This document shows, piece by piece, positions 1 to 64,000 of a DNA stretch of 64,000 nucleotides. The translations under genes and the position numbers were made by a program. Source of the stretch: Ischnura elegans (Eukaryota > Arthropoda > Insecta > Odonata > Coenagrionidae); contig NC_060258.1 of the NCBI RefSeq assembly GCF_921293095.1, forward strand, positions 930,001-994,000. The letters run 5' to 3'. Every line of letters starts with the position of its first letter. Positions within the stretch are counted from its first letter, which is position 1. Under the pieces are notes generated by a model. The model was not told the origin of the DNA and did not search any database. It was given only the letters and a program-made list of their open reading frames with translations.

Positions 1-841
1 GTAAACTAAATAAAAATAAACTTAACAAATGCAGAAAACATATACCAATTCAAAATTCCTAATTTTCTTACTAATTTTACATTTTTGATGAAAATGTTTT
101 CTGTGTTAATTTTTCCGCACTTAAATTAATTCCTAATACTTAGCCAGTCTTGCCTTCATTGTAACCACCATCTAATCATACAAGATGACTTGAAAATAAA
201 CAATCAATTTCCGAAATTTCACAAAGATATTTTTAGTTACAAATAACCATAGCCTCATGATATCATAGTTAAAGGTAAGAAAGGGGCCCCGAGCTAATGG
301 AAGGTAATATATTATAAATGAAAGGTAATATATTTACGTGCAACTGTGACTTTATTTGACAACGCATAGACAAACCAATTTCTGGGTCTCTGACACTTCA
401 ATCTTTAGCAGCAAATCGTCAGGGATTTTTTTGTTCCCTTTAACAATCTCCGATTACCTAATCAAATACTTAAAAAGGTAGCGTGGTATAGCGCAGTTGG
501 TAGATTGCCTTTTTGAGTTGATAAATGGTGAGTTTGAATGCCATTCTTTCGTGAATATCGTAGTTTAGAACACACTTAATTTCACTAGATGACAAATGTC
601 TTCAATCGTCGCCATTGTAACACCAACAGCAACATTAATAGGACCTTGCCAACGATTGACGGATAGGGAAAAACCAAATTTACGGGATTTTGGACTTGTT
701 ACACTTTTCCGTAAAACGTTTCGCAAAATATATCATTCTTGATTCCTACTTTTGTATACATAAACCAAAGAGTTTCACCTTCAACTCTGCAATACTTATA
801 CTACACCAGTCTTCAAATAAGAATTTGCCATAAGTACTCAC
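1..841. other. AT-rich non-coding DNA, probably intron of the minus-strand ZAD gene
   Basis: No coding exon is recognised here. The stretch lies downstream (minus strand) of the second ZAD exon, whose donor site is at 841-840. The C2H2 finger exons expected further along such a gene are not visible before position 1, so this is probably intron with the rest of the gene outside the window. The only structured element seen is the tRNA-like sequence at about 479-553. Confidence 0.5.
479..553 (+). repeat. tRNA-like sequence (tRNA pseudogene or SINE head)
   Basis: An A-box-like TAGCGCAGTTGG is followed about 40 nt later by a B-box-like GAGTTTGAATGCC, the spacing of an RNA polymerase III internal promoter. 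The arms do not fold into a clean cloverleaf and no 3' tail repeat or target duplication was recognised. A tRNA-derived SINE head or tRNA pseudogene is more likely than a functional tRNA gene. Confidence 0.45.
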
Positions 842-1243
842 CCTGAAGCAACTTTTTCTAAGAATTGCGTCTGATTCTAAACAAATCTTTTTGAAAACAC
901 TGAATTCGTTAAGTTTCTTCAAACACAGTGGACACATGGTAGTGGGCAGGCCATCTCCCACAGTAATCTGAGATTTTAAGAAACATGTTACACATCAATA
1001 GAGTTTGGAATCAAAACATGAAATTAAGTAAGCACCATTTTAGATAAAATCGATAACATTTAATGTGCCACCTACTTGTAAGCCAACTAAATCATGTAGG
1101 GCATCCTTCACAGTTATATTGTACGCTACATTTGAAGTGAATATGCTGTAAAAACAATCATGCTTCTCCCTGCAAAGTCTGCAAAGGTCTATTTCTGGAT
1201 TCCTATCTGAAGATTCCGTGAAAATCCCGATGGTGCGACTCAT
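842..1243 (-). CDS. ZAD (zinc-finger-associated domain) protein, exons 1 and 2, partial
   Basis: Two minus-strand exons join in phase 0. Exon 1 is 1243-1076 (56 codons from ATG) and ends before a GTAGGT donor. Exon 2 is 967-842 (42 codons), follows a CTCAG acceptor and ends before a GTGAGT donor. Together they give a ZAD: CRLC at residues 21-24, hydrophobic helices around ALHDLVGLQ, then LPTTMCPLCLKKL with the second zinc pair, and a final helix. ZADs coordinate one zinc and mediate dimerisation, usually at the N terminus of insect C2H2 transcription factors. Intron 1 is 108 bp. The C2H2 fingers would lie left of position 1. All four zinc cysteines and all splice sites are intact, so this is the only apparently functional ZAD copy of the four in the window. 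Confidence 0.8.
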
Positions 1244-1794
1244 GTTTTCGATTCAAAATCTTATTTACCTTTTAAATCAGGTTTATCGTCAAAGAAATCA
1301 TCTACTCAGCATTGACAAAGATCACAAATTCCAACAAGGAAACTACATTGACTAAGATGAGTGAGAATATAATACTTTAGAACGCTAAACGAAAGGAACA
1401 CAAAATCCAACAATTGATGAATCGACGGAAAGATATATCACGACTCAATAGCTTGGATTGAGAAATTTTTCAACAATTTATGACACGACAGTAAATTCTT
1501 CCGACAAACATCCACGCCAGGATTAATCCACAACGTTCACTTGTTATTATATGACTATACAATCAACCTCTGTATAGAACCGATGTTTTCTAGTTGCCAT
1601 TTTATCCGCCAGTAGCACACCTATAGAGCAGGCCAAACATCCGTGTTTGAAGAGTATTTTATTTCCATTTCAAAAAATAAAGGACCATTTCATTTAAAAT
1701 ACATCACATTTTCGATTAATTGTAGTGTAAAAATGTTTGGTTAAAGGTTATTCAACCACCTGGCCGGAAACAAAATTTAAGCCCAACTTCGTCG
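1244..1794. other. Upstream region of the ZAD gene, nothing recognised
   Basis: AT-rich sequence 5' to the minus-strand ZAD ATG. It should contain the 5' UTR and promoter, but no convincing TATA box, initiator or further exon was identified. The homologous flank of the plus-strand paralogous copies begins just to the right, at about 1795. Confidence 0.35.
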
Positions 1795-2690
1795 TCCACC
1801 AGGTCAGGTTACATCTACAGTCTTTAAATATGAGAAAGAGTTCAAAATTCTTAAATGTAGAATTTAAAAAGTTTTAAAATATTTTTTTTTCAAATAATGT
1901 AATAAACTAGCATAATATATCACTTATTGTTGGAAATATTTCATTTTTCGACTTTAGGCCTTCTGCATACGCAGTTCTCTAGCGGTGTTATACGCAAATG
2001 ACGTCCGGTATGTAAGCTAATCCTTGCTATCATGGTCAGTTAATAGCAAGGCGTCAATGAGCATTGAGTTCGTGGAAAATATTTGATGTCTTTTCTGTTG
2101 AAATGCGATTTATTTTTGAGGTCCTTGTCAACGTGAGCTTTATAAGCCCTTATCCTGGATTATTCTCAAGTTTTTGCGTTATTGTAAGTCATAGAAATGA
2201 ACATAATGTATTAGAAATTTGTAAATCACTGAGTGCTGTGTGGATGGTTTGTTTGAGGAGTGAACTGGTTTTACAGATAAAATGAGTTATTGCTGAGAAA
2301 ACATGAGTATTACCACTGGGAATTTATCCGAGTCTTCAGAATGGAATTCTGAGGGTACTCAGGAGAAGTACTAGGGAAGGAGAACTTTGAAAATTTTCGT
2401 GTAGAAATTACCTCAGGGTGAGTGCATCTTTTTTTATTTCATTGGAAGCCTCGTATAACTTTCAAATAATGTGAAATCATTCACGTAACCAGATATTAAC
2501 TTGTTCGTGTTACTTTACCGTGTAGCCCGGCCTTAATAGTTCAAAGTTCATGTGGGCTAGAATAAAAGTTTTGCCAAATTTTTGTATTTGTGGTTTCAAC
2601 AGATTATAGCAATAACTTGAAAATGTAATTAATCGTGTATTTGATGTCTCACTTGCCATGACGGGCATAGTATTTGTTTATACGGTATAT
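1795..2690 (+). pseudogene. ZAD exon paralogue, copy A (internally deleted)
   Basis: A plus-strand duplicate matching copies at 3405-5830 and 50776-51218, including non-coding flank (for example the shared blocks around 1935-1970, 2065-2290 and 2480-2560). The ATG at 2303 opens the exon-1 start (MSITTGNLSESS), but at about 2360 the sequence jumps to what is the end of exon 2 in the other copies and ends at a CAGG/GTGAGT donor (2417/2418). The CxxC knuckles and intron 1 are therefore deleted. It is a dead fragment, but its flank allows the family to be aligned. Confidence 0.65.
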
Positions 2691-3404
2691 TAACACGTAC
2701 GGGTTAATGTCTAAATGTACGAACGCCAAAATACACCGTGTAACCACATAACTTGCGTGAATGCATGAATAGAAAATAGAACCTGTTCTGATATGGTCAA
2801 CGCATATGTACACATTCCATTCTGGTCTGCTAAAGTCGTTCATGCATTCAATCAATAACTAGTATATGTTTATGTGTGGTGTAAACAGGTGTTAAAAATA
2901 TGAGGTGATGATTTTGATTCTCATGATATATTTTTTGTCTTCTTTATGGAAACGCTTATTATCTGTACATATAAGTTTTTTTGTAATCAGACTCATGGAT
3001 TAGAGAATGGGCTGTACTTTATTTTATTGATCAGTTTTGTTTAATTAATTTTGAGTACATGGAAAATTGTTTGTTTTTCAATTTGTTACACTCAAAGTTT
3101 AGGTTATTTCTGGAATCATATTTGCGCCCATTTTTGAAGTTTATTTACTTATGAGATGTGGTTTTTTTACATATTAATTTTGTTTATTTAATTTGGAGTA
3201 CATGAAAAAAAAATTGTTGGTGTACAGATTGCAACGAACTTCTTGAACGGGAAAGTCTTTTTTTCTAGTATATTTTGCAGTTTTATTTTAATGACTGTCT
3301 TTGTGGGCAGTTCTAAGTATTGGTGGTGAATTACATTGTTGAAGGTGCAATTTGTGATAGTTCATGTAGCAATCACTGGGTCCCAGAGGTACTTTCATGG
3401 CTTC
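2691..3404. other. Non-coding AT-rich DNA
   Basis: No exon, repeat or RNA gene is recognised between the duplicated copies A and B. T-rich runs dominate. Confidence 0.4.
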
Positions 3405-3981
3405 CCCTTGGTCACATTTCATCTATGGTCTTTAAATTTGAAAAAGAGTCAAAAATTTCATTAATGTGGAATGAAAAAAGTTCATGTTAAATATCCATGT
3501 TTAAAATAATGCAATGCACCTCAATAATATATCACTCATCGTTGGAAATACCTCATTTTTCGATTATAAGCCTGATATAGATTTGAAGATTATAAGTTGC
3601 ATACGTAAACCTCTGGTGGTGCAATGCACAAATGAAGTCTGGTATCTAAACTAAACCTTGCTAGCCTGGTCAGTTATGAGCTAGGGCGTCAATGACCATG
3701 GAGTTCGTGTAAAATATTTGCTGTCTTTTTCGTTGAAATTCGATTTATTTTTGAGGTCATATGTTAATGTGAACTCTTTATGCCCATTCACTTAGTTATT
3801 CTCAAGTTTTTGCATTGGCCGACGTCATAAAAATGAACGTAATGTATTAGAAATTTGTAAATCACTGAGTGCTTTGAGATTTGTTTGTGGAGTGAACTGG
3901 TTTACAGGTTGAATGAGTTATAGCAGTGAAAAACAAACTTGTATTGCCATTGGGAATTTCCCGTAGTATTTACAAAGGAAT
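3405..3981 (+). pseudogene. ZAD exon paralogue, copy B, 5' flank and start of exon 1
   Basis: This stretch aligns with 1800-2345 of copy A (shared blocks near 3560, 3690-3760 and 3830-3900). The start codon expected near 3930 is lost: the ATGAGT of copies A and C reads CTTGT here. The exon runs to GGAAT at 3977-3981, where a 1.2-kb insertion breaks it. The remainder resumes at ATTCC, 5201. Confidence 0.6.
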
Positions 3982-5200
3982 GGGGTGCTCTCCTAAAATT
4001 AAAAAAGCTATTTTTTTCAAGTTTAGATTAAGTTAGTTAAAGTTATTACTGCATGCAAATAATATTTTTGCATATAAAATATATATATGCAATATAAATA
4101 ATTCATGATTCTCAGTATTCTTGTTGCTGGAGAGCTTCAAAGTTTGCAACAATTACCAAATTATTTCGTGCTACAAAAATGCCCTTTGAGATCAGAATGC
4201 GAGTAAACAGACTCACTCTGTGGCAATAACAAAACAGTAACGACGGTAACAAACATCTACGATGATACTGATTCAGAACGTGAAGGGTGTGTGAAAACAT
4301 GTGAATTGTTCAAAAGTTTTTACGGTGTTTGTATTGAGCAATGGTTGACTCCGACTTCGTAAAGATGCATCCTGGGAACATTCTGAAGGTAGATTAATTC
4401 ATGGCAACTTATTTCTTCTCCAGTAATGAAGATTTCTTTGTGCAGAGTTGTGAAGCCGCAAAATTGAAATGTAACTTAAATTAAATCAATAATCTCATTC
4501 GCTAATAATCTAAAGCTTGGTTTGTGTCTCATTTAACTACTGTCATTTACTCATTGCTTTTAATATGTACGTGGTGCAATATTGGAATATGTGATGTTAA
4601 CGTTTTGGAGAAATACAACGGATCATATTTTAAGCTGATTTACAGAGCATTCCTAAGGTCTGGAAGAGAGACATACCGTGTTTCAGCAGGTTGTTAGGTT
4701 CAAGTGTTAATAAATTTGAACGTTTGCACTGTTGAGGCTAAGGTGACACCAGAACATTAAGTGAGAACAATAAGCTTATACTGTGGAAATTGCCGTGGAT
4801 GAGGAGGATGAGAAAGTAATAAGCGCTATTTGTCAAGATGGTGCTGCATCTTCCAGTTTGCGTACATTCTTTAAACCTGTCAATAATTCAGGATAAATAT
4901 TTCACATGACTGATGATGGAATTGACGTATAAAAAATTAATTGTATAGAGAGATACATAGGTTTTTCTAAAACTTGGACAAATAGTCTACTGGCACCACA
5001 TAAATCTATTGTTTACTGGCCTCTGATGTCACGCTCAGCCAACATGGCAATGGGTCGTTTTGAGCGCAAGATTAATGTAAAATTTTCAAAGTGAAATTCT
5101 ACAAAAAAATATGCAGCTTAGAGAAGAACTGCTTTCACTTTAATTTACAGCACGAAGGATTTTTTTATCGCATAATCATTCATTTTCAGTAGAATTCCCC
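3982..5200. mobile_element. 1.2-kb insertion in ZAD copy B exon 1, with imperfect inverted ends
   Basis: The paralogues run continuously across this point, whereas copy B is split by about 1219 bp. Both ends start GGGG, and the following roughly 20 bases of each end (left TGCTCTCCTAAAAT, right strand reversed AATTCTACTGAAAA) match imperfectly. Flanks read GGAAT on the left and ATTCC on the right, consistent with insertion into a GGAATTCC site. No transposase is visible. A short in-frame stretch near 4785-4895 (EIAVDEEDEKVISAIC) is not assignable. The inverted ends could be fortuitous. Confidence 0.4.
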
Positions 5201-5593
5201 ATTCCGAGGGTACCCCTGTGCCGACTATGTGTGAAGAAAAATGATTATTGTTACAACATTTTCTTTTCAATTGCAGCAAGCCAGATAACTGTAGAGGATG
5301 CCTTGTATGATTTTGTCGACTTAGAAGTGAGGGGTTACATTTTATTGATTTCCTTAGTTATTGTTTTATTCCATTCTATGGGCATGCTTTCCACGACAAG
5401 TCTGAAATGTCTTCCATATGTTTTCATTCCTTTCGTAGGTTGCCTTTGGAAGTGGCCAACCTGCCACTTTATGCCCACTGTGCTTGAAAAAGCTCATCAA
5501 ATTCAATGATTTCAGATATATTTGTCATATTTTGGATGCAGAATGTTGTCTGGAAAATTTTGCAAAATTTTCTGTGGAAATTTCTTCAGCGTG
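5201..5593 (+). pseudogene. ZAD exon paralogue, copy B, remainder of exon 1 and exon 2
   Basis: Exon 1 resumes with IPRVPLCRLCVKKNDYCYN, carrying the first zinc pair (CRLC), and ends at 5326 before GTGAGG. A 112-bp intron follows. Exon 2 starts at 5439 after TCGTAG and encodes VAFGSGQPATLCPLCLKKL with the second zinc pair. The exon-2 donor has decayed (CAGC/GTGATT at 5592 compared with CAGG/GTGAGT in copy A). The domain itself is conserved, but the lost ATG and the insertion upstream make this a probable pseudogene unless another first exon is used. Flank similar to copy A continues to about 5830. Confidence 0.65.
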
Positions 5594-7440
5594 ATTGATT
5601 CTTCTTTCATTGTAAGCCCTGTGAAATCATTCAGGCAAGCAGATAGTAACTTGTTCATGTCAATGTACCATGTAGCCCGGCCTTAATAGTTTCAAGTTCA
5701 TATCATCGAGAATGAAAAATTTAGCAAAATGTTTGTATTTGTGGGCTCAACAGATTATAGCAATAGAAAAAGTAACTAAATCTTGTATTTGATGAATCAC
5801 TTGCCACGAAGGACAAAGTATAATGCTTAGTGACCCCAACAAAGTATTACATGCCAAACTTATGAAAAAGCAATTCAGTTAGAGATCAAAATTTAATGGA
5901 ACATTAAAGTTTTTAATGAGTAATAATATTAAATGTTTGAAAGGACCTTTACAATGATCGACAGAGCAGTGAAAAATGTTCAGCGTTCAACGAAACACAT
6001 GAATTGATTAATTTTTACAAATATAACCCTTAAATTTGATATTTGAATTGAGTGAAATAAATGTCTTGAATTCTCTTTTCTTTGAGTAATCACAGACAGT
6101 TTGGTCTGATTTTAGTTTTAGCTCATTATAACGTTAATAACCCAGCGTTACTCATGCAATTTTTCTGATCAAGGTTACTCGAGTATGATGCTCCTGACAC
6201 CACATAGAACATAGGAAAAAATGGGTTAGACAACATTTAATTTGAAAAAATGACTAGGATTAATGTACTATTTAGTATAGCATCAATGAATCTACAATGG
6301 GTCATCCCATAAAAGAGTAAACAATTTAATAATGGTTATCATCAGTGCCCAAATGCAATACAATAAAGATGAACAAATGGAATTAGATTTTATAGTGAAG
6401 GAATCTAATAAAATGATTTAAATCAATTTTTACTTGCAGTTTAAATTTGAAGGTAGAGTGTCATCCTCACGGCAGACGTGACTCACATTTCCCCAGAAAA
6501 ACGATGCTGGATTATAGTGTTGACATGTCTGAAACAATGATCACTGTGACCCGGTGTTCCATCTGAGATACTTGGATTATCCTGAGATTATACTTGGGGG
6601 TGGTGTTCCCCCCTATAACCTAATCCTCATTTGTCTCCTGCAAAAATTACTTCCTCAGAATCTTCAATATGCACTGTGAATAATGTTATCATGGTATAAG
6701 CACGGTAGTCCTTTTTTGCCACGTGCTGACTCATATTTCCATAACTTGTCAAAGTTTCATAGTCTAGGTTCCGAATGATGATAAACACACATTGATATTT
6801 TTACGCCATATTTTCCTCGTCAGTGATCCTTAGAATTTTTCTTACATCCCTTGGAAATATAAATCATATTACTCAAACACATCCAATTATTTTGCGAGCA
6901 ACAGAACAATTTTGTTTTAATGTCTTTATTCTGCGGACATACGATACATCTACTACTTCTTTCTTTTCTTTGCTTCATAGCCCTTTCACATGTTGGTAAA
7001 TCCTTGAAATAAGCTGTCTTTCTTTTCAGCTCATTTGAGATCATTTTATTTCAGGTCTTCTCCTTATAAATGACTACCAACTCCCTCAAAATGTTTTGCA
7101 GGAATTTTGATCTATACATCTATTCTTGCTTCCTAGATTTATGTTATTGTACAGACTGTCCCTAGGGTCGTGTGTCATTTTTGATCTCTAATTTTAGTAA
7201 CCTTCACTCCAGCAATATTCGTGAAAATATGCATATGTATGGGGAAAGGTCCTAAGTTTTGTTGAGTGCAAGCAAAATTTTAGAATTTTGATCTTTTGAC
7301 CTTATAATGTGAGCACAAACAAAAATTTTCAGTGTTAAAAAAATCGGGATAGAAAAAAGTCTGAATTTCATTGATCAGGATATCAATTCTAAGGTTTTTG
7401 GACACGAGGAAACCGAAAACAACACTTTTGTTCATGGAAA
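5594..7440. other. Non-coding DNA
   Basis: The first 240 bp are duplicated ZAD flank. The rest is AT-rich with no exon, RNA gene or named repeat that can be supported. Short open frames such as the one at 6820-7044 have no recognisable domain. Confidence 0.4.
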
Positions 7441-8100
7441 TTCAACTATTAATCCAGTAAGGTTACAGTCAAGGACATAAGGGTGGCAAAAGAATAGCAT
7501 ACCATCAAAGGTGTCTATCAATGGGTTTTAAAGGGTGCACAAGTCATTGGTATTGTCCAAATGCTTGTCTTATCCAGTATTTGACCTGGAAGGCTAACAC
7601 TGAGGTCTAAGGTCATAGGGGTAAATGTCGGGCCATCGAGTTAACCACTTGTCGAACCTCAGGTTTTAAAGGGTGCTAAGTCATTTTTGCAGTTCATTTA
7701 TCAGTATTGTTGATTTTTTGACCTTAGGAGGTCACAATGGGGGTCAAGGATCTTAGAGGTAAATGTCGGGCCATCGTGGCAACCAACGTGTCGAACGATG
7801 GGTTTTTAAGGGTGCTTACGACAGTTTTGCAGTTCATTTATCAGTATTGTTGATTTTTTGACCTCCATAGGTCATAATGGGGGTCAAAGGTCAGAAAGGC
7901 ATGATTTGATATATCAAGGAAACTAATGTCTCCAACCAAAGGGTTGTGTGTTGCGTGGTACGCATAGTACCCATTTTGTTAAGTTGTTAACCTCCTGACG
8001 TCATAAGGTGGTCGACATTCACGGAGGTATGCTCAAAAATATCCAGGAAATTAACCGGCTAGCCAGAAGGTTTTCAAGGATGCCCAAGGCAATAGAGCGG
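7440..8100. repeat. Diverged tandem repeat, about 138-bp period
   Basis: Two clear units begin at 7622 and 7760 with TAAATGTCGGGCCATCG and share a long block ending TTGATTTTTTGACCT (ends near 7743 and 7861). More diverged partial units lie at about 7490-7620 and 7865-8100, recognisable by GGTTTTAAAGGGTGC-like and GGTCA-rich pieces. This looks like an old satellite-like array without coding content. Confidence 0.6.
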
Positions 8101-8764
8101 TAAACACCATGGATAATTAAAGATTTAAAATGTGTTCGAAAGGGTGGTGTCATTCCTATTTCAATGTTACTAAATTAGTGATTAAGAAGGGGATGGTGGG
8201 TTGATTTGAGCCAATTTCAAACTCAAGTACAAATTTGGTTTATATTAATGAGAAAGTCAGTCATATTTATAAATAATAATATAAATAAATTTAGAGTACC
8301 CATTATTCAATTTGCCTTCCCTCCCATGCATGGCATAATTGAATTCACTTGACAATCGATCTAGTAAAAATGTCCTCAAGCATAATCGGGGTAATTTTAC
8401 TGAATAATAATAAACATTTTACGCATGTTCATGGTGTTCATTTTACATTCAATGGCTTCATACGTGTTTTCACATTGAGGATTTTGCCACTGATGTGCTT
8501 GTTGCTTTGGAAATAATGCAGAGGTCGCTAACATTTTTATTTCTCTCTGGTTGTCTGTTTGAACTTAAGAGTAGCTAATTATGCCAATCGGGAGATGAGA
8601 GACAGAGGTCCTCCTGATTTTCGACCAATTACATTGTTGGTGTGTATTTTTATGAGGTGTGGAAGGAGGAGTTTTTGGCTGATCTTCACCCTGCCTATTG
8701 TGGCCACACTTGCCTTTTCATAATCAATCGCTAGTGTTCCACATGTGATTGATTTGGATTCTCC
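8101..8764. other. Non-coding DNA upstream of the SGNH-like gene
   Basis: No feature is recognised. If the gene starting near 8765 is real, its promoter or earlier exons should lie here, but nothing specific was seen. Confidence 0.35.
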
Positions 8765-9683
8765 ATGGATAGACCCAAGATTTACCGGCACATAATGGTG
8801 GGAGACAGCCATTTTTTGTGGTTGGTGTCTCTTCTGGGGTACCACCTTGAGAGAGGCAGGAGAACTTTTTCTATTATCAACGAATCCTAATGCAACTTGT
8901 TTTCTATACTAAATGCTTCATTTGCTCATAGGTTGTCCTGCTGCCATTGGACTTAGCATATCGGGCCAGAGCACAACAAAATTGTGGAAAGTTTTGCTGG
9001 ATGTTGGATGCTTTTATTCTCCAATTATATTATCAATAGGATCCAATGACTTGGGGAGGGACGTAAGAATTCACCAGCTGATGAGTAATTTCCATTGGAT
9101 ACTTCTCAGGACTCATTGCTTGACATTGAGGGTGGTTGTATTAAGCACGATCCCCACTCCAGCTCAATGGGGAAGCATAATACATGGGCATCATTTGGTA
9201 GCCATCAACTGATGGACGCAAGGGAGAGTAAGACAATGTTTTCACTCACTTGATTCATAATTATGTCAATTATTCATTTGTGTAACAGTTGCCATTGCAT
9301 TCATGCATTAACATGAAACTCATTCTGGTGATTTCATTTCCTTTTCTATTGATTTCCCATTCTGGTGATTTCAAATCTCTTTGGTGGATTTCAGGTGATT
9401 GACTTCATCACACCTTTTCTTTGGGATTGTAGGGTGAGGGAGGAGTATTTTGAATTGTAAGCTCACAAATGTCGTACTAATATATTTATATACATGCTAT
9501 ATCTTCACCTATTGGGCATATGTTCTTACATACATAACCTCCGTAATTTATAGCTGGATGGGATGCAGAGACTGCAGGGGGCCAGACAGTATCCACTTTA
9601 ACCAGGAAGGTATGGGCTTTCTCATAAATATTTTACGGAGGAGTGAAAACACATGGTTTTTAAGTTTCATAGTAATCATGTAA
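8765..9683 (+). CDS. SGNH/GDSL-hydrolase-like protein, split over about three exons
   Basis: Three plus-strand pieces carry the ordered SGNH blocks. Piece 1 (8765-about 8837) encodes MDRPKIYRHIMVGDSHFLWL with the block-I GDS. Piece 2 (about 8956-9210) has ISGQSTTKL (block-II-like Gly), then PIILSIGSNDLGRD with block-III GSND, then STIPTP. Piece 3 (about 9556-9683) has GPDSIHFNQEGMGFL with the block-V D..H pair. A GG/GTACCA donor at 8838 joined to a CTTAG acceptor before 8956 keeps the frame, and exon 3 may use TTATAG at 9550-9555. SGNH proteins are serine esterases or lipases using the GDS Ser with the Asp-His of block V. Some retroelements also carry such a domain, so a mobile origin is possible. 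Exon ends are inferred. Confidence 0.5.
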
Positions 9684-12600
9684 AAGGGGGTTTCTTTTCC
9701 GTTGGTGTAATTCCCTGGATAAGATCAGGAAGCATTTGCCTGGTAACCTCGATAGGTAATGTGGAATAACCAGGGAATAGGTGGTAACATATCCTGTTGG
9801 TAGTCGAGGGAAGTGAATCTACATTTTTTTAAACTATATATGTTATTACACAGGGTTTTGTTAACATGAAGTACCATAAACACATGCAAAGGCAGTGTTC
9901 ACAATATTTTCGAAACTTCTTTCCCATTAAATGAACTGCTGATTTCCTTTGAAGCTAGAGGAAATATGTTGGCATCAATGTGTTCGTTGTATTTGGAATC
10001 AAAAGCATTTAGACTAATTTCATTTTGATACATTGATAAGGAAAGGAATACAATATATTCCTTTATTCAGCCATGTAAGGGTGCTTCAATAAATTGTGTC
10101 ACTAAGCGACCTGTACACCATAACTATTATTTTCATACCAATTGTGAAAGCTTACATTTTAATGATTTAATTGCCCTCCCTTAACACATCGTTAATTAAG
10201 CATTACATTTCCTTATGTGGTCATTGCCAATTGCCAGTTATTGTGGTTATGACCAATCAATTAAGCATTTACATTTCCTTATGTGGTTATTTGAACTCAG
10301 TATGTGATGGATATTACTGTACATTACGATTCTTAAAAACATTTTCCTTATCCACGGTGTTTCGTTTTTGGTCAATGTCACCATAGCTGTTTCCTTATCA
10401 AAGACAATGAAAACATTTAGGCTTTACTGAGTAAGTGGCATTGAAAATATTGTAGAAGTTGCTATTATAATTTAACTTGCACTCTGACAGCAGTTTAATT
10501 AAACCCATTGTAGCATATGAAGCTGCTCTCGATTTTAATAGCCGGTGCATGAGAGGAAGAAGTATTTAATTCATGAATAAACATATTGTAATACTGTTCT
10601 TTAGCAGTTCGTGTTGATTAGCTGAGCTTCCCTTCGGGTATTGTTGTTGCACTTTCATTTTCCATGTCAAAGACTAATGTAACTGTAACTGTTTGTCCTA
10701 CAATCTTCTTGAGAGGCTATTTTCAATTCCTTACTGCAGATTTCACTATATTTTATTATTTGCTGATAATCAATTGTCGACTGCCGAGTTCTACGTCCAT
10801 ATTGACAACTCACCATGTCATCTCCACAGCCGGTCCCATCCGTTACAAGTTAATTCTTCTGTCAACTGAAAAGCTTGGTTGTTTTTGCATTTAAAGTCAT
10901 GTGTGTGTACAAAACGCGAGTGTTACATGATCATGTGTTTATTGGTATAGGTGCTATAGTGGGAACGGATATTTAACAAACTGATCATCATTACAAAATA
11001 GACTTATTTTAGTTAAATAGCGGCAATTCATTTGCCTTCATGAGAGGCACCTTGCATGATATATTGATGCATGAGTTCCAAAAAGGAAGTTCTTTGGAGT
11101 ATGCTATTGTACAATTCATTCACATCATATCAACGTACCCTGATCCCTTTTATGAGTTTTTTGATATCATTTTGGCATTAGTTGAAATTCGTGGCAGTTC
11201 TGCATGGCTGGTGGTGAATGTTTTGTTCAGAACTATGAATTACTAGTTCTGCATGGCTGATGGTGAATGTTTTGTTCAGGACTATGAATCACTAGTACTT
11301 AATGCATGTAATAAAAAAATTAAAAACCATAACAGCGAGAAACATTTTTTTTATTTTAGCAAAGCAAATATATCATTACATGGCATTCTGCCAGTGAGTG
11401 CTGTAACAAAAAGCATATTGCATCATGTATCAATGCATGGGCTCTTGATGGAGGTTTGTTTGAGTACACTAGTATAGCCTATCTACCCAGTCCATCAATT
11501 TTTTACATGGCAATGTGGAGCTCTGTTGTCACATGGAGGGGTGGAAGATTCTCCTTCAATCTTTGATTTCTGGTTTCTGTGTTATCGCGAATGTTAACGG
11601 GAAAAGTATTTTTTTTAGGGGAATGGGGCCTTTTTAGAAGGGGTCTTGAGTTATGTTCACATTAGGGCATCCATGATTGGGGATCCTGCCAGTTGGTGAA
11701 ACTGAAGGGATCTGCAGGCATGTACCCAGTTCAATTGGATTTTTAAATATAATGCACTCTTGTTCAAAAGCCTCAAGTGGTAAATCCACCTCCTTATTTT
11801 CAACATTAATATGTTTACGTGTTGTGTGTGTAAGCTACTAAAAATTTTTATCAAATGTATAAAATTTTTGTTGAATCTTATGGATTTGTTTGTTCATGAC
11901 TGGTTGATAATTCATAGTATTGTTTCTCACTTAAGTGGGGATAGTCTCTTTTAATATTTCTCTGTTTTAACTCATCTATAATGTATGCTTGGTAATACAG
12001 TACTACATAAAAATTGAATCTCTATGTCGGCACTTTTCATTCTCCATCCTGCAGCTACCGTAATTCCACCAACCATCTTGTAGATGCAATGATTTTCTCA
12101 TCAATGGCTTCATATTCTAAGGCGGTATTTTTTTGCAAGTCACCATTTTAATCTGCAAATTTGATGCATATCCTTCAGCACAACATGGTGCTTTAGAGAT
12201 TTACTTTGGTTTATAGCTTTTTGGCAGCTGCATTGGTGTACCAGGACTTTGGTCATATGTAGTTAGTTCTCGTTTGCTGAAATGCTCTACAGATGTACTC
12301 GTGTTAGTTCATATATGGTATAAACTGAAGTGGTATTGTTGCATTGGAATTTGACCTATGTAACCTCTGGTATAATCTCTACCCTCAGTAGGCCTGAACA
12401 GTCTCTTGTTCATCCTCTTCCCTTCCTACTGCTCCCATTAATAAGAGGCTGCAAAATGCTGTAACATCTCTAGGCAATGGCTAGAAGTGGTTAGTGGTTA
12501 TGTAGTCTTATCAGTGCCAGCTGTGGAATTGCCTCTAGGGTCTTAACTATTTAGAACTGTGGTATACCCACATTATAAGAATATTAAATTTCCTAAAATG

Positions 12601-13640
12601 CCTAATAGGTATTATTATCTTAATCATTATTTCCAATACATATAACTTTAGGAGGCAGTTTTTTAGTTTATCCAGATTGTTTGTCCAATTATTGTCATGT
12701 AGGTATTCTTTACTTGACTGTTCCAGATGGATTTCTTAAGATATGTAAAAGGCAGAGCAGAGGCAAACTAGGACAACAGGAAATCTCTTCCCTCTGTCTA
12801 TCCAAACAACATATGGATACTCTGAAGAGAGCCATGCCTTCCAGAGGTTCAACTCAAGGCTTTGAAGTGATGTATGGATGTTAGCCCAGAAGCATGAGGC
12901 ATTCATTTTAATCCAGGCACAGCAGAGGCTGGATTTAATGTTAAGAATGCAGTCCTGATCTGCCTGCATACAACTAAGCATCAAGAGGAGTGAAACTCAT
13001 GGTGTCCACCTATGTGTTTCACTGTTAAAGTATCTTACTTCACAAATCTCACCTCAGGAATAGGAAAGCAAAAATTAAATACTTGTTGAAGGAAATAAAG
13101 TGGCCAGAATTTGAACTATTTTACCCAAATCACTAGAAAAAATGTGAAACAACCATTGGTAAATGTTGCTGACAAAATTTCGATTGATTGTGATAAATAA
13201 ATATTAATCTCTCCTTTGTTTCTGTTCATGCAAAAGAATCTTATTAGCCTTAAATTGCTTGTACCTGTGTTGCAATACTTATATGTATGTCAACTACTTA
13301 ATTGTACTGGATTACTTCTACCAAAGTAACTGTCAGTAAGTATTACCACAGACATTTCAAGGTATACAGTTAAGAATTTTATTAATTTGTAAAATCACAT
13401 TTAAATTAGGTTGTTGATGTCATCATTTCATGGTCTTCGATTGTGAAAGTGTATATTCTCTGCATTTCATGTGCAACATTGCTTTCAGTTGTAATAAAAA
13501 TGTTGATTGTGAATAAGCAACTTGATTTTATTCTTTTTTTCGGAGTTTCACAATCAAAGACCTAGGCTGCTTGTACATTATTCTTAAAATAAAACATCAG
13601 AATTACTCTTCAGTGTAACAAGCATTTTATGGTAGCTGTT
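9684..13640. other. Long non-coding region
   Basis: No gene is recognised. Small open frames (for example 11040-11246 and 12681-12884) have no domain, no conserved codon pattern that can be seen and no splice context. The only clear structure is the 49-bp duplication at 11196-11293. Confidence 0.4.
11196..11293. repeat. 49-bp direct tandem duplication
   Basis: The unit beginning AGTTCTGCATGGCTG at 11196 is repeated at 11245 with a few substitutions. It is an ordinary slipped duplication with no visible function. Confidence 0.85.
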
Positions 13641-13654
13641 TAAGAAAGCATTCC

Positions 13655-13721
13655 CTGCGGAGAGGGGATTCGAGAATATCTCCGCAGTATCCCTGCTTGT
13701 CGTAAAAGGCGACTAAAAGGG
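13655..13721. repeat. Hairpin plus dispersed SINE-like core motif, copy 1
   Basis: A perfect 9-bp inverted repeat (CTGCGGAGA at 13655-13663 and TCTCCGCAG at 13679-13687) leads directly into a 37-bp motif, 13685-13721, that recurs at 15514-15550 (CCCTGCTTGTCG, then AAGGCGACTAAAAGGG). The recurrence suggests a conserved core of a SINE or other short retroposon. The family was not identified. Confidence 0.5.
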
Positions 13722-15513
13722 TTGGAATCACAATAACTATGAAAGTTTTGGTTCCTTATAAAAAAAAATTGGAAATAATAATTTATTATATCCTGGAGGC
13801 ATTACAGGAATGCAATTTACAGGTCAGATTAAAATTAAAAGAAGTTACGCTACACACTCTAAAAAATTTTTGACTATAGGAATGACAATAGCTGGCATTC
13901 AAATACAGACATTGTTGGAGTGTTTTTAGATGCACCAGAAGGGCATTGCGCAATTTAGTACACAACTTTGGTTCCCTCCTAGAAGAGACTTCACAATTTT
14001 GTTGAAGATACAGATCAGTTACCTGTCTAGTATTATGTTCATGGTAGCACATGCTTTTCACAAACAAAGATAAATATTCCCGTGTAAAAACCCATGTGCA
14101 TACAATGTAAATACATGGTACAGTAAGCAATTCTAACTTTTTAAAAAGGGGTCGTCTATGGCTCCTGAACTTAACATTATGCATAGATCTTACTGTCTCC
14201 TTTTCAATTAAAAAAAATTGAAATGGGTCATAGACAAGAAATACAAAAAAACAGTTAACTATTCAACTCACTGCTAACACATGCAGTGTAGAACTGAATT
14301 ACAATATGAAGAGATAGTATATACTTGAGTAAGCCAGGTCCTCGCGTGTCCTAAGCACCCCACATTTTTTGTGCTGGCTCATGAGGAAGGAAATAAAGAT
14401 AAAATTCAATTTTTAGCCCTAAATGTTACATTATTTTGTCATGGCATGAATGTACAATCTATTATTCAAAACTATTTGCTAAAATTGAGTGTTCCTGCTT
14501 ATCTTTTGCATGAATTTATTGCCTTACGCATCAATATCGCCATCCTGATATCCAACCACAGAAGTTCAGACCTGTTTGCAATTTCGATTCATTATTATTC
14601 AATTACGGATGTCCTTCGGCAAGTTAAATGGAAACAGATTGCTCTTCATACCTTCTAGATGCCTGAAAGCAGTAGTTGGGTCTGTTTTATGAGCTGATGG
14701 TGTGGGCAATTGCAAAACCTGAACATCTTGGTATCACATGGGAAAACTCAAGGTGATAGCATTTTCATATTATTATGAAATTAAATATCATTACTCTCGA
14801 GGAAATAAAAACAAGAATCACTGATGAATATCTATATCATGACAGTTATTTTGAATTTTCGTTGCTATCGCCTAGATCTGAGAAAAATCACTTCACTTCT
14901 TCTGTCCCATACGTCACTGTCTTTGCTGCAGTGCAGTTCATTCACAATGCAACATTTTTTAATCCTTATCAATGCCATCACTGATTCAGAATTCATCGTG
15001 GGCAGTAGTAAGATATTATAGTGATGAAGGTATTCTTGGTTCAAGTGGAGTGCTGATGGTGGTTGAACTTTGTGGAGGGAATATACATTACTAAGGCGTA
15101 GCATTGCGTGACACAAATGAGTAAAATGATTGGATCCAGTGCTTTGAAGATGGATCTTCTAGGCTGTGTGGTGGATGCTGTAGCAATGGTTGAACTACCA
15201 TTACAACTTAGTGGCACAGCAATGGAATATACCATGTAATGGTTGAATTTTTTTAATTAAATAGCTATTGGGTTTACACTGCTCTCATGCCCTCCTATAG
15301 GAACATCAGTTTTTTTTACAATTCTCGAACTTGTGACAAAACATTTTGGTATTCAGTATGCCACTTTGTGAAAGAATTTTGATATTGGATTGCATGGATT
15401 GCGAATAAGCAAACATGATGAAAGCACAATAGACTTAGTTCTGATTGTTGCAAGTTCTTGGTCATTCTCATTAGGAAAGCCTTCCCTGGGAATTGGGGGA
15501 CTAGAAAGGCCAA
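13722..15513. other. Non-coding DNA between the two core-motif copies
   Basis: AT-rich. The 132-codon minus-strand frame at 13786-14184 shows no domain and is not supported as a gene. Nothing else is recognised. Confidence 0.4.
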
Positions 15514-15550
15514 CAGTATCCCTGCTTGTCGCAGAAGGCGACTAAAAGGG
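15514..15550. repeat. Dispersed SINE-like core motif, copy 2
   Basis: Same 37-bp motif as at 13685-13721 with two substitutions. The sequence to its left (15470-15513) differs from the left of copy 1, so only the core is shared. Confidence 0.5.
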
Positions 15551-15924
15551 TGACGGTGCAGCAAAGGGATGGCCAGCTCGATGTCTTTCTCTGAGGCATC
15601 CTTTAACAGTTAGTTCATATGTACAGCCTCTGCAATGAATGTACTGTAATGTTAGCAATAACCCTTATTTTTTGTGTGTATCTTACACGTAGTACTGGTG
15701 GTTATGCTAAATATAATTTAAAAATTTTCATAAAGAAAGGCAAGAGGCTGTTTAAAATTATATAAATCTATGAAAACATGAATATTGATACATAGACTTA
15801 CTCAGCAACAAAATAAAAAGTGCAGGGAAGTAGGCAGTATTACTGACAGGCTCCATGGAATGTATTGTTTTTCATATAGCGCATTGATGCCTAAATGGTT
15901 ACAATATTGAGATTTGGAACACGG

Positions 15925-17960
15925 TTTATTCTTCGACATAGAGAAGGCCTACGACCGGGTTTGGCGCAGAAAAATCTTACGCACTCTGCATGATTGCGGT
16001 TTTAGGGGCAACCTACCGACTTTTCTTCAAAAAATTTTAACAAACCGTATTTTTTAAGTAAGGCTGGGGCAGTTACTAGCGCGTCCTTACCCTCTTGACA
16101 ACGGAGACCCCAGGGGTCCGTCTTGAGCGTAACGCTTATCGCTATTGCGATCAACGACGTAGCTGAGTACATCCAGACGCCGATAATGTCCACTCTGTTC
16201 GTAGATGACCTGAGGATTTTCTGCAGGTCATCAAGAGTGGCTAACATATCGAGATTGATCCAGGTCACGTTGAACAAATTAGACCAATGGACCCATAGTA
16301 GCGGTTTTCGATTTTCATCTGGGAAAACCAAATGCGTTCACTTCCACCGCGTCAGAGGCGTCCACATATCTCCTACACTTCGTCTTAGCGGTAGAAATCT
16401 CCCATTTGTGGAGGCAATCCGTTTTCTGGGGCTAACATTGGTTCAAAGACTCAAATGGCGAGATCACATTAGTAATCTGAAGGAAAGTTGTTTTTAGTCT
16501 GTAAATATTGTAAAGTTTTTGAGTCACATATCGTGGGGAGCAGACCGCACCACCCTACTCCTACTATTTCGCACATTGGTGCTGTCTAAAATAGACTACG
16601 GCTCCTTCGTTTATGCATCTGCCCGCCCATCGTATCTACGAGCGTTAAATTCTTTGCACAACGCCGCGCTACGGCTCTGCACTGGGGCCTTTCGAACCAG
16701 CCCAGTTCCAAGCATCCATTCTGACGCAGGAGAATTCCTCCCTTGTGCTATCGTAGGACTTGGCTGCTTTGCAGTAATGCATCCAATATTTTATCTATGA
16801 CGAGTCACCCATGCTAGGACATACTTTTTAAACCCCGTTTTATAAACGTTTTTAATCGAAGGACTAGGGCAACGAGACCTGTAAGTATTCGTTTTAATGA
16901 TTTTATTCTCGGGTGTGATTTGCAATTATCCGACGTATACCCTGTTGCGTACTCTACTTATGCACCTTGGTTGACTCCCACTCCTACGGTTAATATGTTT
17001 TTACTATCTCGACCAATATCCTCCACTACTCCCTTGGAATACCAACGTGAGTATTTTAAGTTTTGGTGGAACCACCCCAATTTAATCCCCATCTAGACGG
17101 ACGGATCGAAATACAACTCTGCCTGTGCATGTGCAGCATTTACACGGCGGAACTTTACACAATTAAAATGGCTTTGGAAGCCTTGAGTGACGAAAATGGC
17201 TCCTTTGTCATATGCACCGACTCCCGTAGCTCTTTACAATCCATTTGTGGCTTCTCGCCCATGCATCCAGTTGTTCAACACATTCATTCCACGCTGCTGA
17301 CTCTCATGAGCGAGGGAATAGGTGGTTTTTTTTCTTTGAGTTCCGGGATATACGGGGATACATGGAAACAAACAAGCAGATTTGTTTGCCAAGGAAGCTC
17401 TTACTTACGATGAGATTACATCTACTAAAAAGTGTTGTTCTTGAACAGTGGAGGGAGTCGTGGAGGACTTTGAATGACAATAAACTGCGAAGCATCAAAC
17501 ATACGTCAGCTTGGCCTTCCTCTACCAGGACCAATCGAAGGGAGGAAGTAGTTATCACTCGTTTTGGGATAGGGCACTGCCCTCTGACTCATGGCTTTCT
17601 TTTTACCGAAGAGAAGCAAGCTCCTCAATGTTATGAGTGTAGGTGCTCTTTAAGCATCCGACATATCTTGACAGAGTGCGACAAATGCCGTGACGCGTGG
17701 ACACGGTTCAATCTAGATGGGGACCTAGAATCTATGTTAGGAGACCACCCCACCAATTTAAGTAGTACAATTTTGTTTCTCAAGGAAATAGGTCTTTTTA
17801 ATGAAATTTAAAAGTTCCCCTCTATTTATGTAAGCAAATTGCGTAGTAAAGATCCATTTAAAATGCGCCTTGAATCATACGACGGAGTAGTGGTGCAAAG
17901 TGACCCTGCCGTCGACGCACCCTTTCGCTCAATTCTCTATTTGCAGGATCGCTAAATGAT
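15925..17960 (+). mobile_element. I-like non-LTR retrotransposon, 5' truncated and decayed
   Basis: Broken frames follow the order of the intact element at 55.2-60.9 kb. First are RT fingers/palm (FFDIEKAYDRVWRRKILRTL at about 15935). Next are the palm catalytic VDD in TLFVDDLRIFCRSS (about 16190-16230) and the thumb with RFLGLTL and RLKWRDHIS (about 16420-16470). Then comes RNase H (AELYTIKMALEAL and ICTDSRSSLQSI, about 17145-17245) and a Cys/His tail CYECRCSLSIRHILTEC (about 17630-17675). At least four frame breaks and internal losses are present, including the WxPGH part of RNase H. The 3' UTR shares GTGCAAAGTGACC with GTCGACGCACC (17892-17921) with the other element. Not functional. Confidence 0.8.
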
Positions 17961-19527
17961 AGCTAGAAAATACTTTATCGCTTGCAAAATTACATGCTAA
18001 ATCGAACACATGCTAGAAAAATAAAGAATTGGAAGTTTATAACCCGACAGGCAGGAAAAAGTGTGACGTACTGAATAGACCACTGATTTATTTAATAAAT
18101 GAACATCATCAAGTTCGACTGCCAAGACACATGAAGACACGTTAAAACGTGTCCAAGCGTGTCAAAACATGTACTGAATAACTTTTGCAGTGTATTTCCC
18201 AATGTATTTACAATGTATTTCCCAACGTTTTCCAATGTATTTAATGGAAAGGTCTCAGGTCTTACTTAAAATGTAAGGAGGACAACGAAGTCAAATCAAG
18301 AGCCCCCAAACGCTGTTACAATAATATTTTGACAAATCTGATTTGTGTTCAGATTTTTTTGACAGATCTTTATACCACTTCCTAGAGGTATGAAGATCTG
18401 TCAAATGAGTGGTATCACTTGTATACCCCCCTCTTATATTTTACGTCATATTGATCCTTTACAAAATAGGGGGGTCCCTCCTGCTGTCACTTTTCGCATC
18501 ATCTCCTATGCCACAGCTCTATGTCGTTCCCATGATTGTCAAACATTGCACTGCCACAGCTCCATATGGGCATGCATTACGATTGGCTGAAATGAGGTTT
18601 CAGTGACGGTTACAACAATGGGAAAAGCACCAAACGAGTGATGAAAAAGGTGATGGGAATCCTCTTCACTGGGATGATCGCGAAAAACAATTGCGCACCA
18701 TGCTCACCACAGAGTCATCACTTGATTTGACACACGGAATGATTGCTGAAGTGATCACTCGCAATTAATGAAAAATCATCGTATGATTCATGATTTAATG
18801 ATATTGGATTAATCCACGGAGGACTGAATTTGTGTGGTGGAAAAACTGCGCAAAACAAAGCAGAAGTACCTACGCTCACCAGGTCATCAGTGGCCAATGG
18901 GTCTGATGCATCATTTGAAATTCCAGCTGGATCTGACGTGTAGAGCACAGGAGAGTTCCTTTCACTCAGAGGGTCTTCATTCTCATCTTTTAGAGCAAAC
19001 TAGAAGATAATGCTGAGTGCCAATCATAAAAGGTCAAATAATAATAAAACATAGCAATAATAATGCAAATGCTAATAAATGATTACAATAGACCTCCTTT
19101 TTTACATTTGATTTCATTAATTTCTGTCCCAGATGAGGCCACCACCCAGCCCCCTCCTCCTCTGGACCAGGACACGTGAGAGCCTAAAGCATGTTGGCAC
19201 AAGATTTTAGTGACCAACTACTATAAAATGGCTGACACGACCAGTTTATTCGGCACACCTTGGTGTGTAATGCTTCTCCATTTGCTAGCCACAGCGGAAG
19301 TGGGTAAAGTCTTCTCCTTCCAACCTGGAGGTTACATGATCGCATCCAAACTTGGTGGTTTTCCCCACCCAGGTCTTGGAATACATGCCTGTGTGGCACT
19401 TTTAGTGTACCTCCCCCAAAATTTCTGGAACCCCCCAGAAATACCTCCGAACTTATCCGCAGCACTTCGCGCAAAAAGTTCTTAGCGGTCCTAAGGTTTT
19501 TCGGGCAAAGGCCCTTCGACTCAAAGT
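17961..19527. other. Non-coding DNA with a hairpin and short repeats
   Basis: No gene is recognised. Repeated TGTATTTCCCAA-like words lie at 18191-18240, a strong inverted repeat at 18357-18406, and a C-rich stretch around 19150. The open frames at 19184-19485 on both strands have no domain. Confidence 0.4.
18357..18406. repeat. Inverted repeat, 20-bp arms, 10-nt loop
   Basis: The arm 18357-18376 (TTTTGACAGATCTTTATACC) pairs with 18387-18406 with a single interior mismatch, around the loop ACTTCCTAGA. It could be the end-to-end remnant of a small inverted-repeat element, or a hairpin RNA precursor. There is no evidence of transcription. Confidence 0.6.
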
Positions 19528-19650
19528 TTCGGAGACCCTTAAGTCTCGGAGACTCTAAGTCTCGGAGACTCTAAGTCTCGGAGACTCTAAGTCTCGGAGA
19601 CTCTAAGTCTCGGAGACTCTAAGTCTCGGAGACTCTAAGTCTCGGAACTC
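19528..19650. repeat. 16-bp minisatellite, about 7.5 units, near-palindromic
   Basis: Units of AAGTCTCGGAGACTCT repeat with GGAGAC at 19531, 19548, 19564, 19580, 19596, 19612 and 19628. Each unit contains AGTCTC/GGAGACT, an inverted repeat around a single G, so each single strand can fold into serial short hairpins. The units are almost identical, which indicates recent expansion. Confidence 0.9.
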
Positions 19651-20479
19651 ATGACTCCGGAACTCTGCCCTCCGAAATCTGCCAACCGAACCAGCCATAC
19701 CTGGAGATCAAGAATTGTATAGGTAGTGCGGCGGAGGAATACTTACTCCTTGGCAATCAAGGGGAAATGGCTGCTGAGGCACAAGTATGCCGTTTGGATT
19801 GAGAAGTACTACCGTTGTCATATCACATCTCTCTCTCCCTCCAACACCCCACCCCACTATGTCTCTCCCCTCCATAAATTCCAATGAATTGCCTCTATCG
19901 GCCATCACCCGACTTGGTGATGTCTACAACCCAGACGATTGAGGGGAAAATTCCGGCCTGTACGCGGTTCCCCCCTCCGGTTCCCTACCCCGGCTGGGAT
20001 GACGGACGTTTTGCAGTGGTGCCAGTCAACAGAGGCGCCTTCAGTGCAGATTCGCAGCTGATTGAACATCGCCCTATTACCCCTCCACTCCATGGCAAAA
20101 TCTCTCCCCTACACCCTGACACGTCTCTTGAGTACGCAAACCCTCTCTTTTGCTCGGGCGCTTGTAATGGACGGATGGTGTGACTGATATGGGTGATTTT
20201 AGCAAAATTATACAGCTTGTACCTAGTTTGGTAATGTTTCCTTTGGGATCATTAGTTATCATTGTTGTTTTCTGTAATAATTCTGATTTTGAATATTTCT
20301 ACTTCTAATAGATATTGATTTAAAATAATTCATAAATTTTTGGAAAATTGTTTCTGTAGTGCTGATTTCTTGTATGTGGAGTCTTTCCCTGAACCAGGCC
20401 CTTGTGACCGACGATTGAAGTTCCCAATGCCTGGGGCTTACGTGCACAATCTCCAAGATTTAACGACGTAACGCCGCAA
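19651..20479. other. Non-coding DNA
   Basis: A GC-richer patch (19880-20180) has open frames on both strands but no recognised domain. It may be old repeat sequence. Nothing else is supported. Confidence 0.35.
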
Positions 20480-20745
20480 GGTATATGAATACCTCGCAAA
20501 CGGTGAAAAATCAGGCACATAGTTTTCTCGGCCGAAAACCGGAATCCATTTTGTTGAGACCATGGGTACAGCTTGTTAATGGTCATTTGTAATTGCCTTC
20601 CTGCAATGGCGACTTTAGACGATCGGCAAAATATCGCCAGATCGTCCACAAATAATGATCCCGGTACCGGTTCTTTAATACATTCCACTACATCATCGAT
20701 TGCTAGGGCCAAGATACATACGATGAGTTTAGCATAGCGCTGCAC
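20480..20745 (-). mobile_element. I-like LINE reverse-transcriptase fragment
   Basis: A minus-strand frame encodes the RT palm around LALAIDDVVECIKEPVPGSL and FVDDLAIFCRSS (catalytic VDD), followed by QMTINKLYPWSQQNGFRFS and EKTMCLIFHRLRGIHIP. This is the same order and wording as the element at 55-60 kb. The match stops near 20480, and the rest of the frame is unrelated. It is an isolated fragment of about 88 codons. Confidence 0.75.
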
Positions 20746-21603
20746 TGGGAGAAGCGAGATGACAAGAGCGTTTTCTGCCCCAGAATTAATTAGTTACCAA
20801 AAAATTTCCAAGGGTTTTCAGAGAAATGCAAATATTCCCTGAGTTCCTCAGGACTTAAAACTTCCTTAAGAATGCTTGGTTTTAAGGGTTGCTGGATACC
20901 CTATCAAACTAAGTTAGGATCACATCCACCAACAACAGACCTGCCAAAGTTCTTTTCTTCTCTGCCCCATCCCAGCTGAGTTGAGATGCAACATTGTCAG
21001 TCATAAACCGTGTTAACATTCTTTTTGTTACAACTGCAAGATGAATTATCCCTACACGACTCTAATAAGTTACCTGTAAAATAAATAAACTACATGGTAA
21101 AGAGTAATCCATAAATGAGTTAGGCATAACTACTTTCATGCGAACAAGCCTACAATATTAATTTCATGATTTTTTGGCCAGGTTTAGCCCTAACTTGATG
21201 CCACAAAATTATTTTCATGAAGTTTATAGTAAACTAACAAGTCAAAAAGACATCTCAAGCATGAATATTAAATGAAACATAATAAACTAGGACTTAAAAA
21301 CAGGCCTACCATATCACTCTTCACCGACTCATTGCCAAGAGATCCAATCAATTGCTCCATATATTCCATCGTCCGCTGTGGAAAATTTTATGGTATTGCT
21401 CGACGTTTTTGTGTTGCAAACCGCATCATGTATTGCTTGAATTGATTCACTATTCCGAGCTGTAGTTGCTTGAACACAGCTAATTCTCTAAATACCTGTT
21501 TATTGTAATGTAGGAAAAAATAAATTGTAAATTTCACAATTTAAATAGATGATTTCAGGCTTTAATACAAGGTAGGCTCAAATCAATTGAAGAATCCGAG
21601 TAA
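20746..21603. other. Non-coding DNA
   Basis: AT-rich, with no exon, repeat or RNA gene supported. Confidence 0.4.
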
Positions 21604-21995
21604 CTAGCAACAAAATAAGCACCTAGTAACATTCAAATAAGTGATACAATTTCCGAGGGGGAGGGGGGCCTCTTCGCGGCTGGAGCGATGTTTGTTGCGA
21701 TCGGCCTCTGTTAATGATAGCTGCTGGGCTATGTCCGCCACCGTCTCTTCATCGTTGGCATGCGCAGAGACAGCCGAGGTCGCCACATCCGCGCAACGTC
21801 TGCCGATTTCGTTTCTCGGACTATCCGGGTGCGACTCTCTTCATGGCAGCGGGCACATGATCTTTTTTTGTCCTTCATATAAAATATGAGTACCGTGACC
21901 GTTAATATTCAGATGTGAAGGAATGTTGGTTTTTATCACTATTTTTGCAAAGAAGGTTCCAGTTCTCGTGCCCGCAAGGCGTTAAGATGCACACC
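21604..21995 (-). pseudogene. Tx1-like LINE ORF1 fragment (T2/T4 family)
   Basis: The minus strand encodes GTRTGTFFAKIVIKTNIPSHL-like sequence, a broken CCHC knuckle (the CARC...H...C of the T4 copy at about 29060-29115 is frameshifted here), then IGRRCADVATS and DEETVADIAQQLSLTEADRN. It is colinear with 28960-29240 on the plus strand. It starts abruptly after 5S spacer sequence and ends near 21640 without the rest of ORF1. The fragment is one more copy of the LINE family that splits the 5S genes to its right. Confidence 0.7.
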
Positions 21996-22069
21996 TTTCT
22001 AGGTACAAATTTCGACTGAAAAGTGTGATTCGTTCTCCTGAGGGTGTGGAAAAAAATGAATATGTAATA
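21996..22069 (-). other. 5S rDNA spacer immediately downstream of the 5S fragment
   Basis: Reading the minus strand away from the 5S end, a T-run, then AGGAGAACGAAT and TCGAAATTT match the sequence after the other 5S 3' end at 26920-26985. Shared spacer shows that these are true pieces of a 5S repeat, not isolated retroposed 5S copies. Confidence 0.7.
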
Positions 22070-22169
22070 CCAACAGCACCCGGTGTTCCCAGGAGGTCTC
22101 CCATCCAAGTACTATCCGGGCGCGACGTTGCTTAACTTCGGTGATCGGACGAGATCGAACCGGTTTATT
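22070..22169 (-). rRNA. 5S rRNA gene fragment (nt 22 to 3' end)
   Basis: Minus strand from 22169 reads AATAAACCGG, then TCGTCCGATCACCGAAG, GATAGTACTTGGATGGGAG and ends GGGTGCTGTTGG. This is arthropod 5S rRNA lacking its first 21 nt. It carries a 4-nt insertion (GATC) after CCGGTTC and several substitutions, so it is a pseudogene fragment. It marks the 3' side of a LINE insertion. Confidence 0.9.
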
Positions 22170-22194
22170 GTTTCAAATATTTTTTTATTGGTAT
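22170..22194 (-). mobile_element. Minute LINE-tail insertion followed by retained ATACCA duplication
   Basis: Minus strand order is ATACCA (22194-22189), then the 19-nt ATAAAAAAATATTTGAAAC (22188-22170), then 5S from nt 22. The 19-mer resembles the last bases of element T1 (26800-26819), and ATACCA is 5S nt 11-16. This is best read as a T2 insertion duplicating ATACCA followed by an extremely 5'-truncated T1-type insertion at the second site, replacing 5S nt 17-21. Confidence 0.6.
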
Positions 22195-22492
22195 ATTTTT
22201 TTCTAAAAAAATTTACAAAGGTATTTACAATGGGTTTGGTTTTCATCATTAATTTAACAGTAGTTGTCACATACGTTGGATTTGTAATGTGTAGTTTACG
22301 AAAACAAAAAAGAAAAAATAGGTATATGTCATTACATCAATTTTTTTATTATAATACAGTACACTTATCTAAATAAATATAAATATTGTTTTTATTTGGT
22401 ACAGACAATAAGTTAGTCAAGTGAAAACCATACAATGAAAAAAAGAGAAAATAAACCAGAATTTTTAAAATCAAAAGTACAGAACAAATAAT

Positions 22493-22558
22493 GTTGCATG
22501 TGAGAATCGAACTTATTATCTACATCTCAATGGCCGCATGCGGTAACCACTAAGCCGT
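22493..22558 (-). repeat. tRNA-like sequence in the T2 3' UTR
   Basis: The minus strand shows A-box GGCTTAGTGG then B-box AGTTCGATTCTC, about 45 nt apart, with a palindromic CCGCATGCGG just after the A box. It is preceded by AATAAAAAAA (22569-22560). It differs in sequence from the cassettes in T1 and T3 but occupies the same place, downstream of ORF2 and a few hundred bases before the 5S junction. Confidence 0.55.
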
Positions 22559-23044
22559 TTTTTTATTCAAGGTATTTATTATTTCAAGTTTTTAACAAGT
22601 ACATAAATTCATGAGAAACTGATATTGCTTACATAAAAAAGAAAGGAGAATTGCATATAAAAAACAATTCAAAATCTGAAGGCGTTAATAATTGCTTGTT
22701 TTTGTTTTTATAAGCCCTGAAGGAGCAAAAAGAAAGGAAAGGAATGAGCACAATAATAAGCAAAAAAATGAGCATAGAAAAATAATCTTTCATATGGGAT
22801 TGCAGTCTAAAAATACAGTTCATAGGAATTTAGTGGTAAGTAGATCACTATTTAATGAGTTCAAGTTTAGCACTAGGAATGTTTTTGTTTTTTTTCCAGT
22901 TTGGGTATAACACTACCCAGGATCATGATCAACAATGTCAATAAAAACATTTTTCAGAAATGAACGAGTTCGGCGGTGCGCCAGATAGTGGTGCACACAT
23001 CATAAAACGTAATAGTCCTTCTCCCACTGGCTTTTTATGCAGAG

Positions 23045-24916
23045 TTAAGAAAAAAAATTAGAGATGATGGCAGAAAGAGTATTTGTTTTAAAAGAAGGAA
23101 ATAATTTAAAATTTAGAGCCAGAAGTTTGAAATCATCAAGCCGGGCACAACTAGAAAAGGAGTCTAAATTAAAAAAATATCTCTGGTAGCCTTCCATGCC
23201 CTCGGACCATCCCCACAGCCAAGGACATGGTGGGGCATATCGTCCATGTGGTAACACACAGGACAGAGGGGAGTGTCAGGCAGTCCCATCATATGTAAAA
23301 TTACCCTCGTGTGCTGAAGGTCCGCAATCACGCCAAACATATTACTAGCGACACAGTCCTCCACCCTGCATGCCGCCCAGTTCCTCCACGAGTTGGCGGA
23401 GGGTGGCGCAGAACCCCCCTCCCCTCCCCTTAAAACCCGTTTGTACAAGCGCTTGACTGTGAATGCCTGTGAAGCGGTCCGCTGACTTGGAGCCAGCTCG
23501 CCGCCGGAAGCATAAAAAACTTTAAAATCCGCATCAACACGGGAGTTAAAATATCCCAGCATGCAGCATAAAACTCGTAGGAGAGCCCGTCCGAGCCGGG
23601 TGACTTACCCTTGGGGAGGGAGCGGAGGACTAACTCAACCTCCTCCCCTCGGATCGCGCTTTCGAGCTCGAGAGATTCATCATGCAGGAGCGCTGGTAGG
23701 ACGGGGATTGGTGGGCAGTGTGCATCACTCCAAGCAGAGTAGCGGTCGTAAATGCCTTTAAAGGGTCCCTCCGCCTCGCTTAAGAGGCGATCCATGTTTG
23801 CAGTGGAATGTCTATTTTTTATTTTTATCACTCGCTTGAGTTCGGAGAGGGACAGCGGGCCCCACCCCTCCTTGTCTATCGCCCGCTGCCATACGCGAGG
23901 AGAGTAGCGAGCGATTTCGTGGGATAGAATGATGGCTTTTAATTCTCGCACCATGGCGTAATAATTGTCAGGCCGGCGAGGCAAGGTAATAATTTCCTCC
24001 AAAGCCGACCTATAGAATTTGATTGTGGCCTCTTTTCGTTTTCTCCACTGCCTGGACATTTTTTTCAAGAGGAGGGTAGCCTTGGGCTTGAAAAAATTCT
24101 CCCACCATATGATTACATCCTTGTTTGGGTCGAAGGAGTCAGCCAGCTGAACTACCTTCGCCCTAATTAACTCCGTGTACTCAGGCATTTCTAAGAGGCG
24201 AGTATCTTAACGCCAGAAAGGGGTTGTATTAGGAGTGACCGGGGTGGGGGAGGGTAGGGGTAAGGAAAGGTCTAAGATTAGGGCACAGTGGTCGGAGAGG
24301 GACATTGGCAATTGATAAGGGGTTCGAGGAAGGGATTTAAGGGCTCCGGATAAAAAGATGAAATCAATTCTCGAGCGCGATGTTGGGCCCGTGCGCGTAA
24401 ATGGCACGGTTACGAAGTTATAATTAAAAAAAACTATCTGTTAAGCACACGGAATCTATTAAAATTTCAAAAGCCCGGCTCGGAGGTTCGACACGAGCGC
24501 GGGAAGATTGACGATATTCGCCGCGATATGTACAGTTAAAATCCCCCGCGAGAATGGCTTTCCCTGTAAAAACATGTAAATATGGCAACAGTGTTTCATT
24601 TAAAAACAAATCTCTGTCCACCCTCCGCTCAGACGTTTACCACATGGATATCAAATACCGTTAGGGAGGTTATTCTCCCTGAGGGGTGGAATCTGATGTT
24701 GCTTACTGGAAGCCCGGATTTAATTAAGACGGTTGCACCTCGGCCCGGCCCATCGCAATTGGCGAAGGACCGGTAGAGGGGGTCAGGCCAAACGATCCCC
24801 TCTAATGACTCTTGTAGACATGCAATATCAATGTTTTGTGTTTTAATGAATTTCGAAATTAAATTTATCTTAAGGGGATTGTGAGTCCCCGCAATATTTA
24901 GAGAAAGGATTTTCAT
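23045..24916 (-). pseudogene. T2 ORF2: endonuclease and remnant RT, RT core deleted
   Basis: ATG at 24916 opens MKILSLNIAGTHNPLK, the apurinic-endonuclease start, with ACLQES. After frame breaks come ILAGDFNCTYRGEY (about 24555), SRIDFIFLSG (about 24375) and SLSDHCALILDL (about 24300). The linker and RT N-terminal part (24188-23570) is open and includes KGKSPGSDGLSYEFYAACW, the L1-type finger motif. Near 23510-23560 the sequence jumps to the C-terminal region, so the catalytic palm is missing. The C terminus keeps a CPVC...HHVLGC zinc knuckle (about 23270-23210) and KLFPSFKTN, also seen in T3. It cannot be active. Confidence 0.8.
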
Positions 24917-24946
24917 TACAGGCCAGTGGGTAGAAGTACTTGCGTA

Positions 24947-25585
24947 ACGCTCCTTTCACACAGCACGGTTTCGCCCGTACGGGAGAAAACCGTACGGGAC
25001 ACATTCCAATAGTGGCGCAAAGAATCAGATAAGAGCTTTCACACTGATACGGCGACGGTTTTTCGCCGTGATACAGCTGCCGTCTGCCACTAGAACCATA
25101 CGGTCGCCGTCCCCGTCGAACTGCGTAGTAGCGCATTGGAGTAAACAGCCCCTTTCACACAGCCCGGTTTCAGTCGTACGGTTGGTTCGCTAGCGAGTGC
25201 ACGCTGCTCAGTTCACTGTGGAAAAATGTATGAAATTGACGCTCAGGTGCTCATATCTTTGGTAGAATCTAAGCCTGTGTTGTGGGACAAGAGTCTTACA
25301 GTATTTAAATATAGAAATGCGACGTGAAATGGTTGGAGTTTGTTTGGCGCCGAAACCTGATTTTGATGTCATCGATAGATAATAATTAATTTAAAAAAAT
25401 GCTTGTTCTCGATCCATTTTAGCTAAGCAGTACACACAGACAGGTGCACATCCGACTCAAGCCAATGCTCAACTGAAGTCTCTCACCGTACGACGGGACC
25501 GTGCTGTGTGAAAACTACTTTTAAACCACTTACAACCGTACGGTTTTCCCCCGTACGGGCGAAACCGTGCTGTGTGAAAGGAGCA
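24947..25585. mobile_element. PIF/Harbinger-type MITE with 50-bp inverted repeats
   Basis: Terminal inverted repeats of about 50 bp start GCTCCTTTCACACAGCACGG and run through CCCGTACGGG and AAACCGTACGG, with about two mismatches. The element is flanked by TAA on both sides (24944-24946 and 25586-25588), the 3-bp TWA-type target duplication of PIF/Harbinger elements. A second, degenerate start (CCCCTTTCACACAGCCCGG, about 25150) lies inside, followed by a MADF-domain remnant. There is no transposase, so it moved using another copy's enzymes. It is inserted in T2 where ORF1 meets ORF2. Confidence 0.85.
25226..25327 (+). pseudogene. MADF/Myb-like domain remnant inside the MITE
   Basis: A 33-codon frame starts MYEIDAQVLISLVESKPVLW and continues DKSLTVFKYRNAT before TGA. 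The pattern L-(I/L)-x-L-V-E-x-(K/R)-P-x-L-W-D is the start of the MADF domain, the DNA-binding protein that many PIF/Harbinger elements encode beside the DDE nuclease. Only the first third of the domain remains. This supports descent of the MITE from an autonomous Harbinger element by internal deletion. Confidence 0.65.
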
Positions 25586-25588
25586 TAA

Positions 25589-26236
25589 GGGGTGAATTTT
25601 GTTGATAGCGCACGTCGCTGTGCTTTTGTTCCGCCTTTTTTTTCGTCTACCCGACCCGTTCGGGATCGGCTGCGTCGCCTGCGGCCACCCGTCGACTGCT
25701 CTTCGTTGCTTTCACCTTTGCTCACGGCCCGCTCCGGCTCGTTATCGCTTCCACTTAGGCTCCCGCAGGGAGGGACAGCCCCTCGAGACGGCGAGTGTGA
25801 GGGGGAAGTCGTCACCTGCCGGTCTTCTGGCTCCGCCGTAGTAAGGGAGGGGGATGGGATGGGGGCGCTCTCGCTAACATGCGAGAGGTCGGAGAGGGAG
25901 TTGTGAGGAGAAAGGGAGATAGGGGAAGTGGAGGGGGAAGTGGAAGTGACAAGGCTAATAGTAATTGCCTCGTCAGGGGTGAAAGGGTCTTCAATTGTTT
26001 CTCCCTCGTGCTCCGCTGCATAATCCTCCATGTTCTCCGAGGTGGGCTCCGCACCACTGGTGTCAATTGACGCTTCCTTGGGGGGCTTTGGGTCGCCCTC
26101 GTCATCGGACTGTGGATCAGGAGACGCGATGACCCAAACAGACGCGAAAACATGTCGCTCCGCATGGTCGGGGGCCGGCACTCGTTGAGGGAGGGGGGGG
26201 GGGGAAATTCCATGCATGCAGAGTATGGAACTTTTG
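25589..26236 (-). pseudogene. T2 ORF1, C-terminal part
   Basis: A minus-strand frame is rich in Ser, Pro, Glu and Asp and ends in a basic block, RRRRSRSRTGRVDEKK. That is the same layout as the C-terminal half of T1 ORF1 (acidic, then RRRRKRNSGRRGKRKN). The N-terminal half with the CCHC knuckle is at 28550-29306, inverted. Removing the MITE with one TAA leaves the ORF1 frame open into the ORF2 ATG. Poly-G at 26191-26200 lies near the inversion breakpoint. Confidence 0.6.
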
Positions 26237-26819
26237 GAGCACCGTTTTGGAGCCTAGAGGAGAAAATCAGAAAGAGTAATTACATAGGCCGAATTACAGA
26301 TTACATCAACAACATACCATACACAGACATAAGACATGAATTGAAACAGGAGTTTATACCATTATTTTAAAACATCCTTTAAGCACTGCATCCCTTTCTC
26401 GAAGGGAAATTTCAATTTTAACAAATATTTTAAATGTGTGACTGTGTTTGAGTTAAATGCTGAATATGTTAATTTATTTTTCACGATTTTTGTATATTTG
26501 TTTGTAATCTCGTAATATGTGAATTTGTGAAAAGTTTTGTTGCTCGAGTTACTATCCCGAATATAAGAGCAGTGCTAGCCTAGTGGATCGACGTCCGGCT
26601 GGTGAGGGGAGAGTTTGCTGTGTTCGGCCGGACGTTCGAATCCCCAGGCCTGTGGGAAAGGAAAAAAAAAGAAAGAATATTGTTTTTGGATGATTGCAAA
26701 TCTAGTGGTATCATATGTCCTTTATGTCTTGTTTATAAAAAGAAGTCTAATTTCAAATGTTAAAAAAAATTTTGTCTGTAATGTTTTGTGGAAAAGAACA
26801 ATAAAAAAAATTTTGAATC
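26237..26819 (+). mobile_element. T1 3' end (ORF2 C terminus and 3' UTR), inverted
   Basis: Plus-strand codons from 26249 encode WSLEEKIRKSNYIGRITDYI and end with HELKQEFIPLF at a stop near 26370. This is followed by a 3' UTR, a tRNA-like cassette (26567-26656) and an A-rich end abutting 5S at 26820. T1 on the minus strand lacks exactly these parts and breaks at 29316, so this is its displaced 3' end. The segment with the C-terminal CCHC knuckle, present in T3 and T5, is missing and was probably lost at the breakpoint. Confidence 0.7.
26567..26656 (+). repeat. tRNA-like cassette in the T1 3' UTR
   Basis: A-box TAGCCTAGTGG is followed by a 9-bp perfect stem (ACGTCCGGC at 26591-26599, GCCGGACGT at 26627-26635) and then B-box GTTCGAATCCCC. 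The cassette is clearly related to two tandem copies in the T3 3' UTR. The extended stem replaces a normal anticodon arm, so it is a tRNA-like structure, not a tRNA gene. Confidence 0.75.
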
Positions 26820-26919
26820 AATACACCGGTTCTCGTCCGATCACCGAAGTTAAGCAACGTCGGGCCCGGATAGTACTTGGATGGGTGCCCGCCTGGGAAC
26901 ACCGGGTGCTGTTAGTATT
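26820..26919 (+). rRNA. 5S rRNA gene fragment (nt 22 to 3' end)
   Basis: The sequence starts AATACACCGGTTCTCGTCCG and continues through GATCACCGAAGTTAAGCA, GTACTTGGATGGG to CCGGGTGCTGTTAG. It lacks 5S nt 1-21. The internal control region is largely preserved. AATAC (26820-26824) is also the last 5 nt of the 5S remnant on the other side of T1 (34514-34529), the target-site duplication of T1. It is inverted relative to the other 5S pieces because it lies in the inverted block. Confidence 0.92.
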
Positions 26920-28107
26920 ACTTTTTAATTTTTTTTCCATACACTAAGGAGAACGAATTACACTGTTCCGTCGAAATTTATGCATAGAAGGGTTTGCATA
27001 ACATTTTGTTTCACGCACAATGGAATTATTCACATTTCCTTCCAATGAAACGATTTCAAGTCGCACCGTTCACTATTCTACAATTCATTACCTGTTTTGG
27101 TGTTGAGAGAGAAAAATGAAATTACAAAAAATTATGAATACAGCGAAAAAGATTTTTTTCCACGAACGATGGAGACGATTTTGCACACATTGAATTGTAA
27201 GCAAATATTTCTGTATCAGGTGTGCTGCATTCGTAATTAATCTATTTCACCAGAAACTAGCCTTAACACCGTCAAGCCTGGATAATGTAGATGGAGAAAT
27301 TGGAACGCCAAAGATTACCTTCCTCAAAATGATTCCCTTAGGAGAATACTCCTTTTCCTATCCGCATTACATAATCTCCTATTGCAGACTAATTTTTCAA
27401 TAAATGAATGCATACGTTGTGTTATATCGATCATGAAACAGTCGAACAACAACAGGAGACATTTACCAAGCGATTTTAGCTGGAATAAATCGCCATTATA
27501 CCAACAAGCACACCGTTACTATAGACATTTTTCAGAAACTTTTTTTCAAAGATGGCATTGGGAGAGAGATAAATTACATCTAGAAAAATGTATCAATATG
27601 CGGAAAAACATTTTTTTCCACGAACAATATAAACGATACTTTACACATTTCTTAACCAACAAATAGCATAACACCGTCAAGCCCGGAAAATGTAGATGAA
27701 GAAATTGGAACGCCAAGAATAATCTTTCTAATAATTATTCCCTTAGAAGAATAGTCCTTTTCCTATCCGCATTACATAATCTCCTATTGCCTACTAATGT
27801 CTTTCAATAAATAAATCTTCTGTTGCATAGGTCATGAAACAGTCAAACAGCAGACATTTACCTAGCGATTAAAGCTGAAATAAATCGTCGTTATACCAAC
27901 AAGCACACCGTTACTACAGACATTTTTCATAAACTCATTTTCAAAGATGGACTACAAGAAATAAAGGAATTGAGAATTGCTTAATGGACTACTGCTTGAA
28001 ACTGGTAACTATTCAACAGATATTAATGCAAACACACTTGCTAAGAAACCAGATCTTCCGTCGATTCTCAAGTCATGATAACTTCTCAAGGATTCGGTAA
28101 TGTACTC
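26920..28107 (+). other. 5S rDNA intergenic spacer with internal duplication
   Basis: About 1.19 kb lie between a 5S 3' end and the next 5S 5' end in the same orientation, as in a tandem 5S array. The spacer contains two diverged units, about 27140-27560 and 27600-27960. They share CACCGTCAAGCC (27267 and 27672, 405 bp apart), GAAATTGGAACGCCAA, TATCCGCATTACATAATCTC and ACCAACAAGCACACCGTTAC. No coding capacity is seen. Confidence 0.75.
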
Positions 28108-28119
28108 GCCAACGGCCAT
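28108..28119 (+). rRNA. 5S rRNA gene fragment (nt 1-12)
   Basis: GCCAACGGCCAT is the exact start of the 5S gene, also found as part of the 16-nt start at 40212-40197. It follows the 5S spacer and directly precedes the T4 5' UTR. Twelve bases would be weak alone. The call rests on position at the end of the spacer and at the start of a LINE. Confidence 0.7.
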
Positions 28120-29306
28120 CCGAACAGTAAGGACGTGTTTCTGAGTGCTCCGATAGACCGAACCCGAGATAAGACTCCTGGCCGAGAGGCCTTCCTCGGC
28201 CGTCCGCACGAGGCGACGATTGCCCGTCCCGGCGATCGTCTTTTGTTCCCGCTTTTGACGATCCTGAAACTTCTCAGAAGCAGCCATGTGATTTTGTGTT
28301 TTTTTTCCACTGACCCACGGGTTACAGTTTAGCCATTGTGAAATAGTTTTTGGAAGCTTTCTTTTTAGTTATCCTACGAGTTGAGTTTTAGTTTACATTT
28401 TTGTCTTTGGCGAGTAGCGGAGTGTGCCCGCCCCTGCCTGCGCGCAGTCTTGTGCCGGGCAGGTTGTCATCAGTGATTATTTTTTCTTTCCCCCCTTTTT
28501 TGGCGATTCCCCCCCCCCCCCCCTATGTTTCTCCTCTATTGGTGCTACGATGGAAATCAATCGCACTAACACGATCGTCATAACGACGGAAGAAACGTCA
28601 TGATTTGCCACGCCGCTGGAGGCGCACGTTTTCGTAAAGAAGACGTTGGGCCGCGCGGTGGACGATGTCGACGGGATCCAAATCGGCTACAACCGAAGAA
28701 ATATCTACCTGAAATTGAAAAATGAAAATATTATGAAGAAAGTTCCGGAGACGAAGACTAAAACCCTGCCATTTCCCACCCAGGAGGGGAAATTTATGAC
28801 GGCTACCATTGATTCTACTGACGACGCCCCAGTCTTAGTCAAGATCATGTGCCTGCCGCTCGAGATGCCTATTGCGGTGGTCATCGACGAGCTCAGGCGT
28901 TTTGGTGAGATTAAGTAATACTGGTAAGGGGTGTGGAGGGGGAAGGACCTCCTCGGCGGCACCAGAACCGGCACCTTCTTTGCGAAGGTGGCGATCAAGG
29001 CGAATATCCCCTCATACCTTAATTTCAGAGGCCAAAGGGCCCTGATACTTTATGAGGGGCAGAAGAAGACATGTGCCCGGTGCCAGTAGGAGGGCCACAT
29101 TCGTAAGAATTGCCCGCGGAATGATTTTGGAAGACGTTTTGCGGACGTGGCTGCCCGTTCCCCCTCTGCACCCGCTGACGATGAAGAAATAACGGCCGAC
29201 ATTGCCCAGCAGCTGTCCACGATGGAGGAACCATCAAAGCCCACCCCCCCGAATCCGAAGAGACCCCCCTCCCCGGCTGAACTTAATCCCGAGGGCATCG
29301 GTGCTC
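28120..29306 (+). mobile_element. Element T4: 5' part of a 5S-inserted Tx1-like LINE (5' half of T2), inverted
   Basis: The 5' end resembles that of T3 (both share GGACGTGTTT close to the 5S junction), then a GC-rich 5' UTR with a C14-like run near 28510, then ORF1 from ATG 28550. It stops at GGTGCTCCAAAACGG (29300-29314). The minus strand of T2 begins with GGTGCTCCAAAA at 26244-26233 and carries the complementary C-terminal half of ORF1. T4 and T2 are therefore read as one element cut by the inversion. Confidence 0.7.
28550..29306 (+). pseudogene. T4 ORF1, N-terminal half with CCHC knuckle
   Basis: One frame runs from ATG 28550 to 29306 interrupted only by nonsense codons near 28601, 28916, 28925 and 29087. 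It contains GYNRRNIYLKLKNENIMKK and VLVKIMCLPLEMPIAVVI, an RRM-like pair of segments matching T1 and T3 ORF1. It then has NIPSYLNFRGQRALILYEGQ and the knuckle CARCQ...EGHIRKNC (about 29075-29115). ORF1 proteins of this type bind element RNA. All four stops can be explained by C-to-T changes (CGA to TGA, CAA to TAA, CAG to TAG). Confidence 0.75.
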
Positions 29307-29315
29307 CAAAACGGT

Positions 29316-31991
29316 CCAATCCTGTTTTGTCACGTTGTTTCTTGATCTCTGCCTTGACATTTTTCAAATGTGGGTTCCTACTACCATGATCTATTGCGCT
29401 ATCCAGTATGTTGATTCTTGTTCTATTTCCTGTGTTGTATATTTTGCATAAGTTATTTAGATATATGATTTTAGCTTTTGTGCTGGCATCCTCTAGTCTT
29501 AGGCCTCCTTTTTCATATGGCATGTAAAGTCTAGGTCTTGGTGCTTTTATTATGAAGCCTTTCCAGATGAAGTTATTTGTGGTTTTTATTATTGTTGCGT
29601 GGTGCTTATTTGGGAGTGGCCAAGTGGTAGCATAGAACCAGAGAATAGGGTATATCTGCTGGTTTACGATTTTCACTCTCGCTGCAATCGGGAGCTGTTC
29701 AAAGTGTAGGCTTCCACACTGCCACTTTACTATGTTGGTTGCTACATTCCAGTTTTTGTTAATGGTTGCGTTTATGTCTTTTTCCCAGATCATGCCTAAA
29801 ATTTTTACAGAGTTTGCGATGGTCCAATTGTGAGTGTTCTCAATTTGTTTTATAGGTAGGAGTTTTGATTTTGTTCTATTAATCTTGATGCCTATTGTTT
29901 GGTATTTCTTTAAGATTTCGTTTGTTGTTTGTAATTCTTCCTCGGATTTTGTGAGTATTGTGATGTCATCTGCATAAACAATTGTGGAGCAGAGTTCTCC
30001 TCTTCTGTATGTTCCAATTTTTTTTTTGTTGAATTCTCTGATTATAGGGTCCAGTGCTATTGCATATAGTAGCATTGACAGTGGGCATCCTTGCCGCACT
30101 GAGTTTGTAACTGTGAATTTTTTGGAAAAGGTATCACGGTATCGGATCTGCGCGGAGATGTTTGCGTATATGTTCTTCACTGACTTTATTAGTGTGGTGG
30201 GCAGGTTCATTTTCTCCATGTTATGTAGAATCCATTCAACACGTATGTTATCGAAGGCTTTTTCTAGATCTATTGCAAGGATACCTGGTCTAGTATCCGT
30301 GACTCCTGGGGCTGAGATCAGTATATCCCTGAGGGTTGTGGTTGCTTCTGTTGCTTTCCGGTTTTTGATTCCAGCATATTGATTATGGTGTAGGAGCTGC
30401 GTGGTTAGATGTTCTATTTTGTTTTTTAATATGTGTGCGTATATTTTATAATCTGTGTTCAAGAGTGATATAGGTCTATAATCTTGTACTTTTTTCGGGT
30501 TTCTTATCTTAGGTATTAAAGTTATTATTGCAGTCTTCATGCTTTCTGTTGGGCCGTTCTCCTGTAGGTGGTTTAATATCTTGGTGAGGGCTGGTTTGAG
30601 TTCTTTCCAGAATGTGAGGTAAAACTCATAAGGGATGCCGTCCGGGCCAGGTGATCTTCCTTTCTTCAGTTTATCCCTTACGTCTTCTATATCTTGTTCG
30701 GTTATTTTGTGGTTGTATTGGTCTTTGATTTCCGGGGTTAGTTTTTCGTGTATAGTGTCGGACGGTATGTAACTATTACTCCATAGATTGTATTTATTAT
30801 ATTGTTGTTTAAAATGTTCTTCCGCTGCGTCGATGAAATCTGCTGGGCTCATCTCTCTCCCGTCTTTGAGGGTGGGTTGGGTGAGTTGTTTTATCTCTAT
30901 GCTCTTCTTTAACGTGGCGAGGGTTATAGGTCCCCAGTCGTCCTTTTCAATTTCTTTCTGCCATCCCCTAGCTGCATATTTTTTTATCTCTAGTTCCAGT
31001 ATTTTTTGTTTTAGGTTTTTTATTGTGTCATATTCCTTGCTTCCGTCATTGTTGATTTTGTCTGTTAGTATTTCCCGGTAGAAATTTATTGTGTTTGTTT
31101 CTGCTTCGTACATCTCTTTGTTGTCTTCTGCAAGAGTTTGGTGATGCTGGGTTTGAAAGTTTTTTCCCACCAGATGGCCGTATCACCGTCTACTGCTGGG
31201 TGGTTGAGGAGCTTCAAAATTTGGCTGCTTATTTCCTTCCGGGCTTCTGGTGATTTGAGTATCCTATCATCCATCCTCCATGTTCTTGGTCTCTTCTTCA
31301 CGGTGGCTGAGGTTTGGTTATTTAAGGTGAGAATTAGAGCTGAGTGGTCGGATGTGGACATCGGGTGTGTTTGTAGGTTTAAAATGTTCTGTTTTAGCTG
31401 CTTTGAGGTAAATATATAGTCTATCCTGTTTTTAGATGTATGACCTGCTCTTGTGTATCCGGGGTTGTCTCCGTTTATATGTATTGCGGTGTCAATTGCC
31501 TGTGTACTGTTTATTAGGGTTTTAAGAGGTTGAGAAATTTGGTACCTGATCTGTTCTGTGTTTGCACTGCTATCGTTTTTTCTGTAGATTGCGTTTAGGT
31601 CTCCTCCCAAAATCGCTTTTTTGTGAAAGCATTGCATATAAGGAGTTAAAGTTTCCATGAAGAAGATCTCCCTTTCTTTTCGTTTTTCGCATCCTGATGG
31701 TGCGTAGGCGTTTATTATAGTTATGTCTTTGTGCATGATGCTCAGGATCCTTCCGGATTCATGATATCTTATATTCGTTCCTGGTAGTGAGTGTTTCATT
31801 AAGATGCAAATTCCCAAAGAGCCATCTCCAAAATTTTCGTAAGATTTATAACAGGGATCAGTCCAGACAGCGTCCCTATGTATTTCTTGTAATAATATTA
31901 CGTCTGTTTGTAGTGTTTTAAATGTGTTTATAACTATGTTTATTTTTGCGGGATTTATAATACCCGCTGTGTTAAATGTTACGATTTTCAT
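29316..31991 (-). pseudogene. T1 ORF2: endonuclease and reverse transcriptase, one frameshift
   Basis: ATG at 31991 opens MKIVTFNTAGIINPAK. Endonuclease motifs follow: LLQEIH, INAYAPSG, ILGGDLNAIY, RIDYIFTS and STSDHSALIL. A single frameshift near 31130 moves to the RT frame: NTINFYREIL, KKGRSPGPDGIPYEFYLTFW, DYRPISLLNTDYKIYA, LAIDLEKAFDNI, RQGCPLSMLLYAIALDP and the catalytic YADD in IVYADDITILTKS. Then come the thumb and ATNNFIWKGF, KGGLRLED. The frame reaches KTGLDRFG, where T3 has its CCHC knuckle, and breaks at the inversion. RQGCPLS plus a C-terminal CCHC domain in relatives is the L1/Tx1 pattern. The protein nicks target DNA and primes reverse transcription there. Confidence 0.88.
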
Positions 31992-32115
31992 GAATGTTTT
32001 GACGTGATATAAAATTACCATCATATCGTGAAAAAAAGAAAACCAATAAGAGACAAAAAGAACATACAAAATTTAGAAAGAAAATTGAGCGTAAAAAACA
32101 CATCTTTGAAAGTCC

Positions 32116-32195
32116 TTGCCTGGGTTCGAACCTGCGTTTTCCCACAGGTCTTGGCAGTAGCCCGCGACACATCCCCTGGGCTAACTGGGCGCATG
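32116..32195 (-). repeat. tRNA-like unit 2 in the T1 inter-ORF region
   Basis: The minus strand has A-box-like TTAGCCCAGGGGATG and B-box GCAGGTTCGAACC, with a stem CCTGTG/CGCAGG just before the B box. It is nearly identical to the unit 250 bp upstream. The D-arm loop is too long for a tRNA, so it is tRNA-like only. Confidence 0.6.
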
Positions 32196-32365
32196 AGGCA
32201 AACACTGTATTTTTGGTCTTAAAACTTCCTCTTACTTTTTCGTGTTCATTTGCTTTTAAATTGAGCTCGTAATAGGAACACCTTATGGTCATAATATCAA
32301 TAAGAGACAAAGGGAAGATACAAAATTTAGAAAGAGAATTGAACGTAAAAAACACATCTTTGATA

Positions 32366-32445
32366 GTCCTTGCCTGGGTTCGAACCTGCGTTTTCCATCA
32401 GGTTTTGGCAGTAGCCCGCGACACATCCCCTGGGCTAACTGGGCG
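32366..32445 (-). repeat. tRNA-like unit 1 in the T1 inter-ORF region
   Basis: Same structure as 32116-32195 with few changes (CCTGATGG in place of CCTGTGGG). The 250-bp spacing and matching flanks, such as TAATAGGAACACCTTAT near 32265 and 32525, show tandem duplication. Confidence 0.6.
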
Positions 32446-32974
32446 CATGAGGCAAACACTATATTTTTGGTCTTAAAACTCCCTCTTACTTTTTCGTGTT
32501 CCTTTGTTTTTAAATTGAACACGTAATAGGAACACCTTATAGTCATTAACATCGAACATATAGATAAAACCCGATTTGCATTTTCTATTTTAAACATTAG
32601 TGCATAGTTGTATCTTATCAAAACACATTCTCGTTTCTTGCCTTTGCTTCGCCATTGTGATGTGTCAGCCTGCTCTGTTCCGGCCGCTCGGCATTCCTCG
32701 CACCGAAGTGGGTCACGTAACGGGATTTCTCCGACTCTGAGGCTAAAAATAGCCTCCTGCTGCTCGATGCCTCGGCCTCTGCAGCACGGGCTGCCAACCT
32801 TGGTGTGTAATATCTCAGCTCTTCTCGATTCACTGGAATTCATGCTGCCATCTCCGCTCCCCTGGCAAAACTGCTTCTTTTGTCCTGTAATAAAAATTGA
32901 GAGATTGATTTCAGTACAGCGTACCTTTCCTATTCCCCCCCACCCCCCCGAATTTATGTGTGATTTTCTGTTTT

Positions 32975-34291
32975 TCATTTCTGTTGTGCCTTGTGTTTTT
33001 TCGTTTTATTTGGCTCTCTCTTTTCGGAATCAGTGTTCTGTTTAAGAAATGCTTTTTTAAATGTTTCTGTTTCACTTTGTAGTTTTGTCAGTTTATGTAA
33101 ACTCATCTGCCCCCTTCTTGTTGCTCCTGGTTCTTCTTCTTCTTCTGTTTCTTCGTCAGTCTCCCTCCCCATGGTGAAAGTAAAGCCTTTCGGCACGGGG
33201 AATGAGGTCTTGGGAACGGTCCATCCCTCTTTCGTCTCGGTCTCTTCTTCCTTGTCTTCTTCTTCTTCTATAATTATTTCCTCGACCTCCATTTCAGCAT
33301 TTGATGTGCTTGACGAAGAGTCGTCTATGTTCCTCTCTCCCTCTTCTGTGCCTCCTCCCGACCCTGTCGGCGACGTTGAATTTTTTCTTTTGCCTCGCCT
33401 TCCGCTGTTTCTTTTTCGTCTTCTTCGTGTTGTGTTATTGTCCGACTCCATATTCACTGCTTCCGGAGTAGCTCCTGCATCCTCTGTTTTTTCACTCCCC
33501 CCCGAAACTTCTTCGATGTCACTCTTGTCTACTTTCTTCTCAGTCCCTTGTTGCTCTTCCACCGCCGGGATGTTTCCCCCCTTGGTTTCTTCTTCCTGCG
33601 TGTTCTCACTTTGCTCCCGCACCGCTCTCTCCACCTCTTCTTCCATTTGAGTCTGTTCTTTACCTATGTCACTCACTTCCATTGGATCTTCCCCCCTCAC
33701 CCTCTCGGCGTATGTAGAGTTGGTGCCCACACTTAGTATAAGTGGGCAGTTTATCCTCAAATGTGATGTCTCCCCACACCTGGAACACGTCGGCTTTTGC
33801 CCGTAATATAATATTGCTGCTCTGTATCTAGCCACCTGTAGATACGACGGGATGTCTTTTGTCAGCTCCATTTTCACGCTGCGGGCACCCGTGTAAGTGC
33901 CCGCTAACGTTTTGGGACCAGCCCAAGTGTTTAATTGGTAGTCGATTATCTTTCCGTAAGGCGCAAGTGCCTTCAACACCTCCTCCCTCGGTACCTCGAT
34001 ATTCAGCAGGTGAACTTTAACAATTGTCACTCTTCTACTCGCCGATGTAATCTTAACCTCCCTGTTGCCCATCTTCCTTAACTCGCCTGCGGCGAGTATT
34101 TCTTCCATTTTTTCCTCCGTCTTCAATTTCAAAAAAACCGTTCTTCTTTTGTTCGTTATTACTACCGCTACTGCCTCTTCGGATCGAACCCCGAGCTCTG
34201 ACATGATGAAATCATGGATCTCTAGGGGCTGTGGTGCTTCAAAATTCTTCTCAAACTCCAAACATAGGGTGTTAACCTTTGGGTATTCCAT
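32975..34291 (-). CDS. T1 ORF1 protein, intact (RRM-like, CCHC, acidic/basic tail)
   Basis: The start is ATG 34291 in GGTTAACCATGG, matching AATTAACCATGC of T3 ORF1, although an in-frame GTG lies 18 nt upstream. About 438 residues. The N terminus is MEYPKVNTLCLEFEKNFEAP. RRM-like segments follow (KRRTVFLKLKTEEKMEE, VTIVKVHLLNIEVPREEV). A single zinc knuckle CSRCGETSHLRINC lies near residue 185. Then come a long Glu/Ser-rich stretch, a basic block RRRRKRNSGRRGKRKN, and a second acidic stretch ending KTKKHKAQQK. This is the expected layout of a Tx1-type RNA-binding ORF1 protein acting in the ribonucleoprotein particle. No frameshift or stop is seen. Confidence 0.85.
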   Translation of the reverse strand: MEYPKVNTLCLEFEKNFEAPQPLEIHDFIMSELGVRSEEAVAVVITNKRRTVFLKLKTEEKMEEILAAGELRKMGNREVKITSASRRVTIVKVHLLNIEVPREEVLKALAPYGKIIDYQLNTWAGPKTLAGTYTGARSVKMELTKDIPSYLQVARYRAAILYYGQKPTCSRCGETSHLRINCPLILSVGTNSTYAERVRGEDPMEVSDIGKEQTQMEEEVERAVREQSENTQEEETKGGNIPAVEEQQGTEKKVDKSDIEEVSGGSEKTEDAGATPEAVNMESDNNTTRRRRKRNSGRRGKRKNSTSPTGSGGGTEEGERNIDDSSSSTSNAEMEVEEIIIEEEEDKEEETETKEGWTVPKTSFPVPKGFTFTMGRETDEETEEEEEPGATRRGQMSLHKLTKLQSETETFKKAFLKQNTDSEKREPNKTKKHKAQQK

Positions 34292-34513
34292 GGTTAACCC
34301 CTGTTGCACTAGAGTTTAACTTGCTAAAACACACTTGCGTGTGTCACACGTTTTTAGTCGCGTCACAAGGTCGCAAAACTGTCCGAGCCCGCACTCAGCA
34401 AGGCTCCCGGCGATCGCAGGGCGCGATCGCCGGGGCTTGGAAACCGGTCTTCGAAATCCACGAGAAACAAAACACGCTCGGGAGCTCTCTCTCTACACGT
34501 CCTCTCGCCTCGC

Positions 34514-34529
34514 GTATTCAACGTGGTAT
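34514..34529 (-). rRNA. 5S rRNA gene fragment (nt 11-26) between T3 and T1
   Basis: The minus strand reads ATACCACGTTGAATAC, 5S nt 11-26. Its first six bases repeat the end of the 5S remnant 5' of T3 (40202-40197), and its last five repeat the start of the remnant 3' of T1 (26820-26824). One 16-nt piece therefore carries one target duplication of each of two insertions made at different sites in the same 5S gene. Confidence 0.85.
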
Positions 34530-34696
34530 TTTTTTCAAATCATTTATTTCAATCAAACTCAAAAATACATACTTCAGAAAAATTGAACCTTTCATCATTT
34601 ACACACAATACACAAAAACCACCAAATAAGAAAAAATTTCTTTTTCCATTATTTTCCACAGAATTTTCCCTCTTTTATTTTTTATATAAAACGTTT

Positions 34697-34788
34697 GGAG
34701 GTCTGGGGATTCGAACGTCCGGCCACACACACTGCTCACCTCTTCTCCTCAGCCGAACGCCGATCCACCAGGCTACCACAGCTCTTGC
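34697..34788 (-). repeat. tRNA-like cassette 2 in the T3 3' UTR
   Basis: A-box TAGCCTGGTGGATCGGC, then a stem GTTCGGC/GCCGGAC enclosing about 28 nt, then B-box GTTCGAATCCCCAG. It is followed by a 165-nt AT-rich tail ending in the A-run at the 5S junction. It is closely related to the T1 cassette. Confidence 0.75.
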
Positions 34789-34978
34789 ATTTACAATAGG
34801 AAAAAACTGACAAAATGCTTTTCAAGATCCATTTGGACATTTAAAAAAAGTTATTTTCCAATTTTAACATTTATTACTTACAAAGAATAGAATTGTAGCA
34901 TGTATTATTTCCACCTTGTAATTAAGTATCACATTTATCGCATTTCACTGAGATAATCTTCACGATTAAATTTTTATC

Positions 34979-35067
34979 CTGGGGACCTGGGGATTCGAAC
35001 ACCAGCCCAATTCACTCTCCCCTACTCACCAGTCGGGCGCCGATCCACCAGGCTACCCAGGGCGACA
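34979..35067 (-). repeat. tRNA-like cassette 1 in the T3 3' UTR
   Basis: Same order of elements: CCTGGG and CCCAGG can pair as an acceptor-like stem, A-box TAGCCTGGTGGATCGGC, GCCC/GGGC stem, B-box GTGTTCGAATCCCC. Cassette 2 lies 280 bp further on, in tandem. The tails differ in sequence, so it is the cassette and not the tail that is conserved. Confidence 0.75.
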
Positions 35068-35339
35068 CAAACACATCACGTAACCACCCATTTCATTATT
35101 CTCACTCTATTGTGGTCTCTTCGTCCGTGACAAAACACTTTTCTAACCACCAACCACAATTTCAACAGACATCAGGTATACAGGAAAAACACTTACGATT
35201 ATACTAAATTAAAATAAATAATTAATTTCATAAATACCCAACACTGAACTGTATGGACAGATATTTATAGATCAAATATTATATTCAGAGAGATACAAAC
35301 GATAATACAATAAAATTCCTTTTCCCAAACAAAACACAA

Positions 35340-38300
35340 TTAACATTGGTAAAATTGGATCAGGAAATCCCTTGCATCTTTGTTCAGTGCTTTAAATTCA
35401 TCCTCTTTTACATTCTTATTCACTACAACATTCCATTTCAAAATTTCATAACAATATCTTGCAATAATAAAAACCATTATCTCTGTCTTAAACGATGGAA
35501 ACAATAGGAAATCTAGTTTTATCAGTCTGATACCATCTATATCATTTTCACCAAATAAGTTTAAAGTTCTGAACGTTTTTTTTATTTTGTCCCATTCATT
35601 TTTTATCTTAGGGCATGTTATAAATTTATGTCTTAGGTCCTCAAGGGTATTGCAGTTTTCACAATTCCCTGATCTGTCCAAACCTATTTTTTGAAGTTTT
35701 TCTTTTGTAGCTACCAACTCATTTATCACATTGAAAATTGCCAGTTTGTAATCTATTGGCATAGAAACTTTTTTTAGATTACCCCACGATTTTTTTGGCT
35801 ATTTTATTATTTCTTTCTCCACCATACTGTTTTCCTTCTTTTTCCTCCATTAAGAGATTATATACATATTTTGTTACAACAATGTTATGCATTTCTACTT
35901 TGGGGATAAGTTCTTTTAGACTCTTTACGTAGGATTTAAAATTGTCAGTTATTTCCATTGTATTTAAAGCACTCTTTAGGAGAGTCTTTCTGTAGTCCTT
36001 TGATTTTTCCATAGCCTTTATTGTGGCCGTGTAAAAGAGGGCCTTAACTTTACTTTGAAAGTCTATTAGTCCTAGGCCACCCTCTCCCCATTTTCTGATC
36101 GCCTGTTCTTTCCTTATTTTGAAAATATAATCTTTCCAAACAAAAAAGTTAATATACTTGACAATCTTCGCCGCTATTCTATTTGGTGGTGGTAGTATAT
36201 GCGCTACATACCACATCTTACTTAGGATTGTTGAGTTCATAAATCTTACTCTGTACACAAGGTTTAAGTGCCTGTTATGGGATTTAACAGTCTCCCACCA
36301 TTCTGCTTACCAACAGTTCCCAGTTTTTAGTCAATGTTTCTACAATGTCTTTATTCCATTGTATTCCTAAAATTTTGGTTGTTAATTTCTCTACCCATAT
36401 GTCCGGAAGAAGACCGTCTTCGTTTTTCAAGTTCAGATAATAAGTTTTATTCTTATTAATAGACATACCACTGATACTACAGAATAAGTTTATTACTTCT
36501 TCTACAGTTCTCTGTTGCTGTTTATCGGTTATCATGACTGTCACGTCATCTGCAAACGCAACAGCTGATATACTATCATTGCCAATTTTTAAACCCACTC
36601 CTGCCCGGTCTAACATGTCCAACAACGGGTTTAGCTGCAGACAAAACAAAAGCATAGAGAGAGGGCATCCCTGTCTAAGGGACTTTCCCAATTTTATCCA
36701 ATCCGTAAACTCATGGATTCCTACTTTAATCTTAACATGTGGCTCATTATAAAAGACTTTAATTGTGTCAATTAGTTCTTCAGGGAAACCCATTATTTCC
36801 ATTACCCTAAAAAGAAATTCCAAATTTACCTTATCAAAAGCCTTTTCAAAATCGATAGCCAGGAGTTGGAGGTTTGCTACATTTAGGCTACCTTTCATGA
36901 CAATTAGATCTCTTATTATTTGTGTCGCATTGTTTATGTTCTCTCCATTCTTACATATACCAAATTGAAGGGGGTGCAAAACATCAGCAGCCACCGTCAT
37001 TATATTTTTTTAATTATTTTTACAAAGATATTGTATTCATTATTTAAAATTGTCAAAGGCCTATACTCCTGAATTTTTGTCGGATTAGCTGTCTTAGGAA
37101 TGAGGACAATTCTCCCTTCTCTTTGTGAAATTGTCATTTTCCTCTGTGTTAAATAGCATAAAAAACAATCAAATAATTCCTTGCTAACCGTCTCCCTAAA
37201 GGTCAGGTAAAATTCCGCCCCTAGGCCGTCGGTCCCAGCGGATGTTCCTTTCTTTAAGTCTATAATTGCATCCATCATATCTTCTATTCTATAGTTTTTT
37301 CAGTCTCTCTTTAGCTTCTTCTGTAAGTTTATTATGAACGTAAGGGTCTTCATTTGTAACTACATAACCTTGTGTCAAATTTGATTTAAAATAATCATGA
37401 ACTGACTTTTTAATTTCATCTGCTTCTGAGGTCCTATTTATGCCATCTTTACATTCTGTTAACTTGAGAGCTGTTTCGTTAGCTTTCCTTTTCGCTTTTT
37501 CTAACTGATATAATGAACTTATTTCTCCATCTACGTAGTCGTCACGATTTTTAATAGTTAGAAATTCAGCCAGTTCTTTCTCTAGTTTGAGTATATGTTT
37601 ATTCAACCCATAAATTATCTCTATGTCGGAATTGGAGTGCACACAGTCAAGCAAGGCATCTCTATAGAAATTAATTTTTCTTTTTGAATTCGAGATTTTC
37701 TTTTTCCCTTCCCACACCAGATACTCTTTTGATTTAATCTTTAAGAGTTCCCATTTATTCCCTGGATTTAAGTGCTTATATTTTTCACACCACTCAACCC
37801 ATTTATTTTTAAAGTTCCTAACAATCATCTGATCCAAAAAAACGTTATTATTTACCCTGTTACTACCTTTCCTCAAATTTGTTGGGGGTACTAAGTTAGT
37901 ATTAAATTCAATGATTAAAATATTGTGATCACTCATTGTCACCGGAAAGGTTCTCTGCTTAATTATTTGAAGACCTGAGTTTTTTTAGTATAAATTCGGT
38001 CAATTCTAGTAGCATAATATTTTTTAACAAGGGTATATTTAATTTTTTGGTCCTCAGAGACTAGGTCATTAACATCTATCGCATCAAATATGTTTAATAG
38101 GTTCTTTAAAACCTTATTAATTGGGTACGTAACCCTATCTTTGTTATTTAAACTATCTTTGGGGTCGACTATAGCATTAAAATCACCCCCCAGGAAACTC
38201 CTCTCCTGGAAGTTATTCATGTAATGAGGTAAATCTTCATTATAAAAGCTTACTCTTTCTGCCGCCAGCCTACTGCCAGCTGGAGCATATACATTAATTA

Positions 38301-38577
38301 TATTAAACCCTCCAAAATTGACAACAAGAATTCGACCATCAGGACTATGACATTCACTTTTAACACATAATTTATTTTTATATATAATACCTGTTCCACG
38401 TTTTCCCATGGAATTAATTATCACCTTTGCATCCTTCCTTTCCCAAAATTCAGAAGGCATCACTTCTTGTAGTAATAACACATCCAAATCATTACTTCTA
38501 AAACATAAAAACACTTCGTCAATTTTCTTTTTTGCGGTTATTCCGCCAATATTAAGGGTAGCTATTTTTAACAACAT
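35340..38577 (-). pseudogene. T3 ORF2: endonuclease and reverse transcriptase, several frameshifts
   Basis: ATG 38577 opens MLLKIATLNIGGITAKKK. Endonuclease motifs are LLLQEV, INVYAPAG, FLGGDFNAIV, RIDRIYTK, and MSDHNILIIEF after a frame break near 37950. RT motifs in successive frames are KKGTSAGTDGLGAEFYLTF, EYRPLTILNNEYN, LAIDFEKAFDKV, RQGCPLSMLLFCLQLNP and FADD in AVAFADDVTVM. The C terminus keeps a zinc knuckle CENCNTLEDLRHKFITC (about 35660-35610) and ends FLIQFYQC. Frame breaks lie near 37950, 37283, 37000, 36270 and 35770. All domains are present, so it was once complete. Confidence 0.85.
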
Positions 38578-38596
38578 GATTGGTTAATTAAGTGTT

Positions 38597-39962
38597 ACTC
38601 TTTTTCTGAATAGCACTAGTCACTTTCGCTTTTCTCTCCTTCTTGAAGTACTCTAACGAGGTGGACGCTTCCATCCCGTGTTCCTCCTCTCGCATCATCA
38701 TTTTTTTTGCTTCGTCTTTTTCGCTTTTCCCGTGTCTCCTTCACTTATATTCCCACTCCCACCCGTATCTAATGCATTAAGTCCCTTTTCCGCCTGACTA
38801 GACAAGGTGTTACTCCTCTTTTCCCTTGCTCCGCCAGCCGTGACGGCCGCAGGCAGGGATAACCAGTTTCCTCCCACCACTTCCAAATCCCCGTCGATTT
38901 GTTCCGTCCAGTCCATACTGCCCCTCAAACCGTCGTCCAACTCACCAGTCTGACTCTCTTCCCCTCCCCCAAGCTCTCCCCCAACACTTGTCCCACGATA
39001 GACTGGTTTTCACTTTCATTGAGATTCCCCGACACTTGTTTACTTTCCCATATGCATGTATTTTCAACCGTCGAGCCGGCCCCACTTTTTTCCCCATCTG
39101 AACCATTATCCGAAGCACATGTTTTCTGTTCGTTCCTAGTCCTCCCAATACGTTGTCCCCTTCCGCCTCGCCTCGCCTTTTTCTTCCCCTCATCTCCGCT
39201 GCACTCACTCTCCTTTGGAGACCCCTCCCCCTGACCCACTTCCATTTTCTCTTTATTACTTGAATTTACCACCTCTTCTTCATTTTCACCTTCCCCCATT
39301 CGTTTTAATTCTACGTGACTATCCTCTAAGTCAATAAGTTCTACCACCGTTACTGACTTTACAGCGTCACTATACCCCCTCTTAATTGGAGCAAGAATAT
39401 TTGGGCAATTTACCCTAAGATGTTCTGTGCTACCACACTTCGAGTACGTCACCACCTGGCCGTCATAGTGGATTATGGCCCTCTCCCCAGCGATGTACAA
39501 GTAACTGGGGATATTTTTTTCAACATACATCTTCACTGTCCTATTCCCATTTCTCACCTTGATCCTGTGATTCCCTCCCCACCTCAGCTCAAGGTAAGAT
39601 ACAATCTTCCCGTAGTTACTTAATACTTCACGTACCTCTGTTTCGGTAACCTCAAAGGGGAGGAGACAAATCCTCACATGGGTGGCACTTCTTGAGGCAG
39701 GCTCAATATTTACCACCCCCCTCCTGTTCCTCGTTGAAGGGAAGGGTAGATCCCCTTCGTGGTCCATCAGAATCTTCTGCATTATCTCCGCAGTTCGGGC
39801 TTTTATGAAAGCTGTCCTCCGGAAGGGTCCAAATTGTATCCCCAGCAAGTCCTCCTCCTTTACTTTGATGATCTCCTCCAAGAAGGTCATTAGCTCGTAA
39901 CTCGTTACATCGGGTACAGTGTTAAAGTTCACCTTTAACGTGTTGATTCTTTCTTTTGGCAT
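38597..39962 (-). pseudogene. T3 ORF1: RRM-like and degenerate CCHC protein
   Basis: ATG 39962 opens MPKERINTLKVNFNTVPDVT. RRM-like segments RRTAFIKARTAEIMQKIL and SATHVRICLLPFEVTETEV are followed by YSKCGSTEHLRVNC. This is the CCHC site with its first Cys changed to Tyr, so zinc binding is probably lost. The long acidic tail and basic block (KKKARRGGRGQRIGRTR) match T1. The main frame closes near 38925, but the rest of the protein continues in other frames (ending KKTKQKK near 38698 and IQKKSNT near 38597), so about two frameshifts separate it from an intact ORF1. Confidence 0.8.
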
Positions 39963-40196
39963 GGTTAATTCCCGGCTGTTCGCGTTTCCGCGCTCAGCGT
40001 GCCAAAAATCACTTCTAAAATAAGAAAAATAAGTTTTAGACTCACGATCGCTCGCGAAAACAAATTACGCCCGAGTTTACCCCGAGCAAACCGAGCCCGG
40101 GCGAATGCCGAGGCAAACGCCGGGCAGAGAAACTCTCTCTCGCCGTATGAGTAAACCAAAAACGATCGGTCTGAGCGCTCCGCAAACACGTCCGTC

Positions 40197-40212
40197 TGGT
40201 ATGGCCGTTGGC
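40197..40212 (-). rRNA. 5S rRNA gene fragment (nt 1-16) at the T3 5' end
   Basis: The minus strand reads GCCAACGGCCATACCA, the start of 5S, immediately followed by the T3 5' end. The sequence upstream (AAAGACTATAATATCTTC, 40230-40213) has a TATA-like word near the expected 5S start. The last six bases are the ATACCA target duplication. Confidence 0.85.
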
Positions 40213-40793
40213 GAAGATATTATAGTCTTTTGAAGAATCTTATACTCATTCGGTGATTAGAGTCGATAGTTTACTATCTGACTTTGTAACAATTTGGATT
40301 TAAATTTCATACAGGAATGAAATGTAGCATCAACGGCGCATAAAAAATGTCCATTTCAAAGGTATCAGTTTCGGTAATGGATCGGTAACGGTAAGTTTTT
40401 AGAAATGTTGCAGTTTCGGAAAGGAAGGCAGCTGAAGCGCGGACTTCCCGTGACAAAGTAAAGGATTTTTAAGATGGATTTCAACGTGAAGCCAACGTGG
40501 AATATGGAGTGCAACTGAAAATGGTGGAATAACGGAGAAAGGGTTTGACGAAAGAGCAACTGTCCGACCAGTTTGCTGAGTGACATAGTGCCTTTGGTTG
40601 CAAATGGGATCTTACAACGAAATAACGTTAAGGAACGTCTCGTGCGGCTGCAATTAGACAAAGTTTCAACGCACTGGACGGATTGCCATGCAACGAGGAA
40701 TAGTGGAGATTCGCGTGTGTCGTTGCTGAAATCAGCATTTATTTGCGTTTTATCGACTAATTGTCGATTTTTTCGCAATGAACTGTCTTCTTT
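40213..40793. other. Unassigned DNA between the 5S start and the Jockey-like LINE
   Basis: This should be 5S upstream spacer on the minus strand, but beyond a weak similarity in the 30 bases next to 5S it does not visibly match the spacer at 26920-28107. The 137-codon frame on the minus strand (40365-40778) has no domain and is not supported. Confidence 0.4.
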
Positions 40794-43507
40794 TTATTTC
40801 CTAATGTTAGGCTTTCCCTCGCCTAAGTTTTTTGGCAAATGCTCTGTTCTTTTGTATCTATCCCAAGTGCTTGATTTGGGAATAGATAGGTCACTTATTA
40901 TTTCATGCTCGTTTTGACTTAGTTTTTCATAATATGTAGTTATTTGTTCCTGTAATATTTCTTCTATTGTTTTTGTGTTCGCCAGTTTATATATTGTTTC
41001 ATTGTCATTATTTACTCCCCATCTTGTTTTCAATATGGCCCGTAAAAATTTCCTTTCGGTGACACCCATTTTTGTCCTATTTATTTTATTGATTAGTCCG
41101 ATCCACGCCGGTGCTGCGTAAGTCATTATAGGTCTTATGTACGTATTATAAATATATACTCTTACCTCAGGCGGCGTCGAGTTGTTATGAATTATAGGTG
41201 CTAAGCCGGCTTTTGCTGTAAGTGCCTTTGTTTTTATGTTGTCAATATGTTCACTAAATCCAAGTTTATTGTCCAGGGTCACCCCAAGGTACTTGGCCTT
41301 GTCAGTATACTTAATCCCTTGTTGACGAATACGGAGGATTAGGCACCGCCGAGCGTCCTTTCTATTGTGAAAAACTATCGTCTGTGTTTTGTCCGCGTTT
41401 ATCTTAATTCGCCACTTCTCATACCAAGCGTGAGCTTTGTCAAGTTGGTCTTGTACCAGTTCAGCGGATAACTCAGCGTCCCTACTCCTCGTGAGTATAG
41501 CCGCGTCGTCAGCGTATAATGCTATCTTCGTGCGCCAATCCTCCGCATCTCTCGGGAAGTCGGAAGTAAAAACGTTAAAAAGTAGCGGTCCATATATTGA
41601 CCCTTGGGGGACCCCTGCCGTCAAGGTTTTTAAATCACAAGTTTCATCACGCCATTTGACTTTAAAATGTCTATCTCTGAGGTAAGAGTGTGTCCATTTT
41701 AAAATCCAACCTGGAAAACTGTTTCGTTCCATTTTGAGAAGTAAACCGTCGTGCCAGACTTTGTCAAAAGCCTTGGATATATCCAGAAATACTCCAGGGT
41801 TATTTCTTTTCTGTTAAAACCGTCAGTAATATACTCCGTCACGCGATGGATTTGTTGGGTGGTGGAGTGAGAGCTTCTAAATCCAAATTGTTCTGGTGGG
41901 AGAATATTATTTGTCTCTACGTAATCACGTATGTGCGGTACAATTATCCGTTCTAACAGGTTTCCCAGGTTGGATAGAAGTGAAATAGGTCTCATCTCCT
42001 CGGGGAGTAATGTCTTCTTTTGTTTCTTAGGTATACATTTCACGACTGCAGTTTTCCATTTACTTGGGAAATGCCACGTTTTTATTGAAAAATTGGCCAT
42101 TTCGGCTACATATTTCATTGTTTCGATGGGTATTTGTTTTATTACCTCGTTTGGTATATTGTCTTCCCCAGTTGCCTTTCTATTTGGAAGGTTCTTTATT
42201 ATTATTTTGACTTCATCGACAGTTATTTCTGGTATATTATTTTCGTCAATTAACCAGTCATGAGGATTTATATTTATTTCCGGCGTGGATGGGCACGCTT
42301 TATTGGTGGAGAATATTTTTTCTAAGTTTCCAGCCATTATGTCCGCTTTCTCTTTAGAATTGTAAATTTCTGTGTCGTTCATTTTAATTACTGGGTCCCT
42401 CTGCGGAGTTCCTCTCATTGATTTTACTACTTTCCAGATCGACCCGTCACTTTTATTCAATTGGAAGAGAAGATCTGCCCATCTTTCTTTCCTTAATTGA
42501 ACTATTTCTCTTTTTATCTCTTTATTTAGTGTTTTTATTTTATTTTTCAGATATGCCGTACCAATATTTTTATACATTCTTCTGGTATTATTTCTTTCTT
42601 TAATGAGATTTTTTATGTTATTGTTTAGTTTTATATCTTCCGCCGGTCTTTTTGGCTTTCGAGTGATTGCAACCTCCATGGCAGTTATGATCGCCTGCTC
42701 TAGCGTTGTGGCCATTGCGTCCAAGTCATTATTATTTTCGATGTTTTTAGTTCTCTCCGCCGCCGTCGCGCGGAAGAGACCCCAGTCTGCCGGGCCGTAA
42801 CATAGCCTTTTTGGTAGATCTGGCAGCTGTATTGGTCGTGTACCAATATTTAAAAGAACCGGGTAGTGGTCACTGCTAAGTGCGTTCACCGTTATTACCT
42901 TAGCCGGGCGCCTCAGTCCCTTGGTCACGGCAAGGTCAATAATGTTATCGCTGTACACTCTTGTCGGCTCGTCCGGTGCAATAATTCGTAGGCGCTGTGT
43001 CTGTGTCCAATTGTATAATCGCTTGCCGTTGACATTGTCCTTTGGGCAGTGCCACTGCGTATGTTTACCATTAAAATCTCCTCCACAGATTATTGGTGTG
43101 TCGTGATTTAGTAACAGATCGAAGTCAGTGACTTCGAATTTTTTAGTTGGTGGCAAGTAGCATGAATAAATTGCTATTTCTCCCATATCCGTCATAATTT
43201 TCGCACCCACTACTTCGAGGCTCGTCATATTATGTTTTCCTATTTCTTCATATGGTCGTCTTTTATTATAATGGCTGTTCCACCAGAGCTTTTCCCTCCC
43301 CTCGTTTTTACTCTATCGTTTCTCAGAACGACGTATCCACCTACTTCCCACACCTTACCTGGATGGAGGTGAGTTTCAGAAATGAGACACACTTGTATCT
43401 TCTGTCTTCCCAGAAAGTGTACTAGTTCTTGCGTTTTTTTTATCTACGCCTTCGTTTATATTGAATAACATGATGCCCAGTGATCTATTTTTCTTTTTAT
43501 TATACAT
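40794..43507 (-). pseudogene. Jockey-like ORF2: endonuclease and RT, about three frameshifts
   Basis: ATG 43507 overlaps the ORF1 stop by 8 nt (ATGTATAA). LGIMLFNINEG is the endonuclease start. An A-run near 43430 breaks the frame, and another break near 43230 restores it. Then come IAIYSCYLPP, IICGGDFNGKHTQWHC, NIIDLAVTKG and SSDHYPVLLNIG. RT motifs are KATGEDNIPNEVIKQ, MRPISLLSNLGNLLERI and QFGFRSSHSTTQQ. After a break near 41800 they are KAFDKVWHDG, AGVPQGSIYGPLLFNV and ALYADDAAIL with the catalytic YADD. The C terminus ends at GEGKPNIRK. No RNase H or C-terminal knuckle is present, as usual for Jockey. Confidence 0.82.
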
Positions 43508-46016
43508 GACTGGTTCTCCTGATAAGCATGTCCGTTATTTTCGTTATCATCTCTTGAAACATTTGCATCTGCTGTTGCATCATTATGCCGAAGTTTTTTA
43601 ATGTCTCTAATATGCTCCGAAGTTCGTTGTTTTCGTCAGATATGCCCGAGCTTATATTAATATTATTTGAATTCGTTTGCGTGTCCGGAGTTGTGTGCTC
43701 AACTTCCCTTGTCTGATTATTGACGCTGTCATTGACGTCATTCTGTGACCTTGAGTTCGGATTAACGTTCACTTCGGGCCGGGCCTGCGTCGTAAGATTT
43801 GGATTATTTTCTCTGCCGTCGTTTGTCCTTGACCTTGTGTTGTGTACCTGAGTTTGAGAGTTAATCTCACGTGACGAGTCTGCGATTGCCGTTTTTTCTA
43901 CAGGTGCTTGCTGCCTTATTCGTCTTTGCTCCCATGCATTTGTTGATGGAGCTGCTGCCGGAATAATTATTTTTGGTTTTTCAACGATTTTAGGGGCCTC
44001 TTTTCCTATATTTCTTTTTTCCTTCATTGCGTTAATTCTTCCCATTTTTTTTGGTAAAAGACGCATTCTTGCGATCTTGCCTCATGCGCCTCACCACAAT
44101 TGCAGCATTTCTTCTCCCTTTGCCCCTGGCAGTCTTTGCCTTCATGAGGCCCTGCGCAGATTTAGCACCTCTGTGCCCTGGCGCAGTATCTCGAGCCGTG
44201 GCCATAGGCATTGCACCGGTAGCATCGCTGAGGAGTATTGTAGTAATATGGCGATATGCTTATCGGATGAGAGCATATTATCTTTATGCTCTCGATTTGA
44301 TTTACATTAAAGTTTTCTTTCTTCTCCACCGTTGTGACGTATATGTCATTGATCTTTCTTGACATGGTGCGTACTGCTACACAAGGGATGCCCTGTTCCG
44401 TAAGACTTTCTTGTATGTAATCCAGTTCTATTCCCCTATCTAGACCATGGATTACATATCTCACCACTCCTTCTCCTTTCGGTGCCCAAGTGTGGTATTG
44501 CGCCTGTTCTCTCGTTAGGAATGTTTTAATTGTTTCGTAATCCTCCATATTCCTCATTTGGATTCGTGATCCATTGTCACTTTTACGTATTATAAACGTT
44601 TTGTTCGTTGCCATATTTTTCAATTTTCTTATGAAGTTCGTCATGTCCTTTATTTTCGTCACGACCATTGCCGGCGGCATTTTCTTTTTTAATTTATTTT
44701 GCACGGTAGTATTATTTGTGTCCGTGTTGTCTTTCTCGTTGCTTAACCCTTTCGCGCCGAATCCCGCACCTGTGCGGCGAGGATTTTTTTTCTTCAACTA
44801 CGAATGCCACACCAGTGCGTTCAGAATGTTCTTACCCTAACCAACGAATGCCGCGCCTGTGCGGCACAGGTTGAAAAAAGGGACCGTGGCGGACACAATA
44901 GACCCACGGACGCGGTCGCTCCTTGTGATACGCCTTAGCGCGAGCCCAGCCCCTTCTTCGGCCGCTCAGGTCGACCCTCTCCTATCCGCTCCACGCGGTC
45001 AACTACTGTTATTTGCAGTGTGTTTTCCAAAAAAATATTTGTTACTTACTTTTGAAATCCAATGCTAGAAATGAAATTATCTTTTTTTGCTGACCACATG
45101 GAAATTTCAAACGAAATTCTAACGTTAATATCAACAGAGTTATAAAACAACTACTAAATATACTAAATCCGTCTATATAAACGTTAGAACTTCGTTTAAA
45201 ATTTCTGCACGCTCAGAAAATAACACGAAATTCATTTTGAATTGAAAAAAATCGATACGAACAACAAGTATTTGCATATATTCTGCGTTAACATTTTAGC
45301 TAGTTGACCGCGGACTTGTGCTTGGAAGGGGCTTATAATCCCTCTGGGGTCCGGGACAGAGGCCGAGGAAAAGGATCGGCGCCCCACCGAGTTGGGTCCA
45401 AAAATGTTTCGGGAGGGACCCACTGCCTTTAGTCGATGCGGATAGGCTTCGTACAGAGGAGTAAGGAAAACTTTCAAGAGACTCGTATTGAGGAAGAATT
45501 TCCTTCAACGAAGGTCCGGCGCGAAAGGGTTAATGGACTGAATTTAATGTTCAGGGGTATGACCGGTGCCTGATCATTAAGCGTGGAGGAGAAGCGGCGC
45601 CTTTTGTTGTTTTTCCTCCGCGTTTCGTCGATCCTTTCAAAGATGCCCTCTTCCTCTGTGCCGTGGTCCTCGTTACTTTCGTTATTTTCCTCTTGAGTCT
45701 CCATTCGCGTGATCTCAGGTTCTGTAGGGTTTTGGCATGACTCAGTGATTATTTCTGATGCCTCCTCTGATGTCGTGACCGATTTTTTCTGCATACGTGC
45801 CTGGGTCTTCGATTCCCTGTGAAAAAGTACTCCCGCTATGTTACTTGGGAGCGAAATTCTCCCCTCCGCAGCGCGGGGTTTGGCTCCCAAACTATCCGAC
45901 CTTTGCCGTATTCTTGGGTCCCGTGACGAGATTTTCGCCTGATCATTGTCCAATGCCTCGGTTCGTGCGTCTGTTATGGTGGCCGATGGCCTCCCCTTTA
46001 CAGGGGAATGAAACAT
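43500..46016 (-). pseudogene. Jockey-like ORF1 (gag-like), interrupted by a MITE
   Basis: ATG 46016 opens MFHSPVKGRPSATITDARTE. An acidic/basic N-terminal part runs to KFSPL at 45530, where the MITE is inserted at TTAA. After the MITE the frame resumes (SNEKDNTDTNN). It has the pre-knuckle domain FIIRKSDNGSRIQMRN and VVRYVIHGLDRGIELD, then CYRCNAYGHGSRYCARAQRC. One nonsense codon follows at about 44162, then CCNCGEAHEARSQEC in the same frame. An A8 run near 44045 shifts the frame for the C-terminal 188 codons, which end in a Met/Gln-rich tail. Three CCHC-type knuckles are typical of Jockey ORF1, an RNA-binding protein. Confidence 0.78.
44747..45529. mobile_element. piggyBac-type MITE inserted at TTAA
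   Basis: Perfect 13-bp inverted ends CCCTTTCGCGCCG lie inside duplicated TTAA (44743-44746 and 45530-45533), the signature of piggyBac elements. Subterminal repeats GCACCTGTGCGG and GCGCCTGTGCGG occur near 44768 and 44855. The 783-bp interior has no recognisable transposase. Removing the element with one TTAA rejoins the host ORF1 in frame, confirming its ends. Confidence 0.88.
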
Positions 46017-46400
46017 CTCGCAAGAGACTCTGCCCTAGTAATGCGTGTGTAATGTAAAAGCTCAGTGAGAGGGCGCGGTGATCCCGCCGATCCCCAACCA
46101 CAAGCGGAAGGGGGCACAGAGGGTCTTCACCAACCCTCTCCCTACCCTACTCTCTAGATCCCTGTAAGAACCCACCTGCCACTCACGGAAGTGCAAGGAG
46201 GTTCACCACAATTGATCAGCTCAATTAGGGGCCCTCTATCCGGAAGTGACAAGTGAGAACGACCGATGTAGATGGCAACGAAAGTCTACCACTCTGGGAT
46301 GAGAAGGTGGTGGCTCAGTTAGCCCCCCTCCCCGAGTGCAACTTTCGCGCGTGTCGTGTACTGTCGAGTCTCTTGCTCCGGTTGTAAAATTTTCCGAAGA

Positions 46401-47180
46401 AAAAGGTAATTAACCAAGCCAGTTGCTCAAAAAAACTGAACCATTCGTGAAGCAGCCGCTCTTAGCCGAGATCGCCGAGCCGAGGCCCTTAAGAGGGCCA
46501 AAGTGGCGAGAGACTCGGCTGCTGCTCCGGACCAAGTCCTCAGCTGGCTGAGCCTCTGACGGCGCTCGGCCTCTCCGGTCCTCCGGAAGCTGTTCAGATG
46601 ACTTCCGGAAGATTCTTGGGCTGACCGTTGCAGACCACGTGGGTTGAGACCGATGCCGAGATGCCGTGATGCCGAGATGAGCCGTGCTGCCACATTTTGG
46701 GGTTGGCAGCCCGTGCTCCAGAGAACAGAACGACCGGCGGCAGAAAGCCATTTTTAGCCCGGCGGCCGCCCACTTACATAACCAGTTACATAACCAAGCA
46801 GTGAAGTCAACACGCGACGGAGTAGAAAACTGGTTCTGCACCCCAAAAAGAAGAAACCAAAATGCAAGAGAAAGAAACGAGCTTTACTATCTTGTCATAC
46901 CTAAAGTTAGATTTAATATGTTATTTCATGTATCTATGTTATGTAGTCCTATTTATATGCTGGGTTTGTTTAAGATTACTTGAAAAAAGCACGATAACGT
47001 TCATGAGAGGAAGATTAAATGTTAAATTTTTACTCGTGTCTTCACATATCCCCGTGGCGCAGTGGCTTAGTCGCCAGATTCGTGCCGGGAACATATAGGG
47101 ATGGGCAATCGAATCCATGAAAAGGATTCTCAAAGGATATTTTTTCCGTGAATTTTTTATTAGAGTTCGTAAATTACGTG
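46401..47180 (+). other. Unclassified repeat ending in a tRNA-like sequence, upstream of T5
   Basis: The first part (46430-46690) is GC-rich with no identified coding content. From about 46690 the sequence matches the T1 inter-ORF region (minus strand 32810-32545): GGTTGGCAGCCCGTGCT, ATTTTTAGCC and AGAAACGAG occur in the same order. In both places the block leads into a tRNA-like sequence and then into Tx1-like ORF2 sequence. It may be a conserved inter-ORF leader of this LINE lineage or a separate repeat. Confidence 0.5.
47049..47117 (+). repeat. tRNA-like sequence upstream of T5
   Basis: A-box TGGCGCAGTGGCTTAG with a GGCG/CGCC D-arm-like stem and a B-box-like GGGCAATCGAATCC. It lies 60 bp before the first ORF2 codons of T5, comparable to the position of the tRNA-like units in T1. 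Confidence 0.55.
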
Positions 47181-48520
47181 TTGAAAAGGTTTAAAAGGTT
47201 AAGATTCTAGGCCTAATTTGGGAAAGAAAAGTAACAAATATGGTAATTACTAACTGGGAAAACATTACAAACGGTGAGGAATCACTCCTCAAGGTTTGGA
47301 CAAGTAAACATACCATTCATAGCAAGAATAAAAATAACAAATGTTTTAATATACCCATGTTTGTGGTACACGGCACATATTTGGCCGCTGCCCAAAAGGA
47401 TAAATGCCAATGTAATAAGAGCCACAAATAACTTCATATGGAAAGGGTTACTAATAAAATTAGAGAGAATTTGTATTTTAACCAAGGCAAAGGGGGGCTA
47501 AGGCTCGAAAATGTGGAAGAAAACGCTAACATTATTTATATGAATAATTTTTATAAAATCTATTGTAACAAGGAGACAGAAAGAGCAGAGCTACTGGAAG
47601 CTGCGTTAAAAAAGGCGAAAAAACTGCATACCTGAAAAATACGAAAAGCAAAATCATTCAATACCGGAAAATACATGCTATAGAGTCACCACTGTGAAAA
47701 AAATGTACGAAAAATACATCGATGACATGGAAAAAACATCCCCTTTCCTCCACCAGGGAAGATTTCATGGAAAAATTTTAAAGAATTAAAAATTGGGGTA
47801 GAAAAAAAAGCAACATGCTTGAGATATTGAGTAAAATTTTAATAACGAATGAAATGAAAAAAATATAAAAATCACCGAGTCAAGAATTTGTGAAAAATGC
47901 CAAAAAATAGATACGGTTGAACATAGATTTTTAAATTGTAAAAATGACACAGAAATATGGAAGAAGTTACGATTCATATACAAATCCTGGGACGTAATTG
48001 GAGGCGGTGTTGCCTCAGACAAAGATCTGTTATTTTTAAATTGTAATATATTCCCCTCTGTTAACAAGGTTATTTTAATTAAAATGATTACCAAATATGT
48101 ATCACTGATAATTGGCGAGAAATTAAGCATGGAAAATTTTATCCTCGAATGTAATAAAAACTTTTGTAACAAATATTTTAAAAGACTAAAACTGTATTTT
48201 TATGTAATTAAGATTGTATTCAAAATGTACGTTTTGAACTAAGAAAAAATTATTTGTGTGTTATAATGTGTTCCTTATTCAGAAATGAGGATTTGAATTT
48301 ATATAAACTCAACAACCAGAACAATGAAAATTTTGTTTTAAACTAATGGGTATAAAAATCCAAACAAATATTAATTGTAAAAATATTGTACAAACCATGA
48401 TTTGAAAAAAAAGATATAATTTAAAAAAAGGGTACAATTACATTGTGAAAATTTGTTTCAAATATATTTTTGTTGTTTTTGGTAAAACATGATGGAGAAA
48501 AAACATAGGGAAAATAGTGT
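47180..48520 (+). mobile_element. Element T5: 3' part of a Tx1-like LINE
   Basis: The element is 5' truncated, starting in the RT thumb at KILGLIWERKVTNMVITNWE. It continues with frame breaks through FIARIKITNVLIYPCLWY, IRATNNFIWKGLLIK and KGGLRLENVEENANIIYMNN, to the C-terminal zinc knuckle CEKCQKIDTVEHRFLNC (about 47895-47945) and a stop near 48240. About 280 bp of AT-rich 3' UTR follow. No 5S sequence is seen at its end. Confidence 0.72.
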
Positions 48521-48539
48521 TAAGCATAGAAATTGGTCA

Positions 48540-50775
48540 CTTTTTCAAACACGATGAAGCTAGTGTCATTTAACACTGCAGGGGTTACAAACTCACGAAA
48601 AATCGCTATAGTAATAGGATTTTTCAAAGATATAGGTGCTGAAATTATCCTCCTCCAGGAGGTGAAAAGAGATTCTGCATGTGTTTCAATGAGCTACAAC
48701 ACTTTCACAAACTTTGGTAATGGTTCCCTCGGGGTAGCTGTAATGACGGGGAAAACAATTGAAGTCAAAAACATTCGGAGAGACAAATCCGGGCGAATAA
48801 TCAGTCTTATGGCTAATAACATCACAATAGTCAATGCATATGCCCCTTCAGGCGCAGAAAAGAGAGAGGAAAGAGACAAATTTTTTAATTATGATATTGT
48901 GCCTTACGTAAGCTGCTTCCAAAGGGAAGCCATTCTGGGTGGCGACCTCAACGCAATATATCGAAATGAAGAAAGCAGTGCAAATACATCTAGAATAAGT
49001 TATCAAACACCCACAGCGTTCAAACTGTTAATCAAAAACATCATGGCAACGGACGCAGCTCTTTTCGAAAACAAAAAACACACCCCGTTTACACGTTCTG
49101 GAGCTAAATCAAACAACAGACTTGACTACCTATTCACATCAAAAGCCCTAGCTAGTCATATCACCGCCTTCGACACGATACCAATGTCCACCTCGGACCA
49201 TCACGCAATAGCCCTCACCATTACTAACCCACCCAACAGAAAAAACAAGCTAGTAATAGCATCACATTGACGCTAGATGACCGCATTCTGGGCAGCAAAA
49301 AAGACAGAGAAAAAATACAAATTAAAATCGGACGACTACTAAACAGTCCCAAAGCTGACAATGACCTACAAGCATGGTGGGAACATATCTTTCAAAAAGA
49401 AATAGCCGGTTACATAAAAAACTCACCATTCAGCTTTACAAAGAACAACGAGATACAATACATTTCTACAGAAAGGTTTCAGACGACTTGTTAAAAATAA
49501 CAGTACACAGCGAAGAAAAAGAAAGGCAAGTCAAAGAATTAAAAATACCCATCAGAGAGCGGGAAATCGATAAATACGCCACAAGGAAATGGCAACGTGA
49601 GATACACGGGGAGACACTGGGGCCGGTCTCCTTGGCAACCTTAAAAACCCTCATCGAAAGGAAGAACACATAGCCCAGACGACGACACAGGAAATCACGA
49701 CACAGAAAGTTTCATGAAAGAAGCTTTGCTTCATTTTGAAAAAGAATACAATATATACACCCCGTGGGACGAATCTCGCGCACCCACCATAGTAGATGGC
49801 CCCAAACTAGATGAACAAAGCAAACAAAACTACATACACCATATCACTGAACAGGACATAGACGCAGTAAAAGATAAATGAAAAAAGGGGAAGGCACCCG
49901 TGCCGGACGGACTGCCCTACGAATTTTACATAACCTTTTGGAATGAACTAAAACCAGCCTTAATTAGACTCTACAACCAAATGAAAGACACAGGACCCAC
50001 AAAGGAAATGAAAAAAGCCACAATAACACTAATCCGAAAAATCAGAACACCGAAACAAATACATGACTACAGGCCAATCTCCTTACTGAATACAGACTAC
50101 CAAATATACGCCCACATCCTCAAGGAAAAACTAGAACCACTCATATCCAATACCCTACACCCAAATGAACATGCAGGTGCAAGAAACAAAAACTCAATAG
50201 ACGCAATCCTAACAATCAGATACATAGTCATGACAGCACCCGGCCCAAAAGATCAGGAACACACAATAACCGCAATAGACCTTAAAAATGCATTTGACAA
50301 CATCAAAATTGAGTTGATAATAGCAACAATGAAAAAATGAACCTCCCACACAGCTTAATATTCTCCGTCAAAAACATATACCAGGACATTTATGCCAAGA
50401 TCAAAATTCACAACCAGCTCTCCCAAATATTCCCAATCAAGAACTCCGTCAGGCAAGGGTGCCTCCTTTCCAAAAAAGTTGGCACATATAGGCGAGGGGT
50501 TCTCTACTCAACAATAGTCTACGCAGACAATATTACCGCATTCCCTCAAAGGTAACAAGAACAAATGGACTTAGAACATATATTACAAAAGTACGAATCA
50601 GTGGATATAGTAGTAAACAAAAGAAATCCTGTTACATGAATCTCACAAACAAAACAGTTGCACAAGGAAGCACTCCTTGGAAAGAATGCGAGGAGATAAA
50701 AATACTTGGTTTAATTTGGAAAAAAATACAGCGGAAACAATGACTAAAAACTGGGAAAAAGCATATAACTTAAAA
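48540..50775 (+). mobile_element. Element T6: 5' part of a Tx1-like ORF2
   Basis: ATG 48553 opens MKLVSFNTAGVTNSRK. The endonuclease is complete and open to 49260: LLQEVKRD, VNAYAPSG, ILGGDLNAIYRNEESSANT, RLDYLFTS, STSDHHAIAL. The RT region has frame breaks near 49262, 49490 and 49675 and then shows PYEFYITFWNEL, DYRPISLLNTDYQIYA, TAIDLKNAFDNI, RQGC and YADNI (catalytic second Asp changed to Asn, about 50520). It stops at KILGLIWKK...KNWEKAYN near 50765, where ZAD-copy flank begins, so thumb, C terminus and 3' UTR are lost. Closest in wording to T1. Confidence 0.78.
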
Positions 50776-51218
50776 GTGTCCATGAACATGGAGTTCGTGG
50801 AAAATATTTTATGTATTTTCTGTTGAAATGCGAATATTTTTGAGGTCCTGGTAAATGTGAGCTTTTTGTGTACTCCTCCTGGATTATTCTCAAGTTTTTG
50901 CGTTATCGTAAGTCATAGAAATGAACGTAATGTATTAGAAATTTGTAAATCACTGAGTGCTGTGTGGATGATTTTTGAGGAGTGAACTGGTTTTACAGAT
51001 AGAATGAGTTATTGCTGTAAAAATATGAGTATTACCACTCGGAATTTAACTGAGTCTTCAAAAAGAAATTCCGAGGGTACTCCGTGCAGACTTTTCTTTA
51101 AGAAGAATGATTATTGTTACAACATATTCTTTTCAATTGCAGGAAGCCAGATGACTGGAAAGGATGCCTTAGGAAATTTTGTTGACTTATGTGTAAGTGA
51201 GGGTTTAAATTTTATTGA
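50776..51218 (+). pseudogene. ZAD exon paralogue, copy C, between two LINEs
   Basis: The flank from about 50776 matches copies A and B. Exon 1 is ATG 51025 to 51192 (56 codons, the same length as in the minus-strand gene), ending TGT/GTAAGT. The first zinc pair is damaged: CRLF in place of CRLC. The intron starts like that of copy B but is cut at 51219 by a Jockey-like element, and exon 2 is absent. It is a pseudogene separated by more than 45 kb from its relatives. Confidence 0.72.
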
Positions 51219-51255
51219 TCTCCGGCCCCCGTCAGCCCCATCCGGGGCCTTCATT

Positions 51256-52483
51256 ATGCCGAAATCCCGCAAAAGGGGTGCGAACTCCCCTCCAACCCTG
51301 CCATCAAAGCATCCTGTGACCACCACAAACAGGTTCACGCCAATACAGCCTCAAGATGATGACAGGGCAGCGCCAATCATTGAAGAAACAAACAGCAAAC
51401 CAACACGGCCACCTACCCGACGCCGTCCACCGGCGATCATGATATACAGTATATAAAACTATAGACAATCCATGGCCCTCATTAAATCGGTCATCAAAGG
51501 AAAATTCACGGCAGACATTAGAAAGAACTTCACCAGAATTCTTGTCGATACCCCAGAGGACCACGCCGCTGTAATGGCCTTGCTTAAAAAGGAGGAATCC
51601 GAATCAAGCAGCTGGTCGTTGAGGGAAGAAAAGCAAACTTCCTTCCTCATTAGAAATCTCGAATCCGACTTCAACATAGATTACCTACGGGAACTCTTCG
51701 AGACAGAAGGGGTCCCAGTCACATCCTTCCGAACCATCCGTGCACGAAACGGAGAAAAGAAAGACCTGCACCAGCTCACCGTCCGTCCTACTGAAGAGTG
51801 GCCGACGAAGCGCATAGGTAAACTCCAAAAGATTGGCTTCGTTAAATTCTACCTAAAGCTCTAGCAACACGACCGGCCGCAGATGTGTTTTAACTGCAAC
51901 AGGTTCGGGCACTCAAGCACTTACTGCATGGGGGCTCCACGATGCTGGAAATACGCCGGAGAACACTATGGCTCAAAATGCACTCTCGCCAAGGAAGAGC
52001 CGGCAACATGCTGCAACTGTAAAGGCAACCACCCGGCCATGTCACGGAATTGCCCGGTGTTCAAAAAGCACCTCGAACGCATGCGCAAGCAACGAGGCCC
52101 ACGAAAAACCGTCCAGGAGCAGCCCCAAGCTCCAAAACCCACGGAAAATGCACAACAGGCCCCGCCGCAGAAGAGCGGAACAATTCCCCAGCCTTGGCCG
52201 TCAAAACCCATGGGAAACCGGACTGTCAAATCCAACATCTCGCCCTAGAAACACCCAGCGCCAACGACTGGACGTGAACATTCCAAACCAGGACTCAGCC
52301 CAACCACCATCTGCCTCTGCACCTCCACCGCCTCAAACAAACAATACTCCTGATCTGGACAACCTGGATCTCGGCTCCATACTAAAACAACTTCTGGCGA
52401 TCTCCTTACAGAAACAGCAACAACTTCAGCTTCAGACGAGCCTTCTAACGAAGATGCTTGAAAAATTGGCGGTGGCGGCCTCA
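51256..52483 (+). pseudogene. Jockey-like ORF1 (gag-like), broken
   Basis: The N terminus is MPKSRKRGANSPPTLPSKHP. After a stop near 51455 it continues FTRILVDTPEDHAAVMALL, TSFLIRNLESDFNIDYLREL (pre-knuckle domain), a stop at about 51862, then CFNCNRFGHSSTYC and CCNCKGNHPAMSRNC knuckles (about 51886-52050). The middle knuckle has decayed (CWKYAGEHYGSKC). The C-terminal part is Gln-rich and in a shifted frame, ending KMLEKLAVAAS at 52483. Confidence 0.75.
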
Positions 52484-52491
52484 TAGTAGCT

Positions 52492-55125
52492 CTGTGGAAC
52501 GCAAATGGAGGTTTGCAGTGGAAATCCGCATAGCTGCTAGCATTTCTAAAAACCCACGCAGTAGACGTCGTTCTCCTCACAGAAACGAAACTACATCCAT
52601 GGAAACACTGGCGCCTTCCAGGATATAAAATCATCAGGAACGACAGAGAACCCACACCACCGGAATATTACGTAGCAGGGAGAACAGCCGTTCTCCTTAA
52701 AGATGGCCTAAAAGGCAACGAAGTCAGTCTCCAAGGCACCGCCCCACTCGAGGTCACGGGAGTGAAACCTGACACCATCTGGACCCTTCCAGATTGCAGC
52801 GGTCTACCACAGACCAGGACGAACCTTCCCAGCAGGAAGCTACACGGCCTTATACCCGAACAACATGCCGGCCCTGATTGGAGGCGACTTCAGTGCCAAA
52901 CACGGCACTTGGCATTCTGTTGCTCCAAACGCAAGAGGAGACAAACTCCGAGAATGGTTAAATGAAAAGAAACTCCGGGCGCTTGGGCCAAGGCAACCGA
53001 CGAACTTTTACACTAATGGAAAATCAGATGTCTTGGACATATTTCTACTCACGGAAGCAAACATGTCCCTCTCCTGTCACACCGCAACAGCCCTGGAAAG
53101 TGACCATCTCCCGGTCCTATTGCATATCGGGCTGAGACCTACCCGACTGCCACCACCTATGCACAGAAGCATCTGCAGTGCTGACTCGCCAGCTTACCGC
53201 CAACATAATATCGACTTGCTACCATCCTCACAACCAGACCTGAACGAACCCGATCAAGTTGACGCAGCAGTCACACAGATAACAACCGAAATCATTTCTG
53301 CCGCAAACACCAGCATTCCTCTCACCAAACACCAAGTCCCTGACGACCTCTCCCTGTCCGCCAGCATAACCAATCTAATCCACAAGAAAAGCGCAGCCCG
53401 GAGGCGTTTTCAAAAGTACCAAAACCCCATCACCAAACGCCTCTACCAGACCCTCAAAAGAAAAGTTGCGGCAGAAGTTCGTAAATTCCGTCAGAAATCC
53501 TGGAGCAACAAACTTGCGTCCCTGATTCAAGGAGATGGCAGTATCTGGAGAAAGGCTTGCTCCCTGCAGAGCAAACACGTTCGGACTCCACCATTAAAAA
53601 CCCTAAACGGCCTGGCATGCAGCGATGCGGGAAAGCCGAAGCAGCGACGGACTACCTACAGGACGCCTTCAAGCCAAACCCCCGAACACCCGATACAGCG
53701 GATCTCCAACTCCTCACGGAGCAGACACCACATCTGCCAGCAACAGAATACCAACCACCAACCATCTCCACTCAGGAAGTAAATGCGGTCATAAAATCAC
53801 TGCCCTTCAAGAAATCGCCAGGACCTGAAGATATCCGACACGAGCACCTGAAGCAACTTCCCATCGGCGCCGCATCCTTCTTAGCAGTCATATTCGCTGC
53901 CTGCATCTGACTTGGCTACTTCCCGGCAGCATGGATTAAGGCGAAGATTATTTGTCTGCGTAAACCCGGAAAGCCGCCCTAAAAGTTGAAATCTACAGGC
54001 CAATATCGCTCTTAGACAATCTGGGAAAAATCCTAGAGAGACTAATGCTGCCACACATACTAAAGTTCCTGACGGATAAAAACATCCTGCCATCCTTCCA
54101 ATTTGGGTTCAGGAGAGAACACTACGCAACATGCCCTACTTCACGCGACAAGCTTCATTGCTAACGCTGTAAATACCAAACAGGTGTAAGCGGCAGCATT
54201 TTTAGATGTGTCTAAGGCATTTGACAAGGTTTGGCACAGCGGCCTCATTTGGAAGCTTCAGAACCTCGGCTTCCCTGATTGGGAGCACCAACTCCAACGC
54301 AGCTTCCTGGACTCCCGAACATTCAGAGTCTCCTGGAGAGGAGAACCATCATCCGAACACCCAATAGAAGCCGGCGTCACATAGGGCTCCGTCCTGGCCC
54401 CCCACCTGTACTCCATTTACACCTCCGACTTCCCCCGAGATCATGGCTGGAACACCACCGTCAGCCTATACGCAGACGACACTGCAATTCTGAGCAAATC
54501 ATAGTCCATGACAGGCGCTGTAAAACGACTCCAGGCAGCCCATAAATCGGCCGAAAATTGGTGCAAAAAATGGCGCACCGCACTAAACGCGGCAAAGACG
54601 CAAACGGTGCTGTTCCGCGGAAGGAAGAAGCCCGTCAAGGTCCCCGAGCTACGCTTTCTAAAACAAAACATCCCATGGAAGAAACACGCCTCATACTTAG
54701 GAGTCGAGCTTGAGGAGAAACTCAGATATCACCGCCACATCGATAAGATTCAGCAGAAGACTCATGCAGCCCATATTCAACTCAGAACTCTGCTGACATC
54801 GGAGGACATCAATCTTAAAGACCGCCTGAAAATATACAGGGCAATAATCATACCCCGCATACTTTACGCCTCACCCATATAGTCCGGCTTCCTAACGAAA
54901 GCGAAAACTCCAGCTTGAAATACGCACCCGAAAAGTACTGAGAACCATCTTGAAGATACCTCTCCGCTTAGGAAATGAATACCACTGCGAGCTTACTGAC
55001 GAGCCAACCTTGACCTAGAGGATGAAAGATGCAGCAGCCAAATTCTACGAGAAAGCAGCCCTTAGCACCGTAAACACAATCAAAAGCTTATCAAATGACG
55101 TCCCGCAATGGTGGGATACCTAACG
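52492..55125 (+). pseudogene. Jockey-like ORF2, heavily frameshifted
   Basis: ALWNANGGLQWKS is the endonuclease start, with LTETKLHPWKHWRLPGYK, IGGDFSAKHGTWHS (about 52875) and ESDHLPVLLHIG. RT follows: KKSPGPEDIRHEHLKQL (about 53810), a frame break, QFGFRREHYAT, DVSKAFDKVWHSGLIWKL (about 54210), then AGVT*GSV (stop in the VPQG motif) and LYADDTAILSKS (about 54470). A thumb with YLGVELEEKLRYHRHID follows, then a decayed C terminus. At least eight disruptions. Non-functional. Confidence 0.75.
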
Positions 55126-55291
55126 GCGGCCGATATCATCAACAACCCTGGTAGTAGTAGTAGAGATGCGTTTTTTTGGGGTGCGTCGACAGCAAGGTCA
55201 TTTGCACCTCTCATAGTTCGCTAACCTTAAGGAAGCTTATTGGGTTCTATTAAGCGCTTTCAACAAAAATAGGGTATCCCATTGTATGAGG

Positions 55292-58200
55292 TCACAAGAG
55301 TTTAATTATTCCGGTGTTGACGATATATTGCATTACATTATTAATATTATCCAAATTATTACCCAGAATGGTTCGTATATCTTGGTTTCCAAGTAGTTCC
55401 CTGCGTTCAAGAGAGTATTTTGTACATTCCTCCAAAACGTGTCTCACAGTAAGGATGCAATCACAACCATCACAGCGGGGAGGTTGTTTCTCTTCGGTGA
55501 AGAGGTATGCATGTGTGAGCGCAGTATGACCAATTCTAAGCCTAGTGAGGGCGACCTCTTCCCTACGACTATTCCTGGCTGAGGTGGACCAAGCGGTCGT
55601 CTCTACTTTGATGTTTCTTAGTTTATTGCCAGCGATATTATTCCACACCTCTTGCCATTGCTCCATGCATATTCTCTTCAGTGCGGCTCTTAGATCGTCC
55701 GAGGAGATCCTATCGAAATCGATGTCGGTTTTACTAAGTGCCTTCTTCGCTGCTGCATCCGCTATCTCATTGCCTCGAATTCCGACATGCCCCGGGATCC
55801 ACATGAAAGAAATTGTAATGCCCTTCCTGCTCAAAGAGTAAAGGGTATCTTGTATGAACTGCACCAAGGGATGAGAGGGGTAGTAATCTGAAATGGCACG
55901 GAGTGCACTTAAGGAGTCTGAGCAGATTAAATAGGACTTGCGTAAAGATATATTTTCCAGAGCATATTTTATGGCAAGAAGTTCTGCGTTGTATATACTG
56001 CAGAGCGGGTTGAGTTTAGCTTGGATCGTGCCGCCATAATAAGGAATGACGGCGCAGGCACAAGCTGATTCGGATTTTGAGCCGTCAGTATAAATGGGTA
56101 CAAGCCGCGGTTTGCGTTCGAGGACTTCTTTAAAAAGGAGCTTGTACTCCAAATCCAAAGTGGAGGACTTAGCTACCCGCGCTAAAGAAAAAATAACGTC
56201 TGGTCGTGGAATGACCCAAGGCGGGTTAGCTGAGCATCCTTGGTGGATGATGTCGGGTAGCCGAAACTCAGCTTCATTCATGAAATTACGAAATCGCACG
56301 CCTAAAGGCTTCGTAGATCTTGTCCTACGGTTAAAAACATCCATAAATCTAGGTTTAAAAATTGCATTAAAACAAGGGTGATCTTTTAATGATAAAATTT
56401 TGCAGCATAATTGCACATTAAAATATTTCTCCGGATGGATAACGGTGGTTCCCCACAGTCAGCGTAAATACTAGTAATCGGGCTGGTCCTGAACGCACCA
56501 GTGGCCAACCGGAGGCCAGCATTGTGTACTGTCGTCAAAGGTCTTAAATAGGACTCTCGGGTCGAAGAGTAGGCAACCGAACCATACTCAAGTTTAGACC
56601 TCACCAAAGCTCTATACAACATGAGCATCGTGGTTCGGTCAGCACCCCAAGTCGTACTTGCTAAAACTCTCATTACGTTCAAATTTTTAAAACATTTGTC
56701 CCGAACAATAGAGATGTGGTCGCGCCAATTCAACCGAAAGTCGAATGTCAGCCCTAAAAAACGAGTCGTCTGCACAAAAGGTAGCTTCTTTCTGCCGAGG
56801 AACAGGGATGGTATAGGGAATATTCCACGTAATCGATAAAAGTGCATGCATTTTGTCTTCTCAGGCGAGAATCGAAGACCATTGTAGTTGGACCACTTCT
56901 CGATCCGATTGAGGGTCATCTGAATTTGCCTCGTAGCGGAATGGAGCGTGGATGCCCGGCAAAAAACTGCCAAGTCATCAACGAATAAGGATCCAATTAC
57001 CGGAGGTATTATGCATTCCTCAATGCTGTTAATTGCGATAGCAAACAGCGTGACGCTTAAAATACAACCTTGAGGGACCCCGTTTTCTTGGGTGCGGGAA
57101 CTTGACAGGATGTTGTGGATTCTAACTCTAAAGACCCGTTCTTCTAGGAAATTCCTGATAAAAGTTAAAAGGTTGCCCCTAAAACCCCATTCATGCAGAG
57201 TTTTTAAAACTTTGTGTCGCCATAATCGGTCATAGGCTTTTTCTATATCGAAAAATACTGCTATGACGTGCTGTCGGAGCAAAAAGGATTCGTGTATGAA
57301 GTTGGTGCTTCTGACGAGATGATCCGTTGTCGATCGGTTGCGGCGAAAGCCACATTGAATTTTGGAGAGAAGGTCTCGGCTTTCAAGATACCAAACCAGG
57401 CGTCGGTTAACCATTCTCTCCATTATTTTACAGAGGCTACTTGTTAGTGATATGGGGCGGTAGCTCCCAGGATCGCTGCGATCCTTACCCTGTTTAAGGA
57501 CAGGGATGATTACAGATTCCCGCCATGCATCCGGGAAAGATCCATCATACCAGATCTGGTTGAACGTTGACAATATATCAGCAAAAGCCTTAACGGGGAG
57601 ATTCCGTATAAAGGCATAGTGGATGTTATCGCCACCTGGAGCTGTATTCTTTGAGCATGCGATTGCGGCTTCGAGTTCCCATAGACTAAAGGGCTCATTA
57701 TATGGAAAGTCCGCTTTATTGTCAAAATTCATAGGGGCTGCCTCAGCTATCCGTCTCATTGATATAAATGCCTGGTCATAATTTTTGGAAGAGCTAACTT
57801 CAGCGAAGTGCTCCACAAATGCTTCCGCGACTTCCTGTCGGGAAGTTGCAATTTTGGGTCCCGCTTTTAGGCCAGCGATAGCAGTGGACGTTCGGCTTCC
57901 TGTGATTTTATTCACCTTTTCCCATACCTTAGATATAGGAGTCCGACAGTTTATTTGGGACGCATAGGAAATCCACGAAGCCTTTTTGGCTTCCTTGATT
58001 ATCCGCCTAGCTTTGGCCCGGAGTCGTCGGAAAGCTGCCAGGTTCATTGTAGTTGGGTATTTTTGAAAGTTCTTAAGTGCTCTTTTCCTAGCGGCAATAG
58101 CTTCTGCGCACTCGTTGTTCCACCATGGGACGGGTGGACGCCTTGCAGCTATCGATGTCCTAGGGACGCTAGCTTCGGCAGCATCCAATATAGCTTTCGT

Positions 58201-58995
58201 AAGGGTTAAAACATTTTCAGCTCCATTTCGGTCGTCAGTAAATGTAAAATTGAAAAGATTTCTAAAAAGCGGCCAGTCTCCTTTTTTAATCGTCCAAGTA
58301 CGGGGTCCGTTAAAATCGCAAGTTCGTCTACTCGGTTTTGAAATAAAAATCGGGAAATGGTCGCTCCCGCAGAGGTCGTTATGTACTGACAGCTGTAATC
58401 TAGCTCCTAAACTACAACTATAAAAACACAAGTCAATAACCGAGAACTCTCCATTATGACTATTGAAACGAGTGTGTTCGCCGTTGTTGAGTAAAATAAA
58501 ATTAAAATCATTAATAAAATTAGCTATTAGCTTTCCTCTACTATTAGCTTGTGCTCTGTTGCTTCCCCAAAGGGAGTCATGAGCATTAAAATCCCCCAAC
58601 AGCACGTGTGGTTTTGGAAGCTGAGCGACTAGCGACTCTAGGGCATTCTTGTTTACAGGTGCCCACTGGGGCAAGTAAACGTTACAAAAGGTAACTAACT
58701 CTGGGGTGGCTACAGAAACTGCAATTGCCTGTAGGGGGGTTCTTAAAATGATCTGTGAGGAGTAAATGCTCTCCCGGACAGCTATTGCAACCCCTCCCTG
58801 GGCTCTATTGCCACTAACATCATCAGCCCGGTAAACGCAATAGCCCTGTAGTGACATTCTGTCGGATGGTTTCAGATGAGTTTCCTGCAGACATACGCAG
58901 GATGGGTTGGAATTCTTAACTAGAGCATACAGTTCCTCCTTGTGTCTGTAAATACCGTTACAGATCCACTGTAAGGTTTTAAAAATAAAATCCAT
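55292..58995 (-). pseudogene. I-like ORF2: endonuclease, reverse transcriptase, RNase H; one frameshift
   Basis: ATG 58995. Endonuclease motifs: LQWICNGIYRHKEEL, CLQETHLKP, LLGDFNAHDSLWG, SVIDLCFYS, GSDHFPIFI. RT motifs: APGGDNIHYAFIRNLP, SYRPISLTSSLCKIMERM, QCGFRRNRSTTDHL, VFFDIEKAYDRLWRHKVLK, GVPQGCILSVTLFAIAIN and SLFVDDLAVFC (catalytic VDD). RNase H: YTDGSK, AELLAIKYALE, CSDSLSALRAI and WIPGHVGIRGNEIADAAA, so all catalytic D/E/D and the His are present. A final CDGCDCILTVRHVLEEC motif follows. Near 56400 one A is missing from an A/T run (GCAAAATTTT), shifting the frame between RT and RNase H. Otherwise about 1,230 codons are open. Confidence 0.87.
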
Positions 58996-59042
58996 GATTA
59001 ATAAAAAGAGATAAAGGTATTAAAAAAAACATATACGGTTGA

Positions 59043-60233
59043 CTACGATCGTCGTAGTCTCGTCTTCCCCTTTCCTGGAGGATTTGTCAAGCATTTAAAT
59101 TGTTTAGCTACCTCGGAGGGATCGGCGTCCATCATATCGTCTGATACTGCGTCCTCCTCGAGGTCTGATTTTTTAAAATGAGTTTTTCGTAAGAGTGTTT
59201 TGGCCTTCTTTGATGAAGGCGAGTTTTCGCCCGAAGAGTCACTCTCCGCAGTAGCCTTAGCTTTATCCTTCGTGATGCTGATACTTGTTAAGTTCTTGGG
59301 TTTGGCGGGCAGGAACACGCCTTTGCATGGCGCGCATACAGAGGGCGTGTGTGTCTGCACGGCAGCGTCCACATATTTTTTGGCCGTCACCTGGCTATAG
59401 GATTTTCCAGAGAAAACAGGGTTCAGAGCTCTGAATTCTTTCTTGGCTTCTCCGTAAGTTATTTTCTTTGAGGTTTTTATTTCTTGTATTTTCTTTTCTT
59501 CTGCAAATATTGGGCAGGATGCTGACCACGCTGGATGGTCTCTATGGCAGTTCACACATTTTTCCTTTTCACTACAGTCTCCTTCGTGCTTCTTCAGAGA
59601 GCATCTACCACAGAGTTCCTCTCCTTTACAGTTGCCTGATGTGTGTCCATATCTTTGACAACGGAAGCATCGGATAGGCTTAGGAATATACGGTCGAACT
59701 TGGATAGCGCTGTAGCATACATAGATGGACGCGGGAAGCTTCGGAAGGGCGAAGGTGAGGACAAAGCTGTACGTGTCCTTTAGAGTGCCGCTTCGCCTCG
59801 TTTTCAAGCGGCGGACCGATATCACCTTTTGGTCTTTCAGACCTTCTTTGATTTCCTCCTCGGTGCAGTCTGAAAGATCCCAAGATGTTACGACGCCGTC
59901 ACAAGTGTTAAGTGATCGGTGGGGATCAACTTTCACTGGGACTTGGAAGAACTCTTTCACCTCAAGCAGTCTCTTTGCTTGTTTTGAATTGTTGACCTGT
60001 ATGAGGAGAGAACCTGACCGCAGTCTCTTCGCTGTTTTTACATCGCCAACCAACCCCTGGATCACTTTCGCGATTACGAACGGTGACACTTTTTTCAAAG
60101 CTCCTTCTTCTATGCTGCTCATTACTACGTAAGAAGGGTAATCATTCTGTAGTACATTTTCCGTACATAGCCTTTTGCTGGGATTAGCCTCCCTAGAGGC
60201 AATGGGTGTTGGGTTTTGGATATCCATAGACAT
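59043..60233 (-). CDS. I-like ORF1 protein, intact (396 aa, three zinc knuckles)
   Basis: The start is ATG 60233 (MSMDIQNPTPIASREANPSK). Central domain: YVVMSSIEEGALKKVSPFVI and SGSLLIQVNNSKQAKRLLEV, followed by SLNTCDGVVTSWDLSDCTEE. Knuckles: CFRCQRYGHTSGNC, CGRCSLKKHEGDC and CVNCHRDHPAWSASC (about residues 195-240), then a Lys/Ser-rich C terminus. This is the gag-like RNA-binding protein of I/Jockey-type LINEs that packages element RNA. The frame is uninterrupted. The AUG lies about 700 nt into the 5' UTR. Confidence 0.85.
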   Translation of the reverse strand: MSMDIQNPTPIASREANPSKRLCTENVLQNDYPSYVVMSSIEEGALKKVSPFVIAKVIQGLVGDVKTAKRLRSGSLLIQVNNSKQAKRLLEVKEFFQVPVKVDPHRSLNTCDGVVTSWDLSDCTEEEIKEGLKDQKVISVRRLKTRRSGTLKDTYSFVLTFALPKLPASIYVCYSAIQVRPYIPKPIRCFRCQRYGHTSGNCKGEELCGRCSLKKHEGDCSEKEKCVNCHRDHPAWSASCPIFAEEKKIQEIKTSKKITYGEAKKEFRALNPVFSGKSYSQVTAKKYVDAAVQTHTPSVCAPCKGVFLPAKPKNLTSISITKDKAKATAESDSSGENSPSSKKAKTLLRKTHFKKSDLEEDAVSDDMMDADPSEVAKQFKCLTNPPGKGKTRLRRS

Positions 60234-60940
60234 TGATTATATTCATCTCCGGGGCCCCAACCACCATGGAGTCCGACAAGGGGACGATGCACCGCGGGCC
60301 GGTGCAGAGCGCCAGGTTCCCCCGAAGATATAGACGTGCCCCTCCGAGAATGCTCTTGGCAGTGTCCCTTTGGATCACGCTCACCCTTCCTGGCGTACGC
60401 TCGAAAGGAGCCGCCAAGCTCCCCAGCCGCCAGGAGCCGATTGACCGGGAATGGGTTAGTTCCCGGCCGCCCGTCTAGGAGAGTCAGGGGCCAAAGTGGA
60501 GTGTTGGGGATTCTCCCCTCCCACAGAGGAGGTCCCCTCAGCCACCAGGATCCCCGTTCCCTGCGACACGGGTCGCCACGCACGGCAAACACGTGGGTGG
60601 GCTAAGGCAGGATGGTATCGCCTTACACGGACAGTCGGGCCCACATGACTGTCCGGACGCTACCCTAGTCGTACCGGGGGTTTTTTAACGAGGTTGTCTC
60701 CTCGGTGGGCTCGGGTCCGTGGGGGCGCGGCTCCCCAAAGGAAGAGATTACTCTCTTCCCCCCGTGCGGGGAACAACCCTGGCCGAACACCAACCCCCGA
60801 AGAAAGATTAATTCCCTAATAAATTAATTACCAGCGCGGGAAGTCGCGCACCAAACCAGCAACAACTGCTGAGAGCCCGAAGGGCGAAAAGCCGAATCCG
60901 TTCCCCGGAGAACGGAAACATCCTCACTTACGGTGAGTGG
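60234..60940 (-). promoter_or_regulatory. 5' UTR of the I-like element
   Basis: GC-rich leader upstream of ORF1 with no long conserved frame. LINEs of this type normally carry an internal promoter at the very 5' end. The exact start was not found; about 60940 is a guess based on the change of composition and a CATTCG word at 60946-60951. Short open frames on both strands are ignored. Confidence 0.4.
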
Positions 60941-61793
60941 TCTATTCATTCGACATCGATGCTCTGGAATGACTCCAATGCTTTCCAACATAAGAGCTTG
61001 GGTAGCTACCTGGTTACTTGGTCATAGCCTACTTGGTCATTCCTCTCACACGCCAACGACGCTCCGCGTCAGCCAGCATTGCTGCGGAATTGAGCGCGGC
61101 ACCGACGCCAACCGGCGCCAACTCCCCGGCAGTTGAGGACGCCTAACAGCGTTGTCCGGCCAACTCCCCGGCAGTCGAGAACATCTCCTGCCACCAACCG
61201 AGGACTAACGACGCCAGCCTGAAAGGACCTAAAAAGGACGGAAAGGAAAGGAAGGAAAAATTCCGGGACTTCTGGTCTTAGTAAAGAAACCATTGCCACG
61301 ATATCCGGACACAAAGAGGAGTCGAGCGCCCTCACGGAAATTGGCCGCAGAGGCCGCTAAGAGGACCTTTTCTGAAGAAATTGAAAATTTCTTGGGAACC
61401 TTCGCCTCGTCACCCGGACGTGAAGACAAGCACAGCGCCCTCAAGGCCCTCCGTGGCTTCTGGTTCGTATAAAGACAAACTTTTTAAGCTCATCGGCCCT
61501 CTTAAGGGCCTTCTCACAATTTATGCGTAAATTTACTCACCACTTGATCACAAACAACATTGGCCTCCCTCAGAGGCCTATTTACACACATATACACACA
61601 CGTCAGGTACACACACTGGGCAAAGGCATCTGGGGGGAGGCGGGTGCAGTCCCCAGGTGGCGCATTGACCGCTCCTACACCCTGGTCGTTCTCGGTCGGC
61701 AACCTCAAGGCAGAGGGCAACATCACTGCACGTCTAGGGGGACCCGCCGGGTCCCCTCGCTAGGACTACACTCATGCAATAGGTAACACACAC
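60941..61793 (+). other. Probable 5' UTR of the right-edge Jockey-like LINE, with direct repeats
   Basis: Contains a 44-bp-spaced direct repeat (GCCAACTCCCCGGCAGT at about 61117 and 61161). It also has weaker paired words, such as TTCTGGTCTTAGTAAAG and TTCTGGTTCGTATAAAG, and AGCGCCCTCACGG and AGCGCCCTCAAGG. These suggest partial duplication of leader sequence. No coding feature is supported. Confidence 0.4.
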
Positions 61794-64000
61794 ATGTCAC
61801 TCGAACACCCAAACAAACACGACAATATGGAGTCCCTCGGCTCTCCAAAATCTCCCGCCGCGGTAGCTATTATGCCCATAGATCAAGACCCGCGCTTTTT
61901 GGCGCTCCTTATTGAACGCAGTGCCGACCTGCGTGCTTTTTTTGCAAGCCAGACAGAAGCAGCCAAAGCTCTACCTCCGCCGCCGCCCTAATTTACGCCC
62001 GCTGTAGGCAAAAAGCGAGTTCTCTCAAATACACCGCCAATGAAATGGCCCGTTTCCCCGCCGCTGCTGCAGCCGTCCATTGAAACCGCCAATCCTTTTG
62101 CAGCCATTGCCCCGACAGACGACGTCATGGAGGAGGACGCCACCGAAGACACTGAAGAAGCCACCAACAATAGGGATAGCCAATCAAAAATCCCGTCAAT
62201 ATTTATCACAGAAACGACCAAATGGTAACCAAAATGGCGGCTGATCAAATCAGCTTGCAAGTTTCGTCCTGTCGCTTCTCTCCGGAGTAAGGACATTATA
62301 TTTAAATGCCAGAGAGTGGACGACTTCAGAATCACGGCCAAAATTCTCGCGGAACATAAAATCCCACACTATACTTATCAACTAAAGAATGACAACAAAC
62401 AACATTTCGTAATCAGAGGACTTCCCGCCGATTCACCGCCTGATCTGATTGCCCACGAGCACAAATCCAAAGGCGTCATCATAGAGCACGTGCATCAACT
62501 ACACACGTCGCACCTTACTCCGGACGAATATCGCCAACGTACTCAGATGCGTCGTAACGACCCCAATGCCAAACTGCCGCCAATTTATCTGAAACTGCTG
62601 CCGATGTTCCAAGTTCGACTCGACAACCCGGAACAGCGAGCCAACTTAACAAATGTTAAGCATATGCTTGGACTCACGGCCAAAGTGGAAGTTTACAAAG
62701 CAGCCCCCGGACCAATACAATGCCGAAGATGTCAAGCTTTTGGACATTCACATAAAGCATGTGCCCTCAGCCTCAAATGCTTTAAATGCGCAGGCCCGCA
62801 CCACCACTCAGCTTGCACTAAGCCAAAAGACCAGCCGGGGAAATATGCAAACTGTGCTGGGGCGCACATCTCCACATACAGAGGCTGCCCACAATACAAG
62901 GAACTCGCTCTCGCGATGCACCTGAAACATACTCTGACTGAAGAAACCCCCGCAGCTCCGGCTAATACCGAAATCAATTTTCCTCCACCTCCTACTACAA
63001 ATGCCTGAACACAACGACGGACAACAAACCGCCAAGCCACCACTCCGCCCACAGTTCCACAGGCCCTGACCGCACCCTCTGCCGCAACAATGCCCTCAGC
63101 ACCATCGACATCCTCCTCTACTGCCAATCTTCCACGCTGCCACCCACAACCGCCACAAAACAGCCAGCCGCCATCGGCCCAAATGCTACTAGTGATTCCT
63201 GGAAAAGCCAACTGAAAGGCTGGCTCTCCAGTCTCATTAAAAAAATCATTGCCCCAAAGCAGGGCAAATCCAGAATGGACGTATTCATCGAAGAAGTCAT
63301 TGCAGGCGCCATGATCCTCCTCAATGGCTTATAAATCAAGAATCGTCCATAATCTACGAATACTGTCCTGGAAAGCGGGCAGTCCTCGGCCGTAAAAACA
63401 GGAATTTCTACATCTCCTGTATTGCAATCAACCTGACATCTTACTCGCCCAAGAAACATGGCTCAAGCTGAGAGATGCCTTTAGTGTCCCAAATTACATC
63501 ATCAGAAGAAAGGAACGAACCGAAGGGAATGGAGGAGGTGGTGTGATGCTCGACTCCAAAAAGACTTTACAAGAAACTCCATTACAACCCCCACCACCGA
63601 TAGACTAGAACTCGTCGGGTCTAAGTTCACCACCAGCAATGGCAGCATTGACGTATGGAGTGCCTACCACCCACCAAAGCAGCACGGCATCAGCCGAACA
63701 GATCTTCATGCCATACAGACTGTCCTTAAGAACACCGCAATCATCGGCGGCGATCTTAATTGTAAGCACGCTGCCTGGGGATGCAACATCACAAACTCTA
63801 GAGGACGAGACCTGCACCACGCAGAGTTAACTGTCCCGTTCACTATTCTTTCACCACCAAACCCTACCCACATATCTGCCGATTCCAACCATATAGCTGA
63901 TATCCTAGATCTCTTTATCACAAAAAAATCTTTCTCCATTCCTCTTGCCTACAACCCTTCTTCAACTTTCGTCTGACCATCTCCCGATTTCAATTTCATT
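61794..64000 (+). mobile_element. Jockey-like LINE, 5' part, runs off the window
   Basis: ORF1 starts at about ATG 61794 (MSLEHPNKHDNMESLGSPKS) and is broken near 61990 and 62230. It continues from 62316 with a pre-knuckle domain (KQHFVIRGLPADSPPDLI) and CRRCQAFGHSHKAC, CFKCAGPHHHSAC. The third knuckle is damaged (YANCAGAHISTYRGC). ORF2 begins at about 63330 with endonuclease motifs DILLAQETWLK, TAIIGGDLNCKHAAWGC and HIADILDLFITKK in broken frames. Its RT lies outside the window. Confidence 0.75.
62316..63008 (+). pseudogene. Jockey-like ORF1, central and C-terminal part
   Basis: A frame of about 230 codons starts DDFRITAKILAEHKIPHYTY and contains the pre-knuckle segment LPPIYLKLLPMFQVRLDN. 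Two intact zinc knuckles follow at 62720-62820, then a third with one Cys changed (KYANC), and a Pro-rich end. The N-terminal part is in other frames (61794-61991 and 62040-62228), so at least two frameshifts are needed to join it. Confidence 0.75.

Follow-up and report, generated by a model that had tools for sequence, protein, structure and literature searches.

Two neighbouring sites in the 5S rRNA gene of Ischnura elegans are probably targeted by sister clades of L1/Tx1-type LINEs

Organization of the 5S rDNA Locus

The window analyzed here, a 64,000-nt stretch of the Ischnura elegans genome (contig NC_060258.1, positions 930,001 to 994,000), appears from its sequence to hold a degenerate segment of 5S rDNA carrying LINEs of the L1/Tx1 type. 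Five pieces of the 5S gene (nt 1-16, nt 11-26, nt 1-12 and two reaching from nt 22 to the end) were found at LINE boundaries, as the initial annotation of this DNA had described, and are arranged with the LINEs T1, T2/T4 and T3 as follows:

21987..22067, minus strand: 5S spacer, truncated by a LINE ORF1 fragment
22068..22169, minus strand: 5S nt 22 to end, carrying 4 inserted nt (Rfam, 53.3 bits)
22170..26231, minus strand: 3′ part of LINE T2/T4 (= T2), without the reverse transcriptase core
26232..26253: left inversion breakpoint, with an inverted match to 29299-29315
26254..26819, plus strand: 3′ part of LINE T1, cut off by the inversion; elsewhere, at 7 places, the same tail has a partner T1 head
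26820..26917, plus strand: 5S nt 22 to end (Rfam, 62.5 bits)
26918..28107, plus strand: 5S spacer
28108..28119, plus strand: 5S nt 1-12
28120..29311, plus strand: 5′ part of LINE T2/T4 (= T4); un-inverted copy at C13:1779701-1785555
29299..29315: right inversion breakpoint
29303..34513, minus strand: 5′ part of LINE T1 with ORF1, endonuclease and reverse transcriptase
34514..34529, minus strand: 5S nt 11-26 with ATACCA and AATAC, separating the T3 tail from the T1 head
34530..40196, minus strand: LINE T3 (5667 nt), its ORFs split over several frames
40197..40212, minus strand: 5S nt 1-16, the 5′ boundary of T3
40213..40790, minus strand: 5S spacer upstream of T3, matching the upstream flanks of L065 (97%), L069 (95%) and L064 (82%)

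The two long 5S pieces match each other at 84% over 232 nt, which cover the LINE tail, the 5S part and about 80 nt of spacer, and since the alignment runs on into the spacer, they represent rDNA rather than a portion of the LINE consensus. T3 has the flanks proposed for it, 5S nt 1-16 and nt 11-26, with the 6-bp duplication ATACCA at both ends. For T1 the proposed flank is found at the 5′ end, where AATAC forms a 5-bp duplication (nt 22-26), but the element itself is split by an inversion.

This inversion (approximately 26254-29308) splits both T1 and T2/T4 and has 13-nt inverted matches at its breakpoints: at ~29308 T4 on the plus strand abuts T1 on the minus strand, and at ~26254 T2 on the minus strand abuts a 3′ end on the plus strand. 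When the segment is turned back, T4 and T2 join in an open frame in one of two breakpoint alignments, with a stop codon in T4 upstream of the join, and the T1 parts require a frame change; the latter join is imperfect because some 420 nt of ORF2 are missing from the T1 of the window (an estimate relative to T3). The rearrangement has independent support from a paralogue without the inversion at C13:1771944-1785555, where T1 head (1771944), T1 tail (1778418), T4 head (1779701) and T2 tail (1785555) follow each other on a single strand, and T1 heads and tails are paired at six places besides this one. T1 and T2/T4 were probably each split by a later inversion, be it genuine or an error of the assembly.

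LINE Copies Joined to 5S Genes Across the Genome

The 1.72-Gb assembly (110 contigs) was searched at the DNA level, so that all counts given here are lower bounds. The first 200 nt of T1 matched at 21 places, all of which were fetched, and the last 200 nt at 8. Twenty of the 21 T1-type heads are preceded by at least 13 nt of 5S sequence ending at nt 26, the remaining one (L070) by AATAC only, and all eight tails are joined to 5S at nt 22; for any tail that ends in an A-run, the position of such a join is ambiguous to the extent of the A residues in common. Both ends of T1 lie inside 5S, as seven of the tails pair with a T1 head, and the expectation that T1-type copies sit at 5S nt 22-26 is borne out by the collected heads and tails. 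L067 and L126, two T1-type heads surrounded by foreign DNA, are preceded by 5S sequence from nt 13 to nt 26 only.

The first 200 nt of T3 matched at 36 places, of which 30 were fetched. Nine of these are preceded by 5S up to nt 16 (16 nt), one (L047) by 8 nt, and 20 show no 5S flank in this comparison. All six matches to the full 200 nt (L021-L026, 81-100%) belong to the nine behind 5S. The close copies of T3 are therefore strictly 5S-specific, but the wider clade is not, and the earlier prediction that T3-type copies lie at nt 11-16 stands for the six close copies and fails for the 20 fetched relatives without 5S. Both ends of T3 were located in 5S (nt 16 and nt 11) for three copies, namely that of the window, L023/L090 and L022/L085. 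The T3 tail was matched in full twice (window and C17), each time joined at nt 11, and in three other matches the similarity is confined to the initial 82 nt of the query; a T3 copy on C7 also has its 3′ join at nt 11. Rfam searches of 16 loci reported 5S alone, in L023 and L048. T1 heads, T1 tails and T3 heads support the proposal that the 5S gene is entered by two related LINE lineages at positions 11 nt apart.

Both T1 and T3 encode Exo_endo_phos and RVT_1 domains (Pfam), i.e., the combination of an APE-type endonuclease with a LINE reverse transcriptase that characterizes the L1/Tx1 group. In a comparison with PDB entries covering T1 only, the best matches were LINE-1 ORF2p (ahead of R2) and the LTX endonuclease, the T1 endonuclease scoring 32.8 bits against LTX and 28.0 bits against native LINE-1. 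LTX is a LINE-1 endonuclease chimera with its hairpin from Tx1. Target-specific insertion into a repeat, the further hallmark of Tx1 elements, is displayed by T1 at both ends and not by the T3-head relatives without 5S flank. T1 and T3 are classified as clades of L1/Tx1 type, putatively belonging to Tx1 itself. As a point against the model favoured below, two further LINEs of the window, T5/T6 (47.0-50.8 kb), are nearer to T1 by protein (51-53%, longer matches) than T2 is (36-59%), yet nothing of 5S was detected adjoining them. One scan of viral contigs with the T1 reverse transcriptase ORF returned no relative.

Interruption and Serial Occupancy of 5S Genes

The genome contains 67 copies of the exact 5S start (nt 1-15) and no match to its reversed control. 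As partners we used 100 of the 112 places matching the 5S 3′ part (26 nt, at most one mismatch). Of the 51 exact starts on small contigs (C27 upwards), 27 belong to intact genes, 17 to interrupted ones and 7 lack a partner in this list at a distance of up to 15 kb; of the 16 starts on C1-C19, one is intact, four are interrupted and 11 are unresolved among the 3′ parts listed. The lengths of the 17 interruptions are discrete: 3.21 kb (five), 5.82-5.84 kb (ten), 6.25 kb (one) and 2.41 kb (one). Their 3′ junctions, read in 16 of 17 (all except C79:13474), lie at nt 11 or nt 22 in every case. Twenty sites picked beside listed 5S 3′ parts gave nine joins at nt 11, nine at nt 22 and two intact diverged 5S genes. 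Chance as the origin of the 5S junctions is excluded by these genome-wide tables. A candidate third junction at GTACAATTCAC was ruled out, being an intact variant 5S gene (L101, L102), and L004 proved unfit as a 120-nt 5S query for the junction map, being an interrupted 5S itself.

The two LINE lineages had also been supposed to occupy a single 5S copy in series, and this is seen at 8 of the 21 T1 heads, the window included, which stand directly behind the tail of another LINE and 5S nt 11-26. The tail upstream is that of T3 in L051 (the window) and L066, one ending in TTGTGAATC in L052, L056, L061 and L062, and a third type in L059 and L060. The order in L070 is tail, AATAC, T1-type head, so that one site is shared by two elements. 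Because the C13 and C17 copies are near duplicates, the serial arrangements are counted as at least three independent ones, and generally, independent insertions are fewer than copies, near duplication being common (C13/C17 pairs, the T1 of the arrays).

Such redundancy raises the question whether each site was hit just once long ago, the copies being amplified rDNA units and segmental duplications, so that the preference only seems recurrent. The five 3.21-kb T1 copies of the arrays, similar in length and flanks, would fit this explanation, as would the upstream tail common to L052, L056, L061 and L062. However, site 22 has clearly distinct users (T1, T2/T4, T8, and L139 and L141-L146 with their differing tails), site 11 is used by several tails and ORF1 branches, and the copies on C7 lie outside of arrays, which makes a single ancient hit per site quite improbable.

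Dispersed Copies

Two units on C7, one with T3 (at 93303572) and one with T8 (at 34492595), have foreign flanks and span 5S from +1 to ...GTATCACTTT; inspection by eye revealed no target duplication around them. They may stem from LINE insertion into 5S copies that lie dispersed, which would favour recognition of the sequence over recognition of the array, or from the pasting of entire transcripts. The telomere repeat TTAGG occurs at one internal place only.

The C7 units, like the dispersed copies L067, L071, L126 and L043, carry a 5S leader with foreign DNA upstream, as would be expected if the 5S pieces were a 5S-derived leader of the LINEs themselves, and the flanking 5S would then be no sign of targeting. 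This explanation can hardly be upheld for the array copies, which have 5S spacer upstream and the complementary part of 5S with its terminator downstream; the possibility, considered already in the initial annotation, that the 5S pieces belong to the LINE consensus is contradicted there by the same features. Nor, by the same features, are the elements 5S-headed retroposons of the SINE3-like kind, in which 5S is element sequence with foreign DNA upstream in most copies.

The T2/T4 Element

T2/T4 had been described as a further user of site 11, flanked by 5S nt 1-12 and ATACCA, and this assignment has to be abandoned. The last 200 nt of T2 were found at seven places, six of them joined to 5S at nt 22 and one (L108) in other DNA, outside 5S. 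ATACCA is found near the 3′ end in four of the seven copies (window, L104-L106), is replaced by TTTACC in L103 and lies in a stretch that is absent from L107; L108 has GAGACC at this spot in an otherwise similar T2 tail that continues to its end. As the stretch is changed or absent in L103 and L107 and the tail of L108 passes through it, ATACCA here is T2 tail sequence and not 5S. On the 5′ side of T4, 5S stops at nt 12 in four copies (window, L109, L121, L125) and at nt 12 to 14 in L110 and L111 (L112 is degraded), which together with the 3′ join at nt 22 amounts to a target deletion of about 9 bp.

One could still interpret T2/T4 as inserted at site 11, with a tiny insertion of T1 type behind it, given that the hexamer, where present, precedes some 20 nt similar to the T1 tail (a likeness matched by 9 of 2000 shuffles), and that upstream of ATACCA the likeness of T1 and T2 tails over 60 nt is weaker (133 of 2000). 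Over the 30 nt upstream, however, it is matched by just 13 of 2000 shuffles; the tail of L108 outside 5S is the same through the ATACCA spot, L107 has the identical kind of ending without the hexamer, six of seven copies join at nt 22, and the T4 ORF1 groups with that of T1 in the ORF1 tree. A site-11 origin is thus very improbable, although it would regain weight from T2 copies having ATACCA followed by CGTTGAATAC; a site-22 element with a small target deletion is the preferred reading. Likeness of the T3 tail to the T1 and T2 tails was not significant.

Relation Between LINE Clade and Insertion Site

The ORF1 tree was calculated from 49 pieces (46 different) and 299 columns; L024 had no ORF1 match, and the near duplicates L038, L042, L055 and L057 were excluded. 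One split (100/99) separates T1-type heads and T4 from T3-type heads. Every T1-type row is at nt 26, the site-16 rows fall into three branches on the T3 side, and rows without 5S flanks are also found in three T3-side branches. T8 (L004, L011), which has 5S up to nt 26 upstream and from nt 22 downstream (its first two bases could equal 5S nt 27-28), is placed on the T3 side as well, its position at the base there not being settled. The use of nt 22 by a T3-side element indicates that the target site changed at least once, in either direction, and that clade and site are not rigidly coupled. T8 has a length of about 2.4 kb, with an ORF1 match in the portion read, and as it has room for ORF1 only, its site may be set by the ORF2 of another element.

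Possible Mechanism of Site Selection

We consider it probable, at roughly 0.85, that two sister clades of L1/Tx1-type LINEs colonise 5S genes at two neighbouring ATAC-containing sites, with no fixed link between clade and site, and that the inversion came later. The top strand of the gene has ATAC at just two positions, nt 11 and nt 23, and the complementary GTAT once more, at nt 117; both duplications, ATACCA and AATAC, include ATAC. The ORF2 endonuclease would nick the bottom strand at TGGTAT^GGCC (nt 10/11) or GTGTATT^CAACG (nt 21/22), presumably recognizing ATAC, and the nick would prime reverse transcription of the element (target-primed), the insertion duplicating 5S nt 11-16 or nt 22-26. 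Priming from the bottom strand follows the L1/R1 model. Since each insertion keeps the other site whole, one 5S gene can hold both LINEs, and for the same reason the order of insertion cannot be read from double copies.

A more speculative extension, to which we give rather low odds, is that the 5S gene acts as a two-berth dock for related LINEs that divide it and swap between its berths, a small change in the endonuclease shifting the nick between the sole top-strand ATACs and T8 being placeable at the berth of the other clade. The LINEs might also ride the host 5S start, whole 5S-LINE-5S transcripts (5S +1 to terminator) being pasted elsewhere, as the two C7 units would suggest.

Comparison With Known Systems

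LINEs that insert at fixed sites in rRNA genes are of a known kind, with Mutsu in 5S and R1/R2 in 28S. Different sequence-specific LINEs reportedly go with maternal and somatic 5S types, judging by the title of Locati et al. 2017; this work and Kojima and Fujiwara 2004 may contain close parallels. Mutsu, a LINE of about 5.5 kb with two ORFs, is specific for zebrafish 5S rRNA genes (PMC3706591, PMC11202950). The elements described here share its insertion into 5S rRNA genes but differ in that two sites and several families are found in one gene, a comparison made with Mutsu by its description only, which in the parts available to us carries no insertion position.

Tribolium freemani has 5S arrays that are regularly interrupted by LINEs about 5 kb in length, but these are Jockey-like, and a precise 5S site is absent from the description as far as it was available (PMC11202950). 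Keno, in U2 snRNA genes, and Dada likewise insert precisely into small multicopy RNA genes, with Dada-5S in 5S (PMC4640811, PMC8869645, both consulted in part); the target of Keno is, however, U2, and Dada is a DNA transposon.

With R1 and R2, two LINE lineages occupy two fixed sites in 28S that are 60 bp apart in Drosophila, and tandem R1 copies are separated by the duplication (PMC2718515). The 9-bp target deletion given for R1 of the melanogaster group in the parts of the same source that we consulted resembles the ~9-bp deletion of T2/T4 (PMC2718515). The present case differs from R1/R2 in the gene (5S instead of 28S), in the distance of the sites (11 nt instead of 60 bp) and in the users, which are sister clades. 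R1 and R2 themselves are only remotely related and have different endonucleases. In a search at the level of titles and abstracts, with subscription literature mostly outside of it, no report of two LINE sites in one 5S gene was found. New are the coincidence of both sites with the only two top-strand ATAC motifs of the gene and the presence of T8, from the T3 side, at site 22.

How LINE endonucleases gain or change their target is an open question, and sister clades whose sites have a 4-nt core in common offer natural, matched enzymes for the mapping of specificity. With 17 of 51 recognisable starts on small contigs interrupted, the 5S arrays of Ischnura elegans are a 5S counterpart of the R1/R2 system in 28S.

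Organisation of the 5S array

Two types of 5S gene with differing promoters are present in the array (contigs C34, C46, C79 and C82; loci L101 and L102), the second of them reading GTACAATTCAC at nt 18-28. The two types stand about 10 kb apart, and the array units measure roughly 25-38 kb.

Further elements in the window

Besides 5S remnants and the L1/Tx1-type LINEs T1, T2/T4 (T4 being the 5' part and T2 the 3' part) and T3, the window holds:

21716-21978 (-), ORF1 fragment related to T4 (68% at the DNA level)
22500-22565, 26565-26651, 34699-34786 and 34986-35055, tRNA-like modules of T1, T2 and T3, situated in their 3' regions
24949-25584, 636-bp insert within T2, bounded by terminal inverted repeats of 49 nt (98%)
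32044-32546, 254-nt tandem pair in T1, in the stretch separating ORF1 from ORF2
47000-50830 (+), LINE pieces T5/T6, with protein matches to T1

The ORF1 fragment truncates the 5S spacer, and the insert in T2 is probably a non-autonomous DNA transposon. Within the window, T1 is the nearest relative of T5/T6 (51-53% at the protein level, for the longer matches); their C-terminal piece precedes the N-terminal one, and no 5S sequence was found in this interval. The tRNA-like modules contain A- and B-box-like motifs; their likeness was judged by eye, and ARAGORN called no tRNA at them.

Copies outside the array

Two T1-like heads in foreign DNA (L067, C1:157139334; L126, C19:29255600) have no more of the 5S gene than nt 13-26; it is cut at nt 12/13, the same position as the 5' junction of T2/T4. 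One repeat was also observed as two dispersed copies, L005 (C8:65216994) and L008 (C10:100916672), which are 69% alike upstream, both contain 5S nt 1-41 and thereafter begin to diverge at the identical base.

Recurrent non-5S flanks were observed at relatives of T3 and T4 (L028-L032, L034, L036-L038, L040; L122-L124, L128), where ...gggcgacag is followed by either CCGTGTG or CCATACCG. In a search of the whole genome, a 25-nt TTAGG repeat matched solely at one internal place in C6, and the repeat is therefore not seen at the chromosome ends. Many of the T3/T4 relatives with the recurrent flanks lie close to the ends of large contigs, a distribution as if they had spread in subtelomeric blocks.
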